DNA of 42,808 bases, from the NCBI RefSeq assembly GCF_003287935.1, contig NZ_CP030287.1, positions 8,140,532 through 8,183,339 on the forward strand. Direction: 5' to 3'. A program made the position numbers and the translations under genes. Shown in pieces: positions 1-42,808 of this stretch. Position 1 is the stretch's first letter. Each line of letters begins with the position of its first letter. The DNA is from Streptomyces sp. ICC1 (lineage in GTDB: Bacteria; Actinomycetota; Actinomycetes; Streptomycetales; Streptomycetaceae). A model generated the notes under the pieces. The model saw only the letters and a list, made by a program, of their open reading frames with translations, was not told the DNA's origin and searched no databases.

Positions 1-61
1 AATCGTGGGCGTCGTCGACTGTAGAGACGCGACCGTCTCCGACCCCATCCCTGGAGCACCC

Positions 62-1150
62 GTGAGAACCGCCGTCGTCATCGGAACCGGACTGATCGGC
101 ACCTCCGCGGCGCTCGCCCTCGCCTCCCGCGGGATCGCCGTCCACCTCTCCGACCGCGATCCGGGGCAGGCCCGTACGGCCGCCGCGCTGGGCGCCGGCA
201 CGGAGGACGCCTACGAGGGCAGGGCCGACCTCGCGATCATCGCCGTACCGCCGGCCCACGTGGCCGCCGCCCTGGCCGACGCGATCGGCCGCGGCCTGGC
301 CCGCGCCTACGTGGACGTCGCCAGCGTCAAGGGCGGACCGTGGCGCGAGCTGGACGAGCTCGGCGTGGACACCAGCCGGTACATCGGTACGCACCCGATG
401 GCGGGCAAGGAGCAGTCCGGGCCGCTCGCCGCCTCGGCGGACCTCTTCGAGGGCCGGCCCTGGGTGCTGACGCCCACCCGCGAGACCGCCCACGAGGTGC
501 TCAACCTGGCGCTGGAGCTGGTGGCACTGTGCCGGGCCGTCCCGGTGGTCATGGACGCCGACGCGCACGACCGCGCGGTCGCGCTGGTCTCGCACACCCC
601 GCAGCTCGTCTCCAGCATGGTCGCGGCCCGGCTGGAGGAGGCCGACGAGACGGCCGTGCGGCTGTGCGGGCAGGGCATCCGGGACGTGACGCGGATCGCC
701 GCCTCCGACCCGCGGATGTGGGTGGAGATCCTCTCGGCGAACCCGGGCCCGGTCGCGGACGTGCTCGCCGGGATCGCCGCCGACCTCGACGAGACCGTAC
801 AAGCCCTGCGCGGCCTGCAGTCCGCCGACGAGGAGAAGCGCCGGGGCGGCGCGGCCGGCATCGAGGACGTGCTGCGCCGGGGCAACGCCGGCCGCGTCCG
901 GGTGCCGGGCAAGCACGGAGCGGCGCCGACGGCGTACGAGACGGTGGCCGTGCTCATCTCCGACCAGCCCGGGGAGCTCGCGCGGATCTTCGCCGACGCC
1001 GGGCGGGCCGGGGTCAACATCGAGGACGTGCGCATCGAGCACGCGACGGGCCAGCAGGCGGGCCTGGTCCAGCTGATGGTCGAACCCCGGGCGGTCGCGT
1101 CCCTCTCGGCCGAGCTGCGCGAACGCGGCTGGGCCCTGCGCCAGCAGTAG
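62..1150 (+). CDS. tyrA: Prephenate dehydrogenase with C-terminal ACT domain
   Basis: Oxidatively decarboxylates prephenate to 4-hydroxyphenylpyruvate in tyrosine synthesis, in the cytoplasm. The N-terminus carries a Rossmann NAD(P)-binding motif (VIGTGLIGTSAAL, about residues 5-17). The family signature GTHPMAGKEQSG lies near residue 110. The last 70 residues have the ACT pattern (VAVLISDQPGELARIF) that usually senses tyrosine. The frame is open from base 5, but GTG at 62 is chosen because GGAG stands just upstream and homologues begin MRTAxVIGTGLIG. The gene is complete at 362 residues. The order tyrA-cmk-plsC-der is, from memory, conserved in Streptomyces. Confidence 0.93.
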   Translation: MRTAVVIGTGLIGTSAALALASRGIAVHLSDRDPGQARTAAALGAGTEDAYEGRADLAIIAVPPAHVAAALADAIGRGLARAYVDVASVKGGPWRELDELGVDTSRYIGTHPMAGKEQSGPLAASADLFEGRPWVLTPTRETAHEVLNLALELVALCRAVPVVMDADAHDRAVALVSHTPQLVSSMVAARLEEADETAVRLCGQGIRDVTRIAASDPRMWVEILSANPGPVADVLAGIAADLDETVQALRGLQSADEEKRRGGAAGIEDVLRRGNAGRVRVPGKHGAAPTAYETVAVLISDQPGELARIFADAGRAGVNIEDVRIEHATGQQAGLVQLMVEPRAVASLSAELRERGWALRQQ

Positions 1151-1215
1151 GCGCCCCCGCCGGCCCGGGTCCGCCCGCCGTCCGCCCTTCGCCGCCCGTG
1201 GCCGTCCGCCGCCGT

Positions 1216-1234
1216 CCGCCCGCCCGGCGGGCGG
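1216..1234 (+). terminator. GC hairpin after tyrA
   Basis: A 19-base near-perfect inverted repeat (CCGCCCGCC, one base, GGCGGGCGG) lies 65 bases after the tyrA stop and 80 before cmk. There is no T-run, which is usual in Streptomyces. It could separate tyrA from the cmk unit. The rest of the 166-base gap is C-rich and shows no clear promoter. Confidence 0.45.
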
Positions 1235-1316
1235 CGCCGAAAAGCCCGGTAACCTGGAGGAGGGGCGCTATTGGCGCGCCCGGACACGTACGCGCAACCA
1301 GGAAGGTGCCCGCACC

Positions 1317-2051
1317 GTGGAAACCGTAGCTCCGTCCGCCGTGATCGTCGCCATCGACGGTCCCTCCGGCACGGGCAAGTCCAGCACTTCCAAGGCCGTG
1401 GCCGCCAAGCTCGGGCTGCGCTACCTGGACACCGGCGCCCAGTACCGGGCCATCACCTGGTGGATGATCACCAACGGCGTCGACACCGACGACCCGCAGG
1501 CCATCGCGCTCGCGGCGGGCAAGCCGGCCATCGTGTCCGGCACCGACCCGTCCGCGCCCACCATCACCGTCGACGGCCTGGACGCCTCCGGCCCGATCCG
1601 CACCCAGGAGGTCACCTCCAAGGTCAGCGCCGTGAGCGCCGTCCCCGAGGTGCGCACCCTGATCACGGAGCTCCAGCGGTCCATCGCCGCCGAGGCGGGC
1701 CGGGAGGCCGAGGGGATCGTCGTCGAGGGCCGGGACATCGGCACCACCGTCCTGCCCGACGCCGACCTCAAGGTCTTCCTCACCGCCTCCGCCGAGGCCC
1801 GCGCCGCTCGCCGCAGCGGCGAGCTGCGCGGCAAGGAGGCCGTGGACCTCGCGGCCACCAAGGAGGCGCTGATCAAGCGCGACGCCGCCGACTCGGGCCG
1901 CAAGACCTCCCCGCTGGCCAAGGCCGGCGACGCGGTCGAGGTGGACACCACCGAGCTCACCTTGGACCAGGTCATCGAGTGCGTGGTGACCTTGGTCGAA
2001 GAGAGGCGGAGCGCGACCGGGGACCCGGAGAAGCGGGCGGGTCGCACGTGA
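1317..2051 (+). CDS. cmk: Cytidylate kinase
   Basis: Phosphorylates CMP and dCMP with ATP in pyrimidine nucleotide recycling. The P-loop GPSGTGKSS is at about residues 15-23. Next come DTGAQYRAIT of the CMP pocket and EGRDIGTTVLPDADLKVFL, the strongly conserved Cmk block. The length of 244 residues is normal. GTG at 1317 follows AGGAAGG at about 1300, a slightly long but acceptable spacing. The stop overlaps the start of the next gene in a GTGA arrangement, so translation of the two is probably coupled. Confidence 0.95.
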   Translation: METVAPSAVIVAIDGPSGTGKSSTSKAVAAKLGLRYLDTGAQYRAITWWMITNGVDTDDPQAIALAAGKPAIVSGTDPSAPTITVDGLDASGPIRTQEVTSKVSAVSAVPEVRTLITELQRSIAAEAGREAEGIVVEGRDIGTTVLPDADLKVFLTASAEARAARRSGELRGKEAVDLAATKEALIKRDAADSGRKTSPLAKAGDAVEVDTTELTLDQVIECVVTLVEERRSATGDPEKRAGRT

Positions 2052-2695
2052 GCGGTACGCCCTCCCTCAAGGGTGCGGCGGTCGGCCGGCGGATCGGCAT
2101 CGGGCTCATGTACGGCCTCTGGCGGCCGCGCGTGCTGGGGGCCTGGAAGGTCCCCGCCGCCGGACCCGTCATCCTGGCCGTGAACCACTCCCACAACATC
2201 GACGGACCCATGGTCATGGGCACCGCCCCCCGGCCGCTGCACTTCCTGATCAAGAAGGAGGCGTACGTCGGCCCGCTCGGCCCCTTCCTCGAAGGGATCG
2301 GGCAGGTGAAGGTGGACCGCTCCGGCGCCGACCGGGGCGCGATAGGCCGCGCGCTGGGCGTGCTGGAGAACGGCGGGGCCCTGGGGATCTTCCCCGAGGG
2401 CACCCGGGGCGAGGGCGACTTCGCCTCGCTGCGCGCGGGCCTCGCGTACTTCGCGGTCCGCTCGGGCGCGCCGATCGTGCCGGTCGCCGTCCTGGGCAGC
2501 ACCGAGCGCGCCGGCCGCGTCGTCAAGGCGCTGCCGCGGCTGAAGAGCAGGGTCGACATCGTCTTCGGCGATGCCTTCGACGCGGGGGACGGCAGTGGCC
2601 GCCGTACCCGTACCGCGCTGGACCAGGCCACCGTACGCATCCAGGACCGGCTGACCGCCCACCTGGCCGACGCCAAGCGCCTCACCGGGCGCTGA
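2048..2695 (+). CDS. plsC: 1-acyl-sn-glycerol-3-phosphate acyltransferase family protein
   Basis: Likely acylates lysophosphatidic acid to phosphatidic acid at the membrane. The HX4D catalytic motif is visible as NHSHNIDG, and the substrate-binding block as FPEGTRGEGD. Further hallmarks are KKEAYVGPLG and VPVAVLGS. At 215 residues it is typical of the short actinobacterial members. GTG at 2048 overlaps the cmk stop. Exact acyl acceptor and donor cannot be read from the sequence; several paralogues of this family exist in Streptomyces. Confidence 0.88.
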   Translation: MSGTPSLKGAAVGRRIGIGLMYGLWRPRVLGAWKVPAAGPVILAVNHSHNIDGPMVMGTAPRPLHFLIKKEAYVGPLGPFLEGIGQVKVDRSGADRGAIGRALGVLENGGALGIFPEGTRGEGDFASLRAGLAYFAVRSGAPIVPVAVLGSTERAGRVVKALPRLKSRVDIVFGDAFDAGDGSGRRTRTALDQATVRIQDRLTAHLADAKRLTGR

Positions 2696-2770
2696 GCGAG
2701 ACTTGACCTAGTAGTGGAACCGCGCTGCGCGGGCCCCACCGATCACCACGAACGACGAGGAACGGACTTC

Positions 2771-4231
2771 ATGAACGACCAGCAAGACCACGGAGCACTT
2801 GGCGATGCCGAGTACGCGGAGTTCATGGAGCTCGCCGCGGAAGAGGGCTTCGACGTAGAGGATGTCGAAGGCGCGATCCTGGAAGCCGGCCACGGCCCGC
2901 TGCCCGTTCTCGCCGTCGTCGGCCGCCCGAACGTCGGCAAGTCGACCCTGGTGAACCGGATCATCGGCCGCCGCGAGGCGGTCGTCGAGGACAAGCCCGG
3001 CGTCACCCGCGACCGCGTCACCTACGAGGCCGAGTGGGCCGGCCGCCGCTTCAAGGTCGTCGACACCGGCGGCTGGGAGCAGGACGTCCTCGGCATCGAC
3101 GCCTCCGTCGCCGCCCAGGCCGAATACGCCATCGAGGCCTGCGACGCCGTCGTCTTCGTCGTCGACGCCAAGGTCGGCGCCACCGACACCGACGAGGCCG
3201 TCGTCCGGCTGCTGCGCCGGGCCGGCAAGCCGGTCGTGCTGTGCGCCAACAAGGTCGACGGCCAGAGCGGCGAGTCCGACGCGGCCTCGCTGTGGTCCCT
3301 GGGCCTCGGCTACCCGCACCCGGTCTCCTCGCTGCACGGCCGCGGCACCGGCGACATGCTCGACGCCGTCCTGGAGGCCCTCCCGGAGGCGCCCGAGCAG
3401 ACCTTCGGCACCGCCGTCGGCGGTCCGCGCCGGATCGCGCTCATCGGCCGCCCGAACGTCGGCAAGTCCTCCCTCCTGAACAAGGTCGCCAGGGAGGACC
3501 GCGTCGTCGTCAACGAGATGGCCGGCACCACCCGCGACCCGGTCGACGAGCTGATCCAGCTCGGCGGGGTCGTCTGGAAGTTCATCGACACCGCGGGCAT
3601 CCGCAAGAAGGTGCACCTCCAGCAGGGCGCCGACTACTACGCCTCGCTGCGTACGGCCGCCGCCGTGGAGAAGGCGGAGGTCGCGGTCATCCTGATCGAC
3701 ACGACCGAGAACATCTCCGTCCAGGACCAGCGCATCATCACCATGGCCGTCGAGGCGGGCCGCGCGATCGTGATCGCGTACAACAAGTGGGACGAGCTCG
3801 ACGAGGAGCGCCGCTACTACCTCGAGCGCGAGATCGAGACCGAGATGCAGCAGGTCGCCTGGGCGCCCCGGGTGAACGTCTCGGCGCTCACCGGCCGCCA
3901 CATGGAGAAGCTGGTCCCGGCGATCGAGGCGGCCCTGGAGGGCTGGGAGACGCGCATCCCGACCGGTCGGCTGAACGCCTTCCTCGGCGAGGTCGTCGCG
4001 GCGCACCCGCACCCGATCCGCGGCGGAAAGCAGCCCCGCATCCTGTTCGGCACCCAGGCGGGCAGCAAGCCGCCGCGGTTCGTCCTCTTCGCCTCGGGCT
4101 TCCTGGAGCACGGCTACCGGCGCTTCATCGAGCGCCGCCTGCGCGAGGAGTTCGGCTTCGAGGGAACCCCGATCCACATCTCGGTCCGGGTCCGCGAGAA
4201 GCGCGGCGCGCAGCACAAGCGCAAGATGTAG
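2771..4231 (+). CDS. der: Ribosome-associated GTPase Der (EngA)
   Basis: Tandem-G-domain GTPase required for 50S subunit assembly. Two P-loops are visible, [10 protein letters not shown] near residue 54 and [11 protein letters not shown] near 232. They are followed by DTGG and DTAG switch-II motifs and by NKVD and NKWD specificity motifs. A KH-like domain at the C-terminus ends in a basic tail. The frame opens at 2714, but ATG 2771 is preferred: GAGGAA precedes it and the acidic N-terminal extension [12 protein letters not shown] is usual for actinobacterial Der. Length is 486 residues. Confidence 0.95.
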
Positions 4232-4240
4232 TGACCGTGT

Positions 4241-4261
4241 GCCGGGGCTAGTGGCCCCGGC
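4241..4261 (+). terminator. Terminator hairpin between der and the convergent gene
   Basis: Perfect 8-bp arms GCCGGGGC / GCCCCGGC around the 5-base loop TAGTG, nine bases after the der stop. The left arm overlaps the stop codon of the convergent gene at 4248, so the hairpin may serve both strands. Confidence 0.7.
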
Positions 4262-4745
4262 GCGGAGCGGGCGGCAGGGCCGCCGGGACGTGGTGCGTCC
4301 CGGTCTGGTGCTGGCGCCCGTTCGCGTATCCGGTGCTCGCGGCGGCGCCCGCGTACGAGTACTGCGGCTGCGGGGCGTAGGAGGGCTGCCAGGCGTCCGC
4401 GGGCTGCCACGGGGAACCGTTCCAGCCGGCCGCCGCGTAGGAGGCCGCGGAGCCACTGCCGTAGCCACCGCCGTAGCCGCCGCTGCCGTAGGTGCCGGAG
4501 CCGACGGGGTACGAGCCCGTGCCCGCGGCGTAGGCGCCGCCGTAGGAGAAGGCGGTGAACCCGAGGTGCTCCTCGCCCGTGCGGTCGCCCGGGAGGGCCC
4601 GGAAGGCGCGCAGGTACTCCGAGTACAGCGTGTCGTAGATGGGCGTGTGCGAGGCGGCCGGAGCGCTGTCCAGCTCCCGCGCGGTGCGCATCGGGGGGAC
4701 GCTGCTCTGATGGGACGGGGCGCGGGAGACATCGTAGGAATGCAC
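4248..4745 (-). CDS. Conserved actinobacterial hypothetical protein, Tyr/Gly/Ser-rich
   Basis: I do not recognise a function. Residues 19-62 look folded (ARELDSAPAASHTPIYDTLY, then a stretch ending PGDRTGEEHLGFTAF). The rest is low complexity, rich in Gly, Tyr, Ser, Ala and Trp-Gln-Pro repeats, and probably disordered. No signal peptide or membrane helix is visible. GTG at 4745 gives 165 residues without a good ribosome site; ATG at 4691 (MRTAREL) is an alternative. From memory, a similar protein lies convergent to der in Streptomyces, which supports a real gene. Confidence 0.65.
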   Translation of the reverse strand: MHSYDVSRAPSHQSSVPPMRTARELDSAPAASHTPIYDTLYSEYLRAFRALPGDRTGEEHLGFTAFSYGGAYAAGTGSYPVGSGTYGSGGYGGGYGSGSAASYAAAGWNGSPWQPADAWQPSYAPQPQYSYAGAAASTGYANGRQHQTGTHHVPAALPPAPRRGH

Positions 4746-4805
4746 GTATCAGCCAACGAAACCGGCGCCGCGCGGATGCGGGGTCACGGGGCGGAAAACG
4801 CAGAT

Positions 4806-4843
4806 CGCCGGGGGTGTGCGGGACGGACCGCACACCCCCGGCG
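4806..4843 (-). terminator. Strong terminator hairpin downstream of the 4967-5761 gene
   Basis: A 16-bp perfect stem (4806-4821 with 4828-4843) closes a 6-base loop. The sequence CGCCGGGGGTGTGCGG and its complement are easy to see. It lies about 120 bases beyond the stop of the - strand gene at 4967. The rest of 4746-4966 is G/C low-complexity sequence with no gene I can support. Confidence 0.75.
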
Positions 4844-4966
4844 CACGCCGCCCGGCCCCCCGGAGGGGGAGCGGACGGCCGTATCGGGGAGGGAAGGGTG
4901 CCGGGCCCCCGGCGTGCCCCGGGGCCCTCGCGGGGGCCCCGGCGTGCCGGGGGGACCGGCGGGGTG

Positions 4967-5761
4967 TCAGGCGCCCGGGGTGCCCGCCAGCGGCATCGAG
5001 GCGGCCACCAGCTTGCCGTTGCGGGCGGCCTTGTCCAGGGCGTCGCGGAGCAGGTCCTCGCGGGGCTGCTGGCCGATGGAGTCCACGGGGGCGGCGTAGA
5101 CCAGGACGCGCTGCGTCTTGTTGACCGCGGCCCGCCAGCCGTCGGTGACCGACAGCGGACGGTGCGCCTGCCACCAGGCGACCTGGCCGGGCTGGAGCAC
5201 GGAGTGCAGCTGGCCGGCGGCGAGCAGGATCGACCAGCCGCTCAGCGGCGACGGCAGCTTCTCGGTGTCGCTGACCGGGACGAAGCCCTGCTCGATGAGG
5301 AGCGGGAGGAAGTCGTCGCCGGGACCGGTGGTGCCGGGCCGGGCGATGGGCGCGGTGGGCTCCACGACCAGGGCGGGGTGCAGCTCCCCGTTGATGAGGA
5401 TCAGGCCGCTGGTGATGCCGAGGACCGCCTGGCCGCCGGGCACGGACTGCGGTTCGTCGCCGCCGGGGGAGGCCGGGGCGGGGCTGTCGCCGGTGATGGA
5501 GCGGACGGCGCCCTGGAGGTCGGCCTCGGGGACGGAGACGACCTGGGAGGGGATGCAGCCGGCGTGGGCGAAGGCGAGGACGGCGGTCTCGTCGCCGACG
5601 AACAGCACGGTGCTGGTCTGCTCGCGCTCGGAGTCGCCGGGGGTGCGGCAGGAAGTGCAGTCGTAACTGCCCGGGGACCCGTCTCCGGCGAGCAGCCGCT
5701 CGGCCTCCTCGTCGCCGATCTCGGCACGTACCTCATCACTGACTTCGAGCATGCGCGGCAC
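4967..5761 (-). CDS. Conserved actinobacterial protein of unknown function
   Basis: A 264-residue soluble protein with no recognised catalytic motif. The N-terminal third has a single CTSC pair (near residue 35) and an alternating hydrophobic region (TSTVLFVGDETAVLAFAHAG), followed by a Pro/Ser/Gly linker near residue 95. The second half is a compact domain with LPLLIEQGFVPVSD and HRPLSVTDGWRAAVNKT. GTG at 5761 is preferred over ATG 5752 because GAGGAG stands 8 bases upstream. I recall a close neighbour of der in Streptomyces with this sequence, but no function is known to me. Confidence 0.75.
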   Translation of the reverse strand: MPRMLEVSDEVRAEIGDEEAERLLAGDGSPGSYDCTSCRTPGDSEREQTSTVLFVGDETAVLAFAHAGCIPSQVVSVPEADLQGAVRSITGDSPAPASPGGDEPQSVPGGQAVLGITSGLILINGELHPALVVEPTAPIARPGTTGPGDDFLPLLIEQGFVPVSDTEKLPSPLSGWSILLAAGQLHSVLQPGQVAWWQAHRPLSVTDGWRAAVNKTQRVLVYAAPVDSIGQQPREDLLRDALDKAARNGKLVAASMPLAGTPGA

Positions 5762-5912
5762 GGGGTGGCTCCTCGGACTAGGCGTGCGGGGCCGGGGGGT
5801 TCCGGCTCGCCGGGCTCAACGGGGGAGCGGCGGCCGGGGTCACGCCGTTTGAGGGAACGGAATCGAACCGGACCCCCGAAGGAGTGAACGGTCCGACCGG
5901 GGCGTTGCTTTC

Positions 5913-6371
5913 ATGCCAACTGTTTTCTGCTTGTGCGCAGTTGGTGGTCGGTGCTGGCCGTTTGGCCGGTGGGCCGACCGGGTGGGCGCCCGCGCGGCGC
6001 GGTGTGGCGGGCCGGGAGCCGCCGCGGGGCCGCGGGCGGCGGTGGGCAGAAGCCGGGCGCTGGCGCTGCTGCTGGTGATCACAGGGCTCGCGGGACTGGT
6101 CGCCGCCTGGGTCATCACGAACGACAAGTTCAAGCTGCTGGAGGACCCGGACTTCACGCCGGGCTGCAGCCTCAACCCGATCGTCTCCTGCGGCAACATC
6201 ATGAAGAGCGACCAGGCGGCCGGCTTCGGCTTCCCCAACCCGATGCTGGGCCTGGTCGCCTACGGCCGAGCGGCCCACCACGAAGGCGGCACCGTCCCAA
6301 TCCGTCCACTCAGCCAGCCCCTCAGAAAGATCCACGGAGCGATCCTGCCAGCACAGCATCAGACCCGGTGA
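5913..6371 (+). pseudogene. Truncated vitamin K epoxide reductase (VKOR) family gene
   Basis: VKOR proteins are four-helix membrane oxidoreductases that regenerate disulfide-forming enzymes. Residues 47-118 match the family: a first membrane helix (ALALLLVITGLAGLVAAWVI), then FTPGCSLNPIVSCGNIM with the shell cysteines and GFPNPMLGLVAYG. The similarity ends abruptly at base 6266. The 35 residues that follow are not VKOR, so helices 2-4 and the CxxC active site are missing. The first 40 residues are also unlike the family. It cannot encode a working enzyme. Truncation by an insertion end or an assembly break are both possible. Confidence 0.75.
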
Positions 6372-6389
6372 ACCTTTCCGGTCACAGCA
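6267..6389 (-). mobile_element. Possible IS5-type insertion sequence end (remnant)
   Basis: About 120 bases of lower GC than the flanks separate the broken VKOR frame from the TetR stop. On the - strand the segment begins GTGCTGTGACCGGAAAGG directly after CTAG. An end of this form next to CTAG recalls Streptomyces IS5-family elements, which favour CTAG-like targets. The family assignment is from memory and only one end is present; no transposase motif can be read. It could instead be unrelated sequence from an assembly join. Confidence 0.35.
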
Positions 6390-7052
6390 CTAGGGGCCCG
6401 CGATCTCCGCGATCCCCGCGACGCGCAGCGCCGCGTCGGCGGTGGCTTCCGCGAAGGCGGCCACGGGGCGGGCCGGATCGCAGCGGTGGATGAGCATGAC
6501 GCCTTCGATGAGCCCGAAGACCAGGTCGTTGCGGAGCGCCAGGGCGGCCCGGTCTCCGGCGAGTTCGGCCGCGACGCAGGTCCCGTCGAGCAACTCGGCG
6601 TAGGCGTCCTTGAGTTCGAGGCGCATCAGGCGGAAGTGGGCGAAGCGGTCCCCGCCGACCTCGGGCAACAGGTAGAGCGCGCCCAGGTTGTACGGGCCTG
6701 CGCACAGCAACAGCACGTCGGAGCGGCACAGTTCCCACAGCCGGCGGGTGGCGGGCCGGTCCGCTTCCAGGAGCAGCCGGCGGGCCAGTGCGAGGGAGGG
6801 CGCGACCGTGGACTCCAGGAGTTCGGCGAGGAGTTCCTCCTTGCCGCCGAAGTAGTGGTACATCGTGGCCTGGCGCATCCCGGCCCGTTCGGCCACCGCC
6901 CGCGTGGTGGTGGCCGCGTACCCCTTCACCGTGAAAAGCTCGGCCGCCGCGTAGAGGAGTTCCTCGCGCGGCGGCCGGCCGCTGTCCGGCCGCAACGGGG
7001 CGGCGCGTGGCCGACCGACCCGTCTCGGCCCTTCGTCCGCTGCCCCAGTCAT
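6390..7052 (-). CDS. TetR family transcriptional regulator
   Basis: A 220-residue one-component repressor. The N-terminal HTH reads REELLYAAAELFTVKGYAAT, with recognition-helix core AERAGMRQATMYHYFGGKEEL (residues 54-74). The C-terminal ligand domain is family-typical helical sequence and gives no ligand clue. The stop TAG lies in the CTAG that borders the putative IS end, so the last residues might be altered. Downstream on the same strand is the broken VKOR region, upstream the helicase gene (also -) ends 90 bases away. Its target is unknown. Confidence 0.85.
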   Translation of the reverse strand: MTGAADEGPRRVGRPRAAPLRPDSGRPPREELLYAAAELFTVKGYAATTTRAVAERAGMRQATMYHYFGGKEELLAELLESTVAPSLALARRLLLEADRPATRRLWELCRSDVLLLCAGPYNLGALYLLPEVGGDRFAHFRLMRLELKDAYAELLDGTCVAAELAGDRAALALRNDLVFGLIEGVMLIHRCDPARPVAAFAEATADAALRVAGIAEIAGP

Positions 7053-7142
7053 GGCCCGATCGTCGCACAGGACACGTCGAATCGATCATGGCAAGAGATG
7101 AGATCCGGCCATGGCCACTTTTGGAGGAAGCCCCACATCCGA

Positions 7143-9995
7143 TCAGCCGACGGAGCTGTAGGCCACCACACCCCGCAGGAGCGCGTCGACCGCCTTGCGC
7201 GCGTTGCGGGCCACCGAGCTGCCGCCCTCGGAGGACGGCGGCGCGGCGGACGAAGGCGCCGCGGCGGCCACCTGTCCCAGCACGTCGATGACCTGCTTGC
7301 ACCAGCGCACGAAGTCGCCGGCCGGCATCTCCGCCTCGCGCAGCACCTCGTCCAGACCGCGGTCGGAGGCCCACTGGTAGGCCGCCCACGCGAAGCCGAG
7401 GTCCGGCTCGCGCTGGCCCACGCCCTCCGCCTGGTTGATGCCGTGCTCCTCTTCCAGAGCGTCGAGCCGGCCCCAGATCCGGACCATTTCGCCGAGCGCG
7501 ACCTTCGCCGCGCCGCCCGGCACCTTCGGCGCCACCGCGTCGTCGGACTGCCGCGCCTCGAAGACCAGCGCCGAGACGCAAGCGGCCAGTTCGGCCGGGC
7601 TCAGGCCCTCCCAGACACCGGCCCGCAGACACTCCGACGCCAGCAGGTCGAGCTCTCCGTAGAGCCGGGCGAGCCGCCGCCCGTGCGGGGTCACCTCACC
7701 CTCGCGCAGGTAGTCCAACTCCGTCAGCAGCGCGTGGATCCGGTCGAAAGTGCGGGCGATGGTGTTCGTCCGGCCCTCGATGCGCCGCTCCAGCTGCTCG
7801 GTGTCCCGCTGCAGCCGGTGGTGGCGCTCCGCCCAGCGGGCGTGGTCCTCGCGCTCGTCACAGCCGTGGCACGGGTGCGCCCGCAGCTCGGTGCGCAGCC
7901 GCGCGATCTCGCGGTCGTCGGCCGCGGCCGCCCGGCCGCGCGAGTGGCGCTCGACCGTCAGGTGCCCGGCCTTGGTCCGCAGCTGGGAGGCCAGGTCCCG
8001 ACGGGACTGCGGGGACTTCGCGTTGAACGTCTTGGGGATGCGCATCCGCTCGATGGCCTCGACCGGCACCGGGAAGTCGATCGCGGCGAGCCGCTTGACC
8101 TGCCGCTCCACGGTGAGCACCAGCGGGCGCGGACCCTCGGTGTACTCGTGCCCGCGGTACCCGTTGGACCGTCCGGCCGGCACGCCCGGGTCCAGGACCA
8201 GCGCGAGCCCGGCGAACTTGCCGGTCGGCACGTGGATGATGTCGCCCGGCTTCAGCTTCTCCAGCGAGGAGGCCGCCTGCACCCGGCGCTGGGCGGCACC
8301 CTGCTTGGCCAGGTCGTTCTCACGGTCCTTGAGGTCGCGGCGCAGCCGCGCGTACTCCTCGAAGTTCCCCAGGTGGCAGGTCATGCCCTCCCGGTAGCCC
8401 TCCAGGCCCTCCTCGTTGCGCTGCACCTGCCGGGAGATCCCGACGACCGAGCGGTCGGCCTGGAACTGCGCGAAGGAGGTCTCCAGCAGCTCGCGCGAGC
8501 GGTGCCGCCCGAACTGCTGGACCAGGTTCACGGCCATGTTGTAGGAGGGCTTGAAGCTGGAGCGCAGCGGATACGTACGGGTACCCGCGAGCCCGGCCAG
8601 GGCCGCCGGGTCCATGCCCCGCTGCCACAGCACCACCGCGTGGCCCTCGACGTCGATGCCGCGCCGCCCGGCCCGCCCGGTGAGCTGCGTGTACTCGCCG
8701 GGGGTGATGTCGGCGTGCTGCTCGCCGTTCCACTTGACGAGCTTCTCCAGGATCACCGTGCGCGCGGGCATGTTGATGCCCAGCGCCAGGGTCTCGGTGG
8801 CGAAGACGGCCTTCACCAGGCCCCGGACGAACAGCTCCTCGACGACCTCCTTGAAGGTGGGCAGCATGCCCGCGTGGTGCGCGGCGATGCCCCGCTCCAG
8901 GCCCTCCAGCCATTCGTAGTAGCCCAGGACGTGCAGGTCCTCGGCGGGGATCGACGCGGTCCGCTCCTCGACGATCTCGCGCACCTTCAGGCGCGCCGAG
9001 TCCTCGTTGAGCCGCAGGCCCGCGTACAGGCACTGCTGAACGGCGGCCTCGCAGCCGGCCCGGCTGAAGATGAAGTTGATGGCGGGCAGCAGCCCGTCGC
9101 CGTCGAGTCGGGCGATGACCTCGGGCCGCGAAGGGGTCCAGATCCGGCCGCGCGAGCGCCGCTCGCGCTCGCGGTCGGCCTCGCGGACCATCTTCCCGCG
9201 CCGCCGGTCCTTCGGGTTGTAGCGGCTGGTGTTCTCCTCGCGGGCCATCCGCAGCAGATCGGGGTTGACCTCGCGGCGCGCGGAGCCGCGGCCGCCGTGG
9301 TCGGACCCCTCCTCGAAGAGGTCGTAGATCCGCCGGCCGGCCATGACGTGTTGCCACAGCGGGACCGGCCGCTCCTCGGAGACGATCACCTCGGTGTCGC
9401 CGCGCACGGTGTCGAGCCAGTCGCCGAACTCCTCGGCGTTGGAGACGGTGGCGGAGAGCGAGACCAGGGTCACCGACTCGGGCAGGTGGATGATCACCTC
9501 CTCCCAGACGGCTCCGCGGAACCGGTCGGAGAGGTAGTGGACCTCGTCCATCACGACGTAGCCCAGGCCCGTCAGCGCCTGCGAGCCCGCGTACAGCATG
9601 TTGCGGAGCACCTCGGTGGTCATCACGACCACGGGAGCATCGGAGTTGACGCTGTTGTCACCGGTGAGCAAGCCGACCTTGTCGGCGCCGTAGCGCTTGG
9701 CGAGGTCGGCGTACTTCTGGTTCGAAAGGGCCTTGATGGGCGTCGTGTAGAAGCACTTTCGGCCCTGTCGGAGCGCCAGGTGCACGGCGAACTCGCCGAC
9801 GATCGTCTTGCCCGAGCCGGTCGGGGCGGCCACCAGGACGCCCTTGCCGCCCTCCAGTGCCTTGCAGGCCTCGATCTGGTACGGATCCAGGTCGAATTCG
9901 TACATCTCGCGGAACGGCGCCAGGGCGGTGGCCTCTTCGGCGGCGCGGATCCGGGCAGCGGCGTACCGCTCGGCGGGAGAGAGTTCTTCGGTCAT
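7143..9995 (-). CDS. Ski2/Mtr4-like DEAD/DEAH-box RNA helicase (HelY type)
   Basis: A superfamily 2 ATP-dependent helicase, probably acting on RNA in the cytoplasm. In order: Q-motif-like DPYQIEACKALE, Walker A APTGSGKT, DEVH box VVMDEVHYLSD, SAT motif SLSATVSN, and motif VI QLTGRAGRRGID. The long C-terminal DSHCT-like region of Ski2 proteins includes a CHGCDERE patch and a helical ERR/ARTFDRIHALL segment. ATG 9995 (MTEELSPAERY) is preferred to the frame opening at 10028. Length 950 residues is normal. Adjacency to tatC and tatA is familiar from Streptomyces. Confidence 0.92.
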   Translation of the reverse strand: MTEELSPAERYAAARIRAAEEATALAPFREMYEFDLDPYQIEACKALEGGKGVLVAAPTGSGKTIVGEFAVHLALRQGRKCFYTTPIKALSNQKYADLAKRYGADKVGLLTGDNSVNSDAPVVVMTTEVLRNMLYAGSQALTGLGYVVMDEVHYLSDRFRGAVWEEVIIHLPESVTLVSLSATVSNAEEFGDWLDTVRGDTEVIVSEERPVPLWQHVMAGRRIYDLFEEGSDHGGRGSARREVNPDLLRMAREENTSRYNPKDRRRGKMVREADRERERRSRGRIWTPSRPEVIARLDGDGLLPAINFIFSRAGCEAAVQQCLYAGLRLNEDSARLKVREIVEERTASIPAEDLHVLGYYEWLEGLERGIAAHHAGMLPTFKEVVEELFVRGLVKAVFATETLALGINMPARTVILEKLVKWNGEQHADITPGEYTQLTGRAGRRGIDVEGHAVVLWQRGMDPAALAGLAGTRTYPLRSSFKPSYNMAVNLVQQFGRHRSRELLETSFAQFQADRSVVGISRQVQRNEEGLEGYREGMTCHLGNFEEYARLRRDLKDRENDLAKQGAAQRRVQAASSLEKLKPGDIIHVPTGKFAGLALVLDPGVPAGRSNGYRGHEYTEGPRPLVLTVERQVKRLAAIDFPVPVEAIERMRIPKTFNAKSPQSRRDLASQLRTKAGHLTVERHSRGRAAAADDREIARLRTELRAHPCHGCDEREDHARWAERHHRLQRDTEQLERRIEGRTNTIARTFDRIHALLTELDYLREGEVTPHGRRLARLYGELDLLASECLRAGVWEGLSPAELAACVSALVFEARQSDDAVAPKVPGGAAKVALGEMVRIWGRLDALEEEHGINQAEGVGQREPDLGFAWAAYQWASDRGLDEVLREAEMPAGDFVRWCKQVIDVLGQVAAAAPSSAAPPSSEGGSSVARNARKAVDALLRGVVAYSSVG

Positions 9996-10098
9996 CTTGT
10001 CGTCGAGCCTACCCGCCGCCCCTGACAACAGTCGCGATCTTTATGACGAGGTCCGGACGGCCTACGCCGTCCCGCGCTCCCCCCTCCCCGCAGCCGTC

Positions 10099-10989
10099 CT
10101 ACGCCAGGAGCCGCAGGGCCCCGGGGACGCACTCGGCGGTCACCGGCAGCGCTCCCAGCGGCTCGCCGTCCGCGTAGGCCGTACTGCCGGCCGCCTCCAG
10201 GGTCACCTTCGCGGCCCGGAACACGGTGACCTTGGGGTGGCCGAGATGGGTCCCCCTGTAGACCCGCGGGAAGACCTTCAGCAGGGTCGCCCGGCTGCAG
10301 TCGCCGACGACGGTGATGTCGAACAGTCCGTCATCGGGCCGCGCGTCGGCGCAGATGCGCATCCCGCCGCCGTAGGAGGAGCCGTTGCCGACGGCCACCA
10401 GCGTGGCCTCGGTCTCGACGGCCGGCCCGTCGTCGAGGGTGATCCGGTACGGGAAGGGCCTGAAGGCGGCCAGCTCCAGGGCCATCGCCAGGTCGTACTT
10501 GAACCGGCCGGCCGGCAGCCGCATCCGGTTGCCGCGGTCGTTGACCCGCGAGTCGAAGCCGGAGCACAGCACGGTCCCGTACCAGGTGCCCCCGTCGACC
10601 CGGCCGAGGTCGATCTCGCGGACCCGGCCCCCCTTGAGCACCTCGGCGGCCAGGGCCCCCGCCCGCGCGGGGTCCCTTACGGGCAGCCCCATCGCCCGCG
10701 CGAAGTCGTTGCCGGTGCCCACCGCGACCACGCCGAGCGGGACCAGGGTCCCGGCCAACGCCTGGAGGGCGAGGGAGACCATGCCGTCGCCGCCGACCGC
10801 GACGACCGCGCCGGTGCCGCCCCGGACGGCTGCGCGCAGCCGCTCCAGTGCGTCGGGGGCATCGGCGCCCACCACGGTCCGTACGGAAAAACCCGCCTCC
10901 CGGAGCGCGGAAGCGGCCGGCTGCGCGGCGTGCGCGCCCCGGCCGCGTCCGGCGGTGGGATTGACGAAGAGGGTGATCTCAGCACTCAC
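10099..10989 (-). CDS. Diacylglycerol/lipid kinase family protein
   Basis: ATP-dependent kinase of the DagK catalytic-domain family, acting on diacylglycerol or another lipid at the membrane face. Motifs: FVNPTAGRGRG at the N-terminus, VAVGGDGMVSLALQ (the GGDG nucleotide loop, about residues 63-76), VVAVGTGNDFARAMGLP, and VGNGSSYGGGM in the C-terminal domain. It has 296 residues from a GTG start at 10989. It lies 24 bases from the tatC stop and 103 from the helicase start on the same strand, so it could be co-transcribed with both. Substrate is not readable. Confidence 0.88.
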   Translation of the reverse strand: MSAEITLFVNPTAGRGRGAHAAQPAASALREAGFSVRTVVGADAPDALERLRAAVRGGTGAVVAVGGDGMVSLALQALAGTLVPLGVVAVGTGNDFARAMGLPVRDPARAGALAAEVLKGGRVREIDLGRVDGGTWYGTVLCSGFDSRVNDRGNRMRLPAGRFKYDLAMALELAAFRPFPYRITLDDGPAVETEATLVAVGNGSSYGGGMRICADARPDDGLFDITVVGDCSRATLLKVFPRVYRGTHLGHPKVTVFRAAKVTLEAAGSTAYADGEPLGALPVTAECVPGALRLLA

Positions 10990-11012
10990 CCACGGGAATC
11001 TACCCGCAGGGA

Positions 11013-11978
11013 TCAGGTGGCGTCGTCGTAACCGTTGATCCGCCGGCGGCCGCCGTCGTCCTGACCGGGCAGGGCGCCGGGGGCGGCCACGGGCTCGATC
11101 TCGCCGAGCGCCGCCGGGGTCAGGTCCACCTCGGAGGCCTCGTCGTCGTCGAGGCCGGCATCGGGGTTGCGCCGTGCCCGCCTGCGGTCGTTGAAGAGGC
11201 AGACCCCGAGCGCGACGAAGTACAGGGTGACGATCGGCGCGGCCAGCGCCAGCATGGTCAGCGGGTCACCGGTGGGGGTCGCGAACGCCGAGAAGACCGT
11301 GATGCCCAGCACCATGGCCCGCCACCAGCTCGCGAGCCGCTTCGCGGTCAGCACGCCGGTGAAGTTGAGCAGGATCAGCAGCAGCGGCAGCTCGAAGGCC
11401 AGGCCGAAGACGATGACCATGCGCGTGACCAGGTCGAGGTAGTCGTCGACCGGCAGCAGGTTGCTCGCGTTGTCCGGGGTGAACTCCAGCAGGATCACCG
11501 CGGTCTGCGGCAGCACGTTGTACGCGAGGACCGCGCCCGCGCCGAACAGCGGAGCGCCGACCGCCACGAAGGCGACGGCGTACTTCTTCTCGTGGCTGTG
11601 CAGGCCCGGGGCCACGAAGGCCCACAGCTGGTACAGCCACACCGGCGCGGAGAGCACGAGACCGGCGGTGAGCGAGACCTTCAATGCGATCGAGAACGGC
11701 GCGATGAGGCCGTTGACCGTCATGGAGGCGCAGGGCCGCCCGTTGCGCTGCTCGATCACGCCGTTGGTGCATCCGACGGAGTCCAGCATCGGCTTCATCA
11801 TGAAGTCGATGAGGTCCTTGTAGAAGAACGCGGCCACCACTGTGATCACGAGGATCGCAAGGACCGACTTCAGCAGCCGGTTTCTCAGCTCACGCAGGTG
11901 CTCGACCAGCGGCATGCGCCCTTCGGCGTCCTTTGCCTTCTGGTCCGTCTTCTCCTGCTTGCGGGCAGACTTGAGCAA
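11013..11978 (-). CDS. tatC: Sec-independent protein translocase subunit TatC
   Basis: Core receptor of the twin-arginine export pathway, binding RR signal peptides in the membrane. Diagnostic sequence MPLVEHLRELRNRLLKS precedes the first helix. Later signatures include SLTAGLVLSAPVWLYQLWAFVAPGL (periplasmic loop and helix 3) and FELPLLLILLNFTGVL. Six hydrophobic segments can be traced. TTG at 11978 is the best start, giving 321 residues with a charged acidic tail. It follows tatA by 53 bases, forming a tatAC pair. Confidence 0.95.
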   Translation of the reverse strand: MLKSARKQEKTDQKAKDAEGRMPLVEHLRELRNRLLKSVLAILVITVVAAFFYKDLIDFMMKPMLDSVGCTNGVIEQRNGRPCASMTVNGLIAPFSIALKVSLTAGLVLSAPVWLYQLWAFVAPGLHSHEKKYAVAFVAVGAPLFGAGAVLAYNVLPQTAVILLEFTPDNASNLLPVDDYLDLVTRMVIVFGLAFELPLLLILLNFTGVLTAKRLASWWRAMVLGITVFSAFATPTGDPLTMLALAAPIVTLYFVALGVCLFNDRRRARRNPDAGLDDDEASEVDLTPAALGEIEPVAAPGALPGQDDGGRRRINGYDDAT

Positions 11979-12031
11979 CCCACGTCCCTTGTCTCGATGC
12001 AGATGACTGGCGCGACCTCGGTCGGCTGGAG

Positions 12032-12328
12032 TCAGCTCTTGGTGGTGTGGTTGGGCTCGCTGACCGGCCGGGCGCTGGTGACGTCACCGGGCGAGGCCTG
12101 GATCGTGCGCGGGGCCGCCTGCTGCTGCGGAGCCTGGTCGGCGACGGAAGAGGCGGTCGCGGCGTCCTCCGCCTCGCCCTCCTTCTTCATCGCCTTCGCC
12201 TCGCTCTTGAGGATGCGGGCGGACTTGCCGAGCGAGCGGGCCATGTCGGGAAGCTTCTTGGCACCGAACAGCAGGAAGATCACGGCGACGATCAGGAGGA
12301 TCTCGAGGGGCTTCAGGTTGCCGATCAT
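12032..12328 (-). CDS. tatA: Sec-independent protein translocase subunit TatA
   Basis: Small pore-forming component of the Tat system. A single N-terminal membrane helix ([20 protein letters not shown]) is followed by the amphipathic helix [20 protein letters not shown] and a charged, disordered tail. ATG 12328 gives 98 residues, typical length. It is first in the - strand run tatA, tatC, lipid kinase, helicase. In S. coelicolor tatA is, as I recall, preceded by proteasome-accessory regulators; here an unrelated operon diverges from it. Confidence 0.95.
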
Positions 12329-12413
12329 GTGTGTCTTCCTTCTCACCGAAACGGCTGGTTGTGGTGGCCAGGCGGCTCGGACCTGGATCCGTATACCGCT
12401 CTGACATGGATCG

Positions 12414-12452
12414 TAACCCCCGGGGGTTAACGGCAGGCAATCCCCCGGGGTA
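12414..12452. promoter_or_regulatory. Two adjacent C5G5-centred palindromes between tatA and the divergent operon
   Basis: TAACCCCCGGGGGTTA (12414-12429) is a perfect 16-bp palindrome. A second similar site, ATCCCCCGGGGTAT (12440-12453), lies 26 bases on, centre to centre, about two and a half helical turns. Both sit in the 165-base gap between the tatA start and the DH-PPTase gene. They could be a paired operator or part of the tatA promoter. No regulator is identified. The rest of 12329-12493 shows no clear ribosome site for the + strand gene. Confidence 0.4.
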
Positions 12453-12493
12453 TCACCGCTTGCGTGGTCAGACAGTACGACGGTTGTCCCACC

Positions 12494-14149
12494 ATGGCTG
12501 CCCCGGCCGCCCCGGCCGCCCCGGCCGCCGCCGGACACCGGCCGGTCCTGCTCAGCGCCCTGGACGAGGTGCCCGAGGACACCGCTCCGGCCGTCGCGAA
12601 GGAGACCCTGCGGCTCTCGCTGGCCGCGCTGCCCTACGTACGGGACCACTGCGTGTACCTGCAGCCCGAGGGGTGGCCCGAGGACTCCGACCGGTTCCCC
12701 GTCGTACCCATGACGACCATGCTGGAGCTGGCGGCCGAGGCCGCGCTGCGGCACGCCCCGCCCGGCCTCGCGGTCATCGGCTACGACCAGGTGCGGGCCC
12801 TGCGGTGGCTCTCCGTCGAACCGGCCCTCGACGTGCCGGTCACCGTGCGCGGCGAGGGGCCCGGCCGGACCCGCGTCGTCCTCGGGGAGTACGCCGACGT
12901 GGTCGTGCTCACCGGCGAGCGGTACGAGCCGCTGCCCGGGCCCGATCCCACCCCCCTGCACGATCCGCGGCCGGCCCCCGTCAGTGCCGAGGCGCTCTAC
13001 CGGGACCGGTGGATGTTCCACGGCCCGCGCTTCGCCGGGGTGCACGAGGTGCTCGCCGTCGGCTCGGACGGGATCCGCGGGGTGCTGCGGGCCCTGCCCG
13101 ACCCGGGGGCGCTGCTCGACGCCGCCGGGCAGCTGTTCGGGCACTGGATGCAGCTGCGGCTCCCGGTGGACCGGCTGGTGTTCCCGGCCACCGTGGACCG
13201 CATCCGCTTCTCCGGCCCCCCGCCCGCCCCGCGGGAGCTCGTGGCCGCCACGGCCCGGATCCGCGAGGTGCGCGACGTCACCGTGCGCGGCGACCTGGAG
13301 CTGCGCCGGGCCGACGGCGGGGTGTGGGCCCGGATCGACGGCTGGACGTACCGCCGCTTCGGCGCCGACGAACGGGTCTGGCCGATGAAGTTCACCCCGG
13401 AGGTGTGCGGCATCGGCGAACCCCAGCCCGCCGGCTGGTGCCTGGCCCGGCGCCGCTGGACCGACCCCGCCTCGCAGGAGCTGGTCATGCGCCGCTACCT
13501 CGGAGCCGCCGAGCGCGCGGTGTACGAGCGGCTGGCGCCGCGTGCCCGGGCGCCCTGGCTGCTGGGCCGGATCGCCGCCAAGGACGCGCTGCGGCAACTG
13601 CTGTGGAACGACGGAGCCGGCCCGGTCTTCCCGGCGGAGGTGGCCGTCGGCAACGACCCGGCGGGCCGCCCGCTCGCCGAGGGCGACCTGGCCGCGGGAA
13701 TCCGGCTGACGATCGCGCACAAGGACCGGATCGCGGTCGCGCTGGCCCACCGCGACCAGCCGGTCGGCATCGACGTGGAGCCGGTGACCGCCGATCCGGA
13801 CGCGCTGATCCGCATCGCGCTGACACCGGAGGAACTCGCCCTCGCCGAAGGGCTGGCGGCCTGCGAGGGCACCGGCCTGCCGGCCGCCCTCACGGCGCTG
13901 TGGTGCGCCAAGGAGGCCGCGGCCAAGGCGGCGGGGACCGGGCTCGGCGGCCGCCCCCGTGCCTGGCGGGCGGACGGCGACCCGGGCTCCGGCCGGCTGC
14001 GCGTGCTGTCCCCCGACGGGCAGCCGTACCCGATCCGCACCACCCTGCTCGCGGACGCGCCGCTCGACCACGTCGTCGCCTGGACCGAGCGTCCCGCGGA
14101 ACAGTCCCCCCGTCCCTTCCACCTCACGGAGACCAGTCATGGCAGCTGA
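12494..14149 (+). CDS. Polyketide/PUFA-type dehydratase fused to a 4'-phosphopantetheinyl transferase
   Basis: Two enzymes in one chain. Residues about 40-330 resemble the double-hotdog dehydratase of enediyne/PUFA-type iterative PKSs: PYVRDHC with the likely catalytic His near 52, [29 protein letters not shown], and [12 protein letters not shown] with Asp and Gln. Residues about 355-540 are a Sfp-type transferase: [24 protein letters not shown] with the Mg-binding acids, and [12 protein letters not shown]. This order matches the C-terminal end of PKSE-like megasynthases. The N-terminus is an Ala/Pro repeat without a ribosome site, so the gene may be the 3' part of a larger PKS. GTG 12464 is an alternative start. 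Confidence 0.82.
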
Positions 14150-14465
14150 CATCCTCGCCGAGATCACCGGCATGCTCGTGGAGATCGTCGGTGACGAGTT
14201 CCTCCTCGCGGACGAGGTCACGATGAAGACGACGTTCAACGAGGACCTCGCCCTGGAGAGCATCGAGTTCGTCGCCCTCGCCGAGCTGCTCCACCACCGC
14301 TACGGAGCCGAGGTCGACCTGATGGGCTTCCTGTCCGAGAAGGACATGGACGCCATCCTCGCCATGTCGGTCGGCGAACTCGTCACGCACATAGGCTGGA
14401 TCACGCACGCCTCCCTCGCCCGCGTCTCGGCCGGCCCGGCCGCCGCGCCCGCATCGGACGGCTGA
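14139..14465 (+). CDS. Free-standing acyl carrier protein
   Basis: A 108-residue carrier whose phosphopantetheine Ser is most likely Ser41 in [15 protein letters not shown]; the usual DS(L/I) is ES I here. A helix III pattern [10 protein letters not shown] follows, then an Ala/Pro-rich tail. ATG 14139 has GGAG upstream and overlaps the end of the dehydratase-transferase gene by 11 bases. The natural modifying enzyme is the fused transferase next door. Residues [11 protein letters not shown] recall carriers of hglE/PUFA-like clusters, though I cannot confirm the subfamily. Confidence 0.85.
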
Positions 14466-14472
14466 TCCCGCG

Positions 14473-15375
14473 ATGGCCCTCGTCCAGGCGGACTCCGTCC
14501 GCTTCCACGTCCAACAGCTCCCGGCCGGCACGGACGCCGGCCCCGACCGTCCCGTGGTGGTGTTCCTGCACGGACTGGTCGTCGACAACCTGTCCTCCTT
14601 CTACTGCCCCCTGGCCGTCCCGGCGGCCCGGGCCGGACACGAGGTCGTCCTCTACGACCTGCGCGGCCACGGCCGCAGCGAACGGCCGGCCACCGGCTAC
14701 GACAGCGGCACCGCCGTGGGGGACCTGTTCGCACTGCTCGGCGAGCTCGGCCTCGGGCGGCGCCCCGTGCACCTGGTCGGCAACAGCCACGGCGGCACCC
14801 TCGCCCTGCACGCCGCCCTCGCCCGGCCCGACCGCGTCACCGGGCTCACCCTGCTCGAACCCCCGCTCAGCGGAACCTGGGTGGAGAACATGGTGGACAC
14901 CCTGTCGGCGGCCGCCCTCAGCCTCGAGGACAGCCCGGTCCCCGCCGAACTGCTCACCCTGCGGCTGCGCAAGGCCGCGAACCTCACCGCGATCGCCGAC
15001 GACCTGCTCAACCGCACCACGCTCATCGACGACATCGCGGCGAGCCGCACCTTCACCCCGGCCGACTACGCCGCACTGCGCTGCCCGGTCCTCATCGTCT
15101 GCGGCGAGCACTCCGAACTCGTCCCGGGCGCGCGGGAACTGGCCCGCCACGCCCCGCGCGTCACCGCGATCGAGATCCTGCCGGGCCTGGGCCACGACGT
15201 GCTGAAGGAGAGCAGCGGGGCGCTGAGAGCGGCCGTGCTCGCCCATCTCGACGCGGTGGCCGCGACGGCCCTGACCGCCCCGACGGCTCCGGTCACCGCG
15301 ACGGCTCCGGCCGCTCCGGTCGCTCCGACCGCTCCGGCCGAGGAGCTCCGGCGGACGGGGGTGCTGGTCCCGTGA
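14473..15375 (+). CDS. Alpha/beta hydrolase, possible product-release or editing thioesterase
   Basis: Alpha/beta hydrolase fold of 300 residues. VVFLHGLVVDN is the oxyanion region, VGNSHGGTLAL the nucleophile elbow with Ser near 106. CGEHSELVPGA holds the acid position, and GLGHDVLKE the catalytic His. The C-terminal 35 residues are an Ala/Pro/Thr repeat (TAPTAPVTATAPAAPVAPTA), probably a flexible tail. It starts 8 bases after the carrier gene and overlaps the next gene by a GTGA. Position suggests it releases or hydrolyses an acyl chain from the carrier; an ester-hydrolase role is equally possible. Confidence 0.83.
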   Translation: MALVQADSVRFHVQQLPAGTDAGPDRPVVVFLHGLVVDNLSSFYCPLAVPAARAGHEVVLYDLRGHGRSERPATGYDSGTAVGDLFALLGELGLGRRPVHLVGNSHGGTLALHAALARPDRVTGLTLLEPPLSGTWVENMVDTLSAAALSLEDSPVPAELLTLRLRKAANLTAIADDLLNRTTLIDDIAASRTFTPADYAALRCPVLIVCGEHSELVPGARELARHAPRVTAIEILPGLGHDVLKESSGALRAAVLAHLDAVAATALTAPTAPVTATAPAAPVAPTAPAEELRRTGVLVP

Positions 15376-16565
15376 AGGTGCTCTTCACCGTGCCGCCGCT
15401 GGCCGGACACGTCAACCCGACCGTGGCGGTCGGCTCCGAACTGGCCGCCCGCGGCCACGAGGTCGCCTGGTGCGGCCCGGCCGGGGCGCTGTCCCGGCTG
15501 CTGCCCGAGCACGCCCGGATCCTGTCGGCCGGAGCGGAGGAGGGCGGCGAGTACGCGACGCTGCACGCCCGCTGGCGCGATCTGCGCGGGGTCGGGGCGC
15601 TGCGGTTCCTGTGGGAGGAGGCGCTGGTCCCGCTGGCCAGGGCGATGGTGCCGGGCGTGACCCGGGCGGTGCGCGAGTTCGCGCCCGACGTGCTGGTCGC
15701 CGACCAGCAGGCGCTCGCCGGTCCGGTGGTCGCGCGCCGGCTCGGCGTGCCGTGGGTGACGTCCGCCAGTACCTCGGCCGAACTCACCGGGCCCTTCACC
15801 GACTTCCCGAAGGTCGGGGAGTGGGTGGCCGAGCGGATCGGCGGACTGCTGGCGGAGTTCGGGGCTGACAGGACCGGTGGGATCGGCGGGGCCGGGGCGG
15901 ACCCCACGTGGGACCCGCGGTTCTCGGACCGGCTGATCCTGGTGTTCTCCAGCCGCGAACTCGTCGGCGGGGGAACCGACTTCCCGCCGCACTACGCCTT
16001 CGTCGGACCCGCCTTCGGAGCCCGCCCGCCCGCGCCCGACTTCCCCTGGGCGGAGCTGGACCCGACGCGGCGCCGGGTGCTGGTGTCCCTGGGCACGCTC
16101 AACCAGCAGGCCGGCGGACGGTTCTACGGAGCGGTGCTGGGGGCCGCCGAACGGCTCGCCGCGGAAGTACAGCTGATCCTGGTGGCCCCCGGGTCGCTGG
16201 TCGGCACCGTCCCCGGAAACGTGCTGCTGCGGGAGAGCGTGCCGCAGCTGGACCTGCTTCCCCATCTGGACGCGGTGGTCTGCCACGGCGGCCACAACAC
16301 CGTCTGCGAGGCCCTCGCGCACGGGCTGCCCCTGGTGGTCGCGCCGATCCGCGACGACCAGCCGATCGTCGCCCGGCAGGTCGTCGAAGCCGGGGCCGGG
16401 GTGCGGGTGCGGTTCGGCAGGACCAAGGCCGAGGAACTGCGCGACGCGCTGACGGCCGTGCTGGACGAACCCGTCCACCGCCGCGGCGCCCGGCGGATCC
16501 AGGCCTCATTCGCCGCGGCCGGCGGGGCCGGCGCCGCGGCCGACCGGTTGGAGAAACTCATATGA
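15372..16565 (+). CDS. GT1 family (macrolide-type) glycosyltransferase
   Basis: Transfers a nucleotide-activated sugar to a small molecule or lipid. The GT-B N-terminal motif is VPPLAGHVNPTVAVGSELAA with the likely catalytic His in GHVNP. The donor-binding region is VCHGGHNTVCEALAHGLP, then VAPIRDDQPIVARQVVEAGAG. It is complete at 397 residues. GTG 15372 overlaps the hydrolase stop, and its own stop overlaps the next start (ATGA), so the four genes are translationally coupled. In this context it probably glycosylates the polyketide or fatty product. Sugar identity cannot be read. Confidence 0.9.
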   Translation: MKVLFTVPPLAGHVNPTVAVGSELAARGHEVAWCGPAGALSRLLPEHARILSAGAEEGGEYATLHARWRDLRGVGALRFLWEEALVPLARAMVPGVTRAVREFAPDVLVADQQALAGPVVARRLGVPWVTSASTSAELTGPFTDFPKVGEWVAERIGGLLAEFGADRTGGIGGAGADPTWDPRFSDRLILVFSSRELVGGGTDFPPHYAFVGPAFGARPPAPDFPWAELDPTRRRVLVSLGTLNQQAGGRFYGAVLGAAERLAAEVQLILVAPGSLVGTVPGNVLLRESVPQLDLLPHLDAVVCHGGHNTVCEALAHGLPLVVAPIRDDQPIVARQVVEAGAGVRVRFGRTKAEELRDALTAVLDEPVHRRGARRIQASFAAAGGAGAAADRLEKLI

Positions 16566-18556
16566 AGCGTCCCGGGCTCCCCGTGCTTTCCCCGCTCCCT
16601 TCTCTTCCCCCGTTTCCGCTGCTCCCTCCGCTCCGGGGGTACCTCGCCCTGCGCCTTCCCGCCCGCCTTCCCCGAGTCCGGTGGACCTCCGCGGTCCTGC
16701 TGGTCGCCCTCGGCGCGGGCACCGTGCGCGCCGCCCGCCGGCTGCGGGCGATCCCGGTGCTGCCCATGACCCCTCCCATGGCCGCGCCCGCCGCCGCCGG
16801 GGTGCCGCGCGCCGCGGGCTGGCGGCTGCTCACCGCCCGCGGGGTCGAACCCGACGCGGCCACCTTCCTCGCCGCCTGCGCGCACGCCGACCGGGAGGGG
16901 CTGCACGTCCTGGACCTGCTGCCCGCGGACCTGGCCACCGAACGGACCATGGGCCTGCTGCGGCTGGTCGATCCGGCCGGCTACCGCCAGGACCGGCTCG
17001 GCGAGGGGCGCGGAGCGGGCTTCGCGGTGCTCGTCTCCGAGGAGGTGCTCGCGCGGGCCGGCGTGGATCCGGCCGAGCCGCGGCCCGCCCCGGCGGAACT
17101 CCTGGCGCTGACCCGCCGTTTGAAGGAGTACGCCACCGACGCCACCGGACTGGCCATCGCACCGGCCCTGAGCTGCGGACCTCCGCCGGACGCGAGCGGA
17201 GCGGCCCGCGCCGGCGAGCTCCGGGCCCAAGGGCTGCCACCGGGGGCGCTCGCCGCCGCGCAGCTCGCCGGGCTGGCCCTGCTGGCGGGCGTGGCCGTGC
17301 GCCAGGGCCGGTGGGGCGCCGCCGCGGCGGGGCTGTACTGGATCCAGCCCTGCCTGGCCCTCGGCGGGCCCGGCACACCGCTGCGCCCGGGCGATCTGGC
17401 CCTGGCCACAGCCGCCCGGCCGGTGCGCTCCCTCGCCGCCGCCCTGCGCACGGCCGCCGCCACGGCCCGTACCCGGCGGGCCGGCGGCGCCACCCCCGAG
17501 AGCGAGCGCGAGACGGCGCGGGCCGCCGTCCGGGCCGCCGACTACCGGACCGACCTGGCAGCGGGGACCGACCGGTTCTTCGAACCGCGCCGCCAGGACT
17601 GCCCCTGGTGCGGCTCCCGGCAGCTGTCCGTCCGCGTCCGGGTGCCCGATCTGCTCCAGGCCAAGCCCGGCCTGTTCACCCTGGACGGCTGCGGAGACTG
17701 CGGGCACGTCTTCCAGAACCCCCGGCTGACCCTGGAGGGGCTGGAGTTCTACTACCGCGACTTCTACGACGGCCGCGGCGGCGAGGGGGCGGCCACGGTC
17801 TTCGGGCGGCTCGGCGCCGCCTACCGGGGCCGGGCCGAGATGCTCCGCCCCCACGGAGCCCCCGCGTCCTGGCTCGACGTCGGCACCGGGCACGGCCACT
17901 TCTGCAACGCGGCACGCGCCGTCTGGCCGGACACCCGCTTCGACGGGCTGGACATGGGCGACGCGGTGCGCGACGCGGAGCGGCGCGGCTGGGTGGAGAC
18001 GGGCCACCAGGGCCAGTTCCCGGAGTTCGCGGTGAAACTGGCGGGCCAGTACGAGGTGGTCAGCATGTACCACTACCTGGAGCACACCCGGGACCCGCTC
18101 GCGGAACTGGACACGGCGGCCGCCGTCCTCGCCCCCGGCGGCTACCTGACCATCGAGATCCCCGACCCCGAATCGCGCATGGCCCGGCTGCTCGGCCCGG
18201 CCTGGCTGCCCTGGTTCCAGCCGCAGCACCAGCACCTCATCCCGGCCGCCAACCTGCGCGAGGCGCTGGCCGAGCGCGGGTTCACCGTGCTCGCCGAGGA
18301 GCACGGCCCGGCCCACCAGGGCAACGACTTCTTCGGCGCGGTGGCCCTGACCGCGACCAGGCTGGCCCCGGACCCCGACCGGCCCTGGGCCTCCCCGGCC
18401 ACCCCCGGCCGGCGCGCCCTCACCCACGCCGTACAGGTGGCCGCGCTGCCGTGCTTCGCCGCCGCGGCGGTGCTCGACGCACTGCGCACGGCCGTGGCCC
18501 GGCGCACGGACGGCGGGAACGCCTACCGGATGCTGGCCCGGAAGGACGAGCGGTGA
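16562..18556 (+). CDS. Membrane-anchored zinc-ribbon SAM-dependent methyltransferase fusion
   Basis: A 664-residue protein in three parts. Residues 1-345 are of unknown function. They have a hydrophobic segment near 41-58 and another near 235-272, with a folded-looking middle (FLAACAHADREGLHVLDLLP). Residues 347-390 form a zinc ribbon: CPWCGS and CGDCGHVFQNPRLTLEGLEFYY. Residues 430-600 are a class I methyltransferase with LDVGTGHGHF, YHYLEHTRDP and APGGYLTIEIPDP. Ribbon plus methyltransferase is known from sugar C-methyltransferases and related tailoring enzymes; the membrane N-terminal half is what is unusual. The last codons lie inside a 30-bp hairpin. Confidence 0.82.
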   Translation: MKRPGLPVLSPLPSLPPFPLLPPLRGYLALRLPARLPRVRWTSAVLLVALGAGTVRAARRLRAIPVLPMTPPMAAPAAAGVPRAAGWRLLTARGVEPDAATFLAACAHADREGLHVLDLLPADLATERTMGLLRLVDPAGYRQDRLGEGRGAGFAVLVSEEVLARAGVDPAEPRPAPAELLALTRRLKEYATDATGLAIAPALSCGPPPDASGAARAGELRAQGLPPGALAAAQLAGLALLAGVAVRQGRWGAAAAGLYWIQPCLALGGPGTPLRPGDLALATAARPVRSLAAALRTAAATARTRRAGGATPESERETARAAVRAADYRTDLAAGTDRFFEPRRQDCPWCGSRQLSVRVRVPDLLQAKPGLFTLDGCGDCGHVFQNPRLTLEGLEFYYRDFYDGRGGEGAATVFGRLGAAYRGRAEMLRPHGAPASWLDVGTGHGHFCNAARAVWPDTRFDGLDMGDAVRDAERRGWVETGHQGQFPEFAVKLAGQYEVVSMYHYLEHTRDPLAELDTAAAVLAPGGYLTIEIPDPESRMARLLGPAWLPWFQPQHQHLIPAANLREALAERGFTVLAEEHGPAHQGNDFFGAVALTATRLAPDPDRPWASPATPGRRALTHAVQVAALPCFAAAAVLDALRTAVARRTDGGNAYRMLARKDER

Positions 18557-18603
18557 CGGGCGCCGCGGCCCCCGCCGCGGCGCCCGTCACCGCTCGTCCT
18601 TCC
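18540..18603 (+). terminator. Perfect 30-bp inverted repeat spanning the methyltransferase stop codon
   Basis: The left arm 18540-18569 and right arm 18574-18603 are exactly complementary, with the 4-base loop CCCC. The left arm includes the last five codons and the stop of the methyltransferase gene. It would terminate transcription of the operon. The length and perfection are unusual, and a fold-back chimera formed during amplification is an alternative origin. The following 18604-18740 holds no supported gene; I see only C-rich sequence. Confidence 0.65.
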
Positions 18604-18740
18604 CACAACCCGCCATCACCCTTCACCCCCGTCGCGCGCGCAGCGCCGAGCGCCGCCCCCGCGTGCGCCCACACCGGGCAGGGCATGTTGGGCTAACGGC
18701 GCGGTGCGCGGCGGGCGCCGGCGGGGGCGGCGTACCGCTG

Positions 18741-19244
18741 TCCGTGCTCGCGAGCGTCGCCACCGAGCCCGATCCGGCGGAGCGCCTCGCGCGGGTACGG
18801 GCCTGGACGGTGCTGCCGGACCGGGCGGTGGTGCGGTTCGCGGAGCCGGGGGCCCGGGAGCTGGCCGAGGCACTGCTGGAGCGCGGGGTCGCGGTGGACG
18901 CGGAGGTCCCGGTGGGCGGGCCGCCCGAGCCGCTGGAGCGGTTCCTGGCCTGGCCGGTACGGGACCCGGCGCGGGTCCGGCTCGCGGTCGAACTGCCCGG
19001 GGCCGACCGGGCCCTGGTGGCGCTGGCGCTGCGCGGGCTGCCCCCCGTACCGGTGCTGCTGTTCGGGCGGGAGGCCGCGGCCTGGCCGGTGCTGCGCCTG
19101 GCCGCGCGCTGCGGCACGGGCGCCCGGATCGGCGTGGGCGACGTACTGCGGGTGCCGGACGGGCGGCCGGCCCGCTCGAACGCCCAACTGGTCGCGGCGG
19201 CCGCCCGGTTCCGGGATGAGGCTCCTACAGCCGGGATCCGGTGA
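18741..19244 (+). pseudogene. 5'-truncated BKACE (DUF849, 3-keto-5-aminohexanoate cleavage-like) gene
   Basis: The frame matches only the C-terminal two thirds of BKACE proteins. Visible are TEPDPAERLARVRAWTVLPD, FAEPGARELAEALLERGVAV, LLFGREAAAWPVLRLAAR and the terminal GARIGVGDVLRVPDGRPARS. Full members are near 250 residues and begin with about 75 residues carrying the metal-binding His and Glu of the TIM barrel. These are absent, replaced by an unrelated Gly/Ala stretch, with no ribosome site. It is therefore a remnant or the product of a false join near 18720-18740. The 3' end overlaps soxR by 20 bases on the opposite strand. Confidence 0.7.
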
Positions 19245-19668
19245 GGCGTTCGCCGAAGACGTCGTCCGGGTTGGAGAGCGCGCAGTTCTCCAGCGAGAGG
19301 CAGCCGCAGCCGATGCAGTCGGCCAAATGGTCGCGCAGGCGGCCCAGTCGGGCGATGCGGTGGTCCAGCTCGGCCCGCCAGTTCTCGGAGAGCCGGGCCC
19401 AGTCGGCGCGGTTGGGGGTGCGGCCTTCGGGGAGCTGGGTGAGCGCGTCGCGAATGCTGGCGAGCGGGATCCCGACGCGCTGGGCGGCGCGCACGAAGGC
19501 CACCCTGCGCAGCGCGTCGCGGGTGTAGCGGCGCTGGTTGCCTGAGGTGCGGCGGCTGGTGATCAGGCCTTTGGTCTCGTAGAAGTGCAGCGCGGAGACC
19601 GCGGCACCGCTGCGGGCGGACAGCTGGCCGACGGTGAGCTCGTGGACTTTCTCGGGAATCTGCGGCAC
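19225..19668 (-). CDS. soxR: Redox-sensitive MerR-type activator SoxR
   Basis: Senses redox-cycling compounds through a [2Fe-2S] cluster and activates transcription. The HTH reads [21 protein letters not shown], followed by a dimer helix. The cluster motif [12 protein letters not shown] is complete with four cysteines, and the C-terminal [16 protein letters not shown] is the actinobacterial signature. GTG 19668 (start of [12 protein letters not shown]) matches known Streptomyces SoxR; 147 residues. In Streptomyces it controls quinone- and pigment-related genes. No SoxR box (paired CAAG/CTTG with TTAA core) is evident beside it. Confidence 0.95.
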
Positions 19669-19745
19669 ACCGCCGAGGGTAGTCGGCCGCACCGACATTC
19701 GTTGATCCGTGTGTCGTTGACAGATACACGCGGCCCCCAGCATGC

Positions 19746-19759
19746 TGAGCAAGCGCTTA
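19746..19759. promoter_or_regulatory. TetR operator candidate upstream of the MaoC gene
   Basis: TGAGCAAGCGCTTA, with TT following, agrees with the actinobacterial KstR2-type pattern AnCAAGnnCTTGnT at nine of ten fixed positions. The identical 14-mer recurs at 21002-21015, above the TetR gene transcribed toward this locus. It lies 38 bases before the MaoC start. Confidence 0.65.
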
Positions 19760-19796
19760 TTCGTCAGATTCGTCAGGGAGAGGCAGGGGTACGAGG

Positions 19797-20258
19797 ATGG
19801 CCGAGCCGAGGATCTTCACGTCCGCCGAGGAGTTGACCGCCGGGATCGGCGAGCCGCTCGGCCCCAGCGACTGGCTGGAGGTGGACCAGAAGCGGATCGA
19901 CCTCTTCGCCGACGCCACGGGCGACCACCAGTGGATCCACGTGGACCCGGAGCGGGCGGCGGGCGGGCCCTTCGGGTCCACGATCGCGCACGGGTACCTC
20001 ACGCTGTCCCTGCTGCCGAGCCTGGTGCCGCAGATCATGCGGGTCGAGGGCATGCGGATGGGCATCAACTACGGGGTGAACAAGGTGCGCTTCCCGGCGC
20101 CGGTGCCGGTCGGCTCGCGGCTGCGCGCGACCGCGCTGATCACGGAGGCCGTGGAGGCGGGCGGCGGCGTACAGGTGTCGGCGACCGTCACGGTCGAGCG
20201 CGAGGGCGGCGAGAAGCCGGTGTGCGTCGCCGAGTCGGTGTCCCGCTACTACTTCTGA
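19797..20258 (+). CDS. MaoC-family (R)-specific enoyl-CoA hydratase
   Basis: Single-hotdog hydratase of 153 residues acting on enoyl-CoA thioesters. The signature hydratase-2 motif is present: [18 protein letters not shown] with the catalytic Asp and His, then [21 protein letters not shown] 19797 has GGGAGAGG and an adjacent GAGG upstream. It is convergent with a TetR gene and overlaps its 3' end by 10 bases. Both share an upstream 14-mer, which suggests control by that TetR and a role in fatty acid, sterol-side-chain or similar CoA-ester metabolism. Confidence 0.9.
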
Positions 20259-20935
20259 GCCTCGGCGGCGGGGCCGGGGCCGGCATCGGGGCCGGGGCCG
20301 GCAGCAGGTCCGGGACCGGCCCCCACCATCCGGAGCACGAGGCCCGCGTAGAGCGCGCCGACCTCGTCCGGCGTGCGGCGGCCGTCCGTGCTGAACCAGC
20401 GGGCGACGTCGATGCAGAGCGACAGGACCGCGAGGGTGGTGCCGGGCACGTCGGGGACGTGGAACTCCCCCGCCTCGACGCCCTCGGCGAGGATCCGGCG
20501 GATGGCGGCGTCGCTCTGCCGGCGCAGCGCCACGATGTCGGAGCGGTGCTCCGGAGCGAGGGCATCGAGCTCGTACTGGACCACGCGCGCGGTGGTGTGG
20601 TGCGCCGCGTGCCACCGCACGAAGGACCGTACGGCCTCGTCGAGGCGCTCGGCGGCGGTGCCGGGGCCCGAGGCGGCGCTGTCCAGGATCTCGAGGGCCT
20701 TGTCGTGGCCGATCCGGCTGATCCGGTGGAGCAGCTCTTCCTTGGTCTTGTAGTGGATGTAGAGCGCGGCCGGGCTCATCCCCGCCCGGCCCGCGATGTC
20801 ACGCGTGGTGGTGGCGTGGTACCCGCGCTCCGCGAAGGCCTCGACGGCCGCGACGAGCAGCCGCCGCGCCGCGTCGGGCGTGACCTCCTGCCACGGCCGG
20901 TAGCCGCCGGTCGTCGTCTCCTGCGCGCTCTCCAT
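20249..20935 (-). CDS. TetR family regulator (KstR2/FadR-like)
   Basis: A 228-residue repressor. HTH: ARRLLVAAVEAFAERGYHAT and RAGMSPAALYIHYKTKEELL. The ligand domain has HHTTARVVQYELDALAPEHR and VLSLCIDVARWFSTDGRRTP, a pattern common in acyl-CoA-sensing TetRs. The tail is a Gly/Pro/Ala repeat (GPGPDAGPGP). ATG 20935 is chosen; the frame opens further upstream at 21388 without support. The 14-mer TGAGCAAGCGCTTA lies 66 bases upstream and again before maoC, so it probably represses both. The KstR2 comparison is inference from the operator. Confidence 0.85.
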   Translation of the reverse strand: MESAQETTTGGYRPWQEVTPDAARRLLVAAVEAFAERGYHATTTRDIAGRAGMSPAALYIHYKTKEELLHRISRIGHDKALEILDSAASGPGTAAERLDEAVRSFVRWHAAHHTTARVVQYELDALAPEHRSDIVALRRQSDAAIRRILAEGVEAGEFHVPDVPGTTLAVLSLCIDVARWFSTDGRRTPDEVGALYAGLVLRMVGAGPGPAAGPGPDAGPGPAAEAQK

Positions 20936-21001
20936 CGCCCGTCTCACCCTCTTCGCGCCGCCCTGTCGTGCCCTGGTGGGAAGGAACAGCCTACCGGAGG
21001 G

Positions 21002-21015
21002 TGAGCAAGCGCTTA
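21002..21015. promoter_or_regulatory. Second copy of the TetR operator 14-mer
   Basis: TGAGCAAGCGCTTA is identical to 19746-19759 and lies upstream of the TetR gene starting at 20935. It also sits 13 bases past the stop of the YiaA-like gene. The flanks differ between the copies, so the repeated core is likely the selected part. Confidence 0.65.
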
Positions 21016-21027
21016 GATGCGTTGCGT

Positions 21028-21333
21028 TCAGCTGCCCTGACCGTGCGGCTTCGGCGCGAAGGGGTCGTAGTCCACCATCATCTTCTCCATGCGGGCCTGG
21101 TCGACGCGGCTGACGATCTGCGTGACCTCCTGCCGGTCGCGGACCACCTTGGCGAGGGTGAAGGCCGAGGTGGTCAGGTAGAGGACCGCGATGCCGAGGA
21201 AGGCGCGCACCCAGCCGTCGGCGTCCATGTTGTAGATCCCCAGGGCCACGGCGGCCATGGCGGTGCCGAAGGAGGCGACGGCCTGGCCGTAGTACGCCCC
21301 CGTGTTCTGCTGCTTGACCGGTGTCTCGTTCAT
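21028..21333 (-). CDS. YiaA/YiaB family inner membrane protein
   Basis: A 101-residue protein with two membrane helices: YYGQAVASFGTAMAAVALGI and WVRAFLGIAVLYLTTSAFTLA, joined by the family motif YNMDADGW. A charged tail follows (VVRDRQEVTQIVSRVDQARM). Function of the family is unknown. ATG 21333 is preferred to the longer frame at 21384 because homologues begin near MNETPVKQQNTGAYYG. Confidence 0.82.
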   Translation of the reverse strand: MNETPVKQQNTGAYYGQAVASFGTAMAAVALGIYNMDADGWVRAFLGIAVLYLTTSAFTLAKVVRDRQEVTQIVSRVDQARMEKMMVDYDPFAPKPHGQGS

Positions 21334-21444
21334 GGGTCCAGCTTCGGGCCCGACGGGCCGCGCCACATCCGCGCTCGTACTCACGCACGTACTCAGGCGC
21401 GCGCGGGGCCGGGCGGGTGCGCGGCCCGGCTCCGGGCGCGCGCG

Positions 21445-22596
21445 TCAGAACGCGGAAACTCCCGTACGGGCGCGGCCGATCAGCAGCTTCTGGATCTGGC
21501 TGGTGCCCTCGTACAGGGTCATCACGCGGGCGTCGCGCAGCAGCTTGCCGGCCGGGTACTCATCGATGTACCCGTAACCGCCGTGCACCTGCAGGGCGTT
21601 GCTCGCGGCGCGGACGGCGGCCTCGGAGGCGAAGAGCTTGGCCGTGGAGGACTCGGTGGCGAACGGCCGCCCGCGGTCGATGAGATCGGCGACCCGCCAG
21701 GTCAGCAGCCGGGCCGCGTCCACGTCCACGGAGATGTCGGCGATCAGCTCCTGGACCAGCTGGTGCCGGGCGATGGGCTTGCCGAACTGCTCGCGCTGGA
21801 CGGCGTAGGAGACGGCCGCGTCGAGGGCCGCCTGCGCGATGCCGACGCAGCCCGCGGCAACCGACATCCGGCCCTTCGCGAGGGCCGACATGGCGACCGA
21901 GAAGCCCTTGCCCTCGGGGCCGAGCATCGCGGAGGCGGGCACGCGCACACCGTCCAGGGAGAGTTCGGCGGTGGCCTGGCCGCGCAGGCCGAGCTTGCCG
22001 TGGATCTCGCGGCGGGTCAGGCCCGGGGAGTCGGCGGGGACGAGGAAGGCGGAGATCGCGCGGTGGCCGGGCTCGTCACCGGTGCGGGCGAAGAGCAGCA
22101 CCACATCGGCCCAGGTGCCGTTGGTGATGAACATCTTGCTGCCGCTGATCACGTACGAGTCCCCCTCGCGCGTGGCGCGGGTGGTGAGGGCGGCGGCGTC
22201 GGAGCCGGTGCCGGGCTCGGTGAGCCCGAAGCAGCCCAGAGCGTCGCCGGAGCACAGCCGGGGCAGCCAGTCGCGCTTCTGCTCCTCGCTCCCCCAGGCG
22301 GCGATGGTCTTGGCGACCAGGCCGAGGGAGACGGAGACGATGCCGCGCACGGCGGAGTCGCCGCGGCCGAGCTCCTCGGTGACCAGGGCGTAGGAGAGGT
22401 GGTCGCCGCCGGAGCCGCCGTACTGCTCGGGGACGGTCAGGCCGAGGAAGCCGACGGCTCCGAGCTTCTTCACGACGGCCCGGTCCACGCTCTCGGCGCG
22501 GTCCCACCCGGCGGCGTACGGGGCGATCTCGCGCTCGGTGAACGCGCGGGCGAGTTCGCGTACGGCGGACTGCTCCTGGCTGAGCTCCAGATTCAC
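21445..22596 (-). CDS. Acyl-CoA dehydrogenase
   Basis: FAD enzyme introducing an alpha-beta double bond in acyl-CoA, passing electrons to ETF. The N-terminal helical domain is ELSQEQSAVRELARAFTERE. Then CFGLTEPGTGSDAAALTTRA and SGSKMFITNG of the flavin site, and GKLGLRGQATAELSLDGVRV. The C-terminal block HGGYGYIDEYPAGKLLRDAR precedes TLYEGTSQIQKLLIGR, where the Glu of YEGT is the usual catalytic base. GTG 22596 has GGAGGTG upstream; 383 residues, full length. It diverges from a TetR gene with a palindromic operator in the 88-base gap. Confidence 0.95.
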   Translation of the reverse strand: MNLELSQEQSAVRELARAFTEREIAPYAAGWDRAESVDRAVVKKLGAVGFLGLTVPEQYGGSGGDHLSYALVTEELGRGDSAVRGIVSVSLGLVAKTIAAWGSEEQKRDWLPRLCSGDALGCFGLTEPGTGSDAAALTTRATREGDSYVISGSKMFITNGTWADVVLLFARTGDEPGHRAISAFLVPADSPGLTRREIHGKLGLRGQATAELSLDGVRVPASAMLGPEGKGFSVAMSALAKGRMSVAAGCVGIAQAALDAAVSYAVQREQFGKPIARHQLVQELIADISVDVDAARLLTWRVADLIDRGRPFATESSTAKLFASEAAVRAASNALQVHGGYGYIDEYPAGKLLRDARVMTLYEGTSQIQKLLIGRARTGVSAF

Positions 22597-22638
22597 CGGG
22601 CACCTCCGGGCGGACGGGTCGGATGGGTCGGATGGGTT

Positions 22639-22655
22639 AATTAGCACTGCTAGTT
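22639..22655. promoter_or_regulatory. Palindromic operator between acyl-CoA dehydrogenase and TetR
   Basis: TAGCACTGCTA (22642-22652) is perfectly symmetric around its central C, with two more paired A/T positions outside. It sits in an AT-rich patch in an otherwise GC-rich divergent promoter, where the neighbouring TetR would be expected to bind and control both genes. Confidence 0.65.
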
Positions 22656-22684
22656 TAGTTGGGGCAGGCCCTACTATGTGGCGC

Positions 22685-23410
22685 ATGGCCAGACCGCGCA
22701 AGCCCCTCCTCAGCAGAGACCGCATCATCGAGGCGGCCGGCGCGCTGGTGGACGCGGAGGGGCTGGAGGCCGTCTCGACGCGGCGGCTGGCCGCCGCGCT
22801 GGGCGTCAGCGGGCCTTCGCTGTACAACCACTTCCGCACGAAGGACGAGATCCTGGACGCCGTCGCGGACGCGGTGAGCGCGCGGGTCGACCTGTCGATG
22901 TTCGAGGCGGTGGGCCTGGCCGGCGGATCCGGCGCGGAGCGGGAGGGCGGTGCCGGCGGCGGCCCTGGCGGAGGCGGCCCCGAGTGGCGGGGCGCCCTGC
23001 TCGCCTGGGCGCACTCGTACCGGGCCGCCCTGTCCGACCATCCGAACATCGTGCCGGTGCTGGCGCGCGGGCCGGGCCGCAGGCCGGCCGGACTGCGGGT
23101 GGCGGACGCCGTCTACGGCGCGATGACCGCCGCCGGCTGGCCGCCGGCGCAGGCGACCCGGATCGGCGCGCTGATGCGGTACTTCATCCTCGGTTCGGCG
23201 GTCGCCTCGTTCGCCCGGGGTTTCGTGGACGACGAAACGGCATACGACCCGTCGGACTACCCGCACCTGGGCCAGGCCCACCGGCTGGCGCACCGGCAGC
23301 GCGAGGTGGACGAAGGGGCCTTCGAGACCGGCCTGACGGCGCTGCTCGACGGACTGGCCATCCAGTACGAGGCGTTGGGGAAGTCGCCGGAACCCGACGA
23401 GCCGGCGTGA
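22685..23410 (+). CDS. TetR family regulator divergent from the acyl-CoA dehydrogenase
   Basis: A 241-residue repressor. The HTH contains LSRDRIIEAAGALVDAEGLE and AAALGVSGPSLYNHFRTKDE. A Gly-rich insert near residues 80-100 (GGAGGGPGGGG) separates DNA-binding and ligand domains. The C-terminal domain (MRYFILGSAVASFARGFVDD) is of the tetracycline-repressor-like C-terminal type. ATG 22685 is set by the reading frame and gap. The divergent layout with a central palindrome predicts local auto- and cross-repression, with an acyl-CoA as a plausible inducer. Confidence 0.87.
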   Translation: MARPRKPLLSRDRIIEAAGALVDAEGLEAVSTRRLAAALGVSGPSLYNHFRTKDEILDAVADAVSARVDLSMFEAVGLAGGSGAEREGGAGGGPGGGGPEWRGALLAWAHSYRAALSDHPNIVPVLARGPGRRPAGLRVADAVYGAMTAAGWPPAQATRIGALMRYFILGSAVASFARGFVDDETAYDPSDYPHLGQAHRLAHRQREVDEGAFETGLTALLDGLAIQYEALGKSPEPDEPA

Positions 23411-23485
23411 CGGCCGAAGAGCCCGGGCCCGGGGCCAGGCCCGGGGCCAGGCCTTGGACCTGACCCCTGACCCTGACGCAGGCCT

Positions 23486-24565
23486 CTAGAAGACGACGAG
23501 CGAGCGGCCGCCCTTGCCCGCCAGCATCGCGTCGAAGGCGGCCGGGATGCCGTCGAGCGTGATGCGGTCGGTGACCAGGGCGCCGAGGTCGAGGCGGCCC
23601 GCGCGGACGTGGGCGGCGATCACCGGGAGGTCGCGGGCGGGGTCGCTGTTGCCGTAGACGCAGCCCGTGAGGGTGCGGGCGAAGTGGAAGATCTCCAGCG
23701 CGTTGAAGGTGACCTGCTGGTCCTTGCCCCCGATGCCGACGACCGTCGTACGGCCGCCTCGGCGGGTGGACTCCCAGGCGCCCCGGATGGACTCGGCGCG
23801 GCCGGCGCACTCGATGGCGACGTCCGCACCGTGGCCGCCGGTCAGCGCGCGGATGTCCTTGGCCGTGGTCTCGGAGGCGAGCACGAACTCCGTGGCCCCC
23901 GCCGCCCGGGCCAGCTCCTCCTTGGCCGGGGAGACGTCCACGGCCACGATCGGGCCTGCCATGGCGATGCGCGCCGACTGGAGGGCCGCGAGGCCCACGC
24001 CGCCGACTCCGAAGACGGCCACCGACTCGCCCGGCCGGACCTGGGCGCTGTGGTGGACGGCTCCGTAGCCGGTGAGGACCGCGCAGCCGAGCAGCGCGGC
24101 CTCGGTGAGCGGGATCCCGGCGGGGGCGGGCAGCACGCAGTTGGCCGCGACGACCGTTTCCTCGGCGAAGGCGGCCACGTTCAGCCCGGGGTGCAGCTCG
24201 GTTCCCCGGGCGTCGTGGGCGTAGACGTTGCCGACCCCGGCGAGCGCCTTGGCGCAGAGCCAGACCTCGCCGATCGAGCAGTGGTGGCACTGCCCGCAGG
24301 ACGGGGCCCAGTTGAGCACCACCCCGTCGCCGGGCGCGACGTGGATGACCCCTTCCCCGACGGCGAGGACCGTGCCCGCGCCCTCGTGGCCGAGGACGGC
24401 GGGCACGGGGACCCGCATGGTGCCGTTGGTGAGGGAGAGGTCGGAGTGGCAGACCCCGGCTGCGGTGAGCCGTACCCGGACCTGCCCGGGGCCGGGCTCG
24501 GGCAGCACGATGTCCCGTATCTCCAGCGGGGCTCCGACGGCGGGCAGGATGGCGGCGCGGACCAT
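23486..24565 (-). CDS. Zinc-dependent alcohol dehydrogenase
   Basis: NAD-dependent medium-chain dehydrogenase of 359 residues. Catalytic zinc ligands are visible in AAGVCHSDLS and GHEGAGTVL. The structural zinc loop CGQCHHCSIGEVWLC keeps all four cysteines. The Rossmann motif VAVFGVGGVGLAALQ is near residue 190. It resembles actinobacterial class III-like alcohol/mycothiol-type dehydrogenases. ATG 24565 sits in the sequence CCATGG, exactly where an unrelated aldehyde dehydrogenase fragment begins on the other strand, so the natural upstream region is probably missing. It converges with the TetR gene across a G/C repeat gap (23411-23485). Confidence 0.92.
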   Translation of the reverse strand: MVRAAILPAVGAPLEIRDIVLPEPGPGQVRVRLTAAGVCHSDLSLTNGTMRVPVPAVLGHEGAGTVLAVGEGVIHVAPGDGVVLNWAPSCGQCHHCSIGEVWLCAKALAGVGNVYAHDARGTELHPGLNVAAFAEETVVAANCVLPAPAGIPLTEAALLGCAVLTGYGAVHHSAQVRPGESVAVFGVGGVGLAALQSARIAMAGPIVAVDVSPAKEELARAAGATEFVLASETTAKDIRALTGGHGADVAIECAGRAESIRGAWESTRRGGRTTVVGIGGKDQQVTFNALEIFHFARTLTGCVYGNSDPARDLPVIAAHVRAGRLDLGALVTDRITLDGIPAAFDAMLAGKGGRSLVVF

Positions 24566-24698
24566 GGTCGTCGGCGCCAAGCAGCGCGACCGCGTGCGCG
24601 GCTTCATCACCAAGGGCGTGGAGGAGGGCGCGCGCCTCGTCGCGGGCGGGCCCGAGGCGCCGCACGCGCAGGGGTACTTCATCGCCCCGACCATCTAG
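24564..24698 (+). pseudogene. Internal fragment of an aldehyde dehydrogenase
   Basis: Forty-four codons match the middle-to-late part of NAD-aldehyde dehydrogenases: AKQRDRVRGFITKGVEEGAR, then LVAGGPEAPHAQGYFIAPT. In full enzymes this lies after the catalytic Cys and runs on into TVFxDV. Here both ends are missing. The left end coincides with the alcohol dehydrogenase start codon and the right end runs into adapter-like sequence. It is best seen as a stray piece brought in by a chimeric join. Confidence 0.8.
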
Positions 24699-24708
24699 AC
24701 GGGGTGGA

Positions 24709-24741
24709 TCGTCGGCAGCGTCAGATGTGTATAGGCGACAG
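24709..24741 (+). other. Embedded Illumina Nextera Read-1 adapter sequence
   Basis: These 33 bases match the Nextera Read-1 transposase adapter at 31 positions; the mosaic-end part reads agatgtgtataggcgacag here. Eight bases (ggggtgga) between 24701 and 24708 fit an i5 index by length. The adapter stands between an aldehyde dehydrogenase scrap and the last codon of an L,D-transpeptidase. It is not biological sequence. Confidence 0.93.
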
Positions 24742-25308
24742 CTTCAGCGCCGACCCCTGCTGCCAGTCCGCCCAGGACAGGTTCCACTCGCCGAAGCCGT
24801 TCCCGGCGGCCACCGTCTCCTTGCCGTCCGTCACCTCGAAGACGTCGCCGACCTGCACCAGGTCGTAGAACCACGCCGCGTCCGCCGCCTCTTCAGGCCG
24901 ATGCAGCCGTGGCTCTTGTTCGCCGAGCCGATGTGGCCCTCCGCCCACTCGGCCTGGTGCGCGTACGTGCCCGAGACCGTCAGAATGGTCCCCTCCTTGC
25001 CCATGAGGGGCATCTTCCCGCTCCAGGTCGGGGTGCTCGCCGGATCGCCCGCCGTGATCGGGACCGACTTCACCACCGCGCCGTCACGCTCCAGCGTCAG
25101 CGGGTGCCGGGCGATGTCCACCTTGGCCAACCGGCTTCCCGTCAGGTCCGGTCACGGTCACCGCCGTCAGGGTGCCGTGCTCCACCCGCGCCCCGACCGC
25201 CCCGTCCGGCTTGACGTCCCGCGCTCCGTCGGCCGGCAGGAGGCTCACCGCGACCGACAGCGCGAGCAGGGCGAGCAGCGGGACCGCAGGGGTGTGTGCC
25301 TTGCGCAT
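24742..25308 (-). pseudogene. Broken L,D-transpeptidase (YkuD domain) gene
   Basis: L,D-transpeptidases make 3-3 crosslinks in peptidoglycan outside the cell. A signal peptide (VPLLALLALSVAVSLLPADG) and the start of an Ig-like domain (GARVEHGTLTAVTVTGPDGK) are followed directly by the end of the catalytic domain. That part holds VDIARHPLTLERDGAVV and the active-site SHGCIGL. About 170 residues are missing at 25126-25137, with a frame change. A second gap is likely near 24982, and one base is lacking near 24890, after which the frame resumes as AAWFYDLVQVGDVFEV. The gene ends in adapter before its stop. Not functional as written. Confidence 0.8.
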
Positions 25309-25534
25309 GGGTGAGTGAACCTCCAGGGAGAGCCGGGGTCTTCAGCCCGGGATGCCCGGGAGGAGGCCGCCCCGATCGCCCGTGGTTTCAGCCGGGACGG
25401 AATTCGGGACGATCAAGGAGCAAAGTCATCCAACATGAAATTTATGGGCCATTCGGCTGGAACCCCTCATCGGCGCCTGACGTCCTGACCAGTGCGAGCT
25501 CACAAGGCGGACGTCGAATGGGGAGTTGAGACAC

Positions 25535-26365
25535 ATGGGGTTCATGGCGCGCACGCACATGCAGGGCATGCGGACACGGCTGGCCGTCGCCGGGGCGGCC
25601 GCGGCGGTGGCCGCGACGGTGTGGGGAGTGACGACGATCGTCGATCCGTCCCCCGACACGGGCCACGAGAACGCCTCCCGGCAGAGCGACGACCCCGCGC
25701 AGGGCGGCGGCGCCGACCCCCAGGCGCCCGGGAACCCGGGCCAGGTCCCGGACGGCATAGCCCACGCCTCGGAGGCCGGCGGGAACGCGGTCAACATCAC
25801 CATCGACGACGGGCCCGACCCCAAGTGGACGCCGAAGGTGCTGGAGGTCCTCGCGAAGTACGACGTGAAGGCGACCTTCTGCATGATCGGCCCGCAGGCC
25901 AAGGCCCACCCGGACCTGGTCAAGAAGGTCGTCGCGGCCGGCCACCGGCTCTGCGACCACACCATGGACCACGACACGACGATGGACAAGAAGCCCCTCG
26001 ACTACCAGCGCCGGCAGATCCTCGACGCGAAGAAGCTGATCGAGGACGCGGCGGGAGGCGGGGCCAAGGTGGAGTACTACCGGGCCCCCGGCGGTGCGTT
26101 CACGCCCGAGAGCAGGGCCCTGGCCGCTGCCGACGGCATGCGTCCGCTGGGCTGGAACATCGACAGCAAGGACTTCGAGAAGGCCGGGGCCGCGAAGATC
26201 GCCAACACGGTCAAGAGCGAGATCAAGAACGGTCCGACCGTCCTGTTCCACGACGGCGGCGGCAACCGCACCCAGACCGTCGAGGCCCTCGACCAAGTCC
26301 TGGCCTGGCTGAAGGAGCAGGGCCGGCCCACCGGCTTCCCGGTGGTCACCGGCCCCAGCGCCTGA
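25535..26365 (+). CDS. Secreted polysaccharide deacetylase (NodB homology, CE4)
   Basis: Metal-dependent deacetylase of N-acetylated glycans such as chitooligosaccharide or peptidoglycan. An N-terminal signal segment (TRLAVAGAAAAVAATVWGVT) precedes an acidic, Pro/Gly linker. All five CE4 motifs are visible: TIDDGPDP, HTMDHDT with both metal His, YYRAPGG, GWNIDSKDF and VLFHDGGGNRTQTVEAL. ATG 25535 has GGGGAG upstream; 276 residues. It appears intact although both neighbours are broken. The upstream gap 25309-25534 has no gene and only unremarkable promoter-like sequence. Confidence 0.92.
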   Translation: MGFMARTHMQGMRTRLAVAGAAAAVAATVWGVTTIVDPSPDTGHENASRQSDDPAQGGGADPQAPGNPGQVPDGIAHASEAGGNAVNITIDDGPDPKWTPKVLEVLAKYDVKATFCMIGPQAKAHPDLVKKVVAAGHRLCDHTMDHDTTMDKKPLDYQRRQILDAKKLIEDAAGGGAKVEYYRAPGGAFTPESRALAAADGMRPLGWNIDSKDFEKAGAAKIANTVKSEIKNGPTVLFHDGGGNRTQTVEALDQVLAWLKEQGRPTGFPVVTGPSA

Positions 26366-26375
26366 GCGTCGCCCT

Positions 26376-26460
26376 CGGCCCGGACTGCCTTCGGCCCGGA
26401 CCGCTCTCAGCCCGGACCGCCCTACCCTCGGGCCGCCCTGCCCCCGGACCGCCCTACCCC
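26376..26460. repeat. Imperfect GGCCCGGACCGC-like repeat
   Basis: Five or six imperfect copies of a 13-16 base unit (cggcccggaccgc, cagcccggaccgc, cccccggaccgcc) fill the gap between the deacetylase stop and the end of the convergent serine hydrolase frame. It could form hairpins that stop transcription from both sides. Confidence 0.55.
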
Positions 26461-27222
26461 CGGGCCGCCTTGAGGACCGCCGCCGTCAGCGGGCCGTTCT
26501 CCGCGGCGGCCCCGCCCGGGAAGGCGAAGCGGCGCCGCGTGTAGCCGTACGCGGTCCCCGTCACCGGGTCGGCGAAGCCCTGGGCGCCCGCCGCGCCCGA
26601 GTGCCCGAAGGCCTCCGGGCCCCGGCGGATCGCGGTGCAGGTCGAAGGCCACCGCCAGCAGCTCCGGAGCCGTTGCCGCGAGCTCCGCGCCCTCGGCCTC
26701 CTGCTCCGGCGTCGGAACCATGTCCAGGACCGGCCGCCAGCGCCCTTCCAGCTGACACGGCGGCAGTCCCAGGTACAGGTCCAGCCCGAACGGCGCGCGG
26801 ATCCGCTCCTCGGAGACCTCCTGGATCGAGCGCCCCGTCGCCCGGCGCGCGACCTCGCCGGTCAGCGCGCCGATCACGTAGGCGTGGTAGCCGTACGCCG
26901 TCCCGGGCTCCCAGTGCGGCCGCTGCCCGGCCGGCCGCGCCGCGAGCAGCGCGTCGTCCGCGAGCTCCTCGTAGTCGAAGCCCTCGGCGGTGTTGACCAG
27001 TCCGGACTGGTGCGCGACCAACTGCCGCACCGTCAGCCGCTCCTTGCCGCCCCCGGTGAACTCCGGCCGGTACGCCGACGCCTCCGGAGGGATCCGCTCG
27101 CCGGCCACGAAGGCCACGAAGGCCACGAAGGCCACGAAGGCCTCGAAGGCCACGAAGGCCTCGAGCTCCTCGCGCACCGGCTCCCAGCCCGCCGCCACCG
27201 TGCCGTCCACGTCCACCGCCAT
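26454..27222 (-). pseudogene. Rearranged serine hydrolase (class C beta-lactamase-like) gene
   Basis: These proteins are esterases or peptidases with an SxxK nucleophile. The start MAVDVDGTVAAGWEPVREEL has a GGGGGGA ribosome site. It breaks into a 9-bp tandem repeat and resumes at YRPEFTGGGKERLTVRQLVA. The segment that should carry SxxK, about 60-70 residues, is absent. The middle (GTAYGYHAYVIGALTGEVAR) is normal. After AVAFDLHR roughly 90 residues are missing and the frame shifts near 26625, then GPEAFGHSGAAGAQGFADPV completes the C-terminus. Not functional as written. Confidence 0.8.
27103..27165. repeat. Seven tandem 9-bp units GGCC(A/T)CGA(A/G)
   Basis: Units of ggccacgaa or ggcctcgaa run without interruption for 63 bases. 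On the - strand they encode AFVAFVAFVAF-type sequence at the point where the serine hydrolase loses its catalytic segment. The run could be real slippage or an assembly artefact. Confidence 0.9.
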
Positions 27223-27396
27223 CGTCGTCCCCCCGGTCCGGCCGGTGCTGCCGAACGGCTTCCGCGCACGCCAACACGCGGCCCGCGGGCAGGGGTTCCG
27301 GACGCGCGCGGGGTCGCGCCCGCGCACCGGTTCTCGTACGGGTGAAAGCGCGCCCGGCGTCGTTCCGGCCCGCCGCGGGACCCCGTTGGTCCGGGC

Positions 27397-28026
27397 ATGA
27401 AGCGCACCCGCACCGCCGCTCTCGCCCTCGCCGCCGCCGCGGCGGCCCTCGCCCCCGTCCTCTGCCAGGGAGCCGCCACCGCCGCGGACGGCACGGCGTT
27501 CCTCCAGGACCCGAGCGGAGGGGAGAAGGCGATGAAGTCGATGTGGACCAAGGACGACATGCACAAGGTGGAGGCGCAGTTCCGCTTCCAGCCCGGCATC
27601 CGGTACAAGACGGTGGACCGGCCCGGACCCAAGGGCGCGGAGGACTACCACCGCCAGGTCCCCGACCCGAAGACCCTGGCCTGGGAGCCGGGGTACGAGT
27701 TCGCGTGGTCGGTCGCGGACTCGCAGGGGGTGAAGAAGGTGCTGACCACCAAGGACGGCAAGCACCCGATCGTCGTGCACGCGGTGCTGCGGAGCGCGAA
27801 CCGCGCCAAGGCCGCCGAGGTGCACCAGGAGCTGGTCAACCGGCCGGCGACGGGCCGTACGAAGGTTCCGGGCGGCAAGCGCATCGCGTGTGACACCGGG
27901 AAGTACACGGTGGAGTGGTCGGTCACGCGCACCGGCTACGGCACCCTCACGGGGTCCCTGGCCTGGGACTCCAGCTGCCAGGAGTACCGCACGGCGTTCA
28001 GCCCGCAGAACCAGGGCGCCAGCTGA
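27397..28026 (+). CDS. Secreted protein of unknown function
   Basis: A 209-residue protein with a clear signal peptide (TAALALAAAAAALAPVLCQG, likely cut at AATAAD). The mature part is hydrophilic and contains FLQDPSGGEKAMKSMWTKDD and two cysteines (IACDTG, DSSCQEY) that may form a disulfide. I do not recognise the family. ATG 27397 lacks an obvious ribosome site. It diverges from the broken serine hydrolase across 174 bases with no clear operator. Confidence 0.7.
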   Translation: MKRTRTAALALAAAAAALAPVLCQGAATAADGTAFLQDPSGGEKAMKSMWTKDDMHKVEAQFRFQPGIRYKTVDRPGPKGAEDYHRQVPDPKTLAWEPGYEFAWSVADSQGVKKVLTTKDGKHPIVVHAVLRSANRAKAAEVHQELVNRPATGRTKVPGGKRIACDTGKYTVEWSVTRTGYGTLTGSLAWDSSCQEYRTAFSPQNQGAS

Positions 28027-28057
28027 TGCGGTGAGGGGAAGGGGTGGGCCTGCCGCC

Positions 28058-28080
28058 CCGCGCACCTTGTGGGTGCGCGG
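28058..28080 (+). terminator. Hairpin after the secreted-protein gene
   Basis: A 9-bp stem CCGCGCACC / GGTGCGCGG with a 5-base loop lies 32 bases after the stop. Further C/G pairing is possible outside with a one-base bulge. Confidence 0.65.
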
Positions 28081-28190
28081 CGGGGCGACGGGGCCGCGGC
28101 CTCGGATCGAAGCCGTACCAGCCATGATGCCGCGTGGGGTGGGGTGCGGCAGGGGGCGGAAGTCCCGTGTCGGCAGGGCCGTTCGGCGGA

Positions 28191-28263
28191 AGTTCCGGGC
28201 GCACGCGCCTTGAGTTCCGGGCCGCACGCACCTGGAGTTCCGGGCGCTGCGGGAGTTCCGGGC
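28191..28263. repeat. Four copies of AGTTCCGGGC
   Basis: Identical 10-mers begin at 28191, 28213, 28236 and 28254, each followed by G/C-rich variable bases, just beyond the stop of the - strand binding-protein gene. Spacing of 22, 23 and 18 is irregular, unlike a CRISPR array. The whole gap 28081-28272 holds no supported gene. Confidence 0.7.
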
Positions 28264-28272
28264 GCTGTGGGG

Positions 28273-29562
28273 TCAGCGCTTCTTGGCTTCGGTCGCCTTC
28301 GCGGCGATCTCCTCCAGCACGGCCTTCGGGTCGCCGCCGGGGTCCACGGCCCGCCCGATGTTGCGCTTGATGGTGTCGCTGACCGTCACCCAGGACGGGT
28401 CGTTGACCGGGTAGAGCTGGGCGCTGCGCAGGGCCGTCAGGAACTCGGCGTCGCTCTTGTCCATGCCGCCGCTGCCGGCCAGCGTGCGGGAGGCGGAGAC
28501 GGTGGACGGCAGCAGGTGGTAGCGGCCGGCGAAGTCCGCGAGGTTCTTGTCCTGGTAGACGAAGTCCAGGAACTTGCCGATCTCGGCGCGGTGGTCGTGC
28601 TGCTTGAACGCCACCATCCAGTCGGCCACGCCGACGGCCGGCGGGCTCTCGCCGGTGCCGATCGTGTCGTTGACGGGCATCGCGACGGTCCGGACCTCGA
28701 TGCCCTTGGCGCGCGCCTCGTGGGTGAGCGAGGGGTAGCCGTTGAGCATGCCGACCTCGCCCCGCGTGAAGGCGGCGAAGGCGTCGGCACGGTTGAGCTG
28801 GGACGGCGGGGTGGGGCCGAGCAGGCCGGGGCCGACCAGGTTCTCCTTGATCCACTTGAAGGTCTGGATGTTCTGGTCGGAGGCCAGGCTGTAGTTGCCG
28901 CTGCTGTCGGCGTAGCCGCCGCCGTTGCTGAGCTCCCAGATCATCGCCTCGGCGTGCGCCTCCTCGGGGCCCAGGGGCATGGCGTACGGGTACTTCACGC
29001 CCTTGTCCTTGAGTGCCTTGGCGGCGGCCTTGAGGTCCGCCCAGGTCTTGGGGGTCTCCTTGACGCCGGCCTGCTTGAACAGGGTCTCGTTGATGAAGAG
29101 CAGGCGGCTGCTCGCGACGAAGGGCAGGCCGTAGAGGGTGTTGCGGACGGAGCCGGCCTCGGCGAGGGGCTGCAGGAAGTTCGCCTCGGCGGTGACCGAG
29201 AGGAGTTCGTCCGCGGAATAGAGCTTGCCCTGCGCCGCGAAGTCCGAGTAAGAACCCATGAGGGCCATGTCCGGCGCGTTCCCGGCCTTCACCATGCGGG
29301 AGACTTCACGGTCGATGTCGGCCCACGGAAGCAGCTGGACCTGAACCTTGATGCCCGGGTTCGCGACGGTGAAATCCGCCGTCACCTTGTCCCAGAACTC
29401 CTTGGAACTGTTGGCCGAACCGTCGCCGTATTCGGCGGCGACGAGGCGGAGCGTGCCGCCGTCACCTGCGTCGCTTCCGTCCGAGCCGCCGCATCCGGCC
29501 AGCGTTGTCAGCAGACCGAGCACGACCGTGGTGGCGGCCGTGCCGAAGATTCTTCGTCGCAC
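28273..29562 (-). CDS. Extracellular solute-binding lipoprotein of a sugar ABC transporter
   Basis: Family 1 substrate-binding protein tethered outside the cell. The signal peptide ends in lipobox LAGC (about residues 21-24). The mature protein has the usual two-lobe signatures: VANPGIKVQVQLLPWADIDR, PDMALMGSYSDFAAQGKLY, YGLPFVASSRLLFINETLFK and FTRGEVGMLNGYPSL. It has 429 residues from GTG 29562 with AGGGGAA upstream. No permease or ATPase gene lies nearby in the window, so it is an orphan here. The ligand, probably a saccharide, cannot be deduced. Confidence 0.93.
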   Translation of the reverse strand: MRRRIFGTAATTVVLGLLTTLAGCGGSDGSDAGDGGTLRLVAAEYGDGSANSSKEFWDKVTADFTVANPGIKVQVQLLPWADIDREVSRMVKAGNAPDMALMGSYSDFAAQGKLYSADELLSVTAEANFLQPLAEAGSVRNTLYGLPFVASSRLLFINETLFKQAGVKETPKTWADLKAAAKALKDKGVKYPYAMPLGPEEAHAEAMIWELSNGGGYADSSGNYSLASDQNIQTFKWIKENLVGPGLLGPTPPSQLNRADAFAAFTRGEVGMLNGYPSLTHEARAKGIEVRTVAMPVNDTIGTGESPPAVGVADWMVAFKQHDHRAEIGKFLDFVYQDKNLADFAGRYHLLPSTVSASRTLAGSGGMDKSDAEFLTALRSAQLYPVNDPSWVTVSDTIKRNIGRAVDPGGDPKAVLEEIAAKATEAKKR

Positions 29563-29690
29563 GGGTGTATTCCCCTGATTTTCTTTTGCGTCGCGTTATT
29601 ACTTATGGGTTGCTCCGGGCTGTGCTGTCCCTCCATGGCCCGTTGGCCGGAATTCTCTCCTGTGGGAGGCCGTCTTGTTCCATTGGGTCG

Positions 29691-29716
29691 GCACTTGTGG
29701 TCAATGCTCCAAGTGC
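29691..29716. promoter_or_regulatory. Inverted repeat in the promoter region of the binding-protein gene
   Basis: GCACTTG and CAAGTGC form 7-bp arms 12 bases apart, about 130 bases upstream of the lipoprotein start. The whole gap 29563-29837 is distinctly AT-richer than its surroundings, as regulated promoters in Streptomyces often are. No gene is supported in it. The regulator is unknown. Confidence 0.35.
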
Positions 29717-29837
29717 GGCATTTCAGAATGGTGTTTTCCGATATGTGATCAACAATTCGGACGCGCGTAGACATGGCGAAACGCCCGTTTCCGGCCACGG
29801 AACGGGTTGGGGGAGGGGGACCGGCCGCGCGGCGGCG

Positions 29838-30455
29838 TCAGTCGGAGAAGTCGCCCGCGTAGGGGTCGGGCTCGCCCGTTTCGGGGTTGCGGCCCTCCTG
29901 CCAGCGCCGCTGGGCCTTGCGCCAGTGCACGAAGCTGAGGTGGCCGCCGTCCCAGAAGGTGATGCTGACCGGGCTCATGTCGAACTCGTCGGAGCACAGG
30001 CGGTACAGGAACTCGCCCATGCCGTACGGGTACACCGCGAAGGAGTCGGCGGTGTGGCGCCCGACCACCAGGACGGGCCAGCGGTCCGGGTCGGCATCGG
30101 TCGTCAGCCAGCACAGGATGTCGGAGCCGCCCGTGACGCCCCAGGCGACGATCGACTCGGGGTCCACGTCGAAGGCGGCCCGGCCGCCCTCGGACTCCCA
30201 GACCTGGCGGGCGTTGGCGGTCTCCTCCGCCATCTGCGCCGGGTCCCACTGGAGCCCCGGCTTGGGCAGCGGCAGCAGCACGCTCGCCTCGCCGTTGATC
30301 GAGCCCGCGCCGAAGCGGCCCATGAAGGCGATGAAGTCGGCGGGGAAACGGCTGCCCCAGACGGCCTCGGCCGCCTGCCAGTCGATGTCCTCGTCCGTGC
30401 CGTGAGTCGCCGGCATGATCTGCTCCAGCGCCTTGATGTGCGCGTTCTCCGTCAT
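29838..30455 (-). CDS. SMI1/KNR4 (SUKH) family protein
   Basis: A 205-residue cytoplasmic protein. The SUKH fold signature is visible as WQAAEAVWGSRFPADFIAFM near residue 27, followed by FGAGSINGEASVLLP and a later hydrophobic core (DILCWLTTDADPDRWPVLVV). Many family members are immunity proteins that neutralise a neighbouring toxin; others are housekeeping. No toxin gene is recognisable beside it. ATG 30455 has GGGGAG directly upstream. Function here is undetermined. Confidence 0.82.
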   Translation of the reverse strand: MTENAHIKALEQIMPATHGTDEDIDWQAAEAVWGSRFPADFIAFMGRFGAGSINGEASVLLPLPKPGLQWDPAQMAEETANARQVWESEGGRAAFDVDPESIVAWGVTGGSDILCWLTTDADPDRWPVLVVGRHTADSFAVYPYGMGEFLYRLCSDEFDMSPVSITFWDGGHLSFVHWRKAQRRWQEGRNPETGEPDPYAGDFSD

Positions 30456-30514
30456 GCCGCTCCCCTGCCACCCCAGCTCAACCGCCCCAACCTACCGCCG
30501 GTCAGGGGCAGCGC

Positions 30515-31027
30515 CTAGCGTCGGTCGAGACGGAGCCGCAGCACGGACCCCACGCGCAGCCCCCAGGCGGCCATGGCGCCGGCCTCGGCCTCCAGGACGT
30601 GGCGGGCGCGCAGCCGGGGGAGTCCGAGGCGTCCGGGGGGCATGGTGGTCAGCGCGACGACCCTGAGCCGGCGGTCCAGGTAGGCCACGTCGATGGCGAA
30701 GCGCATCCGGAAGGTGTGCACGCTCGCGGCCGGGGTGAGGAGCATCGCCCCCTCGATCCCGTCCAAAGAGTAGGTCGGCGGCAGGGGCGGAGGTGTAGAA
30801 GAGGCAGCACCGGGAGTGCCGGGAGAGGCAGGAGTGCCGGGTGAGGCGGGAGTGCCCGGCCCCGCGGGCCCCGCGGGCCCCGCGGGCCCCGCGGGCCCCG
30901 CGGGTGTGCCGGGCGCGGCCGGAGCGGCGAACGCGGCGGGCGGACCCACGGCCACCGAGCCGCCCAGCAGCGTCCCGATGACGGCGACGGCCGCGGCCGT
31001 CGCCCGCTTGCTGCCCCTGAGCCGCAC
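30515..31027 (-). CDS. Secreted collagen-like N-terminus fused to a partial DUF192 domain
   Basis: GTG 31027 has AGGAGG upstream. A signal peptide (AAAVAVIGTLLGGSVAVGPP) is followed by a Gly-Pro-Ala repeat (GPAGPAGPAGPAGPG and GTPASPGTPASP). Then comes DUF192 from IEGAMLLTPAASVHTFRMRF to HVLEAEAGAMAAWGL. Normal DUF192 proteins carry about 30 more residues, including an ARGLLGR-like segment, before IEGA. Here that part is replaced by SSTPPPLPPTYS, encoded by adapter-like bases 30774-30807. The chain may be a false fusion of two genes. 170 residues. Confidence 0.55.
   Translation of the reverse strand: MRLRGSKRATAAAVAVIGTLLGGSVAVGPPAAFAAPAAPGTPAGPAGPAGPAGPAGPGTPASPGTPASPGTPGAASSTPPPLPPTYSLDGIEGAMLLTPAASVHTFRMRFAIDVAYLDRRLRVVALTTMPPGRLGLPRLRARHVLEAEAGAMAAWGLRVGSVLRLRLDRR
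30774..30807 (-). other. Degenerate Nextera-like adapter sequence
   Basis: Read from the right, the first 29 bases agree with the Nextera Read-1 adapter at 23 positions without gaps; then a 3-base insertion, then GTCGGC-type sequence resumes. One - strand frame reads CLFYTSAPAAD, close to CLLYTSDAAD, the translation commonly left by this adapter. Chance similarity is possible because the match is imperfect. Confidence 0.5.
30813..30904. repeat. 18-bp and 9-bp tandem repeats encoding the Gly-Pro tract
   Basis: Two and a half copies of an 18-bp unit (ggagtgccgggagaggca-like) at 30813-30860 run into five exact copies of ccccgcggg at 30860-30904. On the - strand they encode the GTPASP and GPA repeats of the DUF192 fusion. 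Confidence 0.9.
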
Positions 31028-31227
31028 GGAGCCTCCTCGTCCCGAGTCGTCCCCCGCTCGTACGAATGGGCCCGACCCCACCATCCGTACGGCCGGGTGT
31101 CAACGCCCGCGGGCGGTCTGACCGGGATCGGCCAGGAATGCGATGCGTCCGACTGGGTATGGCTGCGGTGTTCTCCGGCGGTGTTCCATGTTCCTGACCG
31201 ATCCTCACGCACAAAGGAGTGCCTGCC

Positions 31228-31476
31228 GTGAACACCGAGACCCCCGGGACCGCCATACCCACCCCCGCTCCGGCCACTGCCGCAGCCCCGACACAGCGGC
31301 CGCCGCTGGCCCACCTGCCCGCGCAGGCCGGGCCCTACGAAGCGCCCCTGACCAGCGAGCCCCCGCTCGCCGATGCCGCGCACGCCCCGCTGACCAGCGA
31401 GCCCCCGCTCATCTGCGAGGCCCCGTTGACCAGCGAGCCGACCACTTCCGCCGCGGCCGCCGCCGCGGGTGACTAG
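31228..31476 (+). CDS. Small repeat peptide upstream of malQ (precursor-like)
   Basis: An 82-residue ORF with a very strong ribosome site (AAAGGAG, 31214-31220) eight bases before GTG 31228. It has no signal peptide or membrane helix. The first half is Thr/Pro/Ala-rich. The second half carries APLTSEPPL twice (31342-31368 and 31384-31410) and APLTSEPT once (31420-31443), separated by ADAAH and ICE, then ends TSAAAAAAGD. It stops 12 bases before malQ, so the two may be co-transcribed. I do not recognise the family. A modified-peptide precursor or simply a disordered small protein are both possible. Confidence 0.6.
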   Translation: MNTETPGTAIPTPAPATAAAPTQRPPLAHLPAQAGPYEAPLTSEPPLADAAHAPLTSEPPLICEAPLTSEPTTSAAAAAAGD

Positions 31477-31488
31477 ACAAGGAATCCG

Positions 31489-33519
31489 ATGGACGACCTC
31501 GCCCGGCTGGCGGCCCTGAACGGCGTCGCCACCACCTACCAGCCCGCCGAGGACGTCACCGTCCGGGTTCCGGAGTCCACCGTCGCCGCCGTACTGCGGC
31601 GGCTGGGGGCGGACACGGACACCCCGGAGTCCGTACGGGCACACCTCGCGGCGGCCGAACACGAGGCGGCCCAGCGGCTGTTGCCGCGCGTGCTGGTGTG
31701 GTGGGCCGGGTCGAGGGCGCCCGCGGAGCTGGGCGCGCTGCCGCCCGGGACCCGGATCCGGCTGGATCTGGAGGACGGCGGGGTGACCGAGGCCGCCGCC
31801 GGGTCGCCGGGGGCGGCCGCGGGGCTCCAGGAGGCCTTCGGCGGCCCGCCGGGGTCCCGGGGCGGGCCCTCGGGGCAGCCGCCGCTCGGCGTGCACCGGA
31901 TGCGCGCCGAAGCCCCCGACGGCCGCACCGCGACGGCCACCCTGATCGTGGCCCCCGACCGGGCCCCGGCCGCGCCCGGGCGCACGCACGGGCTCCTCGT
32001 CCAGCTGTACTCCCTGCTTTCGGAGCGCTCCTGGGGCATGGGCGACCTCGGCGACCTGGCGGAGCTGGCGCGTTGGGCGGGCCGCGTCCACGGAGCCGGC
32101 TTCATCCAGGTCAACCCGCTGCACGCGGCGGTGCCCGGCACCCCGACCGACCCCTCCCCGTACCGGCCCTCCTCGCGCCGCTTCCCCGACCCGGTGCACC
32201 TGCGGATCGAGGACGTCCCCGAGTGCGCCGCCGGCCCGAACCGGGCCGCCCTCACCGAACTGGCGGACCGCGGCGGCGAGTTGCGGCGCGAGGTGCTGGA
32301 GAAGGGCGCGCTGATCGACCGGGACGCCGTCTGGGCCCTCAAGCGGGCCGCCCTGGAGCTGCTCTACGCGGTCCCGCGCACGCCCGAACGGGAGGCGGCC
32401 TACGGCAGGTTCCGCGCCGAGCAGGGCGCGGAGCTGGACCGGCACGCCGCCTGGTGCGCCGCGCACGCCGGGGAGGACCCGCAGACCCGGGCCGATTTCC
32501 ACCGCTGGCTGGTCTGGCTGACCGACACCCAGCTCGTCGCCGCGCAGCGGGCCGCCAAGGAGGCCGGCATGGCGGTCGGCATCGTGCACGACCTGGCCGT
32601 CGGGGTGCACCCGGAGGGCTCGGACGCCTCCGGCTCGGAGCACTACGCCGAGGGCGTCTCGGTGGGGGCCCCGCCGGACGCCTTCAACGCGCGCGGCCAG
32701 GATTGGGGGCTGCCGCCCTGGCGCCCCGACCGGCTGGCCGCCGGCGGGTACGAGCCGTTCCGGGCCCTGCTGCGCGGGGTGTTCCGGTACGCGGGCGCCC
32801 TGCGCATCGACCACGTCATGGGGCTGTTCCGGCTCTGGTGGATCCCCGAGGGGGCCCCGCCCGCCGAAGGCGCGTACGTCTCGTACGACGGGGAGGCGAT
32901 GCTCGCCCTGCTCGTCCTGGAGGCGCACCGCGCCGGGGCCCTGGTCATCGGCGAGGACCTCGGCACCGTGCAGCCGGGGGTCCGTCAGGCGCTGGCCCGG
33001 CGCGGGGTGCTGGGCACCTCGGTGCTCTGGTTCGAGCGGGACTGGGGCGGCGACGGGGAGCCGCTGGAGGCGGAGCGCTGGCGGTCCGACTGCCTGGCCA
33101 CCGCCACCACCCACGACCTGCCGCCCACGGCCGCGAAGCTGGCCGGAGCCCATGTGGAACTGCGCGACCGGCTCGGCCTGCTGACCCGCCCGCTGGAGCG
33201 GGAGCGGGCCGAGGACGCGGCCGACACCGCGCGCTGGCTGGACGTGCTGGAGGACCTCGGCCTGGACACCAAGGACGAGGAGGCCGCCGTACGGGCCCTG
33301 TACGGGTTCCTGCTGCGCACCCCGGCCCGGCTGGTCGGGGTCTGGCTGCCCGACGCGGTGGGGGACCGGCGGCCGCAGAACCTGCCCGGCACCTGGGACC
33401 AGTACCCCAATTGGCGGCTCCCGGTCGCCGACGCGGAGGGCCGGCCGCTGACCTTGGAGGCCCTGGCGGCCTCGCCGCGCGCGAACTCCCTGTTGAGCGC
33501 GGTGCGGGACGGGGGGTGA
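31489..33519 (+). CDS. malQ: 4-alpha-glucanotransferase (amylomaltase, GH77)
   Basis: Cytoplasmic enzyme transferring alpha-1,4-glucan segments in maltodextrin and glycogen metabolism. It is full length at 676 residues. Motifs in order: LLVQLYSLLSERSWGMGDLG, FIQVNPLHAAVPG, SPYRPSSRRFPDP, then AGALRIDHVMGLFRLWW with the nucleophile Asp. VIGEDLGTVQ has the acid/base Glu, and TTHDLPPTA the third carboxylate. An Ala/Gly/Pro-rich insert at residues 102-132 looks like a linker. ATG 31489 follows AAGGA. It is preceded at 12 bases by the repeat-peptide gene. Confidence 0.95.
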   Translation: MDDLARLAALNGVATTYQPAEDVTVRVPESTVAAVLRRLGADTDTPESVRAHLAAAEHEAAQRLLPRVLVWWAGSRAPAELGALPPGTRIRLDLEDGGVTEAAAGSPGAAAGLQEAFGGPPGSRGGPSGQPPLGVHRMRAEAPDGRTATATLIVAPDRAPAAPGRTHGLLVQLYSLLSERSWGMGDLGDLAELARWAGRVHGAGFIQVNPLHAAVPGTPTDPSPYRPSSRRFPDPVHLRIEDVPECAAGPNRAALTELADRGGELRREVLEKGALIDRDAVWALKRAALELLYAVPRTPEREAAYGRFRAEQGAELDRHAAWCAAHAGEDPQTRADFHRWLVWLTDTQLVAAQRAAKEAGMAVGIVHDLAVGVHPEGSDASGSEHYAEGVSVGAPPDAFNARGQDWGLPPWRPDRLAAGGYEPFRALLRGVFRYAGALRIDHVMGLFRLWWIPEGAPPAEGAYVSYDGEAMLALLVLEAHRAGALVIGEDLGTVQPGVRQALARRGVLGTSVLWFERDWGGDGEPLEAERWRSDCLATATTHDLPPTAAKLAGAHVELRDRLGLLTRPLERERAEDAADTARWLDVLEDLGLDTKDEEAAVRALYGFLLRTPARLVGVWLPDAVGDRRPQNLPGTWDQYPNWRLPVADAEGRPLTLEALAASPRANSLLSAVRDGG

Positions 33520-33575
33520 ACCCGTACGGCACCCCCGGGCGCGCGGGTCGTTTGGGTGTTCGCTACGTTTGCACC

Positions 33576-33806
33576 GTGGACAAGAAGAACGCTCTGCGCG
33601 CCGGCGCCGTCACGGCCGGAACGACGCTGATGATGCTGCTGATGACGTCTCCCGCCCTCGCGCTCACCCGCGACGACGGCGACGACCCGGGTCCGGGCCT
33701 GAGCATTGCCGAGACGCTGGGCCTGTACGTGGCCGCGCCGATCGTGCTGTTCCTGGTCATCACCGGTCTGGTGATGGTCGGCGACAAGTCGCGCAAGCAG
33801 CAGTAG
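33576..33806 (+). CDS. Small exported or membrane protein of 76 residues
   Basis: GTG 33576 opens a short ORF. An N-terminal hydrophobic signal (LMMLLMTSPALALT) and an acidic loop (RDDGDDPGPG) precede a membrane helix (LYVAAPIVLFLVITGLVMVG) with a basic cytoplasmic end KSRKQQ. I recall similar small proteins in Streptomyces, with no assigned function. A strong palindromic terminator begins ten bases after the stop. Confidence 0.75.
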   Translation: MDKKNALRAGAVTAGTTLMMLLMTSPALALTRDDGDDPGPGLSIAETLGLYVAAPIVLFLVITGLVMVGDKSRKQQ

Positions 33807-33815
33807 GAAAACTTC

Positions 33816-33853
33816 CGGCGCGCCGGAGGTCCGTACGGACCTCCGGCGCGCCG
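33816..33853. terminator. Perfect 38-bp palindrome, bidirectional terminator
   Basis: The two 19-base halves are exact reverse complements centred between 33834 and 33835 (core GGTCCGTACGGACC). It lies between the small membrane-protein gene (+) and the convergent MarR gene (-). The remaining gap to 33927 is a GGGCCTGATC-type low-complexity repeat. Confidence 0.8.
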
Positions 33854-33926
33854 TCATGCCCGGACCCGGTCCCGGGCCTGATCGCGGGCCTGATCCCGTG
33901 ACGGGCGGGCCCGGGACCGGGCCTGC

Positions 33927-34460
33927 TCACGGGACCCCCGCCAGCACCTTGCGCAGCAGCGCCGTGAGGGTCGCGACCTCGGCCTCGTCGAGCCCGGTGA
34001 GCGCCGCGCGCTGTGCGTTCAGACCCGCCTCGACCGCCTCGTCGACGATCCCGAGGCCGCGGTCGGTGATCGTCACCTGGAGCCCCCGCCGGTCGTGCGG
34101 ATCGGGCTTGCGGCAGAGCAGCCCGGCCTTCTCCAGTTTGTCCAGCCGTCCCGTCATACCGCCCGTGGTGAGCATCAGCGTCGCCGACAGCTGGCGGGGC
34201 GAGAGGGTGTACGGGCTTCCGCTTCGCCGCAGGGTGGCGATGACGTCGAACTCCCCGCGCACGATCCCGTAGCGCGAGTAGGCCCTGTCCATCTCTTCGG
34301 CCATGGCCTTGGCGATCCGGAAGATCCGTCCGAAGACGGCCATCGGCGCGGTGTCCAGGGCGGGTCGCACCGCGAACCACTGATCGGCGATCGCGTCGAC
34401 GGGGTCCTTGGCGACCTCGGGTGCGGCTGCGGGCGCGGCTGCGGGCTTGGGCTCGGTCAT
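33927..34460 (-). CDS. MarR family transcriptional regulator
   Basis: A 177-residue winged-helix repressor. The DNA-binding domain reads LSPRQLSATLMLTTGGMTGR (recognition helix), then LDKLEKAGLLCRKPDPHDRR with the conserved wing Asp-Arg-Arg. An Ala/Pro N-terminal tail precedes helix 1. ATG 34460 is preferred to the frame opening at 34496. It diverges from an EamA transporter gene with a 26-bp near-perfect palindrome between them, so it almost certainly represses that transporter and itself, probably relieved by a transported compound. Confidence 0.9.
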   Translation of the reverse strand: MTEPKPAAAPAAAPEVAKDPVDAIADQWFAVRPALDTAPMAVFGRIFRIAKAMAEEMDRAYSRYGIVRGEFDVIATLRRSGSPYTLSPRQLSATLMLTTGGMTGRLDKLEKAGLLCRKPDPHDRRGLQVTITDRGLGIVDEAVEAGLNAQRAALTGLDEAEVATLTALLRKVLAGVP

Positions 34461-34512
34461 GGCCGCAGTATCCGGCTTCCGCTTGTTCCTTCGCAAGAAA
34501 GTTGCTTGTCTC

Positions 34513-34538
34513 TAAGTAGCTTAGTGCTAAGCTACTTA
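34513..34538. promoter_or_regulatory. MarR operator, 12-bp arms around TG
   Basis: TAAGTAGCTTAG and CTAAGCTACTTA are exact reverse complements separated by TG. It is an AT-rich island in the 116-base divergent gap, 38 bases upstream of the EamA start. A further half-site resembling AGCTACT lies at about 34545, suggesting a second binding position. Confidence 0.85.
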
Positions 34539-34576
34539 CAAGTGAGCTACTCGTCCCTGCCGGAGGAGCAACCGTC

Positions 34577-35542
34577 GTGAACCGCGTCGCCGTCATCGCC
34601 CTGACCGCCCTGGCCCCCATCTCCTGGGGCTCCACCTATGTCGTGGCCTCCGAGCTGCTGCCGCCCGACCGGCCGCTGTTCACGGGGGTGATGCGGGCCC
34701 TGCCCGCCGGACTGCTGCTGACCGGCCTCGCCCGGACCCTGCCCAAGGGGCAGTGGTGGTGGAAGTCCGCCGTCCTGGGTGCGCTCAACATCGGCGCCTT
34801 CTTCCCGCTGCTCTTCCTGTCCGCCTACCGCCTGCCCGGCGGGGTCGCGGCAGTCCTGGGCGCCGCGGGCCCCCTGTTCGTCGTGGGCCTGTCCGCCCTG
34901 CTGTTGGGGGAGCGGGCCCGGCCGCGGACCGTGGTGGCCGCCGTGGTGGGGGCCCTCGGAGTGAGCATGGTGGTGCTGACGGCCGAAGCCCGGCTCGATC
35001 TCGTCGGCATCGCCGCCGGCGTCGTCTCCTCGGTCTCGATGGGCGCCGGCACCGTCATGACCAAGCGTTGGGGGCGCCCCGAGGGGGCCGGGCCGCTGGC
35101 CATGGCCGGCTGGCAGCTCACCGCGGGCGGGCTGATGATCATCCCGTTGGCCGTACTGGTCGAGGGGGCGCCGCCCGCGCTCGACGGCAAGGCCTTCCTC
35201 GGCTACGGCTACATGATGCTGATCAACACCGGACTGGCGTACTGGCTCTGGGTGCGCGGCATCGGGCAGCTGACCGCCACCTCGGTCACCCTGCTCGGGG
35301 TGCTCTCCCCGCTGACCGCCGCCGTCATCGGCTGGGCGGCGCTGGGTCAGGGGCTGTCCCCGGTGCAGGTGCTGGGCATGGCGGTCGCCCTCGGCGCGAC
35401 CCTCGCGGGGCAGACGGCGGGTGGGGCGGCACGGTCCAGGCGTCGGGCCACCGAGGCCCCTGCCGCTGAACCGTTCAGTTCTGCTGAAGAAATCGATCGA
35501 AATGTTTCGATAGACCTGACGGGTGACTCGGTGCGACGGTAG
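34577..35542 (+). CDS. EamA/DMT family transporter
   Basis: Ten-helix drug/metabolite exporter of the inner membrane, 321 residues. It has two EamA halves: the first from ALTALAPISWGSTYVVASEL to GALGVSMVVL, the second from GIAAGVVSSVSMGAGTVMTK to AVALGATLAGQTAG. GTG 34577 has GGAGGAG upstream. The last 40 residues are a hydrophilic extension overlapping an operator-like palindrome, so a slightly earlier natural stop in relatives is possible. Divergent MarR regulation suggests export of a toxic or signalling compound; the substrate is unknown. Confidence 0.92.
   Translation: MNRVAVIALTALAPISWGSTYVVASELLPPDRPLFTGVMRALPAGLLLTGLARTLPKGQWWWKSAVLGALNIGAFFPLLFLSAYRLPGGVAAVLGAAGPLFVVGLSALLLGERARPRTVVAAVVGALGVSMVVLTAEARLDLVGIAAGVVSSVSMGAGTVMTKRWGRPEGAGPLAMAGWQLTAGGLMIIPLAVLVEGAPPALDGKAFLGYGYMMLINTGLAYWLWVRGIGQLTATSVTLLGVLSPLTAAVIGWAALGQGLSPVQVLGMAVALGATLAGQTAGGAARSRRRATEAPAAEPFSSAEEIDRNVSIDLTGDSVRR
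35496..35511. promoter_or_regulatory. Palindrome inside the end of the first transporter gene
   Basis: ATCGAAATGTTTCGAT has exact 7-bp arms around TG. It lies in the last 16 codons of the first EamA gene and 75 bases before the second EamA start, in a locally AT-rich stretch. It is well placed as an operator or promoter element for the second gene. Confidence 0.55.
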
Positions 35543-35585
35543 GACGACGATCGACACACACCGAACCCCGAGGGGGAGACACACA

Positions 35586-36524
35586 GTGGCCGTCATGGAC
35601 CGCGTCCGTACCGTTTCGCAGACAGAGCAGCCCGGCAGCGGGGGCACCCGGGCCAAGAAGGGAGCCACCGGCCTCGGCGTGCTCCTCGCCCTGCTCGCGA
35701 CGGTCGTCTGGTCCGGCAGCTTCGTCGCCACCCGGGGCATGGCGGACAGCATCCCGCCCGTCCAGGCCGTCTTCTGGCGCTGGACGATCGCCACCGTCGC
35801 CGTAGCCCCCTTCGCCGCCCGGCAGGCCTGGCGGCAGCGGGCCCTGATCCGCGAGCACTTCGGCTACATCGCCCTCGCCACCCTCTTCGGCGTCACCCTC
35901 TACAACACCCTCGTACACCAGGCCGGACTGACCACCTCCGCCTCCAACATGGGCATGATCATGGCCGCCTCGCCGGTCGTCATGGCCCTGTACGCCCGCA
36001 TCGGCGGCGAACGGCTCGGCGCCCGGCGCACCTTCGGTCTGGTCCTCGCGGCCCTCGGCGTCCTGCTGCTGGTCGGCAAGGGCTCGATCCGGTTCGACTT
36101 CGCCGCCGGCGACCTGTGGATGTTCGGCGCCGCCCTGTCCTTCGCCACGTACAGCGCGCTCCTCAAGCGCAAGCCCGCGGAGCTGGGCGGCCTCGCCTTC
36201 CTGATCACCACCTTCGTCCTCGGCGCGCTGATGCTGGCCCCCGCCTACGCCGTGTCCGTCCGGGTCCAGGGCGGCTTCCACGTCACCCCCTCCACCGCCG
36301 GAATGCTCCTCTACGTCGGCGTCTTCTCCTCCGCCGTCGCCTTCTTCGCCTGGAACAAGGCGGTCTCGCTCATCGGCGCCTCCCGCTCCGGCGTCGTCTA
36401 CTACCTCCAGCCGGTCTGCGTCGCGGTCCTCGGCTTCCTCCTCCTCGGCGAGCAGACCGGCCCGGCGCAGCTGCTGTGCATGGCGCTGATCCTGGGCGGC
36501 GTGGGCCTCGGTGCCCGGCGGTAG
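35586..36524 (+). CDS. Second EamA/DMT family transporter
   Basis: A 312-residue ten-helix exporter. N-terminal half: LLATVVWSGSFVATRGMADS, PVQAVFWRWTIATVAVAPFA, SASNMGMIMAASPVVMALYA. C-terminal half: DLWMFGAALSFATYSALLKR and SRSGVVYYLQPVCVAVLGFL, then the final helix LLCMALILGGVGLGARR. GTG 35586 is preferred because GGGGGAG stands 9 bases upstream; ATG 35595 is an alternative. It is only distantly similar to the upstream transporter, so the pair is not a recent duplication. A truncated LysR gene follows 10 bases later. Confidence 0.92.
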   Translation: MAVMDRVRTVSQTEQPGSGGTRAKKGATGLGVLLALLATVVWSGSFVATRGMADSIPPVQAVFWRWTIATVAVAPFAARQAWRQRALIREHFGYIALATLFGVTLYNTLVHQAGLTTSASNMGMIMAASPVVMALYARIGGERLGARRTFGLVLAALGVLLLVGKGSIRFDFAAGDLWMFGAALSFATYSALLKRKPAELGGLAFLITTFVLGALMLAPAYAVSVRVQGGFHVTPSTAGMLLYVGVFSSAVAFFAWNKAVSLIGASRSGVVYYLQPVCVAVLGFLLLGEQTGPAQLLCMALILGGVGLGARR

Positions 36525-36534
36525 GTTCGGTCCC

Positions 36535-36879
36535 ATGACGGAGTGGGACATCAAGAAGCTGCGGATCCTGCGGACCCTCGCGGAACAGGGGACCGTGACC
36601 GCGACGGCCGAGGCGCTGCACATGACGCCCTCGGCCGTTTCGCAGCAGCTGACCAACCTGGCCAGGCTCCTCGGGGTCCCGCTGCTGGAGGCCCAGGGCC
36701 GCCGGGTCCGCCTCACGGACGCGGCCCACCTCGTCCTGCGGCACGCGGACGCGGTCTTCGCCCAGTTGGAGCGGGCGGACGCGGAACTGGCGGGGTACCT
36801 GACGGGGGGGGCGGCTTCGGGGGGCCGGAACGGCCGGAACGGAATCCTTCGGGTGTGCCACGCGTTGGGAAGGTGGTAA
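36535..36879 (+). pseudogene. LysR-type regulator cut after the DNA-binding domain
   Basis: ATG 36535 begins a normal LysR HTH: KKLRILRTLAEQGTVTATAE and LHMTPSAVSQQLTNLARLLG, then the linker helix to AELAGYLTGG. At about residue 91 similarity ends; a Gly-rich stretch and HALGRW lead to a stop at 114 residues. Full LysR proteins have about 300 residues, and the co-inducer domain is absent. The break near 36808 lies in a run of G, where frameshift or a false join is easy. A short DNA-binding protein cannot be excluded but is unlikely. Confidence 0.75.
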
Positions 36880-36922
36880 CCCATGAGTACGCACTGCCCG
36901 CACCCCCCACACTGGAGGCGCC

Positions 36923-38122
36923 TTGACCGGCTCCCGTCCCTTGCGTCCACGGCTGCGCGCCCTGCGGCCCGAAGCCTTCGGCGCGGACCCGTCCGGTGCC
37001 CGGCTGGAGCGGATCCGGCGTTCGCCGAACTTCGCCGAGGGCGTGTTCCAGAACCCGGTGGGGGCCCGGACCAGACCCTCCGGGTCGATGGCCGAGTTCG
37101 CCAAGATCTACTTCCACAAGGAGCAGCGGCTCCGACGCAACCCCGGCGCGCCCATCCCGGTCTACCCGACGACGCTCGCCGAGCTGGCGAAGCCGCCGGC
37201 GAGCGGACTGCGGGTGACCTGGATGGGGCACTCCAGCGTGCTCGTCGAGATCGACGGGCGCCGGGTCCTCTTCGATCCGGTCTGGGGCGAGCGGTGCTCC
37301 CCCTTCCCCTTCGCCGGGCCCAAGCGGCTGCATCCGGTGCCGGTGCCGCTGGCCTCGCTGGGCGACGTCGACGTCGTGGTGATCTCGCACGACCACTACG
37401 ACCACCTCGACCTGCCGACGATCAAGCAGCTGGCCGGCACGGACACCGTCTTCGCCGTGCCGCTCGGCGTCGGAGCGCACTTGGAGCGCTGGGGCGTCCC
37501 GGCGGACCGGCTGCGCGAGCTCGACTGGAACGAGACCACCAAGGTGGCCGGGCTCTCGCTCACGGCCACCCCGGCCCGCCACTTCTGCGGCCGCGGCCTG
37601 CGCAACCAGCAGTTCACGCTCTGGGCTTCGTGGGTCGTCGCGGGGGACGAGCACCGGGTGTTCCACAGCGGTGACACCGGGTACTTCCCCGGGTTCGGGG
37701 AGATCGGCGCGGAGCACGGGCCGTTCGACGCGACGATGATCCAGATCGGGGCGTACAGCGAGTACTGGCCCGACATCCACATGACGCCGGAGGAGGGCAT
37801 GCGCGCCCACCTCGACCTCCAGGGCGGCACACCGCACGGCACGATGCTGCCGATCCACTGGGGCACCTTCAACCTGGCCCCGCACCCGTGGGACGAGCCC
37901 GGCGAGGGCACGGTGGCCGCGGCCGAGGGGGCCGGGGCCGCGATCGCGCTGCCGGTGCCGGGCCAGCCGTTCGAGCCGGGCGCGGCGGACGCGCCGGCTT
38001 CGCCGTGGTGGCGGCCCTTCGTGGCCGGGGGCGGGATCCGGCCGGCGGCGGACGTACGGATCGAACTGCCCGGGCGGGTCCGCGGCGAAACGCGTGAGGA
38101 GCCGGAGGCGGTCGGCTCCTAG
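36923..38122 (+). CDS. Metallo-beta-lactamase-fold hydrolase (NAPE-PLD-like)
   Basis: A 399-residue binuclear-metal hydrolase of the YtnP/NAPE-PLD-like group. The metal motif HDHYDHLD is near residue 156; further ligands are in ATPARHFCGRG, FHSGDTGYFPGFGE and MLPIHWGTF. The N-terminus FGADPSGARLERIRRSPNFA and the HSSVLVEIDGRRVLFDPVW strand are family-typical. Substrate is probably a phosphodiester or lactone and is not defined. TTG 36923 is preferred because GGAGG stands 5 bases upstream; no other in-frame start fits the conserved N-terminus. Confidence 0.9.
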   Translation: MTGSRPLRPRLRALRPEAFGADPSGARLERIRRSPNFAEGVFQNPVGARTRPSGSMAEFAKIYFHKEQRLRRNPGAPIPVYPTTLAELAKPPASGLRVTWMGHSSVLVEIDGRRVLFDPVWGERCSPFPFAGPKRLHPVPVPLASLGDVDVVVISHDHYDHLDLPTIKQLAGTDTVFAVPLGVGAHLERWGVPADRLRELDWNETTKVAGLSLTATPARHFCGRGLRNQQFTLWASWVVAGDEHRVFHSGDTGYFPGFGEIGAEHGPFDATMIQIGAYSEYWPDIHMTPEEGMRAHLDLQGGTPHGTMLPIHWGTFNLAPHPWDEPGEGTVAAAEGAGAAIALPVPGQPFEPGAADAPASPWWRPFVAGGGIRPAADVRIELPGRVRGETREEPEAVGS

Positions 38123-38359
38123 TGCCGGTGCCGGTGCCGCGTGCCGTCGGGGGCGCCCGGCGGTGAGCCGCAGGGAGTGGGCGGGGAGCGTGGGGCGCCC
38201 GGGGCCGGTGGTGCGCACCCGGGCGACCCGGGGTGCGCCGGAGTGTGCGCACCCGGCGCATTCGGGCTTGCGTGCGAGCGCTCCATCGGGAGCGGGAAGC
38301 ACCCGGGCGAAGTTCCCCAACTGCCCGTCGTGGGCGGCAGCGAGCGGTCTAGCGTGGGT

Positions 38360-38380
38360 ATCCGGTGATCAACACCGGAT
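38360..38380 (+). promoter_or_regulatory. Hairpin or operator upstream of the conservon
   Basis: ATCCGGTG and CACCGGAT form exact 8-bp arms around ATCAA, 44 bases before the cvnA start. It may be a leader hairpin or a repressor site. The rest of the 300-base gap 38123-38423 is G/C low-complexity sequence (gccggt repeats, gtgcgcacccgg motifs) without a supported gene. Confidence 0.4.
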
Positions 38381-38423
38381 CCCGGTACGCCCGGGGGCCG
38401 GGCCCCACTGACCGAGGACGCCG

Positions 38424-40184
38424 ATGTCCGGACTCCGCGCCGCCCGCCACTCCCCGTCGAGACACGCCGTCACCGGTCCCAGCCGGCAGATACGCCCCCA
38501 GCTCGTCCGCGCCGCCGTGCTGCCGACCCTGGCCGCCGGGCTCAGCGGCGCCGCCGCGGTGATCTTCACGCTCCAGCTCGGCGGCGGCGAGGGGTCCCGG
38601 GACACCCGGCTGTGGCCGGTGCTCGCCGGCTGCGCCCTGCTCGTCGTCGGAGCGCTCGCGGCCGCCCTGCTCGGTGCCCAGCGCGGAGCCAAGACCGTCC
38701 GCGACCGCTGCGAGGCACTGCGCCGCTCCAGCGTGCGCGGCCGCCAGGAGCTGCGCACCGCCGCCGACCGGCTGGAGCGGGGCGAGCTGCCCGCCCTGCC
38801 CGTGCGCGGCACGGGGTCCCTGCCGTCCTTCGGGTCGCACGCGGGCGTGGACGAGTTCTGGCTGCTCTCCCAGGAGTTGCGCGGGGCCAGGGAACAGGCC
38901 CACGCGACGCTGGTCCGGCTCGGCGCTCCCGTCGCCCCCACCGACAGCGACCGCAAGGTCGAGGTCTTCGTCAACCTCGCGCGCCGCCTGCAGTCCCTCG
39001 TGCACCGGGAGATCTCGCTGCTCGACGACCTGGAGGACACGGTCGAGGACCCGGACCTGCTCAAGGAGCTCTTCCACGTCGACCACCTCGCCACCCGGAT
39101 CCGCCGGCACGCCGAGAACCTCGCGGTCCTCGGCGGTGCAGCCTCGCGCCGGCAGTGGACCCGGCCCATCGACCTGAGCGAGGTGCTGCGCTCGTCCGTC
39201 GCGGAGGTCGAGCAGTACACCCGGGTCAAGGTGGTGCCCCCGGCGGGCGGCACCGTACGCGGCCACGCCGTCGCCGACGTCGTGCACCTGCTGGCCGAAC
39301 TCGTCGAGAACGCAACGGTGTTCTCCGCCCCCGACACCGATGTCGTGGTGCGCGCGGAGCGGGTCACGGCCGGGATCGCGGTCGAGGTGGAGGACCGGGG
39401 CCTCGGCATGCCGCCCGAGGAGGCGCACCGGATGAACGCCCTGCTCGGCGACCCCGACCAGATCAGCGTCCGGCACCTGCTGGCGGACGGGCGGATCGGC
39501 CTGTTCGTCGTCTCCGCGCTGGCCCGCCGGCACGGGATCGCCGTCGAGCTCAAGTCCAACATCTACGGCGGCGTGCTCGCCGTACTGGTCCTGCCGCAGG
39601 AGCTGTTGGGGGCGGAGGCACCGAGTGCGGCCGATGCCCTGGGCGGATCCCGGGCGACCTCGTGGGGGACCGGCGAGGGGGCGGGCGCGCCGCCTCTGGA
39701 GCCGGTGCGCGTGAGCCTGCCCGGGGCGGAGTCTTCCTGCGCTCCACCGGCCGTGCCGGGATGGGCCGTTGGTACGCCGGGCACCGTGCCCCGTACGACA
39801 TCGCCCGCCGGGGAGGCGGCGCGGACGCTGGCGGCCCCGATGGCTGTGGCGGTGCCGGCGGTTGTGCCCGTGACCGCGTCCGTGCCCGCGTCCGTGACCG
39901 AGTCCGTGACCGCGTCCGTGACCGAGTCCGTGGCTGGGCCGGTGCCGGTATCCGTGCCCGTGTCCGTGCCGGTGTCCGGGTCCGTGCCGGCCGCCCGGGT
40001 CGGTGAGGAGCGGCCGCCGCTGCCCCGGCGGCGGGCGCAGGAGCACCTCGCGCACCAACTGCGCGAGGCCCCCGCACCCCGGCCGGCCGACGACGCGCGC
40101 GCGGAGCGGCCCGTGCACGACCCCGGCCTGATGGCCGCCTTCCAACGGGGCTTCGGCCTCGCCCAGTCGGAGCACCAGACGTGA
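38424..40184 (+). CDS. cvnA: Conservon sensor kinase-like protein CvnA
   Basis: First gene of a Streptomyces conservon, a membrane-associated complex likened to G-protein-coupled signalling. Two N-terminal membrane helices (AAVLPTLAAGLSGAAAVIFT and LWPVLAGCALLVVGALAAAL) are followed by a helical region. The HATPase_c domain is next: HLLAELVENATVFSAPDTDV (N box) and VEDRGLGMPPEEAHRMNALL (G1). No phospho-acceptor His box is obvious, as usual for CvnA. Residues 400-525 are a low-complexity tail with Val/Pro/Thr/Ser repeats. 586 residues; ATG 38424 has GAGGA upstream. It overlaps the possible GTG start of cvnB. Confidence 0.9.
   Translation: MSGLRAARHSPSRHAVTGPSRQIRPQLVRAAVLPTLAAGLSGAAAVIFTLQLGGGEGSRDTRLWPVLAGCALLVVGALAAALLGAQRGAKTVRDRCEALRRSSVRGRQELRTAADRLERGELPALPVRGTGSLPSFGSHAGVDEFWLLSQELRGAREQAHATLVRLGAPVAPTDSDRKVEVFVNLARRLQSLVHREISLLDDLEDTVEDPDLLKELFHVDHLATRIRRHAENLAVLGGAASRRQWTRPIDLSEVLRSSVAEVEQYTRVKVVPPAGGTVRGHAVADVVHLLAELVENATVFSAPDTDVVVRAERVTAGIAVEVEDRGLGMPPEEAHRMNALLGDPDQISVRHLLADGRIGLFVVSALARRHGIAVELKSNIYGGVLAVLVLPQELLGAEAPSAADALGGSRATSWGTGEGAGAPPLEPVRVSLPGAESSCAPPAVPGWAVGTPGTVPRTTSPAGEAARTLAAPMAVAVPAVVPVTASVPASVTESVTASVTESVAGPVPVSVPVSVPVSGSVPAARVGEERPPLPRRRAQEHLAHQLREAPAPRPADDARAERPVHDPGLMAAFQRGFGLAQSEHQT
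39865..39989. repeat. 12-bp tandem repeats in the cvnA tail
   Basis: About ten imperfect units of tccgtgaccg(a/c)g or tccgtgcccgtg occur in frame. They encode SVTESVTASVTES-like and PVSVPVSVPVS-like sequence. The length is likely to vary between strains. Confidence 0.8.
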
Positions 40185-40231
40185 CCCCGGCCTCTCACCC
40201 GAATCACCCGAAAGCTAAGGAGCGCACCCCC

Positions 40232-40666
40232 ATGGGCGGCGAAGTGGCGACCACGACCAGTCGGCTCTCGGATCTCGACTGGCTGCTCAGCGGCCTGGTC
40301 CAGCGGGTGCCGTACACGCGCAGCGCGGTGCTGCTGACCGCCGACGGGCTCGTCACGTGCGTCCACGGGCTCGACGCCGACAGCGCCGACCACCTGGCCG
40401 CGCTGGCCTCCGGGCTGTACTCGCTCGGGCGCAGCGCCGGTTCCCGGTTCGCGGACGGAGCCGAGGTCCGCCAGGTGGTGGTCGAGCTCGACACCGCCCT
40501 CGTCTTCGTGTCGGCGGCCGGATCCGGCACCTGCCTCGCGGTGTTGGCGGACCGGGAGGCCGACGCGGGCGTACTCGGCTACGAGATGGCGATGCTGGTC
40601 AAGAGCGTGCGCCCGTACCTGGCGGCCCCGCCGAGGCGGCCCGCCGCCGCCGACGCGGAGCGATGA
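40232..40666 (+). CDS. cvnB: Roadblock/LC7 domain protein CvnB
   Basis: Second conservon component, a 144-residue roadblock/LC7 protein thought to act as partner or GTPase activator for CvnD. Typical sequence: DLDWLLSGLVQRVPYTRSAV, LLTADGLVTCVHGLDADSAD and CLAVLADREADAGVLGYEMA. ATG 40232 follows AAGGAG at a spacing of 10. GTG 40181, which overlaps the cvnA stop, would add 17 residues. Its stop overlaps the next start in an ATGA. Confidence 0.92.
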   Translation: MGGEVATTTSRLSDLDWLLSGLVQRVPYTRSAVLLTADGLVTCVHGLDADSADHLAALASGLYSLGRSAGSRFADGAEVRQVVVELDTALVFVSAAGSGTCLAVLADREADAGVLGYEMAMLVKSVRPYLAAPPRRPAAADAER

Positions 40667-41088
40667 GGGCGCGCACGAGGGGGGCACCGGAGGCGGGGGC
40701 GCCGCGTGACACACCGTGGCTGGACGATTCGGCGGGCCGTGTGATGCGCCCGTACACGGCGAGCGGCGGGCGGACCCGACCGGCCGTCGCGCTCGACCTG
40801 CTGTCGCTGGTGACGGCAACCGGCGTGCGCCCGCGCGGGCCGCTGGGCGCGGAGCACGCGCTCGCGCTCCGGATGTGCGCGGGCGCGGCGGCGGTGACCG
40901 TCGCCGAGGTGGCGGGGCACCTGCGGCTGCCCGCGGTCGTGGTCAAGGTGCTGCTGTCCGACCTGATGGAGCACGGGGCCGTGACCGTGCGGGCGCCGCG
41001 CTTCCCGAGCCCGGGCGCCGGCTCGTTCGCCGACGACGACCAGTCCCTGCTCCGGGCGGTGCTCGATGGCCTGCGCAAACGGCTCTGA
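40663..41088 (+). CDS. cvnC: DUF742 protein CvnC
   Basis: Third conservon component, 141 residues, DUF742. It contains RVMRPYTASGGRTRPAVALD, the family start, then a winged-helix-like region (AAAVTVAEVAGHLRLPAVVV and KVLLSDLMEHGAVTV). DUF742 proteins are thought to bridge the sensor and the GTPase. ATG 40663 overlaps the cvnB stop, and the end overlaps cvnD by 23 bases. Confidence 0.9.
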   Translation: MRARTRGAPEAGAPRDTPWLDDSAGRVMRPYTASGGRTRPAVALDLLSLVTATGVRPRGPLGAEHALALRMCAGAAAVTVAEVAGHLRLPAVVVKVLLSDLMEHGAVTVRAPRFPSPGAGSFADDDQSLLRAVLDGLRKRL

Positions 41089-41683
41089 GGCACCCGCCCA
41101 CGAGGCCCCCGCGACCTTGAAGATCCTGGTCGCGGGCGGTTTCGGGGCGGGCAAGACCACCTTCGTGGGGGCGGTGAGCGAGATCGAGCCGCTGAGCACC
41201 GAGGAACTGCTCAGCGGGTTGAGCGAGGCCGCCGACCCGCTGGACGGCATCGAGGCGAAGACGTCCACGACCGTGGCGCTGGACTTCGGCAGGATCACGC
41301 TGGACGGGCGGCACGTGCTCTACCTCTTCGGCACGCCCGGCCAGCAGCGCTTCTGGTTCCTGTGGGAGGAGCTGTGCGCGGGCGCGCTGGGGGCGGTGGT
41401 GCTCGCCGACACGCGCCGCCTCGCCGACTGCTTCCCCGCCGTGGACTTCTTCGAGCGGCGCGGGATCGGCTTCGTCCTCGCCGTCAACGAGTTCGACGGC
41501 GGCCACCGCTACGGCGCCGACGAGGTGCGCGAGGCGGTGGGGCTCGGGCCGGACGTGCCCGTCGTACGGTGCGACGCGCGACTGCCGAGCTCCGGCACGG
41601 GGGCGCTGGCCGCCCTCGTCCACCACCTGCTGTCGGCGGCGGAGCCTGCGGCGCACGCCAGGTCCGCGAAGTATCCGGAGTGA
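41066..41683 (+). CDS. cvnD: Conservon small GTPase CvnD
   Basis: Ras-like/Mgl-type GTPase of 205 residues. G1 VAGGFGAGKTTFVGAVSEIE, a Thr-rich switch I (KTSTTVALDFGRI), G3 YLFGTPGQQRFWFLWEEL with the DxxG position replaced by GTPGQ as in other CvnD proteins, and G4 AVNEFDGG (NxxD). ATG 41066 lies inside cvnC and keeps the short N-terminal extension common to the family. It closes the classical cvnABCD unit. Confidence 0.93.
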   Translation: MACANGSEAPAHEAPATLKILVAGGFGAGKTTFVGAVSEIEPLSTEELLSGLSEAADPLDGIEAKTSTTVALDFGRITLDGRHVLYLFGTPGQQRFWFLWEELCAGALGAVVLADTRRLADCFPAVDFFERRGIGFVLAVNEFDGGHRYGADEVREAVGLGPDVPVVRCDARLPSSGTGALAALVHHLLSAAEPAAHARSAKYPE

Positions 41684-41714
41684 CGGGATCCGAACGGAAT
41701 TCGGGGGAGACGAC

Positions 41715-42260
41715 ATGGCCTACTACGAGTCGACCGGGCACCTGCTGCTCACGCCTGTGGATCGGGAGGCGCCGGCGCGTGTGGTGCGGCTGCGCGAACT
41801 GGGCCTGGGCGAGCGGGCGGACGGCGAACTGGACGCGTTCGCGCGGCGGGTCGCGGGCGCGCTGGACGCGCCGTACGCGGGGATCAACTTCATCAGCGAG
41901 GAACGGCAGTTCTTCGCCGGCCTGCACCACGCGCCCGAGGCCCCGGCGAGCGGCTACCCGGCGCGGGTGCTCGCCCGGGACCACGGCTACTGCCCGTACG
42001 TGGTGGTGCGCCGACGCGCGCTGGTGCTGGAGGACGTACGGGACTTCGCGCGCTTCGCGGGCAACGCGGTCGTGGACGAGAGCGGGGTGCGCTCCTACGC
42101 GGGCGCGCCGGTGATCGACCGGCGCGGGATCGTGCTGGGGACGGTGTGCGCGGTGGACGTGGTGCCGAGGCGGTGGGGGCTGGCGGGACTGGCGGCGGTG
42201 AAGGAGCTGGCGGCCGAGCTGGTGGAGCTGGTGCACGAGCGGGAGGACCGCTGCGGGTGA
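41715..42260 (+). CDS. GAF domain protein, fifth conservon gene
   Basis: A 181-residue single GAF domain. It includes AGALDAPYAGINFISEERQF near residue 45, then DHGYCPYVVVRRRALVLEDV and YAGAPVIDRRGIVLGTVCAV. A Cys pair (GYC and VCAV positions) could bind a cofactor, but this is not certain. ATG 41715 lies 31 bases after cvnD with a GGGGGAG site, so it is probably co-transcribed. Conservons often carry a variable fifth gene, such as a cytochrome P450 or a regulator; a GAF sensor is a plausible ligand- or redox-sensing input. Confidence 0.87.
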   Translation: MAYYESTGHLLLTPVDREAPARVVRLRELGLGERADGELDAFARRVAGALDAPYAGINFISEERQFFAGLHHAPEAPASGYPARVLARDHGYCPYVVVRRRALVLEDVRDFARFAGNAVVDESGVRSYAGAPVIDRRGIVLGTVCAVDVVPRRWGLAGLAAVKELAAELVELVHEREDRCG

Positions 42261-42386
42261 AGGGCCCCACCGCCCGCTGCCCGCTGCCTGCGGCTCGGGG
42301 GGTGATCGTCATCGGGGGCGATTGTCAGTGGCCGGGTCTACGGTCGGAGACGAGGGAGCACCGGTGGCTGGAGAGGAGTCGCGGGG

Positions 42387-42749
42387 ATGGCCACGACAGC
42401 AGGGGACGTCAGGGAGATCGCATTGTCGCTGCCGGACAGCAGCGAGAAGCTCGCCTGGGGCATGCCGACGTTCCGGGTCGGCGGGAAGAACGGCAAGATC
42501 TTCGCCGCCCTGGCCGAGGACGACACCTCGATCGGGGTGAAGTGCCCCGTGGAGGAGCGGGCCGAGCTGATCGCGGCGGAGCCGGAGAAGTTCTTCATAC
42601 GTCCGGGTCACGACGACAACTACGCCTGGCTGCGGGTCCGGCTGGCGGCGGTGGAGGACGCGGCGGAGCTGCGCTCGATCCTGACCGACTCCTGGCTCCA
42701 GGCGGCCCCCAAGCGCCTCGCCGCGGCCCACCCGGAACTGGGCGGCTGA
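42387..42749 (+). CDS. MmcQ/YjbR family protein
   Basis: A 120-residue CyaY-like fold protein of the MmcQ/YjbR family. The conserved start is DVREIALSLPDSSEKLAWGM followed by PTFRVGGKNGKIFAALAEDD. The conserved core continues VKCPVEERAELIAAEPEKFF and ends DDNYAWLRVRLAAVED. Biochemical function is unknown; some are proposed to bind DNA. ATG 42387 has GAGAGGAG upstream. The gene is complete, ending 39 bases before the adapter-like tail of the window. Confidence 0.9.
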   Translation: MATTAGDVREIALSLPDSSEKLAWGMPTFRVGGKNGKIFAALAEDDTSIGVKCPVEERAELIAAEPEKFFIRPGHDDNYAWLRVRLAAVEDAAELRSILTDSWLQAAPKRLAAAHPELGG

Positions 42750-42788
42750 GGGGCGGGGCCGCGGCGCCGGGGCGGCGGCCGGCATCCC

Positions 42789-42808
42789 CTGTCTCTTATA
42801 CCCACCTC
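42789..42808 (+). other. Nextera adapter read-through at the 3' end
   Basis: The last 20 bases, ctgtctcttatacccacctc, agree with the reverse-complement Nextera mosaic end plus following base at 18 positions. True genomic sequence probably stops at or before 42788. Confidence 0.9.

Follow-up and report, generated by a model that had tools for sequence, protein, structure and literature searches.

The 33 bases at positions 24709 to 24741 of the window, by which we mean the whole stretch of 42,808 nucleotides analysed here, are a data artefact and no biological feature. With a probability of about 98.5%, they represent Illumina Nextera adapter left over from library preparation, at a place where the short-read assembly falsely joins unrelated pieces of a Streptomyces-type genome. 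Beyond this site, the whole record of the genome (G000), which consists of one contig, is likely made up of short-read contigs strung together in an order that is not biological, with error-bearing adapter scars marking many of the joins. The site is composed as follows.

23486 to 24565, minus strand: intact zinc alcohol dehydrogenase gene (relatives, Pfam), with which the genuine sequence of the left piece ends
24566 to 24696, plus strand: stray piece from the interior of an aldehyde dehydrogenase gene, a 98% copy of G000:C1:7813124-7813254
24693 to 24700, plus strand: probable remnant of the P5 primer (3' end), ATCTAGAC against ATCTACAC, 7 of 8 bases
24701 to 24708, plus strand: i5 index remnant GGGGTGGA, the 8 bases preceding the adapter
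24709 to 24741, plus strand: Nextera Read-1 adapter (14-base S5 part and 19-base Tn5 mosaic end), 31 of 33 bases
24742 to 25308, minus strand: broken L,D-transpeptidase (YkuD) gene with its 3' end cut by the adapter, where the genuine sequence of the next piece begins

Compared with the Read-1 adapter TCGTCGGCAGCGTCAGATGTGTATAAGAGACAG, two of the 33 bases differ. This is the sole adapter match with up to three mismatches in the window, and no such match was found in 100 dinucleotide shuffles of it, which confirms the identity of 31 in 33 bases that had been given in an earlier note on this DNA. That note had also described an index-length stretch of eight bases ahead of the adapter, and this was borne out as well, as GGGGTGGA is identical to the commonest i5 bases obtained when many sites of the record are pooled (see below). 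It is likely AGAGTAGA with three A-to-G differences. When the P5 tail, the i5 index AGAGTAGA and the Read-1 adapter are laid end to end, 43 of 49 bases fit over 24693-24741, and the P5 remnant may share bases with the stray aldehyde dehydrogenase fragment where the latter ends. The mosaic end is hence joined to a sequencing-primer part, as in library oligos, with the 8-base sample index of one library placed between the primer parts. The orientation of the adapter implies that the true insert sequence begins at 24742.

On the left side, similarity of the alcohol dehydrogenase region to close relatives extends to 24573. The aldehyde dehydrogenase piece that follows is a misplaced, inverted, read-sized fragment: it is 98% identical across 131 bases to a source copy within an intact open reading frame of 476 amino acids, and its peptide matches Pfam Aldedh. 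In relatives, the alcohol and aldehyde dehydrogenase genes form a same-strand pair with the aldehyde dehydrogenase directly upstream in 76 of 77 loci (those with 1.5 kb of room, from 80 fetched; the exception is L200), and it is by this orientation that the stray piece is inverted against its usual position beside the alcohol dehydrogenase. Because the stray piece is itself misplaced, there are two joins at the site, at about 24565/24566 and at about 24697-24741. On the right side, the last transpeptidase frame passes into adapter letters after ...WQQGSALK, and one piece of this gene matches Pfam YkuD with 26.0 bits (cut-off 23.4). Both the stray fragment to the left and the cut transpeptidase to the right, as claimed in the earlier note, are thereby real. 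The transpeptidase gene is also broken elsewhere, by two frame changes within 24742-25308, as expected of low-quality sequence near a contig end.

The sequence beyond the adapter is not the natural neighbor of the alcohol dehydrogenase gene in relatives. The transpeptidase piece is absent from all 80 relative alcohol dehydrogenase loci, with flanks of up to 6 kb. Among 30 relatives searched, seven (G004, G005, G007, G009, G012, G014 and G018) carry a full-length alcohol dehydrogenase match and their best transpeptidase match on one contig, and in these the two lie at least 0.47 Mb apart with every listed transpeptidase match counted. The best transpeptidase matches are short, with 70-73% identity across 140-220 bases, and may be paralogues. 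The proposal that the join cannot be genomic and that its flanks are separate loci is thus supported by the adapter, the index and the relatives that lack the join, but the part to the right is not one clean locus. The middle piece of 6 kb at 24742-30767 is poorly conserved and parts of it match the seven relatives at dispersed positions, so that it may contain further joins. The remainder of the window shows additional features of this kind.

30767 to 30807, plus strand: second, more degraded adapter consisting of index AGAGTAGG, S5 part and mosaic end, 33 of 41 bases
36815 to 36906 (approximate), no strand assigned: probable third join with no visible adapter, its sides far apart in relatives
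42789 to 42807, minus strand: mosaic-end remnant, 17 of 19 bases, at the right window edge beside a 35-base N-run

All eight differences in the second adapter are changes to G, its score in the adapter scan is 24.2 (reversed-control hits in 420 kb all stay below 13), and seven of the eight letters of its index agree with AGAGTAGA. The leftward match ends at most 11 bases from 30767 in six of the seven relatives and earlier in G014. At the third place, the two sides are 4.2-5.1 Mb apart in all seven relatives; the left match stops at 36807-36814 in five of them, and in G009 and G012 no match gets that far. A regulator-like frame, which we take to be LysR-like, appears by eye to be broken there, and a further adapter-free join is probable. 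The earlier note had missed the second adapter and the join at about 36815-36906. In addition, the order or spacing of the window parts 59-5845, 7143-12464 and 19228-24565 differs in four relatives, and the changes across 5845-7143 and 12464-19228 could be either joins or real rearrangements.

The record comprises 9,034,319 bases and is rated 100% complete. With up to three mismatches, the 19-base mosaic end is matched at 162 places in it, 88 forward and 74 reverse, against one in a backward control. Longer adapters were found with the same tolerance at 51 S5-side and 25 N7-side places, and the controls gave none. Allowing two mismatches, 102 places carry the mosaic end. An exact mosaic end does not occur in the whole record and one-mismatch copies occur three times; among the 100 places listed of the 162, three have one mismatch, 90 have two and seven have three. 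The imperfect copies look like survivors of a trimming or masking that took out the near-exact ones, and an exact search finds nothing because only imperfect copies survive. Their density rises along the coordinate: the 93 places listed, out of 102 with up to two mismatches, are distributed as 4, 2, 4, 3, 6, 3, 15, 21 and 29 per Mb up to 9 Mb, the last 34 kb hold another six of them, and uniformity is rejected (p ~2e-16).

These numbers bear directly on the possibility of a single local chimera, in which a single faulty read or PCR product fused two pieces while the chromosome is otherwise sound. Such an event would be in keeping with the origin of the stray piece, which derives from the normally adjacent gene (in the relative locus L177 its normal source lies upstream of the alcohol dehydrogenase gene, about 435-560 bases from the start of the latter). 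It is nevertheless very improbable, as another adapter and an additional join occur within the same window, the site is one of 162 mosaic-end-like places, and the aldehyde dehydrogenase gene that is intact in G000 is found at 7.813 Mb, at a distance of 352 kb from the copy in the window. The partner break near the intact gene carries a stray fragment of its own.

L137:12671-12802 (G000:C1:7812671-7812802), direct orientation: misplaced fragment of about 132 bases, 98.5% identical to L137:14336-14469

This stray fragment lies where the intact aldehyde dehydrogenase gene, the second member of the split pair, ends, and no adapter was seen at this join. Next to the partner break lies an open reading frame at L010:2-955 that is presumably transposase-like, and the assembly might have been interrupted by a repeat at this place.

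Because the 19-base mosaic end is a transposon end of Tn5, one might suspect a real insertion of Tn5-derived DNA in the chromosome, with genuine mosaic ends. We consider this still less credible than a local chimera, because exact mosaic ends would be expected whereas the record has none, because S5 and N7 sequencing-primer parts and sample indices are attached, and because the transpeptidase frame leads straight into the adapter. A chance resemblance in GC-rich DNA is the least credible explanation of all and is refuted by the controls, for although weak scores do arise randomly (at score 12, the 420 kb around the window give 60 hits and the reversed control gives 10), the site scores 35.8 where no reversed-control hit reaches 13 in the same 420 kb, the shuffles gave nothing, and the index and P5 letters lengthen the match. 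Hits scoring at least 13 number 37 in these 420 kb (reversed control 0) and 16 in 400 kb at 0.4-0.8 Mb (reversed control 4). The weaker hits are mostly due to chance, and those at window positions 3624, 21084 and 37389 are three of them.

The residual-adapter reading extends to runs of N in the record, among them the following.

L042: 27 N between CAGAAGACGGCA and TCGG, exact oligo length
L028: 32 N, then the last five index bases, exact oligo length
L151: 47 N, corresponding to P7, index and N7, exact oligo length
L017, left window edge (G000:C1:8140487-8140531): 45 N abutting an adapter remnant, with two visible bases 47, an exact fit to a masked P7 oligo
Right window edge (G000:C1:8183340-8183374): 35 N abutting an adapter remnant

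Each of the nine N-runs in the fetched sequence of G000 borders on a remnant of a mosaic end or primer, and in four of them the run and the visible letters together give the exact oligo length, so that they look like masked adapters; the other five, including that at the right window edge, fit loosely. Six of the nine come from the 420 kb surrounding the window, a block that was chosen for the window only and not for adapters. In the 400-kb block at 0.4-0.8 Mb there are none.

Adapter remnants also occur in other public assemblies. With up to two mismatches, the mosaic end is present in 50 of 392 genomes of the genus including G000, which with its 102 places is second to G132 with 175. In the other genomes, however, 67 of the 69 forward matches listed are situated at most 114 bases from the beginning of a contig, and thus nearly all at contig starts, whereas the matches in G000 are inside a single 9.03-Mb contig and beside N-runs that resemble masked adapters. 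Since the motif is normally found at contig ends in other genomes, such ends appear to have become internal in G000. Adapters from contig ends are thus found inside one molecule with the gene order broken, where the evidence on gene order covers the two adapters and the one further join, all in this window.

A plausible sequence of events begins with reads of short inserts that would have read through into the adapter. Copies near the consensus would have been trimmed or masked at a later stage, and those with two or more errors may have escaped and ended up in contig tails. Stringing the contigs end to end would then have produced one 9.03-Mb molecule, in which contig-end adapters become internal. 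At the main site, the alcohol dehydrogenase contig would stop at about 24565 and be followed by an inverted, read-sized piece of the natural neighbor gene and then by the P5/index/adapter tail of the next contig, the genuine sequence of which would begin at 24742. Stringing contigs by roughly decreasing length would produce the rising adapter density that is seen along the coordinate, and poor scaffolding or gap filling could give a similar pattern. The stray fragment is direct at the partner break and inverted at the main site, and owing to these opposite orientations no single join mechanism covers both. Un-split read pairs, that is mate 1 followed by raw mate 2, were considered and discarded, as they fit the inverted piece but not the direct one at L137:12671-12802.

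For users of this record, the value of the observation is a data-quality warning on gene order. Operons, gene clusters and neighborhoods that span 24566-24741, 30767-30807 or about 36815-36906 are very probably false, and many other places in this genome are likely affected in the same way. If our reading is correct, gene order across such joins carries no meaning, and records missed by exact searches can be detected with a degenerate adapter scan. The completeness rating of 100% does not reveal the problem. Adapters at contig ends do little harm until the contigs are joined.

The library indices were obtained by pooling 64 S5-type and 29 N7-type sites with up to seven mismatches from the fetched stretches of G000, many of which had been picked around adapters. 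The commonest base per i5 position over the 64 S5-type sites, the window site included, gives GGGGTGGA, and the position is blurred between A and G. AGAGTAGA is perfect at one of these sites and probably the true form of the i5; we take it to be S504. AAGGAGTA had been a first guess for the i5 and was dropped once the sites were pooled. At the i7 position, CATGCCTA is read, which is perfect at eight of the 29 N7-type sites. This i7 corresponds to oligo N706 in PMC7757419, where the letters of S5/P5 and N7/P7 are printed as well, and PMC8185305 prints the mosaic end and the P5-side barcode AGAGTAGA, which is missing from the S-primers in the table of PMC7757419. The letters of the Nextera dual-index adapters (P5-i5-S5, P7-i7-N7 and Tn5 mosaic end) are identical to the published oligos, whereas the copies in this record carry errors, two in 33 bases at the main site and eight in 41 at the second. 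Differences equal to a neighboring adapter base make up 205 of 261 at S5-type and 74 of 100 at N7-type sites, and may reflect out-of-phase, low-quality read ends. Changes towards G account for 155 of the 261 differences at S5-type sites and for 51 of the 100 at N7-type sites.
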